Source of the DNA: Pyropia yezoensis
Taxonomy: Eukaryota; Rhodophyta; Bangiophyceae; Bangiales; Bangiaceae
DNA length: 64,000 nucleotides
Assembly (NCBI GenBank): GCA_009829735.1
Contig: CM020618.1
Location: 35,006,894-35,070,893, forward strand
Reading direction: 5' to 3'
Shown: piece by piece, positions 1-64,000 of the stretch
Layout: every line of letters starts with the position of its first letter
Position numbering within the stretch: the first letter of the stretch is position 1
Made by a program: the position numbers and the translations under genes
Notes under the pieces: generated by a model
Database searches by the model: none
Seen by the model: the letters and a program-made list of their open reading frames with translations, nothing else
Told to the model about the DNA's origin: nothing

Positions 1-316
1 CCGCACAGTAAATGGACAGGACGTGGTAAAAGTTGCACCACCTCCTGCAGGCGACCCGGCTTGGGCGCGTGCGCTGAAAGCGTGACGCCTGCCTTCGCTA
101 CCTGCGGCCAAACAGGGCCCGCAGGAGTACGTGTTCGATAAGTTCATCGACTACGGGTGGGATGGGGACACTAACCGCCTCATGTTGAGGGTGCGTTGGT
201 TCGGCTATAAGGCGAAGGATGATACGTGGGAATACGTGGAGGACCTTCCCGCTCAGAAGGTCCGGGCATACTGTGCCCGGAATGATATAGATCCTAACAG
301 CCCCCCCTCAACGTGA
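1..316 (+). pseudogene. pol: A1 pol C-terminus with chromodomain, broken
   Basis: This is the end of the polyprotein of copy A1. From about 121 to 300 it encodes a chromodomain: EYVFDKFIDYGW, then LRVRWFGYKAKDDTWEYVEDL, aligning with the classic order of hydrophobic start, RW.GY, DDTWE and a C-terminal helix. In chromoviruses this domain follows integrase and is thought to steer insertion to particular chromatin. The frame has a TGA at 83-85 where the other A copies read TGG (Trp), so this copy is dead. The terminal stop is TGA at 314-316. Assignment rests on near-identity to the pol ends at 45239, 17458 and 59596. Confidence 0.9.
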
Positions 317-427
317 GGGAAGGCCGAGTAACAGTGCCAAGAGAGTGCTTGAAGTCGAAGTGGTACGCAGAGTGGCTTTTAACTACAGCCCTAACCCTCA
401 CACTCTCACAATAAAGGCAGCTGCCAA

Positions 428-1058
428 CTAGGCACACATGCTAGACTCTCCAACCCCGCGGCCCTCGCCCTCACGTGGGGGCGAGCGGCGCGACCCACGC
501 AGATAACGTTCCTCACCAGTCGGCGGGGCTGGCGGCTCCAAGTCGGACCCGCCGCGCCCCTCACGGTCGCGCAAGTGGCGACGACCGCGGCTACTCTTCT
601 GCTTGGTCTTGCGCGCAAGTTGGCGACGCAGACGCCGGACCGACTCCGTCTCTGACGGGGTAGAGGACTCCGAGACGGAATAAGACAACTGGTCTTCCGG
701 CACGGAGGGAGTCCGCCGCGAGTGACGGCGACGACGGCGAGGAGGCGAGTATGCCCGGCTCGCGCGACGTTTGCCACGCCCAAGTGGGGCTGGCTGGGGC
801 ACAATAGCCCCGATGCGAGCCAACTCGGCCGTCATAAACCCCGCCACCGACTCGCAACTCGCGGTCGCCACCGCAGTACGAACGCGCTCCTCAAGTTGAG
901 GGGTCTCGGAAGCTTGAAGGGATGCGGTCGACGCGGCCAACCAAGAAATGGTGCGCACTAACGTGGTGATCATCATCTCTGAGGTCAGAGACGTGGCCGG
1001 TAACACCAACTTGGGATAAACCGGCAGGAGAGTGGCCCCCAAGTTGGGGGACACCGGG
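428..1058 (-). pseudogene. A1 antisense ORF (aORF), C-terminal fragment
   Basis: This is the C-terminal third of the family A aORF, on the strand opposite to pol and ending 111 bp from the pol stop. It contains the helical stretch around TSEMMITTLVRTISWLAAS and the arginine/serine-rich tail with repeated RRRRR and SPP runs. The 631 bp contain no stop or indel relative to the full copy at 15403-17346. It is cut off at 1058 by the A2 LTR. Function is unknown; the basic RS-like tail suggests nucleic-acid or nuclear-factor binding, which is inference. Confidence 0.85.
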
Positions 1059-1527
1059 TGTGGCAGTATTGACCCCCAGGTACGGGGGCAACACGTGCCA
1101 TGCAAGGGGCGGCAGGCCACTAGCCTGATCCGTTCCTCCCCCTGCATTTGGGTCCATATTCCCTAAGTTTGGGATAGTTAGCTTAGTAGTAAATCCAACT
1201 TGGATTTGAGGGTTTTCTGCATTTATCGTCTTGAATTTTCGTGTAGCCCGGTGGGCAGGTGCTGGGGTGGGAGATTCTGAGTGGCGAGATTCTGAGGGGA
1301 CCCTGGGGGGATAAGGGGAGGGACAGCGGGGCTTGGCCCCGCGTCCCCGTCCCGACCAAGAAATTGTTGGACCACACACCATCCTCTTGTTTGTCAGTGG
1401 GGGGTTCGCCCCACAACAGGGACAGAGTGTGTGCGACTTGCACTTCTTCCGGTTCCCCCGACACGGGAGGCAGCCCTTGTACACCGCCCCAACTTGGGGG
1501 TCGTGTGTGCATGTGGTTTTTGCCACA
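1059..1527 (+). repeat. 5' LTR of A2 (469 bp)
   Basis: The LTR starts TGTGGCA and ends TGCCACA, a 7-bp terminal inverted repeat bounded by TG and CA. Copies of exactly 469 bp occur in reverse orientation at 14596, 23504 and 46146. It contains two odd palindromes, AAATCCAA-C-TTGGATTT at 1191-1207 and CCCCAA-C-TTGGGG at 1487-1499. I find no convincing TATA box or AATAAA signal. Confidence 0.95.
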
Positions 1528-1529
1528 TT

Positions 1530-1547
1530 TGGTGGAGCAGCAGGGGA
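1530..1547 (+). promoter_or_regulatory. Primer binding site of A2
   Basis: TGGTGGAGCAGCAGGGGA begins two bases after the LTR. The TGG start matches the universal CCA end of a tRNA primer. The same 18 bases follow the LTRs of C and D, and a variant follows that of B. The primer would end CTGCTGCTCCACCA; I cannot name that tRNA. Confidence 0.8.
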
Positions 1548-1646
1548 CAGAGGTGCACTTTACCTCCGGGTGCACCCGGGTGTAGGGGGCCCTCTGTCTC
1601 AGAGAAACGGTGGACTTGGACGGTGTCATACGGATCGTCAGCCAAC

Positions 1647-2938
1647 ATGGCTAGTTCGGACCCCCCGTCGTCCGGGGAGTACACGGGTGACGCACGTACT
1701 TCAGTGCCTTTGAATACTGGTGAGACACAGGTGGGTTTACGTGGGGTCGCAGAGGGACTGGAGGTCCCTCAAGCCAGCAGGACTGGAAGTGCGGGCGCGC
1801 AACAGGCCACCCCGACTCAGTCGAGAGTTCACTCGGGTGACACTTCTGATGTGGGTGGGCCGAAGTCTGGCGACCGTGTGGTACACTCAACGGGAACGTC
1901 CCAAGGGGTGAGGACTGTCCGCGCGGGTTCCACTCGGGTTGGAGCCAACTTTGGCTTGGAGCCGTCGCCAACTAGGCTTTCGGAGGACGGTGGACCTCCG
2001 TTGGTCGGCGATGAGCTCGCGCCCATGCCCCCGGTTGAGACCCCTGAGGAACGTGGTTACCCCTCAGGTGGACTCCCGGAGGCGGACCGAGACTCAACTG
2101 GAGTCGTCAATCCACTCCTCGCGGAAACTGTCCGTCGGGAGGCGACCAATGTGTTGCGGCAGACTTTGCCGGACCTGGTGGTCACGATGACGAATACAAT
2201 TCTGAATCAGATTGTGGCGAGTTTGCCAGATGGCCTTAATGTCCAGACCGGATCGGGGCTTTCGAGCCCGCAGGCGCCGGGGGAATCCCTCCTCACGCCT
2301 ATCTCTGGTCGCCCCGAACAGGGGGCGACACCTGTGACTCCCAACGAGGGAGCCACACCATACTCGGTGGGGCGTACGCCCTTCATGGGGGAGTTCCCCC
2401 CGGAAACGCCGGCGGCTACACTAAGCGCGCCGCGCCGGACTACAGGCACTGAGGGTGAACTTACCCCAGTGCCACAGCGGCTGCTCCCTCAACGTGAGGT
2501 GCCGCCCAAGATCCAGGTAGCCAACCCGGTCTACCAGAGGATCTTTGACTGTGAGACCTACGCCCTCCACAACAAATCGGCGGCGTATGGTCCTGACCAG
2601 GCCCGTCCATGGGCCGTGCCAAGAAGAATGCACTTCACTCTTTTGGGCACAAAGCGGAGTGGGATGGAACTCCCCCCCTCCGTGTCTTTGAGTTCTTACG
2701 TCGTTTCACAAAAGCCTGTGACGACAATGCCATTAGTGCAGGCATGGCTTTCTACATGCTACAGGAGTTTACGACGGGAGACCTGCGGACAGAACTTATG
2801 TCCGTCATGCCCAGCTCCTCAAGTGGAGGCGCTGGTGAGGTGACGTCCTATTGGGAGCTCGTCAACTGGTTGTTGAGGGCCATGGTTGATGAAGCGGCGC
2901 TGGCTTCTCAAGTCGAGGAGTTTACGCAAGCCCATCAG
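1647..2938 (+). pseudogene. gag: A2 gag, 5' two-thirds (interrupted by B)
   Basis: Gag of copy A2 begins at ATG 1647 in the context CCAACATGG, 119 bp after the LTR. The first 300 residues are Pro/Ser/Gly/Thr-rich and probably disordered. The retrotransposon-gag (capsid-like) region follows, with the block FEFLRRFTKACDDNAIS shared in pattern with B, C and D. A one-base deletion near 2604, seen against A3, shifts the frame. Element B splits the gene after the codons for TQAHQ; the frame resumes at 11644. The full length without B would be 1946 nt. Confidence 0.88.
2934..2938. repeat. Target-site duplication ATCAG of element B
   Basis: ATCAG precedes the 5' LTR of B at 2934-2938 and recurs directly after its 3' LTR at 11639-11643. 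The interrupted gag codons (CCC ATC AG | GAAGAGGCG) rejoin exactly when one copy is removed. Confidence 0.95.
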
Positions 2939-3628
2939 TGTAGGGACCCTATGGGCCCTTTACGTGGGGGGACCTCGAAGAGATCGCGTCGTACCCCTGT
3001 GCCCACCTTCCTAGTGAGGAGGACGGGGCCGATTTTGCCCCTTGGGATTTTACGGGCTTCCGATTGGTCCCCTCCTATGGAGATGGGACCGGGTCGCCAT
3101 TGGTTCTGGAGCCCATGTTGGGATTTCCAGTGTATGGGAATTTCCCCTGACCGGAATTGGCCATTGGTCAATACTGCGGGATGGGATGCATTTGAGGTTT
3201 GGATTTTGATTGTGTATTTTGCGTGATTGTGAGATTGGGGAGATCTTGAGTGTTGGCACTGATGTCCGGCGGGGCTCCTCTTCCCCGTATCTTGGAGATT
3301 CCTGCCCCGCTGGCAGGGATGATCCGTGGGGGAGGGGGCCCTCCGGACATGTTGGAGGGTTTTGATTGGCTCGCACGTGGCCCGGGTTGGAGGGTTGCTG
3401 GGTGCGGGTGAGAGAGGGTAAGAGTGTGCGTGGGGGTGCGCGTTGCTTCCCCCTTCGAAAAAAACAGACTTGCGTGTGCTTGAACACTGTCGTCCTGGTC
3501 GCCGATCCCCGCGTGAACCAGCCAGGCGGTCGGCGGCTCGGTATCTCTCCTGTCTCCCCGCGTTCTTGGTGGGTTGTTTCTCTGTGTGTTCTGGGTGCTA
3601 CGCGCCTAAGGTACGTAAAACCACTACA
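2939..3628 (+). repeat. 5' LTR of B (690 bp)
   Basis: It starts TGTAGGGACC and ends CCACTACA, paired with 10949-11638. Five ATTGG pentamers (reverse CCAAT boxes) lie at 3063, 3099, 3156, 3163 and 3365, and the palindrome GGGAATTTCCC is at 3137-3147. A weak T-rich candidate core promoter (TGTATTTTG) sits near 3211. Promoter roles are inferred. Confidence 0.95.
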
Positions 3629-3630
3629 TT

Positions 3631-3648
3631 TGGTGGATCAGCGGGGGA
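3631..3648 (+). promoter_or_regulatory. Primer binding site of B (variant)
   Basis: TGGTGGATCAGCGGGGGA begins two bases after the LTR. It matches the A/C/D site in 16 of 18 positions, with changes at positions 9 and 14. Confidence 0.7.
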
Positions 3649-3744
3649 GGGGACTAGGTTCCTTCTGGCCAAAGGGGTCTACCCCTTCTTCGAACTCTTT
3701 CTGTGGTTGCGCTCTGTCTTCCCTAAGGGAACGCGGTTGTAGTG
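3649..3744 (+). other. 5' leader of B with two small hairpins
   Basis: Between primer site and gag ATG there are two perfect hairpins, AAGGGG-TCTA-CCCCTT (3672-3687) and TTCCC-TAA-GGGAA (3719-3731). Leaders of retroelements often carry packaging or dimerisation structures; that role here is inference. Confidence 0.4.
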
Positions 3745-5466
3745 ATGTCTGATAACGAGCAGAATCCCCCTCAGGGGGAGACGGGAGTCCTGGAGGGCGG
3801 TTCCTCCGTGACGAAGGAGAGTGCGATTGGAGGCGCTGCTCCTCCGCGCGCCCAAGGGGCTGGAGTTGATGACCTGGCCACCCGTAGGGTGACTACCCGG
3901 CTACCCCCGCTGGAAATTGGTTCGGAGGGCCCATCGGGCGAACCGTATTCCCAGCCGCGCGGGAAGCGCGAGGGAGGGCATTCAACCGGCTTCGGCAATT
4001 TTCCTGGGATTCTCCCCTTTGCGGGGGTGGATTCTGAGGGAGCGCCCACCCCTCCGGTTCCCCTCACGGGGGCATCGTCTCCTAAGGAGACACCTCGAGC
4101 GTTTGTGGCCCCTGGATCGGATACTCCTACGGAGGATTGGAAGAAAGCGATGGTGGAGGCTGTTAGCGGCCTGCTGACTCCACTCAACCAACAGTTGAGT
4201 TTTGTCGAGCAAAGTGTGAAGAAACGGGAGCGCCAGCGTGGCCGGCAGCCCAGTTCTTCATCTGAGTCGACTTCGGATTATTCCGGAGGGGAGGCTTCGC
4301 CTCCCGAGCGCCGTCGGCGCCCGCGACCTGTAGTCCGAGCGGTTTCCGCTCAGGCAGGACCGGGGCGAGTCCCCCTACGGGAGATTCCCCCCAAAATTAT
4401 TCCGGCAGACGATCGTTATGCGAGCCTGCTGGACTGTGAGACATATGCTCTCAAGAATAAGGACAACCGAGTATCGGGAGCCGAGGCCCAAGGCCTGGGT
4501 AAGAAGCGAAAGGACCTGGCCAGTATATTTGGTCGCGATTGTGAATGGGGGGGAGACCCTCCTCTGGGAGTCTTCGAATTTCTTAACCGCTTCGTAAAAG
4601 CGGCAAATGATAACGGCCTCTCAGAGGGGCGAGCTTTGCTTCTCCTCCCGGAATTTACTAAGGATCCCTTGAAGAGGGACCTTTATCGAATTCGCCCATC
4701 CGTCGATGACGGCCGGCGCACTGGGGAGGTGACCTCCTATTTGGAACTGGTGAATTGGCTTCTGCGCGCGTACGCAGATGAGCATCTCCTGAATGAACAG
4801 GAGGCCATTTTTAATGGTGCCTCCCAAGAGGAGGATGAGACAGAGACGGCGTTTCACCGCCGCCTCATGGAGCTCCACGCGAAGTGTGGATATATACAAA
4901 CCTCGGGCCAGGTCCGAGCCCGCTTTATGCAGGGCACCTGGTGGGAAATTCGGCACGAGGTACGAAACTACGTAGCTGACCACCCTCATGCTCCTATTGA
5001 GCTGGTGGTACAGTATGCCCAACGGGCAGGAGATTTTCGGCGGCGGGTTCAAGCCGCCGCCAAGGACTTAAAGGCAAAAGAAGACGCGGAGCGTATCGCT
5101 CGGCGCATGGCGCGTCGGGCTCTGGCGGCTGTTACGTCGTCACCCCAGGAGGTGGGGGAGGCCTCTGGCTCTCCCCGCAAGGATTATCGACCCTCTGGGG
5201 GGTCCAGATGGACGGACGGGAAGCGGGAACTCTTCCCCTGCCACGTCTGCAATAGTACCTCCCACTGGATGTCAAATTGTCCACACCTCCCGGAGGCGAC
5301 TCGAGCACAGATGGCCAAGGCGCGCGCGGAGCGCAAGGAGGCCCGAGACTCCGCCCGCACTGGCGGGGCGATTGCTGCGGCTACGCCCTCCCCAAAGGGG
5401 AAGGTAGATCGACCGAGTTCCCCCACGGGGAGTTCCTCTGATTCCTCATCTTCGGGAAACGCGTAA
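3745..5466 (+). CDS. gag: B gag polyprotein, intact (573 aa)
   Basis: Gag forms the virus-like particle and binds element RNA. I chose ATG 3745 (GTGATGTCT) rather than the GTG one codon upstream. The first 200 residues are Gly/Pro/Ser-rich. A basic segment rich in RRRPRP follows, then the conserved capsid-like block FEFLNRFVKAANDNGLSEG around 4570-4630. Near the C-terminus (5240-5285) is one zinc knuckle, CHVCNSTSHWMSNC (CX2CX4HX4C). The end is a Ser-rich tail and the motif SGNA. The last codons contain the frameshift heptamer GGGAAAC. No stop interrupts the gene, unlike the pol of the same copy. Confidence 0.92.
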   Translation: MSDNEQNPPQGETGVLEGGSSVTKESAIGGAAPPRAQGAGVDDLATRRVTTRLPPLEIGSEGPSGEPYSQPRGKREGGHSTGFGNFPGILPFAGVDSEGAPTPPVPLTGASSPKETPRAFVAPGSDTPTEDWKKAMVEAVSGLLTPLNQQLSFVEQSVKKRERQRGRQPSSSSESTSDYSGGEASPPERRRRPRPVVRAVSAQAGPGRVPLREIPPKIIPADDRYASLLDCETYALKNKDNRVSGAEAQGLGKKRKDLASIFGRDCEWGGDPPLGVFEFLNRFVKAANDNGLSEGRALLLLPEFTKDPLKRDLYRIRPSVDDGRRTGEVTSYLELVNWLLRAYADEHLLNEQEAIFNGASQEEDETETAFHRRLMELHAKCGYIQTSGQVRARFMQGTWWEIRHEVRNYVADHPHAPIELVVQYAQRAGDFRRRVQAAAKDLKAKEDAERIARRMARRALAAVTSSPQEVGEASGSPRKDYRPSGGSRWTDGKRELFPCHVCNSTSHWMSNCPHLPEATRAQMAKARAERKEARDSARTGGAIAAATPSPKGKVDRPSSPTGSSSDSSSSGNA

Positions 5467-5480
5467 GGGGCGGTCCCCCT
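5454..5480 (+). promoter_or_regulatory. Putative -1 frameshift signal at the B gag/pol junction
   Basis: GGGAAAC (5454-5460) lies in the gag frame as G GGA AAC, two codons before the TAA at 5464-5466. After a 5-nt spacer comes the hairpin AGGGG-CGGTC-CCCCT (5466-5480). The -1 frame is open from the heptamer into pol. GGGAAAC is a known slippery sequence in some retroviruses; function here is inferred. Confidence 0.7.
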
Positions 5481-8400
5481 AGAGCTTCTCCCACAACGTC
5501 CCCAGATACGGGGGGGCCTAAGAGGATTTTGCGCCGCCCCCCAACGAACAAGCCTGCATTATTGGCACTCCCTAAGGGGGTGAAACGGGAAAATGTTATT
5601 TGCGCGATTATGCCTTCATCCAGCTATCAGCTGGCTGTACATTTGTTTGCTACTGAAGGGTTAGAGCATGCTTTGCACGCTGTCCTGGATACCGGCAGCG
5701 GGCCCTCCCTGATTCGAAGCTCCTTGCTCCCGAAGGGAATGGGGCTCCAGCCCCTAGGGGAGCTGGAGAATATATTGTACTTTGACCTGAATGGGGGGTG
5801 GCTCCCCATTCGAGGAACTGTACGCTTGGGCGTACAAGTGGGAGACCAAGTCTCCTACGTCTGCTTTGGAGTGATCGATAATATGGCGGTACCCGTCATA
5901 TTAGGAAATTCATTTGGTGACACGGAGGTGAAAACCATCTCCTGTGAGGACCAGACGGTGACCCTCAAGACAGGGATGGTTGTCCCAATTTTCCGGGATA
6001 TGGAGGATGTGGAAACGGGTCCCATTAAGTGGAACCCTGTGTGCGCTTGTCCACAGGTCAAGACCGCAAAACTCACCTTGTGTCACAAGTTGAGGCTGAA
6101 GCCTGGGGTTATCTCGCATGTGAAGGTGCGGGGGAATTTCCAAGGCCACGGGATTATTTCCGGGCAGCCCCGTATCGCCTCCAAGTACGGTGTTCACGTG
6201 GCGAACGGCCCCGCGGAGCTAAACCGGGACGCCCCGTACACCGTGCAAATGATGAATCCTACGCCAACGATGGTCCGCCTTCCCGTTGGGACGGTGGTTG
6301 CGTCAATATCATTTTATCAGGGACCAATACTGAGCGTCTCTCAAGAAGAGATGCAGAAGCTGAGCGAAGGTCCTGTGGTGAAGGAGGAGGGCGCCCATTC
6401 TGAGGTTGACCTAGGAGAGGTCCCTGAAGCCCTACGTGGCCAGCCCTTGGAGCTGGTGGAGAAATACAAATCCCTATGGGATGGTACTCTTGGACTCATC
6501 AAGAATACCGTGCACCGTATACGCTTAAAACCCGGGGCAACCCCGGTAAGGCAACATCCTTGCAAGGCGGGGCACAAGCATCGCCACTTGGAAGGGGAAC
6601 AAGTGGAACGGATGCGAAAACTCGACGTTATTGAACCCGCCGAGGGCGAGTCGGCTAGTCCCGTGGTAATCGTCCCGAAGTCGGACGGCACGCCCCGGTT
6701 TTGTATTGACTACCGGCGGCTCAACCTCGTCACGGTGAAGGATGCATATCCCATCCCAAGGATGGATGAATGTTTGGACTCCCTAGGGGAGGCCAGGGTG
6801 TTTAGCACCCTAGATTGTAACGCTGGATATTGGCAAATTCCTATTGCACCAGAGGATAAGCACCTGACGGCATTTACGTGTCATAAGGGCATATGGCAGT
6901 GTACACGGTTGCCCTTTGGGCTCTGCAACGCTCCAGCGACGTTCCAGAGAGCTATGGATATTATCCTGGCTGGTGTGAAGTGGCAGACCTGCCTCGTATA
7001 TTTAGACGATGTTATCGTCTTTTCTCGTTCTGACGAGGAGCACCTGCACCACTTGAAACACGTTTTGAGCCTCCTCAAGGAGAACGGCGTGTCGCTGAAG
7101 GCGTCCAAGTGCCACCTCTTTCAGAGGGAGGTCGAATATTAGGGACATGTCATCCGCCCAGGGCGGGTGGCCGTGAATGAGAGAAATACCAAAGCCCTCA
7201 AGGGGTTGCATTATCCGCGTACACGCACGCAGCTGAAGAGCTTCTTGGGCATGTGCGGGGTATACCGAAGGTTTGTCCCGAATTTTGCCCGTATCGCCCG
7301 ACCGCTGAACGTGCTGACTAGTACGCACCTAGCCAAGGAACTACCTCCTCCGACGGAGGAGACTCAAGCGGCGTTCGAGGAGCTTCGCGACTGCCTTCTG
7401 AAGCCTCCTATTTTGGCCATCCCTCGGGAGGGAGCCCATTATATTTTGGAGGTGGACGCCAGCTATGAGCAGCTGGGCTGTGCCTTGTTGCAACAACAGG
7501 AGGACGGGGAGTATCTCCCCGTCGGGTATTTTAGTCGGGGTCTATCCCCGGCCGAGCGGAACTACTGTGCCACAGAAATTGAGGCACTCGGAGTGGTATG
7601 GTCAGTGACCTACCTGCGTTCCTTCTTGGAAGGATCCGAATTTCTGGTGCGCTGTGACCATTCTGCCCTCACTTCTGTGATGACAAGCAATAGCCCTAAT
7701 CGACGCCTTACGGGCTGGAGGCTCCGCTTGGCGGAATTCTCCTACCAAATTAAGCACAAACCGGGGTAGGACCACAAAGTGGCTGATGCCCTGTCTCGCC
7801 TTCCTACGGATGGCTTGGATAGGACACCTTTGGATGATCAGATACCCATATTGGCGGTGACCCGGTCAGCAAAGGCCCTCACAGACCGAAGCCCGAAGGG
7901 CCTCGGGAAGATTACGCTTCGAGAGCTCATCGAGGCCCAGGCCTCGGATGAGTTTTGCAAGCAACGCGGGATGGAGGGGCCTCTCATCCCTCCAAAGGAG
8001 GCCCGTTGGCAGCGAAACGCCTTCTTCTTTGAAGACGACGATGGTGTATTATGTCGCCACTCCCTACTCGGGGGGAATAACCAATGGGTCATCCCAGAAT
8101 CGCTGCGGAAGCGTGTTCTGGAAATGTATCATGATGCGCCTACGGCGGGTCATCCGGGTTCCCGGAAGATGTACAGGACGATGCGCCAGTATTTTTATTG
8201 GCCCGCCCTAGTGGCGGATGCATACGGGTATGTTTATAACTGCCCAGGATGCACCAAGAACCGCATATCGGATAGGAGGCATAAGTCTCCTATGAAGCTA
8301 TTCCCCGCCCATGAGCCATTCCAATCGGTGGCCATGGATTTGCTGGGTCCTCTTCCAAGGACGGAGAATGGGCACACCATGCTCCTGGTGATGTGCGACC

Positions 8401-9473
8401 GGTTCACCAAACTGGTGAGGGCGGTCCCACTATCGGACACGACTGCCCTTGGGGTAGCCTCTGCATTTATCGATTATTGGGTGGCTGCCTATGGCATCCC
8501 GGATTCTACTCTGACGGACAACGGACCTCAGTTTGCGGCCGTCTATTTCCAAGGAGTCATGGGGCTCCTAGGGATTTCCACAAACTACACGACTCCGTAT
8601 CACCCACAGACCAACGGTCAAGTGGAACGGTATAACAAGACAATCATGCGGCAGCTACGGACGTATTCGTCCGAGCACCCACGGGAATGGGATCGCTATG
8701 TGTCCCTCCTGACGACTGCATATAATATGCAGGTACATTCGAGCACTGGGGTAGCCCCAATGACTTTTGTGAGCCCTCGGCGCTTGCAAGCGTCGAATAT
8801 AGAGCGCTTACCTGAGGTACGCTCTGTGGACACGGAAGAGCCTGACGCCGATACGGCGGCGGTTCAATATGTGAAGGAAATGCGCCACCTAATCCCCCGG
8901 ATTAGGAAAAATTTGGATAAGGCCCAAGAGGCCTACAAACGCGTTTATGACGCTGGCATACAACAAGAAGAAGAGACTATGTCTCAAGGAGATTGGGTTT
9001 ATGTGAAATCCTATGCTAAGGGGCGGACAAAAATGTCGTCAAGGACGAGGGGACCGTATATGGTGCTACGCACGGACGGGCAACGATTTCTTATTGAAAC
9101 ACCGACGGGAGAACAGACCCAGAGCAAAGACAATATCATACGTGCTCCCCCGCCAAAGGCAGGGGATCCAGTATGGATGCGGGCACGGGAAGCCCGGGAC
9201 GCGTACAACGAATGCCCCGAGGAATCCCCTGGGAAGGACGTGTTCGAACAGATTGTCGGCCACCAGCGGGTGGAGGACGAAGACGGGAAGCCCGACTTGG
9301 ACTTCCGGGTGCGGTGGTTTGGCCACGGCCCCGAAGGGGATACTTGGCATCCCAAGAAGGGTGTGCCACGGGCGGCTCTGCTGAAGTATGCCCGAAGGCA
9401 CAAGCTCCCCATCAAGGGACGGGACCAAGGGTCCCGACTATTCCCCCAAGGGGGAACGGAAGAAGAAGAATAG
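5457..9473 (+). pseudogene. pol: B pol polyprotein (PR-RT-RH-IN-chromodomain) with two TAG stops
   Basis: The frame runs in -1 relative to gag and has no good ATG near its start. Domains in order: aspartic protease with VLDTGSGPS (about 5683-5710); reverse transcriptase with CIDYRRLN, FSTLDCNAGYW and YLDD (7000-7011); RNase H with LEVDASY and ATEIEALGVVW; integrase with the H..H..CX2C zinc finger (H near 8131 and 8152, YNCPGC at 8236), MDLLGPLP, LTDNGPQF and NGQVERYN carrying the DDE residues; and a chromodomain (FRVRWFGH..GDTWHP). Stops are TAG at 7140-7142 (EVEY*GHV, after the RT palm) and TAG at 7767-7769 (KPG*DHKVAD, end of RNase H). The frame is otherwise unbroken, so B is inactive in cis but only mildly decayed. 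Confidence 0.93.
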
Positions 9474-10934
9474 CGACCAACTCCCAAAGGGAGTGGCTAC
9501 AGAATTAGATGAGTAAATCGATTGTTCAGGGGCCCGCCCGTCAGAAGAAGTTGTGTATAGCACAGTTGGCAAGCTTTATGCCTAATATTGGCGAGGTCGC
9601 GGGTTCAAATGTTGAAGATGCGTCCTCTTCGGTGGCATCCACACCCGTATTTGTGTGGAGGGGGCTGACGTCGACGGGGAACAGTGGCGAAAGGCCGCCC
9701 TCTTCCCGCACGTCGTCTTCGGAAACATGTTTTGCTCGACCCCCATGGGGTCCGCTGCACGGGGGTACCCCGAGCATGCTCTGCAGATGACGGATACACT
9801 GGCAACTCGGTGCCAGCTTGGCTCCAGGGTGACCCTAAGGGCCACCGGCACGGACGAGAGTACGCGATACTTGGGCGCAGAGGTGAAGCGTGACCATCGG
9901 TCACCCTTGTGGAGGTCCCTTCGTCACCTTGGGATATCCTTGTGGGAGCCTTCGGCCCCCATCCTTGCCTTGGCTTGAGCGACGCCCCTGCCTTGAGCCT
10001 CATAATGGAACTGGTCACCACCCTTGGGATGCAAGTCACCCTTAGGGTGACGGGTAGTCGCGCCGAAGCGGCAGGGAAGAAGGAAGGGGGCCAGGCCCCC
10101 CGAGTCCGCCAACGGTGGTACAGGTACCTCGGCCGGCGAAGCCGGACCGGCATCACCCCGGCCGCTCCCGGCGTCGTCCATAAGGACGTCGCCCGGAGCG
10201 GCGGGTGGCATCCGCGTGGCCGAAGGGCCACGGGGGGAAGAAGGAGCCGAAAGGGAAACGGGTCCGCGGCCGTCACCCATGGTGGCGTTGTGGTCCGATG
10301 GCCCCAACGGGGTAGCCATGACTGGCCACACTCCGCAGGCGACGGAGGGGGGAAGTGCGTGGATGCCACCCCCACCCTTAGGGTGAGGAAGAGGGGGACG
10401 CGCGCGGACCGGTGGCAGCGAGGTGGAGCCGAGGGGGGGAGGAGACGGTGGCCGTCCTTGCGGCGAGCACCCGTTGGCACCCCTCCCGCTCCGATCCACC
10501 CCTCACGGGTGGACGGGCGGCCCTCTTCTACCCCTCGGCCCCTTGACACAGGGCTGAGGGGGGTGTACAGAAGGCCCCCAAACCCCTCGCTCCCGGCTAT
10601 GCCAGGAGAGATAGTTTCCTCACGTCCCCACCCTGTGCGGGCAGGGCCGTGGGAGGCGACGGGTCCTATCCTTGCTGCGTCCCCCACTTCTCGGGTGGTG
10701 GTTTGAAGGGGGTGTCTCCACGTATCCCGCCTGTCACGCGACGATAGTGGCCACGATTGTCTCCCCAAGGGAGGAAACCATTGGGCCGATCTGACCCAGT
10801 GTCATCCACACCCCCATGGGGAGGGTACACTCGGCGGTGGGGACTGCATGCTGACAAGTGGCATTGCCTCCGCCGCCCGTTGGGCACCCGGGAGATTTTT
10901 GCCCCGGTGTCTGGGTCGCGGGTCGCAACCCCCT
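9474..10934 (+). other. B non-coding tail, hairpin-dense, no recognisable ORF
   Basis: This 1.46-kb stretch occupies the position of the aORF in the other families. Long open frames exist on both strands but none carries the aORF core, and they look like by-products of GC richness. Many short perfect hairpins are visible, for example GTCACCC-TTA-GGGTGAC (10035-10051), CGTGGCC-GAAG-GGCCACG (10215-10232), GGGGGCC-A-GGCCCCC (10086-10100) and an 11-bp stem with one G.T pair (10531-10561). A tRNA-like relic lies at its start. Confidence 0.6.
9550..9622 (+). other. tRNA-like relic (resembles tRNA-Ile AAU) with box A and box B
   Basis: TAGCACAGTTGG (9558-9569) fits the RNA polymerase III box A consensus, and GGGTTCAAATG (9601-9611) resembles box B, spaced as in a tRNA gene. 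The middle, CCTAATATTGGCGAGGTCGC, resembles the anticodon and variable region of eukaryotic tRNA-Ile(AAU). The T stem and acceptor do not pair well, so this is a decayed tRNA or the head of a tRNA-derived SINE, not a functional tRNA. Confidence 0.4.
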
Positions 10935-10948
10935 GGAGGTGTGGGAAG
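10935..10948 (+). promoter_or_regulatory. Polypurine tract of B
   Basis: GGAGGTGTGGGAAG abuts the 3' LTR, the expected place for the plus-strand primer. Confidence 0.7.
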
Positions 10949-11638
10949 TGTAGGGACCCTATGGGCCCTCCACGTGGGGGGACCTCGAAGAGATCGCGTC
11001 GTACCCCTGTGCCCACCTTCCTAGTGAGGAGGACGGGGCCGATTTGGCCCCTTGGGATTTTACGGGCTTCCGATTGGTCCCCTCCTATGGAGATGGGACC
11101 GGGTCGCCATTGGTTCTGGAGCCCATGTTGGGATTTCCAGTGTATGGGAATTTCCCCTGACCGGAATTGGCCATTGGTCAATACTCCGGGATGGGATGCA
11201 TTTGGGGTTTGGATTTTGATTGTGTATTTTGCGTGATTGTGAGATTGGGGAGATCTTGAGTGTTGGCACTGATGTCCGGCGGGGCTCCTCTTCCCCGTAT
11301 CTTGGAGATTCCTGCCCCGCTGGCAGGGATGATCCGTGGGGGAGGGGGCATTCCGGACATGTTGGAGGGTTTTGATTGGCTCGCACGTGGCCCGGGTTGG
11401 AGGGTTGCTGGGTGTGGGTGAGAGAGGGTAAGAGTGTGCGTGGGGGTGCGCGTTGCTTCCCCCTTCGAAAAAAACAGACTTGCGTGTGCTTGAACACTGT
11501 CGTCCTGGTCGCGGATCCCCGCGTGAACCAGCCAGGCGGTCGGCGGTTCGGTATCTCTCCTGTCTCCCCGCGTTCTTGGTGGGTTGTTTCTCTGTGTGTT
11601 CTGGGTGCTACGCGCCTAAGGTACGTAAAACCACTACA
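10949..11638 (+). repeat. 3' LTR of B (690 bp)
   Basis: It has the same length as the 5' LTR with about ten substitutions by eye and no indel. It ends CCACTACA and is followed by the TSD ATCAG. Confidence 0.95.
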
Positions 11639-11643
11639 ATCAG

Positions 11644-12297
11644 GAAGAGGCGGAGGACGAGTTGTCCCTTGCGGAGCGAGTCCGTAAGCTCAACAATCTT
11701 TGTGGGTTTCTTCATTCACAAGCTCTGGTGAAGAGTCGGTTTGTGGAGGGGCTCCATTGGTCAGTCCGGATGGAGACCCGGGAGCATAACACTGTCCGGG
11801 CGACCCTGGCCGAGTTGGCTAGGTTCGCCTACCGCAGAGGCGAGGCCTACCGCAAGTTGCGGGAGGAACAACGCCAGGAGCGTCAGTCCGAGTTGGCCAA
11901 GGAACGGGAGGAGGCGCGCCAGGCCAGAGAGTTGAGAGAGGCACGCCGAATCCGCAAGGAGAGGGTGGTAGCTGCCGTGGGAACTTCCCAGGGTACCTCT
12001 TCGTCTTCCCCAGTTGGGAAGACCCCTCCCGGAACTGACCATCGGTGTTGGAACTGCAACTCCGATGGACACTGGGCATATGATTTCCCCAAGTTGAGTA
12101 AACGCATCCAACAACTTGTTAGGAATGCGAGTAAGAAGTCGGCTACGAACGAAACACGTTCACGCCGCGAGGGTAGGTCTCGACCGGTGGTGGCGGTCAC
12201 CACACCCTCGGCGAAGGGGGCGGACACGTCGTCCTCGGACTCGTCGTCTTCCTCCCCGCCCTCAGATTCGGACGCCAAGTCGGCGGGAAACGAATGA
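11644..12297 (+). pseudogene. gag: A2 gag, 3' third with zinc knuckle
   Basis: This is the continuation of A2 gag after element B. It includes a basic, helical region (RREEQ/AREL repeats), then the zinc knuckle CWNCNSDGHWAYDF. The last cysteine of the CCHC box is replaced by Phe here (TTC at about 12085-12087), whereas A3 and A4 keep Cys. The tail is Ser/Asp-rich and ends SAGNE. The stop TGA (12295-12297) overlaps the pol ATG as ATGA. Confidence 0.9.
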
Positions 12298-12330
12298 CCG
12301 TTGGAGCTGGCCGTCAGAAGCTCACAACGG
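12285..12330 (+). promoter_or_regulatory. Putative -1 frameshift signal at the A2 gag/pol junction
   Basis: GGGAAAC (12285-12291) reads G GGA AAC in the gag frame. Six bases later is a stem of CCGTTG with CAACGG plus GAGCT with AGCTC, 11 bp with one bulged A and a 10-nt loop (12298-12330). Spacing and stem size fit known -1 signals. GGCC in the loop could pair with a GGCC downstream, a possible pseudoknot. The ATGA overlap also allows termination-reinitiation. Confidence 0.72.
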
Positions 12331-14595
12331 GAGCCTCGGCCAAGTGGGTCAAGAGGACGAATCAACCGTGCCGGATACTGCGGCGACCTAAGGGAGTCCG
12401 CCCACCTCGGGTAGGACTCCCCAAGAACGTAAACCCACGTCGGGTCATCGCGGTGCTGACGGGTGAGAACTTCCAGGTGGCTGGACGGGTGCAACTTGCC
12501 CCCGGCCGCGCCTGTTGTGCCCGTATCGTACTTGATACCGGGTCAGGAGCCTCCTTGATACGCAAGTCGCTATTACTAAAGGAGATGAAGCTCCAACGCT
12601 GGAGGTCTAAAGCTGACCATCTGATCGATATCAATGGCGGGGTACTTCCCATCGTTGGTGCCGTGACCCTACCAACTAGGTTGGGGACCCATGAGGTCGA
12701 CGTGACCTATGGTGAAGTTGAGAATATATCGGTACCCCGGCTTCTGGGTACCCCTTATGTCGTAACACGAGTGCCTTTAATTTGTGGCCCTGAGTACTGT
12801 GTCAAGTTGATGAATGGGGAGACTATCCCCATCCTTAGTAAGGGAAAGTCTGTGGCTCCTGTGACAGTCTCACAGTCGAAGCCTGTTTGTTCTGTGAGGG
12901 AAGGGTTTACTGCTACCCTGCGTTTAGCCCGTAAAGTCACGTTGCCCCCCAACTCGGTGGCGCGCGTTGATGTTGTAACTGATTATACGGGGAACGGGTT
13001 GGTGCACCCTTACCCCCGTCTTGCTCGCAAGCACCAAGTGCATGCTGCCCTTGGCACGATGGACTCCAAAGCCGGAGTCCCGTGGAGGATCCAGGTGATG
13101 AACCTGAACTCGTCGCCCAAGTACTTCAAGTCGGGAGCCAAGTTCGGCTATATCGACCAACATGAGGGACCGGTAGTAGCGGTCACCCTCGACGCGGGCG
13201 CAAGTAGCGACCTGACGTCCGGAAAGGAGAAGCGTAAAGCCAAGTCGGCGGCCTCTCTTCGGCCCCATGTGAACATGGAGGGTGTTCCACCCAGGTTGAG
13301 GGTTCAAGTTGAACGCCTCTTGGACCAATATCACAAGTTGTGGGATGGTCAATTGGGACTCATGAGAGCTACCCAACACCGGATCGAGTTGAAGCCCGGT
13401 GCACCCCCTGTACGCCAACAACCGTATGGGGGAGGACCCCGTTCAAGGGCCCTCGTTAAGGAGCAAGTTGCTCGCATGGAGGCCCTCGATGTGATCGAGG
13501 CCAGCAACGCCGAGTGGGCGAGTCCGGTGGTTATCGTCCTCAAAGTTGATGGGACCCCCCGGTTCTGTATCGACTACCGTAAGCTCAACGAAAGCACGGT
13601 GAAGGACAGTTATCCCCTACCTAGGATGGATGACTGTCTGGACTCTCTGGGGGAGGCAAACGTGTTCTCTACCCTGGACTGTAACGCGGGGTACTGGCAA
13701 ACTCCCATTGCCCCGGAAGACAGGCACAAAACTAACTTTACCTGTCACTGTGGTACCTACCAGTGCAAGCGTCTACCGTTTGGTCTGTGTATCGCGCCGG
13801 CAACTTTCCAGCGTGCTATGGACATGATTTTGGCCGGAGTACGGTGGCAGATCTGTCTTGTGTACCTAGACGATATCATTGTGTTCTCCCGAAGTCCGGA
13901 GGAACACATTGGCCATCTTGGCCAGGTGTTCAAGCTACTTGCTGACGCCGGTGTGTCACTTAAGGCGAGTAAGTGCCACCTCTTCACTCAGGAGGTGGAG
14001 TACTTGGGACATGTTGTCCATCCGGGGCGTCTCAGTGTCAACGAGAAGAACTTGACGGCCATCCGTAAGGCTCAGTAACCCCGGACTCAGACCCAGATGA
14101 GGAGCTTCCTCGGGATGTGTAACGTGAACCGACGTTTCACCAAGGGCTTCGCCAAGGTGGCGAAGCCGTTGAATGAGTTAGTGAGCTCAACGCTACCGAA
14201 GAACCTGCCTCCCCCAAGTCGGGTGGAGCAGGAATCCTTTGAGACTTTTCGGGACCTTCTGCTGAAGCCCCCTATCTTGGCTATTCCCAGATTGGGAGGC
14301 CACTACATCCTGGATGTGGACGCTAGCTACGACCAACTTGGTTGTGTGTTGCTTCAGCAGCAGCCGGACAAGGAGTACTTGGCGGTGGGATACTTCAGCA
14401 AGGGGCTGAACTCGGCTGAGAAGAACTACAGAGTCACCGAGTTGGAAGGACTCGCAGTGGTGTGAGCGGTGACGCCACTTCGTCACTACCTAGAGGGTGA
14501 GAAGTTCCTCATCCGCTGTGACCACCGCGCGTTGCAGTTCATCTTTAAGACGGATTGCACGAACACACGCCTCAACAGGTAGAGGGTGCGACTGG
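12294..14595 (+). pseudogene. pol: A2 pol part 1 (PR, RT, start of RNase H)
   Basis: Protease has LDTGSGAS (near 12534). Reverse transcriptase runs from the QLGLMRATQHRIELKPGAPP leader through CIDYRKLNE, FSTLDCNAGYW and YLDD (13863-13874). RNase H begins with LDVDASYDQLG. Three stops are private to this copy: TAA at 14076-14078 where A3 reads TAC (Tyr), TGA at 14463-14465 and TAG at 14580-14582, both where A3 reads TGG (Trp). Element A3 interrupts the gene after ACTGG 14591-14595; it resumes at 23978. Confidence 0.92.
14591..14595. repeat. Target-site duplication ACTGG of A3
   Basis: ACTGG precedes A3 at 14591-14595 and recurs at 23973-23977. Removing A3 and one copy rejoins the A2 pol frame through CGACTGGCACCC. 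Confidence 0.95.
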
Positions 14596-15064
14596 TGTGG
14601 CAAAAACCACAAGCACACACGGCACCCAAGTTGGGGCGGTGTGCTAGGGCTGCCTCCCGTGTCGGGGGAACCGGAAGAAGTGCAAGTCGCACACACTCTG
14701 TCCCTGTTGTGGGGCAAACCCCCCACGGACAAACAAGAGGATGGTGTGTGGTCCAACAGTTTCTTGGTCGGGACGGGGACGCGGGGCCAAGCCCCGCTGT
14801 CCCTCCCCTTATCCCTCCAGGGTCCCCTCAGAATCTCGCCACTCAGAATCTCCCACCCCAGCACCTGCCCACCGGGCCACACGAAAATTCAAGACGATAA
14901 ATGCAGAAAACCCTCAAATCCAAGTTGGATTTACTACTAAGCTAACTATCCCAAACTTAGGAAATATGGACCCAAATGCAGGGGGAGGAACGGATCAGGC
15001 TAGTGGCCTGCCGCCCCTTGCATGGCACGTGTTGCCCCCCTACCTGGGGGTCAATACTGCCACA
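14596..15064 (-). repeat. 3' LTR of A3 (469 bp)
   Basis: In + orientation it starts TGTGGCA and ends TGCCACA, paired with 23504-23972. Both the sense and antisense strands could carry promoters, since the aORF is transcribed away from this LTR, but I see only weak A/T-rich candidates (GATAAATG, GAAATATGG). Confidence 0.95.
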
Positions 15065-15402
15065 CTCCCCTCTCCTCAGTTCCGACCGACCCGGTCCGCC
15101 CTGTGAGGGGGTGCGTAAACGCACGTCTCGGCGTTGGGGGCGCGACTTGCTGTCCCCCATCGAGTACGTAGCACGGATGTGGAGGCGGTCACCTTGACCG
15201 CCCCTCTCCTCAAGCTTGCCCACTCGGCAGCTTGCTCTCCTCAGTTAACACTTCACCATCACCACCACCTCCCCTTTACCTTCCACTGGGCCGCCCCACG
15301 CTGGGGAGGCCACCCGTATACCCACGATCCGAGTCCCCCTCAACTCGAGGCGGGTCTCGTGCTGCGATATCCAGAGCGTCTCTCCCCAACTTGGGGAGAG
15401 CC
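15065..15402 (+). other. Leader of the A3 aORF, with the polypurine tract on the - strand
   Basis: Next to the LTR the - strand reads GAGGAGAGGGGAG, the polypurine tract. The rest of the 338 bp is the presumed 5' untranslated region of the aORF. It ends in a 21-bp odd palindrome at 15380-15400. I see no other gene. Confidence 0.6.
15380..15400. repeat. Perfect 10-1-10 palindrome before the aORF start
   Basis: CTCTCCCCAA, one C, then its exact complement TTGGGGAGAG. The aORF ATG follows two bases later at 15403. The same palindrome precedes the A4 aORF at 57518-57538. It may form a hairpin in the leader RNA or be a protein site. Confidence 0.75.
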
Positions 15403-17346
15403 ATGGCGACTCCGGGAGTGGAGACGGACTCTCTTGACGAGCGCATGGAGGACACCTCCTACGGTGCAGCACCCGCCGGGACTTCCGGCGGGGGCTCCGC
15501 GATCGCTCCGGGGGACGGGACTCCCGCGTCACCCGGCTTTGGGTTGACGGCGGGGTCTCCCCCGGTGGCGGGACAAGTTGTCCCGCGTGAGACCTTGGGG
15601 CGGTGGTTTTACCCCGCTTGGCCTCTCTATGAGGAGGGGCTGACTGTTCTTCGCTGTGGCCGACTTGGCGCAGCGATGGGCCGGGGATGGGACCGCCTAC
15701 GGGAGAAATATCCCCGTAGAGTCGGGTTCCCTGCCGGCTTCAGGACTGACCAGTTTGCCTTCCTGGACGATGAGGAGGTTGAGGACGTTCAGCGTACCAA
15801 GGCCATGGTGGACTGCGGGGGAACTATCCCGGGTCCCGGCGACTTGCCGACCTTCACGTGGGACGCTGTGGCAACTCGCCCACCGTACCTCCACGAGGCC
15901 GATCCGCACACTCATCACTTTGATGTGCGGATGGAGAAAGACTTCCGGCGAGGTCCCTACTTGGTGACCTCGGCTCAACTTGAGTTTCCTCAACAGTCTG
16001 CTGCCAGTAAGGAGCAGTACTATCCGAAGAAGCCCGAGTGGTGGCCTCAAGTTGAGGTCCCCTACGGATTCCCGGCGTTGTTGCCACGGTTGCTTGACCA
16101 CTTCGGCTCCGTCATGTTGACGGCTGCCCCTGATCACCTGGTGTGGGCCATGTTGGCCACCCAGTGGCTCCTCGAGGTCATGTCGACCTGGGTGTCTTGT
16201 GTTCAGCGGCGGGGGATGCTCTGGCATCTCCCCCTCCGGCTCCTCCAAGGTTTGGAACAGCTCACCCCTCAGCTACTTGCTGAGGGGTGCTCATCAGGAC
16301 AACTCAGTCTACTTGAGGAGATGCTCCGGCTCCATAAGCTTATCGAGTGGGAGAGCATTGAGCACAAGTTGCGCCGCCCCACTCGTGGGCCCAAGGACGA
16401 TGGCGCACTTCGCCAGTTCGTGTGGGTCGCTCGTGAACTTCACGACGGCCGTGTGGTTCTACGAGAGGGGTTGGGCATCGGGGACAACCCATATGCCCCG
16501 GGGGTGGATCGCCACACTGCGCCACCCCCGGACAAGCCCATAGTTATGGCTGTGCCCTCATATGATGACCATATGACTCAACCCACTGCGGGGGCCCCAA
16601 GTCGGGGTCGCAGTTACACCCGGGTACCGCCACCTCGGCGGGCCCCTCCGCTTCCTCCTGTTCCTTTCCAACCTCACGGGAACATCCCGATCAGCGTGGC
16701 CGTGGAGTCTTCCACCCCGGTGTCCCCCAACTTGGGGGCCACCCTCCTGACGGTATACCCCAAGTTGTTGTTGCCGCCCACGCCTCTAACCTCAGAGATG
16801 ATGATCACCACGTTGGTGCGCACCATTTCCTGGTTGGCCGCGTCGACCGCAACCCTACAGAGTTCCGAGACTCCTCAACTTGAGGAGCGCGTTCGTACTG
16901 CGGTGGCGACCGCGAGTTGCGAGTCGGTGGCGGAGTTTATGACAGCCGAGTTGGCTCGCATTGGGGCTATTGTGCCCCAGCCAGCCCCACTTGAGCGTGG
17001 CAAACGTCGCGCGAGCCGGGCATACTCGCCTCCTCGCCGTCGTCGCCGACACTCGCGGCGCTCTCCCTCCGTATCGGAAGACGAGTTGTCTTACTCCATT
17101 TCGGAGTCCTCTACCCCGTCGGAGACGGAGTCTGTCCAGCGTCTGCGTCGCAAACTTGCGCGCAAGACCAGGCAGAAGAGTGGCCACGGTCGGCGCCACT
17201 TGCGCGACCGTGAGGGGCGCGACGGTTCCGACTTGGAGCCGCCGCGCCCTCCAACGAGTGGAGACCGTTATCGGCGTGGGTCTCGCCGCTCGCCTCCACG
17301 TGAGGGCGAGGGCCGTGGAGTGGGAGAGTCTAGCATGCGTGCCTAG
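15403..17346 (+). CDS. A3 antisense ORF (aORF), intact, 647 aa, unknown function
   Basis: A long ORF opposite to gag/pol, tail-to-tail with pol. I chose ATG 15403 because it follows the conserved palindrome; the frame stays open upstream. Residues 1-70 are Gly/Pro/Ser-rich. The core (about 75-380) is folded-looking and aromatic-rich, with LGRWFYPAWPLYEEGL, YYPK at 206-209, VEVPYGF, HFGSV and RRGMLWHLP at 269-277. A Pro-rich linker follows, then a helical block (TSEMMITTLV..), then an Arg/Ser-rich tail. YYPK...VE.P.GF and the R.L.[FH]LP block recur in the C and D aORFs. No catalytic motif is evident. Antisense extra ORFs are known in plant Tat-lineage elements with unknown roles; a regulatory or nucleic-acid-binding role is only a guess. 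Confidence 0.88.
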   Translation: MATPGVETDSLDERMEDTSYGAAPAGTSGGGSAIAPGDGTPASPGFGLTAGSPPVAGQVVPRETLGRWFYPAWPLYEEGLTVLRCGRLGAAMGRGWDRLREKYPRRVGFPAGFRTDQFAFLDDEEVEDVQRTKAMVDCGGTIPGPGDLPTFTWDAVATRPPYLHEADPHTHHFDVRMEKDFRRGPYLVTSAQLEFPQQSAASKEQYYPKKPEWWPQVEVPYGFPALLPRLLDHFGSVMLTAAPDHLVWAMLATQWLLEVMSTWVSCVQRRGMLWHLPLRLLQGLEQLTPQLLAEGCSSGQLSLLEEMLRLHKLIEWESIEHKLRRPTRGPKDDGALRQFVWVARELHDGRVVLREGLGIGDNPYAPGVDRHTAPPPDKPIVMAVPSYDDHMTQPTAGAPSRGRSYTRVPPPRRAPPLPPVPFQPHGNIPISVAVESSTPVSPNLGATLLTVYPKLLLPPTPLTSEMMITTLVRTISWLAASTATLQSSETPQLEERVRTAVATASCESVAEFMTAELARIGAIVPQPAPLERGKRRASRAYSPPRRRRRHSRRSPSVSEDELSYSISESSTPSETESVQRLRRKLARKTRQKSGHGRRHLRDREGRDGSDLEPPRPPTSGDRYRRGSRRSPPREGEGRGVGESSMRA

Positions 17347-17457
17347 TTGGCAGCTGCCTTTGTTGTGAGAGTGTGAGGGTTAGGGCTGTAGTTAAAAGCC
17401 ACTCTGCGTACCACTTCGACTTGAAGCACTCTCTTGGCACTGTTGCTCGGCCTTCCC
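17347..17457. other. Convergent spacer between aORF and pol in A3
   Basis: 111 bp separate the two stop codons. It contains the 10-bp palindrome GGCAGCTGCC, a distant inverted repeat GAGAGTG/CACTCTC enclosing most of the spacer, and at its pol end a hairpin overlapping the pol stop codon. It is the natural place for 3'-end formation of both transcripts; no AATAAA is seen. Confidence 0.55.
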
Positions 17458-18801
17458 TCACGTTGAGGGAGGGCTGTTAGGGTCTATCTCATTCCGGGCA
17501 CAGTATGCCCGGACCTTCTGAGCGGGAAGGTCCTCCACATATTTCCACGTATCATCCTTCGCCTTATAGCCAAACCAACGCACCCTCAACATGAGGCGGT
17601 CAGTGTCTTCATCCCATCCGTGGTCGATGAACTTATCGAACACGTACTCCTGCGGGCCCTGTTTGGCCGCGGGCAGTGAGGGGAGGCGCCACGCTTCCAA
17701 CGCACGCGCCCAAGCTGGGTCGCCTGCAGGCGGTGGTGCAACTTTGACCACGTCCTGTCCGTTCACCGTGCGGACCCCATCGTCACTTTCGATGGTGAAG
17801 CGCCGCCCATCAGTACGAAGGACCTGGTACGGCCCCTTTGTCTGGAATACCAACTTACCCCCAGTTGGGGTGTGCGAGTGTACCAGCACCCAGTCACCCT
17901 GCTCGGGGACATGCTTAGCATTGCGCACCGTTGTGTCAAAGGTACGCTTGTAGCGCTTTTGTGCTTTGTCTATCTCAGCCCTGACTTTAGGGATGAGGTT
18001 TTCAAGCCTAGCGGCGAACTCCGCCTTACTCTCAGTAGGAGTAGGCGTACTGCCACCATCCTCCCTAGTTGGGAGCGACCGCCGCACGGCAATAGACCGC
18101 ACGCGACGGGGGGTCACAAAAGCGAGGGGTACTTCCCCGGTAGATGAGTGAACCTGCGAATTGTAGGCAGTGGTAAGAATAGAAATGTATTGGTCCCACG
18201 TTTTCACATGCTCACTCACATAGTGGCGCAGCCGCCGAACAATAGTTTTGTTGAAGCGCTCCGCGTGCGCGTTAGTTTGTTGGTGGTAGGGAGCGGCATA
18301 GTATGCCTTGACCCCCAACATATCCAGCACTCCCTGAAACAGTACGGACGCAAATTGCGGTCCATTGTCGGATAGTGTACTATCTGGGATGCCATACGCG
18401 GCAACCCAGTGATCTAGGAAGGCTGACACGACCGACATGGCCGTGATCTCTGCCAGTGGGATCGCTCGCGTAAGTTTCGTGAAGCGGTCACAGATGACCA
18501 GGAGGTACTGGTTGCCCTCCTCGGTCACTGGCAGTGGCCCAAGGATGTCCATCGCCAACGCGGCGAAGCGCTCCTTGGCCGGGAACAATAGCATAGCCGT
18601 AGTAGGCCGCCGTTCCATCAGACGATTCTGTGCACAACTTGTGCAGGCAGCCACCCAACTGTAGATGTCCACCACCATGGACGGCCAGTAGTACCTGGTC
18701 CTCAGGGTCTGGTACAGTTTACTAGACCCCAGGTGTCCACCCGTGGGAGCGTTGTGCTCCCTCTCAAGGATACTGTCCTTGAGGGATGCGGGGACGACAA
18801 G
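17458..18801 (-). CDS. pol: A3 pol downstream part: integrase and chromodomain
   Basis: The frame continues directly after an in-frame TAA at 18802-18804. It begins LVVPASLKDS and holds the complete integrase: HHCC finger (EREH, GGH, CTSC), MDILGPLP, LSDNGPQF and the glutamate in the block that is NAHAERFNK here (NGQVERFNK in A4). It ends with the chromodomain LRVRWFGYKAKDDTW. There is no other stop in 447 codons. In this copy the integrase frame is intact, while A2 and A4 carry an extra T near the MDILG motif. Expression would need readthrough of the TAA, internal initiation (for example at the ATG at 18678), or complementation. Confidence 0.88.
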   Translation of the reverse strand, partial: LVVPASLKDSILEREHNAPTGGHLGSSKLYQTLRTRYYWPSMVVDIYSWVAACTSCAQNRLMERRPTTAMLLFPAKERFAALAMDILGPLPVTEEGNQYLLVICDRFTKLTRAIPLAEITAMSVVSAFLDHWVAAYGIPDSTLSDNGPQFASVLFQGVLDMLGVKAYYAAPYHQQTNAHAERFNKTIVRRLRHYVSEHVKTWDQYISILTTAYNSQVHSSTGEVPLAFVTPRRVRSIAVRRSLPTREDGGSTPTPTESKAEFAARLENLIPKVRAEIDKAQKRYKRTFDTTVRNAKHVPEQGDWVLVHSHTPTGGKLVFQTKGPYQVLRTDGRRFTIESDDGVRTVNGQDVVKVAPPPAGDPAWARALEAWRLPSLPAAKQGPQEYVFDKFIDHGWDEDTDRLMLRVRWFGYKAKDDTWKYVEDLPAQKVRAYCARNEIDPNSPPST

Positions 18802-21441
18802 TTATTCGGTCCCCTGAATTACCTTCCTCCTCAAGAGGAGGCCATCGTCTCCGATGAAGAACCGCGTCTCCGCCAGCGTATCTAGCGTATCCCTCTGCGA
18901 CTTGCAGAAGGAGTCCTCGGCCTGGGCCTTCACCACCTCGTCCAGGGACAAGGGCAAGTACTTCTTGTTCCCTGGCGCCTCGGGGCTCAACGCCTGACCC
19001 GAGCGCGTGACTACCCCCACGATGGGGATGTCCTCATCGACTGGGTTAGTGTCCAGCCCCTCGGTAGGTACCCGAGAGAGGCCGTCGGCAAGGGCATGTT
19101 GCCTGCCAGGCCGGTATTCAATGTCAAAGTTGAAGGGTGCCAGTCGCACCCTCCACCGGTTGAGACGAGTGTTCGTACAGTCCGTCTTAAAGATGAACTG
19201 CAACGCGCGGTGGTCACAGCGGATGAGGAACTTCTCACCCTCCAGGTAGTGACGAAGTGACGTCACCGCCCACACCACTGCGAGTCCTTCCAACTCGGTG
19301 ACTCCGTAGTTCTTCTCGGCCGAGTTCAGCCCCTTATTAAAGTATCCCACCGGCAAGTACTCCTTGTCCGGCTGCTGCTGAAGCAACACACAACCAAGTT
19401 GGTCGTAGCTGGCATCCACATCCAGGATGTAGTGGCCTCCCAACCTGGGAATAGCCAAGATGGGCGGCTTTAGCAGAAGGTCCCGAAGAGTCTCAAAGGA
19501 TTCCTGCTCCACCCGACTTGGGGGAGGCAGGTTCTTCGGTAACGTTGAGCTCACTAGCTCATTCAACGGCTTCGCCACCCTGGCGAAGCCCTTGGTGAAA
19601 CGTCGGTACACGTTACACATCCCGAGGAAGCTCCTCATCTGGGTCTGGGTCCGGGGGTACTGAGCCTTACAAATGGCCCTCAGGTTCTTCTCGTTAACAC
19701 TGAGACGCCCCGGATGGACAACATGTCCCAAGTACTCCACCTCTTGAGTGAAGAGGTGGCACTTACTCGCCTTAAGTGACACACCGGCGTCAGCAAGTAG
19801 CTTGAACACCTGGCCAAGATGGCCAATGTGTTCCTCCGGACTTCGGGAGAACACAATGATATCGTCTAGGTACACAAGACAGATCTGCCACCGTACTCCG
19901 GCCAGAATCCTGTCCATAGCGCGCTGGAAAGTTGCCGGCGCGTTACACAGACCAAACGGTAGACGCTTGCACTGGTAGGTACCACAGTGACAGGTAAAGG
20001 TAGTTTTATGCCTGTCCTCCGGGGCAATGGGAGTTTGCCAGTACCCCGCGTTACAGTCCAGGGTAGAGAACACGTTTGCCTCCCCCAGAGAGTCCAGACA
20101 GTCATCCATCCTAGGTAGGGGATAACTGTCCTTCACCGTGCTTTCGTTGAGCTTACGGTAGTCGATACAGAACCGGGGGGTCCCATCAACTTTGAGGACG
20201 ATAACCACCGGACTCGCCCACTCGGCGTTGCTGGCCTCGATCACATCGAGGGCCTCCATGCGAGCAACTTGCTCCTTAACGAGGGCCCTTGAACGGGGTC
20301 CTCCCCCATACGGTTGTTGGCGTATAGGGGGTGCACCGGGCTTCAATTCGATCCGGTGTTGGGTAGCTCTCATGAGTCCCAATTGACCATCCCACAACTT
20401 GTGGTATTGGTCCAAGAGGCGTTCAACTTGAACCCTCAACCTGGGGGGGACACCCTCCATGTTCACATGGGGTCGAGGAGAGGCGGCCGACTTGGCTTGA
20501 TGCTTCTCCCTTCCGGACTTCGGGTCGCTACTTGCGCCCGCGTTTAGGGTGACCGCTACTACCGGTCCCTCGTGTTGGTCGATATAGCCGAACTTGGCTC
20601 CCGACTTGAAGTACTTGGGCGTCGGGCTCAGGTTCATCACCTGGATCCTCCACGGGACTCCGGCTTTGGGGTCCATCGTGCCAAGGGCAACATGCACTTG
20701 GTGCTTGCGAGCAAGACGGGGGTGAGGGTGCACCAACCCGTTCTCCGAAAAATCAGTTACAACGTCAACGTGCGCCACCGAGTTGGGGGGCAACGTGACT
20801 TTACGGGCTAAACGCAGGGTAGCAGTAAACCCTTCCCTCACAGAACAAACAGGCTTCGACTGTGAGACTGTCACAGGAGCCACAGACTTTCCCTTACCAA
20901 GGATGGGGATAGTCTCCCCATTCATCAACTTGACACAGTACTCGGGGCCACAAATCAAAGGCACTTGTGTAACAACATAAGGGGTACCCAGAAGCCGGGG
21001 TACCGATATATTCTCAACTACGCCATAGGTCACGTCGACCTCATGGGTCCCCAACCTAGTTGGTAGGGTCACGGCACCAACGATGGGAAGTACCCCCCCA
21101 TTGATGTCAATCATATGGTCAGCTCTGGACCTCCAGCGTTGGAGCTTCACCTCCTTTGGTAATAGCGACTTGCGTATCAAGGAGGCTCCTGACCCGGTAT
21201 CAAGTACGATACGGGTACAGCATGCACGGCCGGGGGCAAGTTGCACCCGTCCAGCCACCTGGAAGTTCTCACCCGTCAGCACCGCGATGACCCGACGTGG
21301 GTTTACGTTCTTGGGGAGTCCTACCCGAGGTGGGCGGACTCCCTTAGGTCGCCGCAGTATCCGGCACGGTTGGTTCGTCCTCCTGGCCCACTTGGCCGAG
21401 GCTGCCGTTGTGAGCTTCGGACGACCAGCCCCAACGGTCAT
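18802..21441 (-). CDS. pol: A3 pol upstream part: protease, RT, RNase H (879 codons)
   Basis: ATG 21441 overlaps the gag stop as ATGA and is in the -1 frame. Protease has DTG at residues 81-83. A linker follows with RPHVNMEGVPPRLR. Reverse transcriptase has CIDYRKLNE, FSTLDCNAGYW and YLDD at 524-527. RNase H has LDVDASYDQLG, TELEGLAVVWA and IRCDHRAL. The ORF ends VIQGTE then TAA, exactly at the RNase H/integrase boundary. The same TAA is present in A2 and A4, so it is not a private lesion. No other defect is visible in this part. Confidence 0.93.
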   Translation of the reverse strand: MTVGAGRPKLTTAASAKWARRTNQPCRILRRPKGVRPPRVGLPKNVNPRRVIAVLTGENFQVAGRVQLAPGRACCTRIVLDTGSGASLIRKSLLPKEVKLQRWRSRADHMIDINGGVLPIVGAVTLPTRLGTHEVDVTYGVVENISVPRLLGTPYVVTQVPLICGPEYCVKLMNGETIPILGKGKSVAPVTVSQSKPVCSVREGFTATLRLARKVTLPPNSVAHVDVVTDFSENGLVHPHPRLARKHQVHVALGTMDPKAGVPWRIQVMNLSPTPKYFKSGAKFGYIDQHEGPVVAVTLNAGASSDPKSGREKHQAKSAASPRPHVNMEGVPPRLRVQVERLLDQYHKLWDGQLGLMRATQHRIELKPGAPPIRQQPYGGGPRSRALVKEQVARMEALDVIEASNAEWASPVVIVLKVDGTPRFCIDYRKLNESTVKDSYPLPRMDDCLDSLGEANVFSTLDCNAGYWQTPIAPEDRHKTTFTCHCGTYQCKRLPFGLCNAPATFQRAMDRILAGVRWQICLVYLDDIIVFSRSPEEHIGHLGQVFKLLADAGVSLKASKCHLFTQEVEYLGHVVHPGRLSVNEKNLRAICKAQYPRTQTQMRSFLGMCNVYRRFTKGFARVAKPLNELVSSTLPKNLPPPSRVEQESFETLRDLLLKPPILAIPRLGGHYILDVDASYDQLGCVLLQQQPDKEYLPVGYFNKGLNSAEKNYGVTELEGLAVVWAVTSLRHYLEGEKFLIRCDHRALQFIFKTDCTNTRLNRWRVRLAPFNFDIEYRPGRQHALADGLSRVPTEGLDTNPVDEDIPIVGVVTRSGQALSPEAPGNKKYLPLSLDEVVKAQAEDSFCKSQRDTLDTLAETRFFIGDDGLLLRRKVIQGTE

Positions 21442-21450
21442 TCGTTTCCC
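21405..21450 (-). promoter_or_regulatory. Putative -1 frameshift signal of A3
   Basis: The heptamer GGGAAAC is at 21450-21444 on the - strand, followed after 6 nt by the hairpin at 21437-21405. Compared with A2, the inner stem changes GAGCT to GGGCT opposite AGCTC, replacing A-U by G.U, so pairing is kept despite substitution. Confidence 0.72.
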
Positions 21451-23384
21451 GCCGACTTGGCGTCCGAATCTGAGGGCGGGGAGGAAGACGACGAGTCCGA
21501 GGACGACGTGTCCGCCTCCTCCGCCGAGGGTGTGGCGACCGCGACGACCGGTCGAGACCCACCCTCGCGGCGTGAACGTACTTCGTTCGTAGCCGACTTC
21601 TTACTCGCATTCCTAACAAGTTGTTGGATGCGTTTACTCAACTTGGGGCAATCATATGCCCAGTGTCCATCGGAGTTGCAGTTCCAACACCGATGGTCAG
21701 TTCCGGGAGGGGTCTTCCCGACTGGGGAAGACGAAGGGATACCCTGGGAAGTTCCCACGGCAGCTACCACCCTCTTCTTGCGGATTCGGCGTGCCTCTCT
21801 CAACTCTCTGGCCTGGCGCGCCTCCTCCCGTTCCTTGGCCAACTCGGCCTGACGCTCCTGGCGTTGTTCCTCCCGTAACTTGCGGTAGGCCTCGCCTCTG
21901 CGAAAGGCGAACCTAGCCAACTCGGCCAGGGTCGCCCGGGCGGTGTTATGCTCCCGGATCTCCATCCGGACTGACCAATGGAGTCCCTCCACAAACCGAC
22001 TCTTCACCACAGCTTGTGGATGAAGAAACCCACAAAGATTGTTGAGCTTACAGACTCGCTCCGCAAAGGACAACTCGTCCTCCGCCTCTTCCTGATGGGC
22101 TTGCGTAAACTCCTCGACTTGAGAAGCCAACGCTGCCTCATCAACCATGGCTCTCAACAACCAGTTGACGAGCTCCAAATAGGACGTCACCTCACCAGCG
22201 CCTCCACTTGAGGAGCTGGGCATGACGGACATAAGTTCTGTCCGCAGGTCTCCCGTCGTAAACTCCTGTAGCATGTAGAAAGCCATGCCTTCACTTATGG
22301 CATTGTCGTCACAGGCTTTTGTGAAACGACGTAGGAACTCAAAGACACGGAGGGGGGGAGTTCCATCCCACTCCGCTCTGTGCCCAAAAGAATGAACTGC
22401 ATTCTTCTTGGCACGGCCCATAGCTCGGGCCTGGTCAGGACCATACGCCACCGACTTGTTGTGGAGGGCGTAGGTCCCACAGTCAAAGATCCGCTGGTAG
22501 ACCGGGTTGGCTACCTGGATCTTGGGCGGCACCTCACGTTGAGGGAGCAGCCGCTGTGGCCCTGGGGTAAGTTCACCCTCAGTGCCTGTAGTCTGGTACG
22601 GCGAGCTTGGTGTAGCCGCCGGCGATTCCGGGGGGAACTCCCCCATCAAGGGCGTACGCCCCACCGAGTATGGTGTGGCTCCCCCGTTGGGAGTCACAGG
22701 TGTCGCCCCCTGTTCGGGGCGACCAGAGATAGGCGTAAGGGGGGATTCCCCCTGCGCCTGCGGGCTCGAAAGCCCCGATCCGGTCTGGACATTAAGGCCA
22801 TCTGGCAAACTCGCCACAATCTGATTCAGAATTGTATTCGTCATCGTGACCACCAGGTCCGGCAAAGTCTGCCGCAACACATTGGTCGCCTCCCGACGGA
22901 CAGTTTCCGCGAGGAGTGGATTGACGACTCCAGTTGAGTCTCGGTCCGCCTCCGGGAGTCAACCTGAGGGGTAACCACGTTCCTCAGGGGTCTCAACCGG
23001 GGGCTTGGGCGCGAGCCCATCGCCGACCAACGGAGGTCCACCGTCCTCCGAAAGCCTAGTTGGCGACGGCTCCAAGCCAAAGTTGGCTCCAACCCGAGTG
23101 GAACCCGCGGGGACAGTCCTCACCCCTTGGGACGTTCCCGTTGAGTATACCACACGGTGGCCAGACTTCGGCCCACCCACATCAGAAGTGTCACCCGAGT
23201 GAACTCCCGACTGAGTCGGGGTGGCCTGTTGCGCGCCCGTACTTCCAGTCCTGCTGGCTTGAGGGACCTTTAGTCCCTCTGCGACCCCAGGTAAACCCAC
23301 CTGTGTCTCACCAGTATTCAAAGGCACTGAAGTACGTGCGTCACCCGTGTACTCCCCGGACGACGGGGGGGCCGAACTAGCCAT
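21438..23384 (-). pseudogene. gag: A3 gag (648 codons) with one nonsense
   Basis: ATG 23384 (AATATGGCTAG) is equivalent to A2 ATG 1647. The N-terminus is disordered and Thr/Pro/Gly-rich. The capsid-like block FEFLRRFTKACDDNAISEG follows, then a basic helical region, the intact zinc knuckle CWNCNSDGHWAYDC and the SAGNE tail. A TGA at 22961-22959 replaces a GGA (Gly) seen in A2, truncating the product after about 141 codons. The remaining 1.5 kb is open, so the lesion looks recent. Confidence 0.92.
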
Positions 23385-23483
23385 ATTGGCTGACGATCCG
23401 TATGACACGGTCCAAGACCACCGTTCCTCCGAGACAGAGGGCCCCCTACACCCGGGTGCACCCGGAGGTAAAATTTACCTCTG

Positions 23484-23501
23484 TCCCCTGATGCTCCACC
23501 A
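23484..23501 (-). promoter_or_regulatory. Primer binding site of A3
   Basis: On the - strand it reads TGGTGGAGCATCAGGGGA, one change (G to T at position 12) from the A2, C and D site, two bases from the LTR. Confidence 0.75.
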
Positions 23502-23503
23502 AA

Positions 23504-23972
23504 TGTGGCAAAAACCACAAGCACACACGGCACCCAAGTTGGGGCGGGGTGCTAGGGCTGCCTCCCGTGTCGGGGGAACCGGAAGAAGTGCAAGTCGCAC
23601 ACACTCTGTCCCTGTTGTGGGGCAAACCCCCCCCGGACAAACAAGAGGATGGTGTGTGGTCCAACAGTTTCTTGGTCGGGACGGGGACGCAGGGCCAAGC
23701 CCCGCTGTCCCTCCCCTTATCCCCCCAGGGTCCACTCAGAATCTCGCCACTCAGAATCTCCCACCCCAGCACCTGCCCACCGGGCCACACGAAAATTCAA
23801 GACGATAAATGCAGAAAACCCTCAAACCCAAGTTGGATTTACTACTAAGCTAACTATCCCAAACTTAGGAAATATGGACCCAAATGCAGGGGGAGGAACG
23901 GATCAGGCTAGTGGCCTGCCGCCCCTTGCATGGCACGTGTTGCCCCCCTACCTGGGGGTCAATACTGCCACA
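23504..23972 (-). repeat. 5' LTR of A3 (469 bp)
   Basis: Bounded by TGTGGCA and TGCCACA, followed by the TSD ACTGG at 23973-23977. It differs from 14596-15064 at six positions by eye. Confidence 0.95.
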
Positions 23973-23977
23973 ACTGG

Positions 23978-25320
23978 CACCCTTCAACTTTGATATTGAG
24001 TACCGACCTGGCAGGCAACATGCCCTAGCCGACGGCCTTTCTCGGGTACCTGACAAGGGGCTGGAAACTAACTCAGTTGATGATGACATCCCCATCGTGG
24101 GGGTCGTCACGCGCTCGGGTCAGGCATTGGACCCTGAGGCGCCAGGGAACAAGAAGTACTTGCCCCTGTCCCTGGACGAGGTGGTGAAGGCCCAGGCCGA
24201 GGACTCCTTCTGCAAGTCGCAGAGGGATACGCTAGATACGCTGGCGGAGACGCGGTTCTTCATCGGAGACGATGGCCTCCTCTTGAGGAGGAAGGTAATT
24301 CAGGGGACCGAATAACTTGTCGTCCCCGCATCCCTCAAGGACAGTATCCTTGAGAGGGAGCACAACGCTCCCACGGGTGGACACCTGGGGTCTAGTGAAC
24401 TGTACCAGACCCTGAGGACCAGGTACTACTGGCCGTCCATGGTGGTGGACATCTACAGTTGGGTGGCTGCCTGCACAAGTTGTGCACAGAACCGTCTGAT
24501 GGAACGGCGGCCTACTACGGCTATGCTATTGCCCCCGGCCAAGGAGCCCTTTTGCCGCGTTGGCAATGGACATCCTTGGGCCACTGCCAGTGACCGAGGA
24601 GGGCAACCAGTACCTCCTGGTCATCTGTGACCGCTTCACGAAACTTACGCGAGCGATCCTACTGGCAGAGATCACGGCCATGTCGGTCGTGTCAGCCTTC
24701 CTAGATCACTGGGTTGCCGCGTATGGCATCCCGGACAGTACACTACCGGACAATGGACCGCAATTTGCGTCCGTACTGTTTCAGGGAGTGCTGGATATGT
24801 TGGGGGTCAAGGCATACTATGCCACCCGCTACCAACCACAAACTAACGCGCACGCGGAGCGCTTCAACAAAACTATTGTTCGGCGGCTGCGCCACTATGT
24901 GGGTGAGCATGTGAAAACGTGGGACCAATACATTTCTATCCTTACTACTGCCTACAATTCGCAGGTTCACTCATCTACCGGGGAAGTACCCCTCGCTTTT
25001 GTGACCCCCCGTCGCGTGCGGTCTATTGCCGTGCGGCGGCCGCTCCCAACTAGGGAGGAGGGTGGCAGTACGCCTACTCCTACTGAGAGTAAGGCGGAGT
25101 TCGCCGCTAGGCTTGAAAACCTCATCCCTAAAGTCAGGGCTGAGATAGACAAAGCACAAAAGCGCTACAAGCGTACCTTTGACAAAAAGGTGCGCAATGC
25201 TAAGCATGTCCCCGAGCAGGGTGACTGGGTGCTGGTACACTCACACACCCCAACTGGGGGTAAGTTGGTATTCCAGACAAAGGGGCCGTACCAGGTCCTT
25301 CGTACTGATGGGCGGCGCTT
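23978..25320 (+). pseudogene. pol: A2 pol part 2 (end of RNase H, integrase)
   Basis: Continuation of A2 pol after A3. It starts in the RNase H tail (APFNFDIEYRPG..ALADGLSRV), then meets the shared TAA at 24313-24315 after QGTE. Integrase follows with EREH, GGH, CTSC, MDILGPLP and LPDNGPQF. An extra T in CCCTTTTGCC (near 24549) shifts the frame just before MDILG; A4 has the same extra T and A3 does not. The gene is interrupted at LRTDGRRF by the C pair after CGCTT 25316-25320. Confidence 0.92.
25316..25320. repeat. Target-site duplication CGCTT of the C pair
   Basis: CGCTT lies before the first C LTR (25316-25320) and after the last (44895-44899). No copy flanks the middle LTR, so the two C units share one insertion event. 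Confidence 0.93.
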
Positions 25321-25892
25321 TGTAGCATCCCTGGCCCCGACTTGGCGCCGACCCGGGACTGCAACCAGAGGGCACCAGGTGCCAGAACACGCCCGCCGTG
25401 TGGCGATGGTTGGCGGCCGTGGCCCGTGCCCGGCACTGGGATGCGGTGGACTACGCTATCCACACGCGAGAGAGGGATTTCTGATGTGTTTTTGCATATT
25501 TGTGAGGGACTTGATTTGAGAGAATTTGAGTGTGAGATTAGTGAGTGGGAATAGAATTAGTAGTGATAGTGGCCCCCGACCTGACGAGGTTAGACTCGGG
25601 TCGGGGCCACTCGGGGTTATGGGGGGGCTACCGGGCCAACGTGCCGGGGTTCCCCCAGATGCACGTTAAGAGGGACAGCGAGGCGCCCTCGGCCCGCGCC
25701 CTCAGGGAAAAAGACAACTGCGCGTTTGCTTTCCTCTTCCCCGTGTGCACTACCGTGCGTATCTGTTTGCCCTGCGAGCAGGCACGTGAGGCAACAGGCA
25801 TACCATTCTCGTAGTTCCCCTTTCTGCGTTACCTGTCCCTTTCCCCCGAGGGATATTGACACGTGTCTGAGAGGATCGAGTTTTATACCACA
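25321..25892 (+). repeat. 5' LTR of C (572 bp)
   Basis: It starts TGTAGCATCC and ends ATACCACA. It contains an A/T-rich block (25488-25560) followed by a strong hairpin at 25569-25610. Confidence 0.95.
25569..25610. repeat. 12-bp hairpin inside the C LTR
   Basis: GTGGCCCCCGACC pairs with GGTCGGGGCCAC around a 17-nt loop, with one bulged C. It is present in all C LTR copies. A role in polyadenylation, packaging or dimerisation is possible but not shown. Confidence 0.6.
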
Positions 25893-25896
25893 TATT

Positions 25897-25914
25897 TGGT
25901 GGAGCAGCAGGGGA
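25897..25914 (+). promoter_or_regulatory. Primer binding site of C1
   Basis: TGGTGGAGCAGCAGGGGA, identical to A2 and D, four bases after the LTR. Confidence 0.8.
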
Positions 25915-26101
25915 TTGGAGTGTTTGAGAAGAGACATTTGGGAGCAGCGGTTGCGTTGTTCCTATTCTGTCTTTTTCTGTGGTTTGGGAATTATTTGCAC
26001 CCGTTCACGGGAACCCCATTCCTGGCTCTCCAACCCCTCTCTTGTGGTCTTGCGATCTTTGGACACGCAGGTAACTGGACTGTGGCTGTCAAGAGACCAA
26101 C
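25915..26101 (+). other. 5' leader of C1
   Basis: 187 bp between primer site and gag ATG. It is T-rich compared with the rest of the element. I see no gene or strong structure in it. Confidence 0.5.
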
Positions 26102-27862
26102 ATGGCTACCCTCCCTGGCACGACGGTGCCCGAAGGGGTAGACCCCGCGTCCCTTGACGCATCCCTGGTCACCGCGGGGGACGGTGCCCAACCCGGCGTT
26201 CTCCCTACGGGTGAAGCAGACCTGGGCGTGACATCCGGTAGTGGACTGGAGTCTACAGGCGGCCAAGTACCGCCTGCTCCCGTTCCTCCGGCTGTTCCTC
26301 CTGTGGGAGCCACCCCGGGGTCAACGGCGTTTGAGTCCGCTCGCAGCAGACGTCTCCCTCCTGTCGGTTCTACTCTTCAACCTCCAGGGATAGCCCCTGG
26401 TGTGTTTACTCCTGGACCCACACATGGCAGCTGGGTGTATACACCTCTTCCTGTGGGCACTAGCAGTGCCAGAGGCACCGCTATGACTGGTTCTACGGGT
26501 CTTCCTGAGACTTCGACTCCTGGGACCGGCCAAGCTTTTCCTCCCCTTGCGTCCTATGGGGCGGGGAGCTCCAAGACCGGTGACCGGAGCAGCCGTAGGC
26601 GTCGGCGTCGTCGCCGCCGCTCTAGCACCAGCGAGACCAGTTCCTCCAGCTCTGAGGAGGGATATGACTGGGATGCATCTCCCGGTCCTACCCGGCGCAG
26701 GCTAGTCGAGTTCGACTTCCCTGCCCACCAAGTGGGAGATGCCACCCTGAACAAGGTCACGTATTGGGGTAACTACCGGCTGGAGAACCAAGACCAAGGT
26801 TACACCCGGAAGATGGCCAAGAAGATGGCATCCCTGAACCGGCGAATGCAGCCGAGCTTTGGGGGGCATCCTATGTTTTCCGGGAAGAGACCGGCGCTTA
26901 TCTTTGCCTTCCTGCGCCGGTTTGTCAAGGCATGCAATGACAACGATGTGTCCGAGGGCAAGGCTCTCTATCTCCTGGTTAACTTCATGACCGGAGAAGC
27001 GGAACAGCGGTTTGCACAGGTTCTACCAGACTCTGCCGGGCACATTGTTGGACGTACCGTCGCGAGTTATCCGGAGGCGGTCAACTGGCTCCTGTCCAAC
27101 TACGCAGACGCGGACTCCCTGCGTAAGGCAGTCGGTAGGCTGAACCGGGCAACCATGGAGAGACAAGAGACTCCAGAGGCGTTCGCCCGTCGTGTCCGGG
27201 AGATGAGCGATGCTTGTGGCAACGTTTACCCTGAGGACAGGCTCAAGATGATCTTCTCGGAGGGGCTTCCTGAATATCTTCAAGTGGATGCGGAGAACTA
27301 CAACCAGGAACATCAAGAACATACCTTCCAGCAGTTGATGGCCTATACCCAGGGCAAGCACCGGCAAGCCAAGGCCCTCCAGGCTCCTATGGTATCAACC
27401 CCCAAGCCGTTGTCGCGAGTTCGTCCCGGACCCGACAAGTATAAGGGAGGTGATAACCCTGTACCGGTACTCGCAGTTGGCGAGGCCTCACCCATGGAGT
27501 CAAGGGACAAGTGGGGCGGCTTCGTTTCTAAGGAGCAACCTTCCCTGGTCGCCCCCAAGCAGATCAGGAACCAGCGGTTCCGGTCTTGCTGGCTGTGCCA
27601 GAAGGAGGATCATATGTCCTACCAGTGCCCGACCATTCCCGAGGATCTCCAGGAGAAACTCAAGCGTCAAGGACTGGTGTTTGCAAAGGCGGTCAACTGG
27701 GCTGACCGGCGGGCACCCTCCAAGATGGACAAGGCACAGGTACATGCCATCCGAGTGGCAACCTTACAGAGCATCACGGAGGCTCTGGCAAGGGAAGCTC
27801 CTACGGACTTTGACCTGGAGACCGAAACCTCTAAGGACTCCTCGGAGCCGGGAAACGAGTAG
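26102..27862 (+). CDS. gag: C1 gag polyprotein, intact (586 aa)
   Basis: ATG 26102 in CCAACATGGCT matches the A gag start context. Residues 1-155 are Pro/Gly/Thr-rich. A basic run of about ten Arg and a Ser cluster follow. The capsid-like region has FAFLRRFVKACNDNDVSEG, then a second helical domain (VNWLLSNYADADSL, PEAFARRVREMSDACGNVYPED). The zinc knuckle is CWLCQKEDHMSYQC. The tail ends SEPGNE, with GGGAAAC in its last codons. It is uninterrupted, and pol of the same unit is intact, so C1 may encode functional proteins. Confidence 0.94.
   Translation: MATLPGTTVPEGVDPASLDASLVTAGDGAQPGVLPTGEADLGVTSGSGLESTGGQVPPAPVPPAVPPVGATPGSTAFESARSRRLPPVGSTLQPPGIAPGVFTPGPTHGSWVYTPLPVGTSSARGTAMTGSTGLPETSTPGTGQAFPPLASYGAGSSKTGDRSSRRRRRRRRRSSTSETSSSSSEEGYDWDASPGPTRRRLVEFDFPAHQVGDATLNKVTYWGNYRLENQDQGYTRKMAKKMASLNRRMQPSFGGHPMFSGKRPALIFAFLRRFVKACNDNDVSEGKALYLLVNFMTGEAEQRFAQVLPDSAGHIVGRTVASYPEAVNWLLSNYADADSLRKAVGRLNRATMERQETPEAFARRVREMSDACGNVYPEDRLKMIFSEGLPEYLQVDAENYNQEHQEHTFQQLMAYTQGKHRQAKALQAPMVSTPKPLSRVRPGPDKYKGGDNPVPVLAVGEASPMESRDKWGGFVSKEQPSLVAPKQIRNQRFRSCWLCQKEDHMSYQCPTIPEDLQEKLKRQGLVFAKAVNWADRRAPSKMDKAQVHAIRVATLQSITEALAREAPTDFDLETETSKDSSEPGNE
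27850..27856 (+). promoter_or_regulatory. Putative -1 slippery heptamer of C1
   Basis: GGGAAAC reads G GGA AAC in the gag frame, one codon before the TAG at 27860-27862. The -1 frame is open from 27814 through pol. I do not see an obvious strong hairpin immediately downstream. Confidence 0.65.
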
Positions 27863-30800
27863 GGCAGGCGCTCTCCCCAAGTGTCTTCCCGAATCTCCAA
27901 CGGCAGGGTACTTCTACCTGTTCTCCCCTTGCGTGCCGGGAGAAAGGACGGCAGTTACCTGCTCAACCGGTAGCCGCCTGGACACCCTGTTTGTTCAAGG
28001 GGACCTTGCTCGTCCTGCGTAAGGAAAACCTCAAGATTAATGCTCGTATGCGTGTGGGGGATAGCCTCCCCCAAGCTGTTACGCCGGTGGTCGACACGGG
28101 AGCCGGACCAAGCGTCATCACTGAGAACCTGTTACCTCCGGGCTGGCGTCGACATGCCTGGAGAGCGCCTACCAGAACCCATATTGTAGACGCATCAGGT
28201 CAAACCCTACGACCGCTTGGCCGTCTTCCCGTCGCCATCTATGTCAACAATGAACCAATGCTTTTTCCCTTTCTAGTAGTCAAGACCTTATCAGTCCCCC
28301 TCATCCTAGGCTGGGACTTCCAGAAGCAGCATGTCAAGAGCATCCTACCCGGAGAAGGAAAGGTGCAGTTCAACCATGGGTTTGTGTCACCAGTGCTGGA
28401 GCACCTAGACACCAAGGTTCGTGTGGCCAAGAACCAGAAGGAACGCATCCCACCCTCTACCTTGACCCTCATCAAACCGGTGCTCCTACCTCCTCGCTCG
28501 GAGACCAAGGTTCAAGTCACGACCCGGACTGCAGGTCAATGCCTGATCTACGGACGCAAGGAATTTCTGGCGAAACACCGATTATACCTAGCCCACGGAC
28601 ACCACAAGAAGGTGGAGAGGCACACCCCGTTCTCGGTGCTGATCGTCAACGTGAGCCGGAAGCCAATAACCCTCGCCAAGGGCACTCGAGTTGGTACAGC
28701 AGAGCCTTACCGGGGGTCCGCCCGCGCTATGAGCAAGGAAGACCTCTTCAACCTGCAACAAGAGCTGGCATCCAACTTGACGGCCTTAGACGTATCTCCG
28801 GAACAAGAGCAGGCTGGCCGTACTACTCCGAAGCCCGAACAAGCACCGCCCGGGATGCCGAAGGTCAACCAAGAAAACGTCCCCCTCGACTTGAAGGAGG
28901 CACTGGAGAAGCTTCTCCAGGAACATCGGCACCTGTGGTCCGGAGAGCTGGGCAAGATGGACGCCACCCTGCACCGGATTCAACTCAAGCCAGATGCCAA
29001 ACCAGTGCACATGCACCCATACCGGGCTGGACCTCATCGCCGGGATGAGATTGAGAAGCAGGTTAACAAGATGCTCAAGATGGATGTTATCGAGCCGTCT
29101 GATGGCGAGTGGGCTTTCCCGGTGGTAGTCGTCCCGAAACCTGGCGGTCACTTCCGTTTCTGCGTTGACTACAGACGCCTGAACGAGATGACAGTCAAGG
29201 ATGTATACCCGATACCCCGGATGGATGATTGCCTCGACTTTCTTGGTGATGCCACCCTCTTCTCGACGCTGGATTGTAATGCCGGTTACTGGCAGATCCC
29301 TCTGGCTGACGAGGACAAGGACAAGACTACCTTCACGTGCCACATGGGACTGTTCCGGTGCAAGCGTCTCCCTTTTGGTCTCACTAATGCTCCAGCAACC
29401 TTCCAGAGAGCCATCGACATCATCCTGTCGGGGCTAAGGTGGAGAACATGTTTGGTCTACCTGGACGACATCATTGTTTTCTCCAAGACCCCAGCGGAAC
29501 ACCTGGAGCACCTTCGAGAGGTCCTGGCCCTCCTGTCCAAGGCTGGAGTTACCCTCAAGGCCGAGAAGTGCCACCTGTTTGAGACTGAGGTGGAGTACCT
29601 GGGGCACGTGCTGAGTCCGGGGGAGCTCCGAGTCAATGAGAAGAACATCAAGGCCCTCCGGCATGCACGGCAACCTAAAACCCAGACGGAACTCAAGAGC
29701 TTCCTGGGTATGTGCAACGTCTACCGCCGGTTCGTACGAGACTACGCTCTGATTGCCCGGCCCTTGACCAAGCTTACTAGCAAGAAGCTTCCAGCACAAC
29801 TCCCGGTGTTCGACGAGAAGCAGACAGCAGCCTTCGAAGAGCTCAAGAAGCGCCTGACCACCACTCCAGTACTGGCGTTACCCAAGCGGGAGGGTCAGTT
29901 TGTTCTGGAGACTGACGCCTGTGGCGTCCAGGTGGGGTGCTCACTACTCCAGCAGCAACCTGATGGGCACTTCCTCCCGATAGGCTACTACAGTCGCGTC
30001 TTGACTCCAGCCGAGAAGAACTATTCCACGACCGAGCGCGAGTGCTTGGCGGTCGTCTGGGCTTGCTTCCTGTTACGTCCATATCTTGAAGGACAAGAGT
30101 TCCTCATCCGGACGGACCACGCCAGTCTAAGGTGGCTGCTATGCATGGACAGCAGTCAAGGAAGGGTCGCCCGGTGGCGCCTACGCCTTTCGGAGTTCAA
30201 GTACAAGGTGTGCACCAGAGCAGGGAGGGAGCACCACTGCGCCGACACCATGTCCCGGCTGGAGACTCCTGCAGCCGATACCGGTCCTATCCCGGAGGAA
30301 ATACCTTGCTTCATCCTCCCGAATGTCGGACGTGGCTGGCACGCTCCCCTGTACGAGACACCTGACGCTCATCAACCGGTAACCATTCACCGGATGCTGG
30401 AGGCACAATTGACGGACCCTCAATGCTTGGAGCTTCGCCACCAAATGGACCTGAACCGGAACAGTCGCTTCTCCGAGTCTACAGACGGACTCCTGGTACG
30501 GGTGTCACCCTTCGATGGGGCAACTCAAGTCTACGTACCCCGGAGCCTACGGACTGACATCCTACGCCTGGAGCACTCGTCTCCCCAGGCCGGGCATCCT
30601 GGTATCAATCGGATGTATGCTTCCATGAGACGACATTATTACTGGGAAACCATGGCCAGTGACGTCCATAAGTGCCTGGAGGCTTGTATTTCTTGTGCAA
30701 GGAACCGGTTGTCCCAGAGGAAGAAGACTTCTAAGCTACGCCTATTCCCTGCGGCGGAGCCCTTTGCAAGCTTAAGCATGGACATCCTGGGGCCCCTACC

Positions 30801-31950
30801 TGAGACCTCCAGTGGCAACATATACCTGCTCATCATTTGTGACCGGTTCTCCAAGTTCACTCGAGCAATCCCGTTGAGAACCATCACGGCTCTGGATGTC
30901 ACGTCGGCCTTCTGCGAGTACTGGATAGCTGCCTACGGCCCTCCAGACTCCGTCTTAACCGACAACGGTCCCCAGTTTGCATCCCTGTTCTTCCAAGGAG
31001 TCTGTGACCTGATGGGCATCAAGAACTTGTACACCACGACGTACCACCCTCAAACGAACGGCCAGGTGGAACGATTCAACCGGACCCTAGTGGACATGCT
31101 ACGGCACTACGTGGAGGAGCACCAAGAAGACTGGGACGAGCTCCTGGCTGTCCTCACTCTAGCCTACAACTCCCGAGTTCACCGGACAACGGGAGTCGCT
31201 CCACTCGACTTTGTCACCCCGAGGCGGCTGACCAACTTCTCCCTGGAAAGAATACCGGATGGTCTCCAGCCTGCACTGAAGTCAGGTCCCAAGGCAAAGG
31301 ATGAGTTCCTGGAACAACTAAAGCTCCTGCTCCCAAGAGTCAAGGAGTCAATTTCAAAGACCCAGGAGCGATACAAGCGGGACTATGACAAGGGTGTCCG
31401 GGAAAAGAACAAGGAACTGGGTGGTGGCGACTGGGTTTTTGTGGACAACCATAGCAAGACCCGGGGGAAGCTGGACTCTAAGACGGATGGACCTTATGAG
31501 ATTCTCAATACGGATGGCTGGACCTTCCTTCTAGACGTGGATGGCTCTCCGTACCGGGTGAGCAGCGACCATGTCACCCGAGCTCCACCGCCAAGCCAAC
31601 GGGACTTGACCCGGCGTAAGCGGACTGCGATACCCTGGCTATCCCAAGAAGAAGGTCGGGAATTTGTCTACGTCAAGTTTGTCGACCATGCCTGGAGAGA
31701 TGGACGCCTGTACCTGCGAGTACGCTGGTTCGGTTTCAACCCGGCAGATGATACATGGGAACCCTCAAACCGGCTACCCATCGCGGACGTCTGTGCCTAC
31801 ACGCGACGGAACGGGATTGAGGGCACTCCCGTGGCCAGAGCCGGCAAGATTCTGGAGTCGGACACGGAGGAGGACCAAGAGGACGGGGCCAACCAAGACC
31901 CTCGGGACGAGACGAGCTCACCCGCAACGGATGCGGAACAAGAGGATTGA
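27853..31950 (+). CDS. pol: C1 pol polyprotein, intact (PR-RT-RH-IN-chromodomain)
   Basis: The frame is -1 to gag with no ATG near its start, so expression by frameshifting is likely. Landmarks: protease DTG near 28093; reverse transcriptase FCVDYRRLNE, FSTLDCNAGYW and YLDD at 29458-29469; RNase H LETDACGVQVG, TERECLAVVWA and RTDHASL; integrase finger LEHSSPQAGHPG and CISC; catalytic blocks MDILGPLP (near 30778), LTDNGPQF and NGQVERFN; chromodomain LYLRVRWFGFNPADDTWEP (near 31700). An acidic tail closes it. There are over 1350 codons without a stop, and every catalytic residue I can check is present. It ends 145 bp from the aORF stop on the other strand. Confidence 0.95.
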   Translation, partial: KRVGQALSPSVFPNLQRQGTSTCSPLACREKGRQLPAQPVAAWTPCLFKGTLLVLRKENLKINARMRVGDSLPQAVTPVVDTGAGPSVITENLLPPGWRRHAWRAPTRTHIVDASGQTLRPLGRLPVAIYVNNEPMLFPFLVVKTLSVPLILGWDFQKQHVKSILPGEGKVQFNHGFVSPVLEHLDTKVRVAKNQKERIPPSTLTLIKPVLLPPRSETKVQVTTRTAGQCLIYGRKEFLAKHRLYLAHGHHKKVERHTPFSVLIVNVSRKPITLAKGTRVGTAEPYRGSARAMSKEDLFNLQQELASNLTALDVSPEQEQAGRTTPKPEQAPPGMPKVNQENVPLDLKEALEKLLQEHRHLWSGELGKMDATLHRIQLKPDAKPVHMHPYRAGPHRRDEIEKQVNKMLKMDVIEPSDGEWAFPVVVVPKPGGHFRFCVDYRRLNEMTVKDVYPIPRMDDCLDFLGDATLFSTLDCNAGYWQIPLADEDKDKTTFTCHMGLFRCKRLPFGLTNAPATFQRAIDIILSGLRWRTCLVYLDDIIVFSKTPAEHLEHLREVLALLSKAGVTLKAEKCHLFETEVEYLGHVLSPGELRVNEKNIKALRHARQPKTQTELKSFLGMCNVYRRFVRDYALIARPLTKLTSKKLPAQLPVFDEKQTAAFEELKKRLTTTPVLALPKREGQFVLETDACGVQVGCSLLQQQPDGHFLPIGYYSRVLTPAEKNYSTTERECLAVVWACFLLRPYLEGQEFLIRTDHASLRWLLCMDSSQGRVARWRLRLSEFKYKVCTRAGREHHCADTMSRLETPAADTGPIPEEIPCFILPNVGRGWHAPLYETPDAHQPVTIHRMLEAQLTDPQCLELRHQMDLNRNSRFSESTDGLLVRVSPFDGATQVYVPRSLRTDILRLEHSSPQAGHPGINRMYASMRRHYYWETMASDVHKCLEACISCARNRLSQRKKTSKLRLFPAAEPFASLSMDILGPLPETSSGNIYLLIICDRFSKFTRAIPLRTITALDVTSAFCEYWIAAYGPPDSVLTDNGPQFASLFFQGVCDLMGIKNLYTTTYHPQTNGQVERFNRTLVDMLRHYVEEHQEDWDELLAVLTLAYNSRVHRTTGVAPLDFVTPRRLTNFSLERIPDGLQPALKSGPKAKDEFLEQLKLLLPRVKESISKTQERYKRDYDKGVREKNKELGGGDWVFVDNHSKTRGKLDSKTDGPYEILNTDGWTFLLDVDGSPYRVSSDHVTRAPPPSQRDLTRRKRTAIPWLSQEEGREFVYVKFVDHAWRDGRLYLRVRWFGFNPADDTWEPSNRLPIADVCAYTRRNGIEGTPVARAGKILESDTEEDQEDGANQDPRDETSSPATDAEQED

Positions 31951-32095
31951 GAAGAAGGGAACGGGTATATCAAGGAGAACACGCAATGCAAGCATGGAAC
32001 AATCAAGGAAACCAAGCACCCGCTCGAGCAACCCTTCTCTCCGCCTCTTCCCTCCTCGCTTCTCCCAAGACCCTCACCCTCCTTGCCTCCAACTA
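31951..32095. other. Convergent spacer between pol and aORF in C1
   Basis: 145 bp, purine-rich at the pol end and pyrimidine-rich at the aORF end as read on +. The same spacer is in C2 (41876-42020). No clear poly(A) signal is seen. Confidence 0.5.
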
Positions 32096-34210
32096 CTACT
32101 CCCGGCGCGGACGCTGAGCCGCGGGAGTGTCCTCCGGCGCTGCCTCCGCGGTACGACGGGAACCGGAGGAAGACGGGATGACGTAGTGCGGTGGACGCGG
32201 CGCATCCCGGTATGACGCCATCGGTGTAGTACCAGTAGTTGCCGGTGGCTCCCGCTCATCCAGATATGTCCGTCGGCGCCGCTGGAAGCCCGTGAAGGTC
32301 TCTGACCACTGCTGGGCCAGGCCATGCCGCGTCAAAGTCGCCAGAAGTTCGCCAACCACCGGGTTGTTCGACATCTGGCCGCTGTCCGCGCAAGCAAACA
32401 CCCGGTCGACCACGTCGTTCAAGACGCTGGCGTAAGTACCCAGCACCAGAGAGGACCCGACGCCTTCAACCTGCACCGGAAGACGACCCAGCTGGTCTTC
32501 AATCATGCCGACGTCGTACTGGTCGCATGTTGGACCACCTTGGTTCAGGTACCAGTCAGGCACCCGGAAGCGGGTAAGGCGCAGAGTCGGCGCCGGAATC
32601 TCGAACCGGCCTGAGGATGACACTACCGGACGGTCCACAACGGCCCCCGAGACCGGAGTACCCAACTCCAGCGGAGGCACAGCGCCGCCGGCGTTGGAAG
32701 AAGGCGTCCGGGGTAGAGCGACCGGAGTAGTCGGCGACCGCACGGCCACTCCCAGACTCGCCGCAGACAAGCGCGGTGCCGGAGGAGCTTGAAGTACCGG
32801 CACAGCAGGAACAGGGCGCGGACGCGCCGGTGACGGTTCAGGCGAGGCAACCGGGGCGACAGGGGCAACAGGAGGAAGCGGAGCCGCCGCAGACGCCCGA
32901 CCGACCGCCGCGACCCATCCCGACTCCTGTACCGGCGGCCCAACTGGCAGAAGATCAAGGGCGGCCGGAGAAGGAAAGCTACCTAGCTGCGGCCACGCTG
33001 GAAGCGGCGTCGCCAGCTGCACCTTGGCCGGAGAAGACTGGTAGACCACCTGCGCCCAACCGAAGCCATCCCGACGCGGGCGGTTCTGGTCGGCAATCGC
33101 GTTCAAGAAGCTCCGGTCATGCACCGGCACCAGACGCCGGAAGTCGATCATCGCCTGGAAGAGCTCCTTGTACTCCTCGTCCTCGCTGCACAGGAAGTCG
33201 ACGGTCAACTTGTCGACAATCCAGACCATCAGGAGGTCGGGGAGAAACCAAGCCGGTTGGACACCAAGACCTCGTGAAGCCAGTGGTTGGCCGCCAAGAC
33301 TGTCATCTCGGACGTGTACATCATGTACGGGATTGAGTGGAAGAAGCCCTTGATCGACGCCTGAGTCAAGGCGTCCAAGAAGTACCAGGTGCAAGGGATG
33401 CTGGAAGGAGCAAACCCGACCGGGATCTCGACTTCCTGCTGCTGCGGGATGACCTTGGGGTAGTATGCCGCCCGGTTAGCCTTGTCCAGCTTCCAGAATT
33501 CCTGGTGGTTGCAGCTCACAAGGAAGTCACGCTGACGCCCGCGTCGCTCACCCTGCTCCCGTGCCGGCGACAACTTGGAGTATTTCCGGGTCAAGAAAGG
33601 CGGCTCCAGAGCGACCATGCTCGGACGGGGGTCGCAGTTCAAGCTTCCCGACCCCTTGAGCGCCTCGTCCAGACCTTGAGCGCCCGGTGGACGTACCCTT
33701 CCTCCTCCGGCCACCGGAGAACGGACGCGGACACGCGACGCTCGGTCAAGGGTAGATCCAGTACCAGTGCGAAGGGGAGATCCTCCAGACGAGCAACCCA
33801 AGAGGAACCCGAGAAGCTCTGAGAGCGGTCTTGTGCCAGGCGCATCTGGTCCGCCGTATGAAGACGTGCCTTGTCCATCTCGGTCAAGACCCCGCGCTGG
33901 AGTTCCTTGCGCCAGAGGTCCATGCAATCCTGCTGGCACTGGGCCGCGCCGGCGTTGCCGACCACCGTGGAGTAACGCCGGGCCGCCAGAGGGTCCTGCC
34001 CAAGGAGCATCTCCGGGAGACCCTCCGGGGGGCCTCGACCGGGTGCATCGCGGAAGCCGGGGGAACTCGATCCGTCCCCGCCGTGGCGACCGGCGCCGGC
34101 ACCGACATCCGAGGAACCGGAGGCAGGAGAGGGGCGCGACTACCCGAGTTCTCCTCCGCAACACTCGCCGCCGGAACCACGGGCCCAGCTTGGATCTCGG
34201 AACTGGACAT
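32096..34210 (-). pseudogene. C1 aORF, broken by three one-base gaps (possibly sequencing errors)
   Basis: The same ORF as 42021-44138 but 3 nt shorter. Each difference is a homopolymer contraction: AA for AAA near 33249, CC for CCC near 33669, and six G for seven near 34027. All lie within 1.7 kb of the scaffold gap, where consensus errors are common, so the gene may really be intact. The core (YYPK, VEIPVGF, NRL.FLP) and C-terminal helices are present across the frames. The start is ATG 34210 (MSSSEIQAG). Confidence 0.8.
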
Positions 34211-34393
34211 ACCGTCCAGACTCCGGGGAACGAGAGGGCCAAGGTGAAGGAGCGGAGGGGGGGGCAGAATCGGGGCAGGTGATCGTGACCGGGGTGAAGA
34301 CGCTCGACCTCGGCACCGGTGTGGACGTGCTCGAGGCTGTGCACGGTGGCACCTGGTTCGGCCCGAGGACGTGCCGGACTAGGGAGGGAGCTA

Positions 34394-35820
34394 TGTAGCA
34401 TCCCTGGCCCCGACTTGGCGCCGACCCGGGACTGCAACCAGAGGGCACCAGGTGCCAGAACACGCCCGCCGTGTGGCGTGGGTTGGCGGCCGTGGCCCGT
34501 GCCCGGCACTGGGATGCGGTGGACTACGCTATCCACACGCGGAGAGAGGGATTTCTGATGTGTTTTTGCATATTTGTGAGGGACTTGATTTGAGAGAATT
34601 TGAGTGTGAGATTAGTGAGTGGAATAGAATTAGTAGTGATAGTGGCCCCCGACCTGACGAGGTTAGACTCGGGTCGGGGCCACTCGGGGGTTATGGGGGG
34701 GCTACCGGGCCAACGTGCCGGGGTTCCCCAGATGCACGTTAAGAGGGACAGCGAGGCGCCCTCGGCCCGCGCCCTCAGGGAAAAAGACAACTGCGCGTTT
34801 GCTTTCCTCTTCCCCGTGTGCACTACCGTGCGTATCTGTTTGCCCTGCAAGCAGGCACGTGAGGCAACAGGCATACCATTCTCGTAGTTCCCCTTTCTGC
34901 GTTACCTGTCCCTTNNNNNNNNNNNNNNNNNNNNNNNNNNNNNNNNNNNNNNNNNNNNNNNNNNNNNNNNNNNNNNNNNNNNNNNNNNNNNNNNNNNNNN
35001 NNNNNNNNNNNNNNNNNNNNNNNNNNNNNNNNNNNNNNNNNNNNNNNNNNNNNNNNNNNNNNNNNNNNNNNNNNNNNNNNNNNNNNNNNNNNNNNNNNNN
35101 NNNNNNNNNNNNNNNNNNNNNNNNNNNNNNNNNNNNNNNNNNNNNNNNNNNNNNNNNNNNNNNNNNNNNNNNNNNNNNNNNNNNNNNNNNNNNNNNNNNN
35201 NNNNNNNNNNNNNNNNNNNNNNNNNNNNNNNNNNNNNNNNNNNNNNNNNNNNNNNNNNNNNNNNNNNNNNNNNNNNNNNNNNNNNNNNNNNNNNNNNNNN
35301 NNNNNNNNNNNNNNNNNNNNNNNNNNNNNNNNNNNNNNNNNNNNNNNNNNNNNNNNNNNNNNNNNNNNNNNNNNNNNNNNNNNNNNNNNNNNNNNNNNNN
35401 NNNNNNNNNNNNNNTTTTTGCATATTTGTGAGGGACTTGATTTGAGAGAATTTGAGTGTGAGATTAGTGAGTGGGAATAGAATTAGTAGTGATAGTGGCC
35501 CCCGACCTGACGAGGTTAGAACTCGGGTCGGGGCCACTCGGGGTTATGGGGGGGCTACCGGGCCAACGTGCCGGGGTTCCCCCCAGATGCACGTTAAGAG
35601 GGACAGCGAGGCGCCCTCGGCCCGCGCCCTCAGGGAAAAAGGACAACTGCGCGTTTGCTTTCCTCTTCCCCGTGTGCACTACCGTGCGTATCTGTTTGCC
35701 CTGCGAGCAGGCACGTGAGGCAACAGGCATACCATTCTCGTAGTTCCCCTTTCTGCGTTACCTGTCCCTTTCCCCGAGGGATATTGACACGTGTCTGAGA
35801 GGATCGAGTTTTATACCACA
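34394..35820 (+). repeat. Middle LTR of the C tandem, interrupted by a gap
   Basis: Bases 34394-34914 match the first 521 bp or so of the C LTR, and 35415-35820 match its last 400 bp. The two pieces overlap by about 350 bp of LTR sequence, so the gap joins two contig ends that both run through the same LTR. Several one-base indels distinguish it from the outer LTRs. The polypurine tract AGGGAGGGAG of C1 precedes it at 34381-34390. Confidence 0.9.
34915..35414. other. Assembly gap of exactly 500 N
   Basis: A run of 500 N, a round number typical of a scaffold gap of unknown size. It lies in the middle C LTR. Confidence 0.98.
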
Positions 35821-35824
35821 TATT

Positions 35825-35842
35825 TGGTGGAGCAGCAGGGGA
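35825..35842 (+). promoter_or_regulatory. Primer binding site of C2
   Basis: Identical to that of C1, four bases after the middle LTR. The leader 35843-36027 follows, without other features. Confidence 0.8.
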
Positions 35843-36027
35843 TTGGAGTGTTGAGAAGAGACATTTGGGAGCAGCGGTTGCGTTGTTCCTATTCTGTCTT
35901 TTCTGTGGTTTGGGAATTATTTGCACCCGTTCACGGGAACCCCATTCCTGGCTCTCCAACCCCTCTCTTGTGGTCTTGCGATCTTTGGACACGCAGGTAA
36001 CTGGACTGTGGCTGTCAAGAGACCAAC

Positions 36028-37787
36028 ATGGCTACCCTCCCTGGCACGACGGTGCCCGAAGGGTAGACCCCGCGTCCCTTGACGCATCCCTGGTCACCGC
36101 GGGGGACGGTGCCCAACCCGGCGTTCTCCCTACGGGTGAAGCAGACCTGGGCGTGACATCCGGTAGTGGACTGGAGTCTACAGGCGGCCAAGTACCGCCT
36201 GCTCCCGTTCCTCCGGCTGTTCCTCCTGTGGGAGCCACCCCGGGGTCAACGGCGTTTGAGTCCGCTCGCAGCAGACGTCTCCCTCCTGTCGGTTCTACTC
36301 TTCAACCTCCAGGGATAGCCCCTGGTGTGTTTACTCCTGGACCCACACATGGCAGCTGGGTGTATACACCTCTTCCTGTGGGCACTAGCAGTGCCAGAGG
36401 CACCGCTATGACTGGTTCTACGGGTCTTCCTGAGACTTCGACTCCTGGGACCGGCCAAGCTTTTCCTCCCCTTGCGTCCTATGGGGCGGGGAGCTCCAAG
36501 ACCGGTGACCGGAGCAGCCGTAGGCGTCGGCGTCGTCGCCGCCGCTCTAGCACCAGCGAGACCAGTTCCTCCAGCTCTGAGGAGGGATATGACTGGGATG
36601 CATCTCCCGGTCCTACCCGGCGCAGGCTAGTCGAGTTCGACTTCCCTGCCCACCAAGTGGGAGATGCCACCCTGAACAAGGTCACGTATTGGGGTAACTA
36701 CCGGCTGGAGAACCAAGACCAAGGTTACACCCGGAAGATGGCCAAGAAGATGGCATCCCTGAACCGGCGAATGCAGCCGAGCTTTGGGGGGCATCCTATG
36801 TTTTCCGGGAAGAGACCGGCGCTTATCTTTGCCTTCCTGCGCCGGTTTGTCAAGGCATGCAATGACAACGATGTGTCCGAGGGCAAGGCTCTCTATCTCC
36901 TGGTTAACTTCATGACCGGAGAAGCGGAACAGCGGTTTGCACAGGTTCTACCAGACTCTGCCGGGCACATTGTTGGACGTACCGTCGCGAGTTATCCGGA
37001 GGCGGTCAACTGGCTCCTGTCCAACTACGCAGACGCGGACTCCCTGCGTAAGGCAGTCGGTAGGCTGAACCGGGCAACCATGGAGAGACAAGAGACTCCA
37101 GAGGCGTTCGCCCGTCGTGTCCGGGAGATGAGCGATGCTTGTGGCAACGTTTACCCTGAGGACAGGCTCAAGATGATCTTCTCGGAGGGGCTTCCTGAAT
37201 ATCTTCAAGTGGATGCGGAGAACTACAACCAGGAACATCAAGAACATACCTTCCAGCAGTTGATGGCCTATACCCAGGGCAAGCACCGGCAAGCCAAGGC
37301 CCTCCAGGCTCCTATGGTATCAACCCCCAAGCCGTTGTCGCGAGTTCGTCCCGGACCCGACAAGTATAAGGGAGGTGATAACCCTGTACCGGTACTCGCA
37401 GTTGGCGAGGCCTCACCCATGGAGTCAAGGGACAAGTGGGGCGGCTTCGTTTCTAAGGAGCAACCTTCCCTGGTCGCCCCCAAGCAGATCAGGAACCAGC
37501 GGTTCCGGTCTTGCTGGCTGTGCCAGAAGGAGGATCATATGTCCTACCAGTGCCCGACCATTCCCGAGGATCTCCAGGAGAAACTCAAGCGTCAAGGACT
37601 GGTGTTTGCAAAGGCGGTCAACTGGGCTGACCGGCGGGCACCCTCCAAGATGGACAAGGCACAGGTACATGCCATCCGAGTGGCAACCTTACAGAGCATC
37701 ACGGAGGCTCTGGCAAGGGAAGCTCCTACGGACTTTGACCTGGAGACCGAAACCTCTAAGGACTCCTCGGAGCCGGGAAACGAGTAG
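36028..37787 (+). pseudogene. gag: C2 gag, one-base deletion near the start
   Basis: Identical to C1 gag except that GGGG near 36061 is GGG, shifting the first dozen codons out of frame (1760 nt against 1761 in C1). The deletion lies about 650 bp from the scaffold gap and in a homopolymer, so a consensus error is a real alternative. From there on the frame is open to SEPGNE, with the same capsid-like region and CCHC knuckle as C1. Confidence 0.88.
37775..37781 (+). promoter_or_regulatory. Putative -1 slippery heptamer of C2
   Basis: GGGAAAC in the gag frame, one codon before the TAG, as in C1. Confidence 0.65.
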
Positions 37788-40700
37788 GGCAGGCGCTCTC
37801 CCCAAGTGTCTTCCCGAATCTCCAACGGCAGGGTACTTCTACCTGTTCTCCCCTTGCGTGCCGGGAGAAAGGACGGCAGTTACCTGCTCAACCGGTAGCC
37901 GCCTGGACACCCTGTTTGTTCAAGGGGACCTTGCTCGTCCTGCGTAAGGAAAACCTCAAGATTAATGCTCGTATGCGTGTGGGGGATAGCCTCCCCCAAG
38001 CTGTTACGCCGGTGGTCGACACGGGAGCCGGACCAAGCGTCATCACTGAGAACCTGTTACCTCCGGGCTGGCGTCGACATGCCTGGAGAGCGCCTACCAG
38101 AACCCATATTGTAGACGCATCAGGTCAAACCCTACGACCGCTTGGCCGTCTTCCCGTCGCCATCTATGTCAACAATGAACCAATGCTTTTTCCCTTTCTA
38201 GTAGTCAAGACCTTATCAGTCCCCCTCATCCTAGGCTGGGACTTCCAGAAGCAGCATGTCAAGAGCATCCTACCCGGAGAAGGAAAGGTGCAGTTCAACC
38301 ATGGGTTTGTGTCACCAGTGCTGGAGCACCTAGACACCAAGGTTCGTGTGGCCAAGAACCAGAAGGAACGCATCCCACCCTCTACCTTGACCCTCATCAA
38401 ACCGGTGCTCCTACCTCCTCGCTCGGAGACCAAGGTTCAAGTCACGACCCGGACTGCAGGTCAATGCCTGATCTACGGACGCAAGGAATTTCTGGCGAAA
38501 CACCGATTATACCTAGCCCACGGACACCACAAGAAGGTGGAGAGGCACACCCCGTTCTCGGTGCTGATCGTCAACGTGAGCCGGAAGCCAATAACCCTCG
38601 CCAAGGGCACTCGAGTTGGTACAGCAGAGCCTTACCGGGGGTCCGCCCGCGCTATGAGCAAGGAAGACCTCTTCAACCTGCAACAAGAGCTGGCATCCAA
38701 CTTGACGGCCTTAGACGTATCTCCGGAACAAGAGCAGGCTGGCCGTACTACTCCGAAGCCCGAACAAGCACCGCCCGGGATGCCGAAGGTCAACCAAGAA
38801 AACGTCCCCCTCGACTTGAAGGAGGCACTGGAGAAGCTTCTCCAGGAACATCGGCACCTGTGGTCCGGAGAGCTGGGCAAGATGGACGCCACCCTGCACC
38901 GGATTCAACTCAAGCCAGATGCCAAACCAGTGCACATGCACCCATACCGGGCTGGACCTCATCGCCGGGATGAGATTGAGAAGCAGGTTAACAAGATGCT
39001 CAAGATGGATGTTATCGAGCCGTCTGATGGCGAGTGGGCTTTCCCGGTGGTAGTCGTCCCGAAACCTGGCGGTCACTTCCGTTTCTGCGTTGACTACAGA
39101 CGCCTGAACGAGATGACAGTCAAGGATGTATACCCGATACCCCGGATGGATGATTGCCTCGACTTTCTTGGTGATGCCACCCTCTTCTCGACGCTGGATT
39201 GTAATGCCGGTTACTGGCAGATCCCTCTGGCTGACGAGGACAAGGACAAGACTACCTTCACGTGCCACATGGGACTGTTCCGGTGCAAGCGTCTCCCTTT
39301 TGGTCTCACTAATGCTCCAGCAACCTTCCAGAGAGCCATCGACATCATCCTGTCGGGGCTAAGGTGGAGAACATGTTTGGTCTACCTGGACGACATCATT
39401 GTTTTCTCCAAGACCCCAGCGGAACACCTGGAGCACCTTCGAGAGGTCCTGGCCCTCCTGTCCAAGGCTGGAGTTACCCTCAAGGCCGAGAAGTGCCACC
39501 TGTTTGAGACTGAGGTGGAGTACCTGGGGCACGTGCTGAGTCCGGGGGAGCTCCGAGTCAATGAGAAGAACATCAAGGCCCTCCGGCATGCACGGCAACC
39601 TAAAACCCAGACGGAACTCAAGAGCTTCCTGGGTATGTGCAACGTCTACCGCCGGTTCGTACGAGACTACGCTCTGATTGCCCGGCCCTTGACCAAGCTT
39701 ACTAGCAAGAAGCTTCCAGCACAACTCCCGGTGTTCGACGAGAAGCAGACAGCAGCCTTCGAAGAGCTCAAGAAGCGCCTGACCACCACTCCAGTACTGG
39801 CGTTACCCAAGCGGGAGGGTCAGTTTGTTCTGGAGACTGACGCCTGTGGCGTCCAGGTGGGGTGCTCACTACTCCAGCAGCAACCTGATGGGCACTTCCT
39901 CCCGATAGGCTACTACAGTCGCGTCTTGACTCCAGCCGAGAAGAACTATTCCACGACCGAGCGCGAGTGCTTGGCGGTCGTCTGGGCTTGCTTCCTGTTA
40001 CGTCCATATCTTGAAGGACAAGAGTTCCTCATCCGGACGGACCACGCCAGTCTAAGGTGGCTGCTATGCATGGACAGCAGTCAAGGAAGGGTCGCCCGGT
40101 GGCGCCTACGCCTTTCGGAGTTCAAGTACAAGGTGTGCACCAGAGCAGGGAGGGAGCACCACTGCGCCGACACCATGTCCCGGCTGGAGACTCCTGCAGC
40201 CGATACCGGTCCTATCCCGGAGGAAATACCTTGCTTCATCCTCCCGAATGTCGGACGTGGCTGGCACGCTCCCCTGTACGAGACACCTGACGCTCATCAA
40301 CCGGTAACCATTCACCGGATGCTGGAGGCACAATTGACGGACCCTCAATGCTTGGAGCTTCGCCACCAAATGGACCTGAACCGGAACAGTCGCTTCTCCG
40401 AGTCTACAGACGGACTCCTGGTACGGGTGTCACCCTTCGATGGGGCAACTCAAGTCTACGTACCCCGGAGCCTACGGACTGACATCCTACGCCTGGAGCA
40501 CTCGTCTCCCCAGGCCGGGCATCCTGGTATCAATCGGATGTATGCTTCCATGAGACGACATTATTACTGGGAAACCATGGCCAGTGACGTCCATAAGTGC
40601 CTGGAGGCTTGTATTTCTTGTGCAAGGAACCGGTTGTCCCAGAGGAAGAAGACTTCTAAGCTACGCCTATTCCCTGCGGCGGAGCCCTTTGCAAGCTTAA

Positions 40701-41875
40701 GCATGGACATCCTGGGGCCCCTACCTGAGACCTCCAGTGGCAACATATACCTGCTCATCATTTGTGACCGGTTCTCCAAGTTCACTCGAGCAATCCCGTT
40801 GAGAACCATCACGGCTCTGGATGTCACGTCGGCCTTCTGCGAGTACTGGATAGCTGCCTACGGCCCTCCAGACTCCGTCTTAACCGACAACGGTCCCCAG
40901 TTTGCATCCCTGTTCTTCCAAGGAGTCTGTGACCTGATGGGCATCAAGAACTTGTACACCACGACGTACCACCCTCAAACGAACGGCCAGGTGGAACGAT
41001 TCAACCGGACCCTAGTGGACATGCTACGGCACTACGTGGAGGAGCACCAAGAAGACTGGGACGAGCTCCTGGCTGTCCTCACTCTAGCCTACAACTCCCG
41101 AGTTCACCGGACAACGGGAGTCGCTCCACTCGACTTTGTCACCCCGAGGCGGCTGACCAACTTCTCCCTGGAAAGAATACCGGATGGTCTCCAGCCTGCA
41201 CTGAAGTCAGGTCCCAAGGCAAAGGATGAGTTCCTGGAACAACTAAAGCTCCTGCTCCCAAGAGTCAAGGAGTCAATTTCAAAGACCCAGGAGCGATACA
41301 AGCGGGACTATGACAAGGGTGTCCGGGAAAAGAACAAGGAACTGGGTGGTGGCGACTGGGTTTTTGTGGACAACCATAGCAAGACCCGGGGGAAGCTGGA
41401 CTCTAAGACGGATGGACCTTATGAGATTCTCAATACGGATGGCTGGACCTTCCTTCTAGACGTGGATGGCTCTCCGTACCGGGTGAGCAGCGACCATGTC
41501 ACCCGAGCTCCACCGCCAAGCCAACGGGACTTGACCCGGCGTAAGCGGACTGCGATACCCTGGCTATCCCAAGAAGAAGGTCGGGAATTTGTCTACGTCA
41601 AGTTTGTCGACCATGCCTGGAGAGATGGACGCCTGTACCTGCGAGTACGCTGGTTCGGTTTCAACCCGGCAGATGATACATGGGAACCCTCAAACCGGCT
41701 ACCCATCGCGGACGTCTGTGCCTACACGCGACGGAACGGGATTGAGGGCACTCCCGTGGCCAGAGCCGGCAAGATTCTGGAGTCGGACACGGAGGAGGAC
41801 CAAGAGGACGGGGCCAACCAAGACCCTCGGGACGAGACGAGCTCACCCGCAACGGATGCGGAACAAGAGGATTGA
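37778..41875 (+). CDS. pol: C2 pol polyprotein, intact
   Basis: A second uninterrupted pol with the same predicted protein as C1. Domain order and landmarks match: DTG near 38018, YLDD at 39383-39394, the integrase HHCC and DDE blocks, and a chromodomain near 41625. The offset between the two copies is 9925 bp. Two units with no visible coding difference over 4 kb imply either a very recent duplication or the same locus assembled twice. The spacer 41876-42020 separates it from the convergent aORF. Confidence 0.94.
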   Translation, partial: KRVGQALSPSVFPNLQRQGTSTCSPLACREKGRQLPAQPVAAWTPCLFKGTLLVLRKENLKINARMRVGDSLPQAVTPVVDTGAGPSVITENLLPPGWRRHAWRAPTRTHIVDASGQTLRPLGRLPVAIYVNNEPMLFPFLVVKTLSVPLILGWDFQKQHVKSILPGEGKVQFNHGFVSPVLEHLDTKVRVAKNQKERIPPSTLTLIKPVLLPPRSETKVQVTTRTAGQCLIYGRKEFLAKHRLYLAHGHHKKVERHTPFSVLIVNVSRKPITLAKGTRVGTAEPYRGSARAMSKEDLFNLQQELASNLTALDVSPEQEQAGRTTPKPEQAPPGMPKVNQENVPLDLKEALEKLLQEHRHLWSGELGKMDATLHRIQLKPDAKPVHMHPYRAGPHRRDEIEKQVNKMLKMDVIEPSDGEWAFPVVVVPKPGGHFRFCVDYRRLNEMTVKDVYPIPRMDDCLDFLGDATLFSTLDCNAGYWQIPLADEDKDKTTFTCHMGLFRCKRLPFGLTNAPATFQRAIDIILSGLRWRTCLVYLDDIIVFSKTPAEHLEHLREVLALLSKAGVTLKAEKCHLFETEVEYLGHVLSPGELRVNEKNIKALRHARQPKTQTELKSFLGMCNVYRRFVRDYALIARPLTKLTSKKLPAQLPVFDEKQTAAFEELKKRLTTTPVLALPKREGQFVLETDACGVQVGCSLLQQQPDGHFLPIGYYSRVLTPAEKNYSTTERECLAVVWACFLLRPYLEGQEFLIRTDHASLRWLLCMDSSQGRVARWRLRLSEFKYKVCTRAGREHHCADTMSRLETPAADTGPIPEEIPCFILPNVGRGWHAPLYETPDAHQPVTIHRMLEAQLTDPQCLELRHQMDLNRNSRFSESTDGLLVRVSPFDGATQVYVPRSLRTDILRLEHSSPQAGHPGINRMYASMRRHYYWETMASDVHKCLEACISCARNRLSQRKKTSKLRLFPAAEPFASLSMDILGPLPETSSGNIYLLIICDRFSKFTRAIPLRTITALDVTSAFCEYWIAAYGPPDSVLTDNGPQFASLFFQGVCDLMGIKNLYTTTYHPQTNGQVERFNRTLVDMLRHYVEEHQEDWDELLAVLTLAYNSRVHRTTGVAPLDFVTPRRLTNFSLERIPDGLQPALKSGPKAKDEFLEQLKLLLPRVKESISKTQERYKRDYDKGVREKNKELGGGDWVFVDNHSKTRGKLDSKTDGPYEILNTDGWTFLLDVDGSPYRVSSDHVTRAPPPSQRDLTRRKRTAIPWLSQEEGREFVYVKFVDHAWRDGRLYLRVRWFGFNPADDTWEPSNRLPIADVCAYTRRNGIEGTPVARAGKILESDTEEDQEDGANQDPRDETSSPATDAEQED

Positions 41876-42020
41876 GAAGAAGGGAACGGGTATATCAAGG
41901 AGAACACGCAATGCAAGCATGGAACAATCAAGGAAACCAAGCACCCGCTCGAGCAACCCTTCTCTCCGCCTCTTCCCTCCTCGCTTCTCCCAAGACCCTC
42001 ACCCTCCTTGCCTCCAACTA

Positions 42021-44138
42021 CTACTCCCGGCGCGGACGCTGAGCCGCGGGAGTGTCCTCCGGCGCTGCCTCCGCGGTACGACGGGAACCGGAGGAAGACG
42101 GGATGACGTAGTGCGGTGGACGCGGCGCATCCCGGTATGACGCCATCGGTGTAGTACCAGTAGTTGCCGGTGGCTCCCGCTCATCCAGATATGTCCGTCG
42201 GCGCCGCTGGAAGCCCGTGAAGGTCTCTGACCACTGCTGGGCCAGGCCATGCCGCGTCAAAGTCGCCAGAAGTTCGCCAACCACCGGGTTGTTCGACATC
42301 TGGCCGCTGTCCGCGCAAGCAAACACCCGGTCGACCACGTCGTTCAAGACGCTGGCGTAAGTACCCAGCACCAGAGAGGACCCGACGCCTTCAACCTGCA
42401 CCGGAAGACGACCCAGCTGGTCTTCAATCATGCCGACGTCGTACTGGTCGCATGTTGGACCACCTTGGTTCAGGTACCAGTCAGGCACCCGGAAGCGGGT
42501 AAGGCGCAGAGTCGGCGCCGGAATCTCGAACCGGCCTGAGGATGACACTACCGGACGGTCCACAACGGCCCCCGAGACCGGAGTACCCAACTCCAGCGGA
42601 GGCACAGCGCCGCCGGCGTTGGAAGAAGGCGTCCGGGGTAGAGCGACCGGAGTAGTCGGCGACCGCACGGCCACTCCCAGACTCGCCGCAGACAAGCGCG
42701 GTGCCGGAGGAGCTTGAAGTACCGGCACAGCAGGAACAGGGCGCGGACGCGCCGGTGACGGTTCAGGCGAGGCAACCGGGGCGACAGGGGCAACAGGAGG
42801 AAGCGGAGCCGCCGCAGACGCCCGACCGACCGCCGCGACCCATCCCGACTCCTGTACCGGCGGCCCAACTGGCAGAAGATCAAGGGCGGCCGGAGAAGGA
42901 AAGCTACCTAGCTGCGGCCACGCTGGAAGCGGCGTCGCCAGCTGCACCTTGGCCGGAGAAGACTGGTAGACCACCTGCGCCCAACCGAAGCCATCCCGAC
43001 GCGGGCGGTTCTGGTCGGCAATCGCGTTCAAGAAGCTCCGGTCATGCACCGGTACCAGACGCCGGAAGTCGATCATCGCCTGGAAGAGCTCCTTGTACTC
43101 CTCGTCCTCGCTGCACAGGAAGTCGACGGTTAACTTGTCGACAATCCAGACCATCAGGAGGTCGGGGAGAAACCAAAGCCGGTTGGACACCAAGACCTCG
43201 TGAAGCCAGTGGTTGGCCGCCAAGACTGTCATCTCGGACGTGTACATCATGTACGGGATTGAGTGGAAGAAGCCCTTGATCGACGCCTGAGTCAAGGCGT
43301 CCAAGAAGTACCAGGTGCAAGGGATGCTGGAAGGAGCAAACCCGACCGGGATCTCGACTTCCTGCTGCTGCGGGATGACCTTGGGGTAGTATGCCGCCCG
43401 GTTAGCCTTGTCCAGCTTCCAGAATTCCTGGTGGTTGCAGCTCACAAGGAAGTCACGCTGACGCCCGCGTCGCTCACCCTGCTCCCGTGCCGGCGACAAC
43501 TTGGAGTATTTCCGGGTCAAGAAAGGCGGCTCCAGAGCGACCATGCTCGGACGGGGGTCGCAGTTCAAGCTTCCCGACCCCTTGAGCGCCTCGTCCCAGA
43601 CCTTGAGCGCCCGGTGGACGTACCCTTCCTCCTCCGGCCACCGGAGAACGGACGCGGACACGCGACGCTCGGTCAAGGGTAGATCCAGTACCAGTGCGAA
43701 GGGGAGATCCTCCAGACGAGCAACCCAAGAGGAACCCGAGAAGCTCTGAGAGCGGTCTTGTGCCAGGCGCATCTGGTCCGCCGTATGAAGACGTGCCTTG
43801 TCCATCTCGGTCAAGACCCCGCGCTGGAGTTCCTTGCGCCAGAGGTCCATGCAATCCTGCTGGCACTGGGCCGCGCCGGCGTTGCCGACCACCGTGGAGT
43901 AACGCCGGGCCGCCAGAGGGTCCTGCCCAAGGAGCATCTCCGGGAGACCCTCCGGGGGGGCCTCGACCGGGTGCATCGCGGAAGCCGGGGGAACTCGATC
44001 CGTCCCCGCCGTAGCGACCGGCGCCGGCACCGACATCCGAGGAACCGGAGGCAGAAGAGGGGCGCGACTACCCGAGTTCTCCTCCACAACACTCGCCGCC
44101 GGAACCACGGGCCCAGCCTGGATCTCGGAACTGGACAT
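42021..44138 (-). CDS. C2 antisense ORF (aORF), intact, 705 aa, unknown function
   Basis: I chose ATG 44138 (MSSSEIQAGP); the frame is open farther up but runs into the LTR. The first 70 residues are Pro/Ala/Val-rich. Then come a charged helical region (LWRKELQRGVLTEMDKARLH), a core with FWKLDKANRAAYYPK, VEIPVGFAPSS, LAANHWLHEVLVSNRLWFLP and FQAMIDFRRLVPV, a long Pro/Ala/Val linker, and a C-terminal helical block near VGMIEDQLGRLPVQVEG followed by an Arg-rich segment. The order is disordered head, core, Pro linker, helical C-term, basic tail, as in the A3 aORF, with shared YYPK, VE[VI]P.GF and L[WF].LP. No known domain is recognised. Confidence 0.88.
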   Translation of the reverse strand: MSSSEIQAGPVVPAASVVEENSGSRAPLLPPVPRMSVPAPVATAGTDRVPPASAMHPVEAPPEGLPEMLLGQDPLAARRYSTVVGNAGAAQCQQDCMDLWRKELQRGVLTEMDKARLHTADQMRLAQDRSQSFSGSSWVARLEDLPFALVLDLPLTERRVSASVLRWPEEEGYVHRALKVWDEALKGSGSLNCDPRPSMVALEPPFLTRKYSKLSPAREQGERRGRQRDFLVSCNHQEFWKLDKANRAAYYPKVIPQQQEVEIPVGFAPSSIPCTWYFLDALTQASIKGFFHSIPYMMYTSEMTVLAANHWLHEVLVSNRLWFLPDLLMVWIVDKLTVDFLCSEDEEYKELFQAMIDFRRLVPVHDRSFLNAIADQNRPRRDGFGWAQVVYQSSPAKVQLATPLPAWPQLGSFPSPAALDLLPVGPPVQESGWVAAVGRASAAAPLPPVAPVAPVASPEPSPARPRPVPAVPVLQAPPAPRLSAASLGVAVRSPTTPVALPRTPSSNAGGAVPPLELGTPVSGAVVDRPVVSSSGRFEIPAPTLRLTRFRVPDWYLNQGGPTCDQYDVGMIEDQLGRLPVQVEGVGSSLVLGTYASVLNDVVDRVFACADSGQMSNNPVVGELLATLTRHGLAQQWSETFTGFQRRRRTYLDEREPPATTGTTPMASYRDAPRPPHYVIPSSSGSRRTAEAAPEDTPAAQRPRRE

Positions 44139-44309
44139 ACCGTCCAGACTCCGGGGAACGAGAGGGCCAAGGTGAAGGAGCGGAGGAGGGGGGCAGAATC
44201 GGGGCAGGTGATCGTGACCGGGGTGAAGACACTCGACCTCGGCACCGGTGTGGACGTGCTCGAGGCTGTGCACGGTGGCACCTGGTTCGGCCCGAGGACG
44301 TGCCGGACT

Positions 44310-44322
44310 AGGGAGGGAGCTA
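44310..44322 (+). promoter_or_regulatory. Polypurine tract of C2
   Basis: AGGGAGGGAGCTA directly precedes the 3' LTR. Confidence 0.7.
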
Positions 44323-44894
44323 TGTAGCATCCCTGGCCCCGACTTGGCGCCGACCCGGGACTGCAACCAGAGGGCACCAGGTGCCAGAACACGCCCGCCG
44401 TGTGGCGATGGTTGGCGGCCGTGGCCCGTGCCCGGCACTGGGATGCGGTGGACTACGCTATCCACACGCGAGAGAGGGATTTCTGATGTGTTTTTGCATA
44501 TTTGTGAGGGACTTGATTTGAGAGAATTTGAGTGTGAGATTAGTGAGTGGGAATAGAATTAGTAGTGATAGTGGCCCCCGACCTGACGAGGTTAGACTCG
44601 GGTCGGGGCCACTCGGGGTTATGGGGGGGCTACCGGGCCAACGTGCCGGGGTTCCCCCAGATGCACGTTAAGAGGGACAGCGAGGCGCCCTCGGCCCGCG
44701 CCCTCAGGGAAAAAGACAACTGCGCGTTTGCTTTCCTCTTCCCCGTGTGCACTACCGTGCGTATCTGTTTGCCCTGCGAGCAGGCACGTGAGGCAACAGG
44801 CATACCATTCTCGTAGTTCCCCTTTCTGCGTTACCTGTCCCTTTCCCCCGAGGGATATTGACACGTGTCTGAGAGGATCGAGTTTTATACCACA
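44323..44894 (+). repeat. 3' LTR of C (572 bp)
   Basis: Same length as and, by eye, identical to 25321-25892. It is followed by the TSD CGCTT and the resumed A2 pol. Confidence 0.95.
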
Positions 44895-44899
44895 CGCTT

Positions 44900-45239
44900 C
44901 ACCATCGAAAGTGACGATGGGGTCCGCACGGTGAACGGACAGGACATGGTCAAAGTTGCACCACCGCCTGCAGGCGACCCAGCTTGGGCGCGTGCGTTGG
45001 AAGCGTGGCGCCTCCCCTCACTGCCCGCGGCCAAACAGGGCCCGCAGGAGTACGTGTTCGATAAGTTCATCGACCACGGCTGGGATGAGGACACTGACCG
45101 CCTCATGTTGAGGGTGCGTTGGTTTGGCTACAAAGCCAAGGATGATACGTGGGAGTATGTGGAGGACCTTCCCGCTCAGAAGGTCCGGGCATACTGTGCC
45201 CGGAATGAGATAGATCCTAACAGCCCTCCCTCAACGTGA
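44900..45239 (+). pseudogene. pol: A2 pol part 3 (C-terminus and chromodomain)
   Basis: The last 340 nt of A2 pol, resuming at TIESDDGVRTVNG after the C pair. It encodes the linker and the chromodomain YVFDKFIDHGW..LRVRWFGYKAKDDTWEYV, and ends PPST with TGA 45237-45239. The segment has no stop of its own, but the gene is dead upstream. The stop codon lies in a near-perfect hairpin. Confidence 0.92.
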
Positions 45240-45350
45240 GGGAAGGCCGAGCAACAGTGCCAAGAGAGTGCTTCAAGTCGAAGTGGTACGCAGAGTGGCT
45301 TTTAACTACAGCCCTAACCCTCACACTCTCACAACCAAGGCAGCTGCCAA
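45240..45350. other. Convergent spacer between pol and aORF in A2
   Basis: 111 bp, the same length as in A1, A3 and A4, with the GGCAGCTGCC palindrome next to the aORF stop. Confidence 0.6.
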
Positions 45351-46145
45351 CTAGGCATGCATGCTAGACTCTCCCACCCCACGGCCCTCGCCCTCACGTA
45401 GAGGCGAGCGGCGAGACCCACGGCGATACCGCTCCTCACCAGTCGGAGGGGGCGGCGGCTCCAAGTCGGAACCGCCGCACCCCTCACGGTCGCGCAAGTG
45501 GCGACGACCGCGGCTACTCTTCTGCTTGGTCTTGCGCGCAAGTTGGCGACGCAGACGCCGGACCGACTCCGACTCTGACGGAGTCGAGGACTCCGAGACG
45601 GAGTAAGACAACTCGTCTTCCGACACGGAGGGAGAGCGCCGCGAGTGTCGGCGACGACGGCGAGGAGGCGAGTATGCCCGGCTCGCGCGACGTTTGCCAC
45701 GCCCAAGTGGGGCTGGCTGGGGCATAATAGCCCCAATGCGAGCCAACTCGGCCGTCATAAACTCCGCTACCGACTCGCAACTCGCGGTCGCCACTGCAGT
45801 ACGAACGCGCTCCTCAAGTTGAGGAGTCTCGGAACTTTGAAGGGTTGCGGTCGACGCGGCCAACCAGGAAATGGTGCGCACCAACGTGGTGATCATCATC
45901 TCTGAGGTTAGAGGCGTGGGCGGTAACATCAACTCGGGGTATACCGTCAGTAGGGTGGCCCCCAAGTTGGGAGATACCGGGGTGGACGACTCAACGGCCA
46001 CGCTAATCGGGATGTCCCCGTCCGGCTGGTAGGGGAGAGGAGGAAGCGGAGGGGCACGCCGAGGTCGCGGGACCCGGGTGTAACTGCGACCCCGACTTGG
46101 GGCCCCCGCAGTGGGTTTAGTCATATGGTCATCATATGAGGGCAC
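45351..46145 (-). pseudogene. A2 aORF, C-terminal fragment cut by A4
   Basis: 795 bp (265 codons) without a stop or indel relative to A3. It holds the Pro-rich linker, the helical block TSEMMITTLVRTISWLAAS and the Arg/Ser-rich tail. It breaks off at VPSYDDH.. where the A4 LTR begins at 46146. The bases GGCAC (46141-46145) are the likely TSD, to be found again after the A4 5' LTR outside the window. Confidence 0.88.
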
Positions 46146-46614
46146 TGTGGCTAAAATCACATGCACACACGGCACCCAAGTTGGGGCGGTGTGCTAGGGC
46201 TGCCTCCCGTATCGGGGGAACCGGAAGAAGTGCAAGTCGCACACACTCTGTCCCTTTTGTGGGGCAAACCCCCCACGGACAAACAAGAGGATGGTGTGTG
46301 GTCCAACAGTTTCTTGGTCGGGACGGGGACGCAGGGCCAAGCCCCGCTGTCCCTCCCCTTATCCCCCCAGGGTCCACTCAGAATCTCGCCACTCAGAATC
46401 TCCCACCCCAGCACCTGCCCACCGGGCCACACGAAAATTCAAGACGATAAATGCAGAAAACCCTCAAATCCAAGTTGGATTTACTACTAAGCTAACTATC
46501 CCAAACTTAGGAAATATGGACCCAAATGCAGGGGGAGGAACGGATCAGGCTAGTGGCCTGCCGCCCCTTGCATGGCACGTGTTGCCCCCCTACCTGGGGG
46601 TCAATACTGCCACA
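46146..46614 (-). repeat. 3' LTR of A4 (469 bp)
   Basis: It begins TGTGGCTAAA (other copies TGTGGCAAAA) and ends TGCCACA. The 5' LTR lies beyond 64000. Confidence 0.94.
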
Positions 46615-46820
46615 CTCCCCTCTCTTCAGTTCCGACCGACCCGGTCGGCCTTGTGAGGGGGTGCGTAAACGCACGTCTCGGCGTTGGGGGCGCGACTTGC
46701 TGTCCCCCAGCGAGTACGTAACGCGGATGTGGAGGCGGTCACGATGACCGCCCCTCTTCTCAAGCTTGCCCACTTGGCAGCTTGCTCTCTTCAGTTCACA
46801 CTTCACCATCACCACCACCT
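46615..46820 (+). other. A4 aORF leader, first part, and D target site
   Basis: Equivalent to 15065-15270 of A3, with the polypurine tract on the - strand next to the LTR. Its last five bases CACCT (46816-46820) recur at 57404-57408 as the TSD of D. The leader continues at 57409-57540. Confidence 0.85.
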
Positions 46821-47183
46821 TGTAGCACAATAGGGATCCGTCGCACGTCCACTCTCAGGGAACACTCACCAAGGGGGATCGGCACCAACGTCACCGGGAG
46901 GCCAAGGTTGCTGTCCTTGGAGCGCAAGCCACGGGACCAAGATGGGAGCCCAAATGGGAGGGGTTTGTTGTTCTACCTTGGCCGGCGGTGGATTCGCCGC
47001 CGGCCCCCTCGTTATAAACCCTCGGAGACACTACTAACTACCCTCCACCCCAAGATGCAAGTCCCTCTGGTCATACGTAACTTATAGATACCGTGACCAG
47101 TACGAACTATCAAATTGAAAGTTAAGGGTTAGAAGTAGCCCCCCTAATATTAGGGTTACAATACGGCCAACCATATTGCTACA
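46821..47183 (-). repeat. 3' LTR of D (363 bp)
   Basis: Paired with 57041-57403. It contains a 9-bp hairpin, GGCCGGCGG with CCGCCGGCC (46980-47005), and TTATAAA at 47012-47018 on the + strand. Confidence 0.94.
47012..47018 (+). promoter_or_regulatory. TATA-like box in the D LTR, facing the aORF
   Basis: TTATAAA in a GC-rich LTR, on the aORF strand and 754 bp before its ATG. The opposite strand reads TTTATAAC, so it could also serve gag/pol. Weak evidence without transcript data. Confidence 0.35.
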
Positions 47184-47771
47184 TATCCGCCCCTTAGATT
47201 CGGCCCGTCCTCGGCTCGAGTTGCATTCGGGTTACCGAATGTAAGTGGGTCGCGTGACCGTTTACCAGTCGGGTGGGGCTTTGCGCCCCGTCGCGACAGA
47301 CACCCCTTTTCGAGGTTGTCTGAGGGGGGTGCCCCCCTTTGTGTGGTACACACACGATCCGTTTTCCGGACCGTTAAATTCCCGATGCGGGTTCTGTTCA
47401 CGACCCCCCCTTCCGAGGGGTGGTGCAAGCGGATCCGCCACCAGGTGCCTGGTGGTAGGGGGGCCCCTCTCGTGTGGACGATTGAGTGGGGGCGGGAACT
47501 GCCCGCGTTGCGCTGGGGCGGTTGGGGGTGACCCCCCTTGCTTACCCCGTGAGTGGGGGTGGCCCCGTCCCGCCCAGGTGCCTGGGTGGAGCGCCCCCGT
47601 AGCTCGGCTGGCGCGGGTCGTCCCGCGTTTCCCTATCGCTGGTGCCCAGCTGTGTGGTTATAAGCGCAGGTGCCCGCGCTTCCCTGGCTCGTCCGTGCGA
47701 GCGTTCTCTGTACCGGGTCGAGCCGGCCTCGGCTTTTCTGCACGGGGCGCCCCTGCTACCCCGGTTGCACC
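47184..47771 (+). other. Leader of the D aORF
   Basis: 588 bp between LTR and aORF ATG. Next to the LTR the - strand reads CTAAGGGGCGGATA, a weak polypurine tract. Upstream in-frame sequence is open but lacks conserved features. No other gene is seen. Confidence 0.5.
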
Positions 47772-50093
47772 ATGTCGGACCCCCAGGTACCCGGGGGTGA
47801 GGACGACCTCCTGCCTGAGGAGGGGGAAGAGGTGATGGTGGACGACGTTCCCGTCTCCGCCACCGCCGCCGAGTGCTTCCTCGCGAGCTCGTCCGAGGAC
47901 GAGGACGACCGGGTGACCGTTCGTGCGGCTCCAGACGGTGCTCCGGGCGGTTTGTCGTCCGTGTGCAGCGGCACGACGGCTCCGTCGGGTGGCGGGCAAC
48001 CGCGGGTAGCTGGTGCCTCTACCCCTACTCCTCCGGCGGCCCGGATGGCTTCTGTCGCCGGTGTCGGCGCGGCTCAACCTCAAGACGGCGTCGGCGGCGT
48101 GTCGGGCGGTTATGGTGGCACCCCGACCGGGACGGCGGGTCAAGACGGCGCGGGTGTCCGCCCGGGTGGTTCATCCGCGGCTGCGGGTGGCGGCGTTACT
48201 CTGCCCGCGGTGCCGCGGGCGTCTGGCGGTCAAGGTGGGTCTACACCGATGGCAGTGGACTCCGGTAGTTTCTCCGGGCGGGCGCCCGTCCTTCTTATTC
48301 CTCCTCGGCCGCGTGCGACTCCGGCGCCGGCCCCTCTTCCGGTGGGGCATCCCCCGGCGCCCCCTATTCTTCCTGGTCCTGCCCGGGTTGCCCCGTTGGG
48401 TGGTGGCGTCGCCGTGGCGGCGGGTCTAGCCGCCATGTCGATGTCCGAATTGGTGGCTCGGGTTCGAGGCCTGACTGTACAAGAGTCAATGGAGTCCGAT
48501 GGGCGGATGCGGGTGGACTTCCACCTGCCACATCCCCGTGGAGAGTCCTTCCGGCGCGTCAAGGTGGACCCGAATTGGGAGCGGGAGCTGGTGCGGCTGG
48601 TCAACCAGCCGAACGCGGTCCGGGTGGAACACCATTGGATACTGAGTCAGCCGGATGACCGGCATGCGCAGCTCTGGCGCACCCGGGTGGGACGGGGTGA
48701 GGTCTACCTCGACCCCAACTTCGGGGTATGCGACCTGATTGCTCCCGCGTTGCCGCGGAAGGTTGACTACCCGGCTAGTGCTCGGGGGACTGCGGCGGCG
48801 GCGGAGCCGGTTGCGTTTGGGGAGACGGTGGGCAGTACCGGTCGGTATCCCGACTTTGATTACTACCCGGGGGTATCCCCGTATCTGTCGTTGACGGCTC
48901 CCTACCCGCCTATGGCGGGGTTGAAGTCGGCGTCGAGCTGGCGACGTAACCATGGTGTCATGGCGGATGCGTTTCGCACGGATATAACGTGTGCGTTGCA
49001 GACCGGCAACGGTCGTGCGCCGGTATACACTCCCGTGCGCCCGCCGCTATAGCAGGAGGGGTGGGAACCCGCCCCTGCTTTCCGGTTTGACACCGGCTCC
49101 TGTCTCCGATACTTCGGGAGTGTGTTGGCCTCCCGGCCGGTCCACCCGTTGCAGGGTACCTTCACCCTTGAGGTTACCCTCGGGCAGGCGTCCTCCTTCT
49201 TGCTGTCCGTCCGCCGGCAGGGGCGCCTGTTTCATCTTCCGACGGGTGTCCGTCGGCACATCGCGCAGTTGGGCGTGGACCTGATAGCTGCCAAGACCGG
49301 GTTGGCCCGGGAGTTCGAGGCCCTGCTGGCTGTTCACGATGCCGTGAACTGGGCTGGGGTGTTGGCCCTTCCCCCGTACCGGGACCCGCAGGCTGGGGCT
49401 ACCCCCTTGCCCCGTCACTCGTTGCGTATCCGGCGTACTCAGCCGGGTGAGCCTCGTTGCCATGGGTGGGCGTCCACCGAGGCCGTTCCTGACCTGGGTA
49501 TTCCCATGGTTATCCATGACCCTCTTCAGGTCCTTGCCCCGTGGTTCGGTAACCCGATACCGGCGGCGGTTGGCCGTCGTCCCCGAGAGTGGGGCTCTGC
49601 GGGTGGGGAGCGTGAGGTGTCCCGTCGTCGGGCGGAGCCCCGCCGGGGTTACGGTGGAGCCCCTTCGGTAGGGTCCTACCGAGCCTCGTATCAGGTGCCA
49701 CCGGCTCCGGTGGTAGCCGTGTCGGCTCCTTTGGCTCTTCTGGCTGCGCCAGTGTCCGCTCCCGCCCCTGTCATACAAGACGGGGGTCACCGTCTCTGGT
49801 ATGAGGGCGTTGACGCCCTTGTTGCCCGCGCAATGCGGGAGGGTCTCTTTGTTAGCTGGGGGGATATCCCCCCAGGTGCTGCGCTAGTTGAGTCAGCGCG
49901 TTGCTTCGGTGGCGTGCTGGACCGCCTCCAGAAAGCTCTGGAGGACGTGGAGGCTGGCCGCAGCACCCTCGTCCAGCTATGCACCGAGGTAATTCGGGTG
50001 ATTGACCGTCGTGAGATTGCCGACCGGTGGAGCACGGAGGTATATGCGCTTACGCGTGAGTGGCCTCCCTCGGGCAGTGGGTCTACGCACTGA
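47772..50093 (+). pseudogene. D antisense ORF (aORF), 774 codons with one TAG
   Basis: ATG 47772 (ACCATGTCGG) starts an acidic, then Gly/Ala/Pro-rich head of about 220 residues. A folded-looking stretch follows (MRVDFHLPHPRGESFRRVKV, RVEHHWILSQPDDRH). A TAG at 49050-49052 interrupts the frame after VYTPVRPPL; the same frame continues with EGWEPAPAF, YFGSV and RRQGRLFHLP (from 49212), aligning with HFGSV and RRGMLWHLP of A3. A Pro/Ala linker and a helical C-terminus (GVLDRLQKALEDVEAG, REIADRWSTEV) close it. Apart from the TAG there is no lesion in 2.3 kb, in contrast to D gag and pol. Function unknown. Confidence 0.8.
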
Positions 50094-50571
50094 GGAGTGC
50101 TATTGGTTGTGAGGGAGAGGGCCCCGGTGACCCTTATGGTAGCCGGGTAGTAGTGAGTATAAACTCATCCCCTTTGGGGGCATTGCTTGCCTCTGTTTGC
50201 TGCCCTGGGGAGTACCCCTTCTGGCTCAGTGGTGCCTTGCCTCCCGCCCAACTTCTTCCGGTTGGTTCCTGCTTGGGGAGTTCATCCTCCCTCACTTTGT
50301 GTCTTGGCTTGGGGAGGTCATCCTCCCGTGTGAGCCCCCTATTTACTTCGATATTATCGAAGTTAGCCTTTACCTTTAAGTTAACTTATTAAGGTTCAGG
50401 TTTTACTTAGTTACCTAAGCTTGACTCTACTTAGATGCCTAAGCTTGGTTCGACTTAGAAACCTAAGTCTGATTGGACTTAGAAACCTAAATCTGCCGTA
50501 ACCATGTCACACCCTACTTAGTAGGTATAAGCCTCACCCCCCAACAGCCGAAGTCGGTGTCGGTTGGGTTG
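50094..50571. other. Convergent spacer between aORF and pol in D
   Basis: 478 bp, AT-richer than its surroundings. It contains an 8-bp hairpin (ACTTCGAT-ATT-ATCGAAGT, 50346-50364), the palindrome TAAGTTAACTTA and a fourfold 24-bp hairpin repeat. Confidence 0.7.
50406..50491. repeat. Four 24-bp tandem units, each a CTTAG-N4-CTAAG hairpin
   Basis: The units start at 50406, 50430, 50454 and 50478, an exact 24-bp period. Each holds CTTAG, four bases and CTAAG (CTAAA in the last). It sits between the stops of two convergent ORFs, a natural place for 3'-end formation or an insulator, which is inference. Confidence 0.75.
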
Positions 50572-53500
50572 TTACAGTAGGCGTCGTCGCCTCATGTAAG
50601 GCATGAGGAGTTGGCGGGGTATATTCGCCGCCTGTTCCCAGGTGGGTGAGTCGTATCCGACCCACATAACCTTGACGTACCAGGGTCCTGGTAGGTCCGG
50701 GTCGGTGTGTCCGACCACGCTCTCTACTTGGTATGGAATCCCATCCGGTCCCACCGGGTCATCTGACCGGTGGGTTGCAAGAGCTTCATGTAGCAACCCA
50801 GCCGGTACCGGCTGAGGCTGTTCCGGCTTCGGAGCAGGTGTGACATCATTCACACTGATGCGTTGGATCTCCGTATCGGAGTGTAAGATAACAGAGTGGT
50901 CATCTCTGTGGAGAATCTGGTACGGTCCCTTGACCGGTTGCATGAGCTTGTTCCCCCGGAACTTCTGGTGTCTGATATAGACCCAGTCACCTGTTACCAG
51001 GGTTGCGTTGCGCACCCGTAACCGGGCGTCGAAGTTCTTCTTATATCGAAGTTGTGTTCTGTCAAGGGCACCCTTGAGCTTAGGAATCATCCACGATAGC
51101 TTGGCCAACCAAGCTAGGTGGATACGTTCGGCCGGTCGGCCTTTCGGTGTATCATACCGAGTGCACCTGCCTGGTGGCAGCGTCAGGTTACCGACGCCTA
51201 GTGGCATGACCCACTCCAGCGGAGCGATGTTTGTGCTCCGATGTGGCCTGGCATTGTATGCCAGGGTGAGTACGGACAGAAGCCTGTCCCAAGTGTTCGT
51301 GTGCTCGGCCACGTAGCACTGTAGCATCTTGACGATGGTGCGGTTGAACCGCTCCACCTGCCCGTTGGTTTGCGGGTGGTAGTCGGATGCCCGACGTGGT
51401 TCGATACCGAACATGCCCAGGACCTTAGTGCAGAATGCTGACGTAAGGTTTGCTCCGTTGTCGGAGAGGAGTTGCTTCATGACTCCGTATGCACTGATCC
51501 AGTGGTCAACCACTGCGTTCATAATCGTGTATGCCGTATCATTCGGGATGCCTGCCGCTCGTGACAGCTTGGTGAATCGGTCAGACATGACCAGTATGTA
51601 CCTGTTCCCTTCTTCCGTTACCGGAAGTGGCCCGAGTATGTCGATAGCGACTTGCTCGTTGGGCCCATCGGGTGGGAATAGTTTCATGGCAGATGCCTGC
51701 CTATGTAGACTCATGCGGTTACGTGCACAGGGGTGGCATCCCCTTACGTGGTCGACCACGTCGACGGCCATTGCTGGCCAGTAGAAGAACCTTCGCATTG
51801 CTGCGAACATACGTGAACCCCCCGGGTGTCTGGCTGTGGGGTTCTCGTGTTTTCATTCCATGACGGCTTGCCGTAAGGACACGGGAACCACGACTTGATG
51901 TCGTCCATCGGCGGGTGCCCGCCGGTATATGAATCCGTCTTCGTTCTCGGAGAAGATGCCGGCCGTACCGGCCAGGAGGTTAGCGCGATGACGTCTACAG
52001 TCGTCGTCATTGGCTTGTGCCTCGCGGAAGTCCGCGAGGGTTAGTGGGCATGCTCGGTGTGCCATGGTATGGTCAACCATACCTTGGGTAGCGTTACCCA
52101 CCATGCAGACCGGTACCACCGGGATGTCTTCGTCCACCGGGCGGGTATCCCCGCTCGGGGTGTCGAGTCGGGACAATGCGTCTCCGAGATGGTGGGTTGA
52201 CCCAGCCTTATACACGGTACGGTAGTCGTGCTCGGCCATTTTTAGCCTCCATCGGGCTAGCCTCCCATGGCTATCGGAATCCTTGTCACCAAGGTTGAGG
52301 AGCCATCGTAGGGGTTCGTGGTCGGACCTCACGATGAACCTGGAGCCCTCCAGGTATGGACGGAGCAGTTGCACTGCCCATATAACTCCGAGGCATTCAC
52401 GCTCGGTGGCACTATAGTTACGCTCAGCCGGGTTGAGTGTCCGGCTGAAGTATCCTATTGAAGGTACGCTGCAACGGGTGGGGACAGTAGGGCTCGCTTC
52501 AGCGACTCGAATGCCTCCTCTTCGCTAGGCGAAGGGGGTTGGAGTACCTTGGGTAAGGTACTGCTCGTAAGAACCGTTAACGGTTTAGCTATCCGAGCGA
52601 AGTCCTTGACGAACCGTCGGTATACATTGCACATTCCCAGGAAGCTCTTGAGCTGTGTCTGGGTGTTAGGGAACCGGGCATCCCGGAGTGCCCGGGTATT
52701 GGCTTCGAGTACCCCTAGTTTACCAGGGGTTATCTGGTGGCCCAGATACTCGACCGTCTGTTGGAAGAAGGCGCACTTCTTCAGACGCAGGGTTACCCCG
52801 GCGTTCCGCAAGAGGGTGAGTACCTCGTCCACATGTTGCACATGATCATCCATGTTACGCGAGAAGACGATAACGTCATCGAGGTACACTAGGCAGTTAA
52901 GCCACTTCACCCCCGACAGTATAATGTCGATAGCCCGCTGGAATGTAGCGGGGGCGTTGGACAATCCGAAGGGCATCCTTAGGAACTCGTACACTCCACT
53001 GTGACAGACGAATGCCGTCTTGGGGATATTCTCGTCCGCCACCGGGATCTGCCAGTATCCGGCATTGCAGTCGATAGTGGTAAACACCGTAGCTTCCCCC
53101 AGGGAGTCGATGCATTCATCCATCCTTGGTAAAGGGTATGAGTCCTTCTTGGTAACCAAGTTGAGGCGTCGATAATCGATGCAAAACCGAGGGGTTTGAT
53201 CCTTCTTCGGTACAATATCGACTGGGGCACCCCACTCCGACATCGAAGGTCGGATCACCTTAGCTTCACTCATCCTCTTCACTTCTCCATCAACGATCTC
53301 TCGTTGCATAGGTCCCGCTCGGTGCGGTTGTGACCGGGCTGGGCGTGCGCCTGGTACCAGGTCAATACGATGCTGGGTTGCCCCAATGGTACCCAGGGCT
53401 CCGCCTGTCCACATGACGTCATGCTTTCTTAACATCCGTCGTACCCCTTTGGCTACGGAAGGGGGAAGGTGGTCGAGGTCAGCCTCGGCCAGTGCCTTCA

Positions 53501-54623
53501 ATGCTTCTTGGTCCTTCGGCAGAATATCCGCCGGTAATGATGGTCGACTAGGCTTCCCGTCATCGGGTTGCTGTCGCTCGGTGGTCTCGGCGACCGCCAG
53601 CACCTCAAGTGGTTCCACTTGACCTTCCTTGTCAGGGGTAAGGATATCTCCTTCGTAGAGCTCGGCAATCCCGAGGATAGTTCCCTTCGGGAGGGTGACT
53701 GCCTTACGGCGATTGTTCGCCATCACTAGGAGGGACGACCCTCCTGATGGGAGATCTATGAGACCGTTGGCCATGGTCAACCCATGGCGCTTGTACGTCC
53801 GCAAGTTGGACTTGACTCTGCAGATGCCTGCGAGGTCACAGTTAACCGGGAGGACTGTCTCCGACAACGGCTCAAAGCGAGTTCGCTTGGCCAACCGAAG
53901 TGTCTTCGGCTCGACACTTGCGTACACCTCAGCCACGTTAACGTGGCTCCCTTGTAGCGTCAGGTCCCTGACGATAGCCGTGTGTCCTCGCTTCGTCCCG
54001 TCGGCTTCTTGAAGCTCGACGGTCCTCCGGCCTGGCCGGATTGCATCAACGTGAACGTTGATGAAGGTGCACCCCAGTATGCAGGGCACCGATAGGGTCT
54101 CACACACCAGGAAGTCGACTTCCGTGGTGAGTTCCCCGATGTTCACCCGCAGCGACATCGCTGCGGTCGTACGAATGAGGCGTTCATTCGCGTCCTTGAT
54201 GGTGGGTCCCCGAGTCACTCTGACTCGCGGAAGCCACTTGTCCGGGAGGGTATCCTTCCGGATAAGGTTGGGTCCAGCCCCTGTATCCAGTACAGGGTAG
54301 TACGATCGTGTCGACTGGGGGTCAACCCCCAGTGTGGCTGATACCTTGAAGTTCTCCAAGGTAAACAGCACGTGACCTACACCGATATCCGGTGTAGCTC
54401 GGGCATCCTGAACAGGACCCTTGGCTGGTTCCATGTGACGGGGCTTCCCGTCCTCTCCTCCCAACCTTCGTGGTTGGTCATCAATCCCCTGACGCCGTGT
54501 CGTCGGGGCCGGAAGGTGTCCCCGGGAGTTCATGCGGCGTCGGCTCAACCGCGCTCTCCGTGGGGCTTTCCCCGCGGTACTCCGGGGTGGCTTGCTTGGG
54601 TTACCCCAGCGCCCCCCGGTCAT
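50572..54623 (-). pseudogene. pol: D pol polyprotein, multiply broken
   Basis: ATG 54623 is in the -1 frame to gag. Protease has VLDTGAGPN. Reverse transcriptase is complete with FCIDYRRLNL, FTTIDCNAGYW and YLDD. RNase H has an internal deletion: after LLSPPV the sequence jumps to GYFSRTLNPAERNY, losing roughly 45 residues and shifting the frame (stop at 52455-52457). Integrase carries a TGA at 51855-51853, probably from TGG, just before KHENPTARHPG; it then has GCHPC, IDILGPLP, LSDNGAN and NGQVERFN. The chromodomain (WYVKVMWVGYDSPTWEQ) ends at 50572. The second D block reads DNGAN where the others read DNGPQF. Confidence 0.92.
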
Positions 54624-54644
54624 CCTTCCTCTTACTCGTTTCCC
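54596..54644 (-). promoter_or_regulatory. Putative -1 frameshift signal of D
   Basis: GGGAAAC (54644-54638) reads G GGA AAC in the gag frame, one codon before TAA 54634-54632. A larger hairpin (CCGGGG with CCCCGG, enclosing GGC/GCC and TGGG-GTAA-CCCA) begins about 18 nt downstream, farther than usual. Confidence 0.55.
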
Positions 54645-56815
54645 GCCCTTGGTAGGGTGCTCTCCGCCGGGACATCCGGCTGAGGAGGTGCCTCCTCGAC
54701 GGCCAGTTCTCCACCTGGGGCTGGCTGCCTACCCGGTGCGGGTCCGGGTGCTTTGGCGGGATACCCCCCGGTGGATGCCTTGCGGTGCGCCGCTGCCCGC
54801 CGAGACTCCTCGGGGATGAGTGGGCAGGAAGACATCCAGTGCTGGGGATCCCCACACAACATACATCCGGACGTGCCGGTCCCTCCTTGAGTTCGCATCG
54901 GGGTAGCCCCGTAGCTGCGGTTGCCTCCCTCGGGCGCCCGAGTGCCTGCTCCCTGGTAGGCCTTGGGTCCTTGGGTCAACCGGAACATGGACTCCCCCAA
55001 CCGGTTGGGTCGACCCGCAATCCGCGGAGGTGCCTCCGTACGTACTGCCCATGTAGGCAGGGGCTGGTGGGGGTTACCCGTATCCGGGGCATACCCCGTC
55101 GTCCGCACATACGGGACGCGCCGTCCCGCTCCCTCGTTGACCTGGAACTGGGTCCCAGCCGGGGCGATGTACGCTACCGTACCGTGCTCATCAATCACCG
55201 GCGTCGCTGGTAGCAACAGGTAGCCCTGTTGGTCAACTAGAGGTTCATCCTCACCCGTAGGGTTATGTTCGGTCGCCACCAGTACTGGTGCGGCCTTACG
55301 TTCCACCTTCTCTTGCCTCGGTACCGGGGTAAGACTGGGCTTGCCTCCCTCACCCTTGGGCTTCGGGGCCAAGGCACACTCCGGGTGTAGAACCCGGTAG
55401 GCGTCCCCTAGGGACTTGCACATATGCATCAGTCGACTGAAGTTCGTCCGGGCCGTATTGGCTCCCCAAGCGGATATCCGCACGTAGTTGGGTACTCCTG
55501 CGAACAGGATGGCCCGTAGCTCCCCTTCTCCGAGGAGCTTCCCCAGCTCGTAGTCGAGCTCTTGGATCCGGCGTCCAAACATCTCTTCATCCTCCCAGCT
55601 CTGGGCGGTGGCAGTGCGCAGGGCCCGGTAGTGGTCCTCGCACTTGTCCTCGCTGAGGTAACTGCTCAGCAGCTCCTTGAGAATCCCACGGTAATCCATG
55701 GGGGCGGCCGCGACCCTCATTCCCGGCATCGGGGATGCCTGGCGAAGAATGCCTCGCACCCGTTCATCAACAAAGAACGGGAGGATCTCCAGCGCCAGCC
55801 CCTCGTTGACGAGGGCCTTGTCCGCGGCTGCCTTGAAGCTAGTCAAGAAGCCGATGACTGCCTACGGACGTCCGTTGGGGCCCCCAAACATAGGGACTCC
55901 CTTCATAAGGGTCTGCATAGAGCGGATCGCTCGGTGCGACGTATTACGCATCGATTCCGATACGGTGGTAGATCGGTCTTCCAAACGATAACGTTCGAGA
56001 GTCAGTACCGACTTGAAGACTTCGTTGACGATCTCCGTGTCAGCGTCCTGGATATCCAGTCGCTTAGCCAGTTGATGAGCAAACTCATCGGACTCCATCC
56101 GCTTCAGTAGGCTCGCAGTTACCTGCGCGGTCATAGCTTCCACCACTGAAGATGGTACTTCAGGCGTCGGCACTTCGGGAACCCGAGTTGCCTGGCCTCC
56201 TTCGTCGTGGGGATACTGTGAGAGGGTACCCCTTCCGCCAATAACCGACTCTGCACCGGCGTAAGTATCCGCCGGGTCGTGTCCGCGGAGTCCGCTTCGG
56301 GTGCTCCGAGCGTATCGCTCCGTGTGGCTCCGTTCCAACTCTGCCGACGAGTCGGATCCATACCCCATTGTGTCCGGGGGTTGTCCAGGAGTAGCAACAC
56401 CGGGGTTGACCCTGGTGGACTCCGAAAGTAGTCCGGCCGGTTCGAACCGTACTGGTGAGGGAGGAACTCGACGGGGTCCCGTCGTGTGGCGTGTTGACAT
56501 CAACACTGCCATCGCGTCCTTCATCCGCTCCTGGCGAGCGTCGAGTCCGGAAAACCGGGCCTCGATGCGGGCCAACGATGCCATCAGGGAATCCCCTGGT
56601 TAAGGAGGCGGCGGAGTGAGGTCGGTCGACGACAGTTGAGGCGGGCCCCCGCCTCCTGCCGTCCGAGCCGTGCCAAACGTCGATCCGGCACCTGAGAGCA
56701 TTGGCGTCTCAATGTTGTCGATCGGGTTCCCGATCTCGGTTCCCGTAGTCACCTCCGGGGTCGGCGTCGACGCCGATCCGTCATCTTGAACGTTCCCCGT
56801 CTCTTGGGTAGACAT
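54632..56815 (-). pseudogene. gag: D gag (728 codons) with two in-frame stops
   Basis: ATG 56815 (MSTQETGNV) begins a disordered Thr/Pro/Gly-rich head. Stops are TAA at 56602-56600 (after TPPPP) and TAG at 55864-55862 (after FGGPNGRP, at the start of the capsid-like block). The block continues VIGFLTSFKAAADKALVNEG, matching the F.FL.RF.KA..DN..SEG pattern of A, B and C. The zinc knuckle is CMLCGDPQHWMSSC. The length is an exact multiple of three, so the two stops are the only visible lesions. It ends RAGNE. Confidence 0.9.
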
Positions 56816-57021
56816 AGTCACAATCAGTCAACCGACGTAACAATCACCACGAATAAGAGGGCGAGGGGGTAGATTGGGGAGAGTAACAGTAGATAACAGT
56901 CACAGGAAAAAACTCAACACAATCGATCAGGTCGCAACACCACGAGTACAAGAAAAGGACTGGATCCCTATCCGTGTGCCAGGGCCGAAGACGGCGTCAC
57001 CACAAGGGTGACGGAAACCCG
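56816..57021 (-). other. 5' leader of D
   Basis: 206 bp between primer site and gag ATG, A-rich on +. No gene or strong structure is seen. Confidence 0.5.
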
Positions 57022-57039
57022 TCCCCTGCTGCTCCACCA
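57022..57039 (-). promoter_or_regulatory. Primer binding site of D
   Basis: On the - strand TGGTGGAGCAGCAGGGGA, identical to A2 and C, one base from the LTR. Confidence 0.8.
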
Positions 57040-57040
57040 A

Positions 57041-57403
57041 TGTAGCACACTAGGGATCCGTCGCACGTCCACTCTCAGGGAACACTCACCAAGGGGGATC
57101 GGCACCAACGTCACCGGGAGGCCAAGGTTGCTGTCCTTGGAGCGCAAGCCACGGGACCAAGATGGGAGCCCAAATGGGAGGGGTTTGTTGTTCTACCTTG
57201 GCCGGCGGTGGATTCGCCGCCGGCCCCCTCGTTATAAACCCTCGGAGACACTACTAACTACCCTCCACCCCAAGATGCAAGTCCCTCTGGTCATACGTAA
57301 CTTATAGATACCGTGACCAGTACGAACTATCAAATTGAAAGTTAAGGAGTAGAAGTAGCCCCCCTAAAATTAGGCTTACAATACGGCCAACCATATTGCT
57401 ATA
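57041..57403 (-). repeat. 5' LTR of D (363 bp)
   Basis: It begins TGTAGCACAC and ends GCTATA (C to T in the terminus), followed by TSD CACCT 57404-57408. Confidence 0.94.
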
Positions 57404-57540
57404 CACCTCCCCTTCCCCTTCCACTGGGCCGCCCCACGCTGGGGAGGCCACCCGTATACCCACGATCCGAGTCCCCCTCAACTCGAGGCGGGTCTCGTGC
57501 CGCGATAGCCAGGGCGTCTCTCCCCAACTTGGGGAGAGCC

Positions 57541-59484
57541 ATGGCGACTCCGGGAGTGGAGACGGACTCTCTTGCCGAGCGCATGGAGGACACCTCCTAC
57601 GGTGCAGCACCCGCCGGGACTTCCGGCGGGGGCTCCGCGATCGCTCCGGGGGATGGGACTCCCGCGTCACCCGGCTTTGGGTTGACGGCGGGATCTCCCC
57701 CGGAGGCGGGACAAGTTGTCCCGCGTGAGGCCTTGGGGCGGTGGTTTTACCCCGCTTGGCCTCTCTATGAGGAGGGGTTGACTGTTCTTCGCTGTGGCCG
57801 ACTTGGCGCAGCGATGGGCCGGGTGTGGGACCGTCTACGGGAGAAGTATCCCCGTAGGGTCGGGTTCCCTGCCGGCTTCAGGACTGACCAGTTTGCCTTC
57901 CTGGACGATGAGGAGGTTGAGGACGTTCAGCGGGCCAAGGCCATGGTGGACCGCGGGGGAACTATCCCGGGTCCCGGCGACTTGCCAACCTTCACGTGGG
58001 ACGCTGTGGCAACTCGCCCACCGTACCTCCACGAGGCCGATCCGCACACTCATCACTTTGATGTGCGGATGGAGAAAGACTTCCGGCGAGGTCCCTACTT
58101 GGTGACCTCGGCTCAACTTGAGTTTCCTCAACAGTCTGCTGCCAGTAAGGAGCAGTACTATCCGAAGAAGCCCGAGTGGTGGCCTCAAGTTGAGGTCCCC
58201 TACGGGTTCCCGGCGTTGTTGCCACGGTTGCTTGACCACTTCGGCTCCGTCATGTTGACGGCTGGCCCTGATCACCTGGTGTGGGCCATGTTGGCCACCG
58301 AGTGGCTCCTCGAGGTCATGTCGACCTGGGTGTCTTGTGTTCAGCGGCGGGGGATGCTCTGGCATCTCCCCCTCCGGCTCATCCAAGGATTGGAACAGCT
58401 CACCCCTCAGCTAGTTGCTGAGGGGTGCTCATCAGGACAACTCAGTCTACTTGAGGAGATGCTCCGGCTCCATAAGTTTATCGAGTGGGAGAGCATTGAG
58501 CACAAGTTGCGCCGCCCCACTCGTGGGCCCAAGGACGATGGCGCACTTCGCCAGTTCGTGTGGGTCGCTCGTGAACTTCACGACGGCCGTGTGGTCCTAC
58601 GAGAGGGGTTGGGCATCGGGGACTACCCGTATGCCCCGGGGGTGGATCGCCACACTGCGCCACCCCCGGACAAGCCCATAGTTATGGCTGTGCCCTCATA
58701 TGATGACCATATGACTCAATCCACTGCGGGGGCCCCAAGTCGGGGTCGCAGTTACACCCGGGTCCCGCCACCTCGGCGTGCCCCTCCGCTTCCTCCTGTC
58801 CCCTACCAGCCGGACGGGGACATCCCGATTAGCGTGGCCGTTGAGTCGTCCACCCCGGTGTCCCCCAACTTGGGGGCCACCCTCCTGACGGTATACCCCA
58901 AGTTGGTGTTGCCGCCCACGCCTCTCACCTCAGAGATGATGATCACCACGTTGGTGCGCACCATTTCCTGGTTGGCCGCGTCGACCGCAACCCTTCAAAG
59001 TTCCGAGACTCCTCAACTTGAGGAGCGCGTTCGTACTGCGGTGGCGACCGCGAGTTGCGAGTCGGTGGCGGAGTTTATGACAGCCGAGTTGGCTCGTATT
59101 GGGGCTATTATGCCCCAGCCAGCCCCACTTGGGCGTGGCAAACGTCGCGCGAGCCGGGCATACTCGCCTCCTCGCCGTCGTCGCCGACACTCGCGGCGCT
59201 CTCCCTCCGTGTCGGAAGACGAGTTGTCTTACTCCGTCTCGGAGTCCTCGACTCCGTCAGAGTCGGAGTCGGTCCGGCGTCTGCGTCGCCAACTTGCGCG
59301 CAAGACCAAGCAGAAGAGTAGCCGCGGTCGTCGCCACTTGCGCGACCGTGAGGGGTGCGGCGGTTCCGACTTGGAGCCGCCGCCCCCTCCGACTGGTGAG
59401 GAGCGGTATCGCCGTGGGTCTCGCCGCTCGCCTCTACGTGAGGGCGAGGGCCGTGTGGTGGGAGAGTCTAGCATGCATGCCTAG
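57541..59484 (+). CDS. A4 antisense ORF (aORF), intact, 647 aa
   Basis: Same length as the A3 aORF with scattered substitutions and no indel. ATG 57541 follows the 10-1-10 palindrome (57518-57538) by two bases. It has a Gly/Pro head, the core LGRWFYPAWPLYEEGL, YYPKKPEWW, VEVPYGF, HFGSV and RRGMLWHLP, a Pro linker, the helical block and an Arg/Ser-rich tail (SESSTPSESESVRRLRRQ). The leader 57409-57540 continues from 46820 across D, so D blocks any transcript starting in the A4 LTR. It stayed open although pol in the same copy has a frameshift, a duplication and a stop. Confidence 0.88.
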   Translation: MATPGVETDSLAERMEDTSYGAAPAGTSGGGSAIAPGDGTPASPGFGLTAGSPPEAGQVVPREALGRWFYPAWPLYEEGLTVLRCGRLGAAMGRVWDRLREKYPRRVGFPAGFRTDQFAFLDDEEVEDVQRAKAMVDRGGTIPGPGDLPTFTWDAVATRPPYLHEADPHTHHFDVRMEKDFRRGPYLVTSAQLEFPQQSAASKEQYYPKKPEWWPQVEVPYGFPALLPRLLDHFGSVMLTAGPDHLVWAMLATEWLLEVMSTWVSCVQRRGMLWHLPLRLIQGLEQLTPQLVAEGCSSGQLSLLEEMLRLHKFIEWESIEHKLRRPTRGPKDDGALRQFVWVARELHDGRVVLREGLGIGDYPYAPGVDRHTAPPPDKPIVMAVPSYDDHMTQSTAGAPSRGRSYTRVPPPRRAPPLPPVPYQPDGDIPISVAVESSTPVSPNLGATLLTVYPKLVLPPTPLTSEMMITTLVRTISWLAASTATLQSSETPQLEERVRTAVATASCESVAEFMTAELARIGAIMPQPAPLGRGKRRASRAYSPPRRRRRHSRRSPSVSEDELSYSVSESSTPSESESVRRLRRQLARKTKQKSSRGRRHLRDREGCGGSDLEPPPPPTGEERYRRGSRRSPLREGEGRVVGESSMHA

Positions 59485-59595
59485 TTGGCAGCTGCCTTTA
59501 TTGTGAGAGTGTGAGGGTTAAGGCTGTAGTTAAAAGCCACTCTGCGTACCACTTCGACTTCAAGCACTCTCTTGGCACTGTTACTCGGCCTTCCC
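59485..59595. other. Convergent spacer in A4
   Basis: 111 bp as in the other A copies. At its pol end a perfect 11-bp hairpin (59588-59598 with 59602-59612, loop CGT) overlaps the pol stop codon. Confidence 0.6.
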
Positions 59596-60940
59596 TCACG
59601 TTGAGGGAAGGCTGTTAGGATCTATCTCATTCCGGGCACAGTATGCCCGGACCTTCTGAGCGGGAAGGTCCTCCACATACTCCCACGTATCATCCTTGGC
59701 TTTGTAGCCAAACCAACGCACCCCCAACATGAGGCGGTCAGTGTCTTCATCCCATCCGTGGTCGATGAACTTATCGAACACGTACTCCTGCGGGCCCTGT
59801 TTGGCCGCGGGCAGTGAGGGGAGGCGCCACGCTTCCAACGCACGCGCCCAAGCTGGGTCGCCTGCTGGCGGTGGTGCAACTTTCACCACGTCCTGTCCGT
59901 TCACTGTGCGGACCCCATCGTCACTTTCGATGGTAAAGCGCCGCCCATCAGTACGAAGGACCTGGTACGGCCCCTTTGTCTGGAATACCAACTTACCCCC
60001 AGTTGGGGTGTGCGAGTGTACCAGCACCCAGTCACCCTGCTCGGGGACATGCTTAGCATTGCGCACCTTTTTGTCAAAGGTACGCTTGTAGCGCTTTTGT
60101 GCTTTGTCCATCTCAGCCCTGACTTTAGGGATGAGGTGCTCCAGCCTAGCAGCGAACTCCGCCTTACTCTCAGTAGGGGTAGGCGTACTGCCACTACCCT
60201 CCCCAGTTTGGAGCGACCGCCGCACGGCAATAGACCGCACACGACGGGGGGTCACAAAAGCGAGGGGTACTTCCCCTGTAGATGAGTGAACCTGCGAATT
60301 GTAGGCAGTTGTAAGGATAGAAATGTATTGGTCCCACGTCTTCACGTGCTCACTCACATAGTGGCGCAGCTGCCTAACAATAGTTTTGTTGAAGCGCTCC
60401 ACCTGCCCATTAGTTTGTGGGTGGTAGGGGGTGGCATAGTTTGCCTTAACCCCCAACATATCCAGCACTCCCTGAAACAGTACGGACGCAAATTGCGGTC
60501 CATTGTCCGATAGTGTACTATCTGGGATGCCATACGCGGCAACCCAGTGATCTAGGAAGGCTGACACGACCGACATGGCCGTGATCTCTGCCAGTGGGAT
60601 CGCTCGCGTAAGTTTCGTGAAGCGGTCACAGATGACCAGGAGGTACTGGTTGCCCTCCTCGGTCACTGGCAGTGGCCCAAGGATGTCCATTGCCAACGCG
60701 GCAAAAGGGCTCCTTGGCCGGGGGAAATAGCATAGCCGTACTAGGCCGCCGTTCCATCAGACGGTTCTGTGCACAACTTGTGCAGGCAGCCACCCAACTG
60801 TAGATGTCCACCACCATGGACGGCCAGTAGTACCTGGTCCTCAGGGTCTGGTACAGTTTACTAGACCCCAGGTGTCCACTAGTGGGAGCGTTGTGCTCCC
60901 TCTCAAGGATACTGTCCTTGAGGGATGCGGGGACGACAAG
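59596..60940 (-). pseudogene. pol: A4 pol downstream part: integrase and chromodomain, frameshifted
   Basis: It follows the shared TAA (60943-60941). The HHCC finger and CTSC are present; then the extra T (CCCTTTTGCC on the - strand, near 60704) shifts the frame before MDILGPLP, as in A2. After the shift the frame is open through LSDNGPQF, NGQVERFNK and the chromodomain to TGA 59598-59596. Here the catalytic-Glu block reads NGQVERFNK, the usual form, while A2 and A3 have NAHAERFNK. Confidence 0.9.
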
Positions 60941-63617
60941 TTATTCGGTCCCCTGAATTACCTTCCTCCTCAAGAGGAGGCCATTGTCTCCGATGAAGAA
61001 CCGCGTCTCCGCCAGCGTATCTAGCGTATCCCTCTGCGACTTGCAGAAGGAGTCCTCGGCCTGGGCCTTCACCACCTCGTCCAGGGACAGGGGCAAGTAC
61101 TTCTTGTTCCCTGGCGCCTCGGGGTTCAACGCCTGACCCGAGCGCGTGACTACCCCCACGATGGGGATGTCCTCATCGACTGGGTTAGTGTCCAGCCCCT
61201 CGGTGGGTACCCGAGAAAGGCCATCGGCAAGGGCATGTTGCCTGCCAGGTCGGTACTCAATGTCAAAGTTGACGGGTGCCAGTCGCACCCTCCACCGGTT
61301 GAGACGAGTGTTCGTACAGTCCGTCTTAAAGATGAACTGCAACGCGCGGTGGTCACAGCGGATGAGGAACTTCTCGCCCTCTAGGTAGTGACGAAGTGAC
61401 GTCACCGCCCACACCACTGCGAGTCCTTCCAACTCGGTGACTCCGTAGTTCTTCTCGGCCGAGTTCAGCCCCTTATTAAAGTATCCCACCGGCAAGTACT
61501 CCTTGTCCGGCTGCTGCTGAAGCAACACACAACCAAGTTGGTCGTAGCTGGCATCCACATCCAGGATGTAGTGGCCTCCCAACCTGGGAATAGCCAAGAT
61601 GGGCGGCTTCAGCAGAAGGTCCCGAAGAGTCTCAAAGGATTCCTGCTCCACCCGACTTGGGGGAGGCAGGTTCTTCTGTAACGTTGAGCTCACTAGCTCA
61701 TTCAACGGCTTCGCCACCCTGGCGAAGCCCTTGGTGAAACGTCGGTACACGTTACACATCCCGAGGAAGCTCCTCATCTGGGTCTGGGTCCGGGGGTACT
61801 GAGCCTTACGAATGGCCCTCAAGTTCTTCTCGTTAACACTGAGACGCCCCGGACGGACAACATGTCCCAAGTACTCCACCTCTTGAGTGAAGAGGTGGCA
61901 CTTACTCGCCTTCAGTGACACATCGGCGTCAGCAAGTAGCTTGAACACCTGGCCAAGATGGCCAATGTGTTCCTCCGGACTTCGGGAGAACACAATGATA
62001 TCGTCTAGGTACACAAGACAGATCTGCCACCGTACTCCGGCCAGAATCATGTCCATAGCGCGCTGGAAAGTTGCCGGCGCGTTACGCAGACCAAACGGTA
62101 GGCGCTTGCACTGGTAGGTACCACAGTGACAGGTAAAGTTAGTTTTGTGCCTTTTTTCCGGGGCAATGGGAACTTGCCGGTACCCCGCGTTACAGTCCAG
62201 GGTAGAGAACACGTTCGCCTCCCCCAGAGAGTCCAGACAGTCATCCACCCTAGGTAGGGGATAACTGTCTTTCACCGTGCTCTCGTTGAGCTTACGGTAG
62301 TCGATACAGAACCGGGGGGTCCCATCAACTTTGGGGACGATAACCACCGGACTCGCCCACTCGGCGTTGCTGGCCTCGATCACATCGAGGGCCTCCATGC
62401 GAGCGACCTGCTCCGATCACATCGAGGGCCTCCATGCGAGCAACTTGCTCCCTAACGAGGGCCCTTGAACGGGGTCCTCCCCTATACGGTTGTTGGCGTA
62501 TAGGGGGTGCACCGGGCTTCAACTCGATCCGGTGTTGGGTAGCTCTCATGAGTCCCAATTGACCATCCCACAACTTGTGATATTGGTCCAAGAGGCGTTC
62601 AACTTGAACCCTCAACCTGGGGGGGACACCCTCCATGTTCACATGGGGTCGAGGAGAGGCGGCCGACTTGGCTTGATGCTTCTCCTTTCCGGACTTCAGG
62701 TCGCTACTTGCGCCCGCGTCGAGGGTGACCGCTACTACCGGTCCCTCGTGTTGGTCGATATAGCCGAACTTGGCTCCCGACTTGAAGTACTTGGGCGACG
62801 AGCTCAGGTTCATCACCTGGATCCTCCACGGGACTCCGGCTTTGGAGTCCATCGTGCCAAGGGCAACATGCACTTGGTGCTTGCGAGCAAGACGGGGGTG
62901 AGGGTGCACCAACCCGTTCCCCGAAAAATCAGTTACAACGTCAACGTGCGCCACCGAGTTGGGGGGCAACGTGACTTTTCGGGCTAAACGCAGGGTAGCA
63001 GTAAACCCTTCCCTCACAGAGCAAACAGGCTTCGACTGTGAGACTATCACAGGAGCCACAGACTTTCCCTTACCGGGGATGGGAATAGTGTCCCCATTCA
63101 TCAACTTGACCCAGTACTCGGGGCCACAAATCAAAGGCACTTGTGTTACAACATAAGGGGTACCCAGAAGCAGGGGTACCGATATATTCTCAACTACACC
63201 ATAGGTCACGTCGACCTCATGGGTCCCCAACCTAGTTGGTAGGGTCACGGCACCAACGATGGGAAGTACCCCACCATTGATGTCAATGACACGGTCGGCC
63301 TTAGACCTCCAGCGTTGGAGCTTCACCTCCTTTGGTAATAGCGACTTGCGTATCAAGGAGGCTCCTGACCCGGTATCAAGTACGATACGGGCACAACAGG
63401 TGCGGCCGGGGGCAAGTTGCACCCGTCCAGCCACCTGGAAGTTCTCACCCGTGAGCACCGCGATGACCCGACGTGGGTTTACGTTCTTGGGGAGTCCTAC
63501 CCGAGGTGGGCGGACTCCCTTAGGTCGCCGCAGTATCCGGCACGGTTGATTCGACCTCTTGACCCACTTGGCCGAGGCTGCCGTTGTGAGCTTCGGACGA
63601 CCAGCCCCAACGGTCAT
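60941..63617 (-). pseudogene. pol: A4 pol upstream part: protease, RT, RNase H with a 37-bp duplication
   Basis: ATG 63617 overlaps the gag stop. Protease LDTGSGAS, RT CIDYRKLNE, FSTLDCNAGYR (the Trp of the usual GYW is Arg here), YLDD and RNase H LDVDASYDQLG are all recognisable. A tandem duplication at 62378-62451 shifts the frame near the start of RT. The ORF ends VIQGTE then TAA at the RNase H/integrase border, as in A2 and A3. Confidence 0.92.
62378..62451. repeat. 37-bp tandem duplication in A4 RT
   Basis: GATCACATCGAGGGCC... occurs at 62378-62414 and again at 62415-62451 with two differences. It is absent from A2 and A3. 37 is not a multiple of three, so it breaks the frame. Confidence 0.92.
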
Positions 63618-63626
63618 TCGTTTCCC
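63581..63626 (-). promoter_or_regulatory. Putative -1 frameshift signal of A4
   Basis: GGGAAAC at 63626-63620 and the same hairpin as A3 at 63613-63581, with a 6-nt spacer. Confidence 0.7.
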
Positions 63627-64000
63627 GCCGACTTGGCGTCCGAATCTGAGGGCGGGGAGGAAGACGACGAGTCCGAGGACGACGTGTCCGCCTCCTCCGC
63701 CGAGGGTGTGGCGACCGCGACGACCGGTCGAGACCCACCCTCGCGGCGTGAACGTACTTCATTCGTAGCCGACTTCTTACTCGCATTCCTAACAAGTTGT
63801 TTGATGCGTTTACTCAACTTGGGGCAATCATATGCCCAGTGTCCATCGGAGTTGCAGTTCCAACACCGATGGTCTGTTCCGGGAGGGGTCTTCCCAACTG
63901 GGGAAGACGAAGAGGTACCCTGGGAAGCTCCCACGGCAGCTACCACCCTCTCCTTGCGGATTCGGCGTGCCTCTCTCAACTCTCTGGCTTGGCGCGCCTC
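63614..64000 (-). pseudogene. gag: A4 gag, C-terminal part (runs off the window)
   Basis: The last 387 nt of gag: the basic AREL/AREARRIRKE helix, the intact zinc knuckle CWNCNSDGHWAYDC, the Ser/Asp-rich tail and SAGNE. No stop is seen in the visible part. The rest of gag, the primer site and the 5' LTR lie beyond the window, so the state of the whole gene is unknown. Confidence 0.88.

What the first reader, a model, noticed from the sequence alone, without database searches (positions are those of the whole stretch)
15403..17346. A family of convergent antisense ORFs shared by three chromovirus families
A, C and D each carry a 1.9-2.3 kb ORF opposite to gag/pol, between pol and the 3' LTR. 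All have a low-complexity head, an aromatic-rich core, a Pro-rich linker, a helical C-terminal block and a basic segment. The cores align by eye: YYPK...VEVPYGF...HFGSV...RRGMLWHLP (A), YYPK...VEIPVGF...NRLWFLP (C, 42021-44138), YFGSV...RRQGRLFHLP (D, 47772-50093). Antisense extra ORFs are known from Tat-lineage plant elements, but I know of no described family of this kind in chromoviruses. This is the best candidate for an undescribed system here.
Basis: partly seen in the sequence, partly recalled or inferred. Interest (0 to 1): 0.88.

Follow-up and report, generated by a model that had tools for sequence, protein, structure and literature searches.

The report
Conserved antisense gene in seaweed retrotransposons
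Several families of virus-like jumping genes in a red seaweed, most likely nori, carry the same uncharacterised protein gene written backwards next to their replication genes; evolution has preserved the protein, yet some copies have lost it and still spread.

Summary
The observation largely holds, and the family is wider than stated. The window is a nest of Gypsy elements in a 107-Mb genome whose three scaffold lengths match Pyropia yezoensis. A, C and D carry homologous antisense ORFs between pol and 3' LTR: A-C 2e-6, A-D 1.5e-5 after masking, 0 of 60 shuffles reaching either. D's window copy has an in-frame stop; intact copies exist. The ORFs are coding: dN/dS A 0.03-0.35, C 0.12-0.36, D core 0.20. 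Families B2, E and K carry it too, convergent with pol; near 83 B/E-type pol matches, 34 have it downstream, 34 of 34 on the opposite strand. Derivatives of B and E, window B included, lost the protein body at shared breakpoints and multiplied: the protein is trans-acting or dispensable in cis. Nothing above cut-off in Pfam, PHROGs, NCBIfam or PDB; the plant TRP28 model finds nothing in this genome. Function unproven; best guess a trans-acting regulator. Structure prediction never ran; no RNA data.

The parts
15403..17346 (+). aORF of element A3 (647 aa), convergent with pol
   Evidence: frame test and dN/dS; 63 of 68 scored genomic copies without stop
17458..22958 (-). gag-pol of A3 (gag 21438-22958; protease motif by eye, RT and RNase H 18802-21600; integrase and chromodomain 17458-18801)
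   Evidence: the chromodomain is below the Pfam cut-off
14596..15064 (-). 3' LTR of A3 (98.7% identical to 23504-23972); the aORF starts 338 bp inside it; target-site duplication ACTGG, read by eye
23504..23972 (-). 5' LTR of A3
57541..59484 (+). aORF of element A4, open; D is inserted between its LTR and its aORF
45354..46193 (-). C-terminal part of the aORF of A1, cut by the A4 insertion near 46145
431..1057 (-). C-terminal part of the aORF of a further A element at the window edge
42021..44138 (-). aORF of C2 (705 aa), convergent with pol 37760-41875 +
   Evidence: 63 of 63 scored genomic copies without stop
32096..34210 (-). aORF of C1, in four frame-shifted pieces
47772..50093 (+). aORF of D, interrupted by an in-frame stop at 49050-49052; pol of D on - ends at 50572
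46821..47195 (-). LTR of D (97.6% identical to 57041-57414)
9493..10084 (.). module in element B, without a long frame shared among copies, standing where B2 copies have the aORF body; beyond it homology resumes inside the aORF, near codon 79
2937..11638 (+). element B (LTRs 98.6% identical; target-site duplication ATCAG, read by eye): an insertion without an aORF body

Best explanation
The ORFs are one ancestral accessory gene of a group of chromodomain-bearing Gypsy retrotransposons in a red alga, carried on the strand opposite to gag-pol, between pol and the 3' LTR, and converging on pol. Shown: the protein is selected at protein level and homologous across at least six families (A, B2, C, D, E, K) in one position and orientation; derivatives of two families lost it and still multiplied. 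Inferred: it is translated from an antisense RNA that starts in or near the 3' LTR, and the protein acts in trans as a regulator of the element (expression or escape from silencing) rather than as a part required in cis, so that deleted elements can use protein from intact relatives. The arrangement is a low-complexity head (fast-evolving in D), a conserved aromatic core of about 300 residues, a Pro-rich linker and a variable C-terminal part.
For: Coding: among 9 A copies 83 of 130 changes are synonymous in the aORF frame against 41 expected, 0 stops against 4.1 expected; N/S ratio 0.26, versus 0.30 for an integrase piece in 8 of these copies. Pairwise dN/dS: A 0.03-0.35 in 21 pairs, D1-D2 core 0.20 in 2 pairs, B2-L070 0.19 with core 0.14 in 1 pair, C 0.12-0.36 in 6 pairs. 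Homology. Fixed architecture: of all 83 pol matches in the B-query table 34 have an aORF match over 400 nt within 1.5 kb downstream, 34 of 34 on the opposite strand, and none was found elsewhere within 1.5 kb; K likewise. Loss with spread: 5 of 5 aORF-less B loci resume at the same nucleotide; 8 of 9 E loci lack the body, 6 of those 8 resuming at the same nucleotide. Window B, a deleted copy, has LTRs 98.6% identical and a target-site duplication. No strongly hydrophobic 19-residue stretch in A, B2, C, D, E, K (maxima 1.23-1.54).
Against: No transcript, protein or localisation data. Only A has a clear basic, NLS-like tail. No DNA-binding or regulatory domain was recognised. Loss in B and E derivatives fits dispensability as well as supply in trans. 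D's second half is weaker on selection: N/S ratio 0.56 (pol 0.39), and 0.47 on 12 shared changes, z 1.6; its C-terminal part gives dN/dS 0.51-0.63 on few changes. The agreement between aORF and integrase similarity is only suggestive (Spearman 0.56, 87 of 720 permutations reach it). J, with dN/dS 0.76, shows little constraint.
Confidence: 0.5

Rival explanations
1. Same gene, but the product is a structural or particle-associated helper (of Gag, RNA packaging or nuclear entry of the pre-integration complex).
For: A conserved core with a Pro-rich linker and low-complexity head; conservation across large families.
Against: Copies without it are numerous and one has near-identical LTRs; no zinc knuckle or Gag match.
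Confidence: 0.2
2. It is an anti-silencing factor: the protein protects related elements from host epigenetic silencing in trans, which would let deleted derivatives spread as cheaters.
For: Loss followed by amplification in two families; in D a fast-evolving head beside a slow core.
Against: No direct evidence; no known anti-silencing family was compared directly, and no Pfam family matched.
Confidence: 0.2
3. Envelope-like gene in antisense orientation.
For: The place between pol and the 3' LTR is where env sits in retroviruses (recalled).
Against: Wrong strand; no membrane-like segment in six of seven proteins tested; J reaches 2.15.
Confidence: 0.03
4. The frames are open only as a by-product of GC-rich composition, or because a sense-strand gene lies opposite.
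For: GC is about 60-61% there, and unrelated long open frames occur in GC-rich tails such as B's.
Against: Random sequence reaches at most 424-458 codons and the other five frames of A3, A4 and C2 hold 10-27 stops each; selection test.
Confidence: 0.01
5. A captured host gene, acquired once and exchanged between elements.
For: Origin unknown; the J repeat has the core without a pol close by at the one locus tested. Co-inheritance with integrase is not statistically established.
Against: The two closest pairs agree between aORF and integrase (A-K, B-E); core identities of 16-37% imply long residence.
Confidence: 0.1

Closest known systems
Antisense ORFs of plant Retand (Tat) Gypsy elements with the TRP28 domain (Transposase_28, PF04195)
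   Same: Antisense ORF between pol and 3' LTR, shared by most element clusters, function unknown, regulatory role proposed (PMC11963269, abstract and passages read).
   Different: PF04195 gave no candidate in this genome at E<=10 (the 14 control genomes gave only a sub-threshold hit, so the search had no positive control) and none in the aORFs. Per that paper Retand is a non-chromovirus lineage found in Eudicotyledons and Liliopsida only; these elements have a chromodomain-like end and lie in a red alga.
HBZ/APH of HTLV and ASP of HIV-1
   Same: Protein gene antisense to gag-pol; HTLV-1 hbz is expressed from the 3' LTR, which is bidirectional (PMC10186651, passages read).
   Different: HBZ is a bZIP protein; no bZIP or other domain was found here, and no transcript is known. 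The sequences were not compared directly.
Chromodomain Gypsy elements of algae
   Same: Integrase followed by a chromodomain-like end.
   Different: PMC12477816 (passages read) describes Ectocarpus chromodomain Gypsy lineages unrelated to chromoviruses; its passages on 'antisense' concern small RNAs, not ORFs.

Membership tests
Tat/Retand TRP28 antisense ORF | antisense ORF between pol and 3' LTR | tested here: met
Tat/Retand TRP28 antisense ORF | TRP28 domain PF04195 | tested here: not met
   (sequence profiles only); genome search, without a positive control
Tat/Retand TRP28 antisense ORF | Retand reverse-transcriptase lineage | not tested
   no RT tree was built
chromovirus | chromodomain at the C-terminus of integrase | tested here: inconclusive
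   PF00385 in A, B, C, D at E 9e-4, 8e-4, 6e-5, 0.019, all below the curated cut-off
chromovirus | RT phylogeny inside the chromovirus branch | not tested
   no named reference set used
LTR retrotransposon (Gypsy) | paired LTRs and target-site duplication | tested here: met
   LTR pairs in A3, B, D and C1/C2; duplications read by eye for A3 and B
LTR retrotransposon (Gypsy) | RT, RNase H and integrase | tested here: met
   over cut-off: RT in A, B, C, D; RNase H in A and C; integrase in A, B, C, D. The protease Pfam matched only D and below its cut-off
HBZ-type antisense regulatory gene | antisense transcript from the 3' LTR | not testable with these tools
   no RNA data held
HBZ-type antisense regulatory gene | bZIP domain | tested here: not met
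env-like ORF | sense orientation and transmembrane segment | tested here: not met
   (simple hydropathy only)

The most novel reading that the evidence does not exclude
Red-algal chromodomain retrotransposons share an ancient antisense gene whose trans-acting product is exploited by derivatives that deleted it: a public-good and cheater system inside one genome, independent in origin from the antisense genes of plant Tat elements and deltaretroviruses.
Probability: 0.35. Interest if true: 0.8.

Novelty: new variant of a known kind. Interest (0 to 1): 0.62.

Why it matters
Antisense genes next to the 3' LTR are known from plant Retand elements and some retroviruses. A further protein family in the same place, with no detectable relation to these, in a red alga, suggests that the position itself is functional. 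The intact and deleted relatives in one genome allow a direct test of what the gene does.

Tried and rejected
Rejected: composition artefact for A and C; TRP28 membership; env; D as an intact ORF in the window; a basic tail as a family trait. Led nowhere: three protein database searches, which returned only near-identical copies (P0006, 95%; P0011, 98%; in 19 and 47 only the 8000 and 7999 candidates sharing most words were scored); one IMG/VR scan, 71 pattern matches and no relative; PDB profile search, best E 0.29. Weak library hits taken as chance: DUF6214 E 0.043 in D's second half, MFS_MOT1 E 0.15 and phrog_11575 E 0.24 in 1 of 9 core sequences each. NCBIfam: 0 families for 5 proteins, K and J not scanned. 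Literature: nine searches (the lists of 49, 96 and 141 were cut to 8 of 20, 12 of 14 and 8 of 9) showed in titles and abstract openings no report of such ORFs in chromodomain elements or red algae; I read passages of five papers (PMC11963269, PMC8752119, PMC12477816, PMC7423979, PMC10186651) and none in full; the library lacks most subscription journals. The origin of the replacement modules was not found among the sequences compared. Structure prediction never started.

Full report
What the window is. The window lies at C1:35006894-35070893 of a 107.5-Mb genome in 11 contigs. Its three large contigs are 43.59, 34.33 and 29.39 Mb, equal to the scaffolds of 43.6, 34.3 and 29.4 Mb reported for Pyropia yezoensis (PMC7423979, passages read); the same passage says LTR retrotransposons predominate among its repeats. 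The species name rests on that match. The window is a nest of Gypsy elements. Element A1 (+) was hit by B (2937-11638), A3 (-, 14596-23972), C1 and C2 (+, 25314-44894) and A4 (-, from 46146), and A4 was hit by D (-, 46821 to about 57410) (the nesting is my reading of the self-matches).

The observation. A3 and A4 have an open antisense ORF of 647 codons and C2 one of 705. D's is interrupted by one in-frame stop in this copy; other genomic copies are open, 789 residues. They lie between the pol end and the 3' LTR and run towards pol; the gaps to pol are 111 nt (A3), 145 nt (C2) and 478 nt (D). Random sequence of the same dinucleotide make-up reaches at most 424-458 codons in 1000 trials for each of A3, A4 and C2.

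Homology. With low-complexity masking, A-C has E 2.1e-6 and A-D 1.5e-5, with 0 of 60 window-shuffles reaching either (0 of 150). C-D alone is weak: E 0.028, reached by 3 of 60 shuffles. B2-D (1 of 60) and D-E (14 of 60) are likewise not significant; B2-C has E 0.007 (0 of 60). The C-terminal blocks of A, C and D do not match significantly. A K-family protein links them in unmasked searches: A 1.6e-46, E 3.6e-27, B2 1.7e-19, C 3.3e-9, D 7.9e-6.

A wider family. Fetching the region downstream of B-like and E-like pol copies showed the ORF there too: E (539 aa, A-E 3.5e-18) and B2 (596 aa from its MATPS start, A-B2 1.1e-15, B2-E 2.5e-39). F (L050) has decayed pieces with stops; L058 has a partial match and L057 none. 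K has pol on the other strand, convergent, with integrase 62% identical to A. Searches with E and B2 proteins list further divergent copies, at 29-64% identity. Cross-matching every row of the pol table with every row of both aORF tables: of 53 pol rows at 80% identity or more to B, 25 have an aORF match over 400 nt within 1.5 kb downstream, of 30 rows below 80%, 9 have one; all 34 are on the opposite strand, and none was found elsewhere within 1.5 kb. Some rows are fragments of one copy, and all three searches score only the best candidates, so these are not copy numbers.

Selection. In 9 A copies without indels, 83 of 130 changes are synonymous in the aORF frame against 41 expected, with 0 stops against 4.1; the ratio is 0.26, against 0.30 in an integrase piece (8 copies). 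Changes shared by two or more copies give 0.10 (pol 0.11). For D's second half in 20 copies the ratio is 0.56 (pol 0.39, 19 copies) and 0.47 on 12 shared changes, the weakest case. Pairwise dN/dS: A 0.03-0.35 (21 pairs); D1 against D2 0.40-0.43 overall, core 0.20, head 0.40-0.49, linker 0.28-0.40, C-terminus 0.51-0.63 on few changes (2 pairs); B2 against L070 0.19, core 0.14 (1 pair); C 0.12-0.36 (6 pairs); J 0.76 (1 pair). Copies without stops: A 63 of 68, C 63 of 63, D second half 112 of 117; these are the best-scoring candidates, so they favour intact copies.

Loss and spread. Window B has no aORF match. Compared with B2 (L055), five aORF-less B loci (window B, L051, L053, L054, L056) all resume homology at the same nucleotide inside the aORF, keeping about its first 79 codons, and share a module of 586-623 bp in place of the body; a sixth, L052, has the aORF but interrupted. 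In the E family 8 of 9 fetched loci lack the body (only L047 has it); six resume at exactly the same nucleotide (codon 48), one 10 nt further, one differs. They share a module of about 520 bp; L048 keeps only 228 bp of it and L062 has extra sequence. The nine E loci were picked, not at random. Since the ORF is present in A, C, D and K too, and remnants of its start remain, these are losses, one in each family, followed by amplification. Window B has LTRs 98.6% identical and a 5-bp target-site duplication. The protein is therefore either supplied in trans or not needed in cis for transposition.

Inheritance. The two closest pairs agree between aORF core and integrase (A-K, B-E), but the overall rank correlation, 0.56, is reached by 87 of 720 permutations, so co-inheritance is suggested, not proven.

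The J repeat. Two loci with an aORF-like 342-aa frame belong to a repeat of at least 5.8 kb (93% identical, no self-repeat or match to the window by blastn). At one of them the 2.5 kb downstream held no match to the integrase or pol queries; the other flanks were not tested for pol. It may be a non-autonomous derivative or a captured copy.

Mechanism. Shown: protein-level selection, homology, a fixed convergent place, loss with spread. Inferred: antisense transcription from or near the 3' LTR, and a trans-acting regulatory role. The comparison with TRP28 and HBZ is one of arrangement, not of sequence. Structure prediction was requested 25 times and never ran, so the fold is open.

Verdict. A real, selected protein family in a known kind of position, with no match above cut-off in the libraries searched.

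Noticed in passing
window 1-64000: The window is a multi-level nest of Gypsy elements: B, A3, C1/C2 and A4 inside A1, and D inside A4.
   Followed up: partly
window 34915-35414: A run of N sits between C1 and C2, so the arrangement of the two C elements is not resolved.
   Followed up: no
window 32096-34210: C1's aORF has three frame changes although C1 and C2 are 99.7% identical; this may be assembly error rather than decay.
   Followed up: no
L068, L069 and flanks L071, L073-L075: A repeat of at least 5.8 kb (93% identity between two loci) carries an aORF-like frame; no pol was found downstream at the one locus tested.
   Followed up: partly
LTR-inner junctions of A, B, C, D: The elements share a similar stretch next to the 5' LTR, read by eye as a primer-binding site; the tRNA was not identified.
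   Followed up: no
window 9493-10084; L049, L059-L061, L063, L064: Two modules without similarity to each other by blastn (586-623 bp and about 520 bp) replace the aORF body in B and E derivatives; their origin is unknown.
   Followed up: partly
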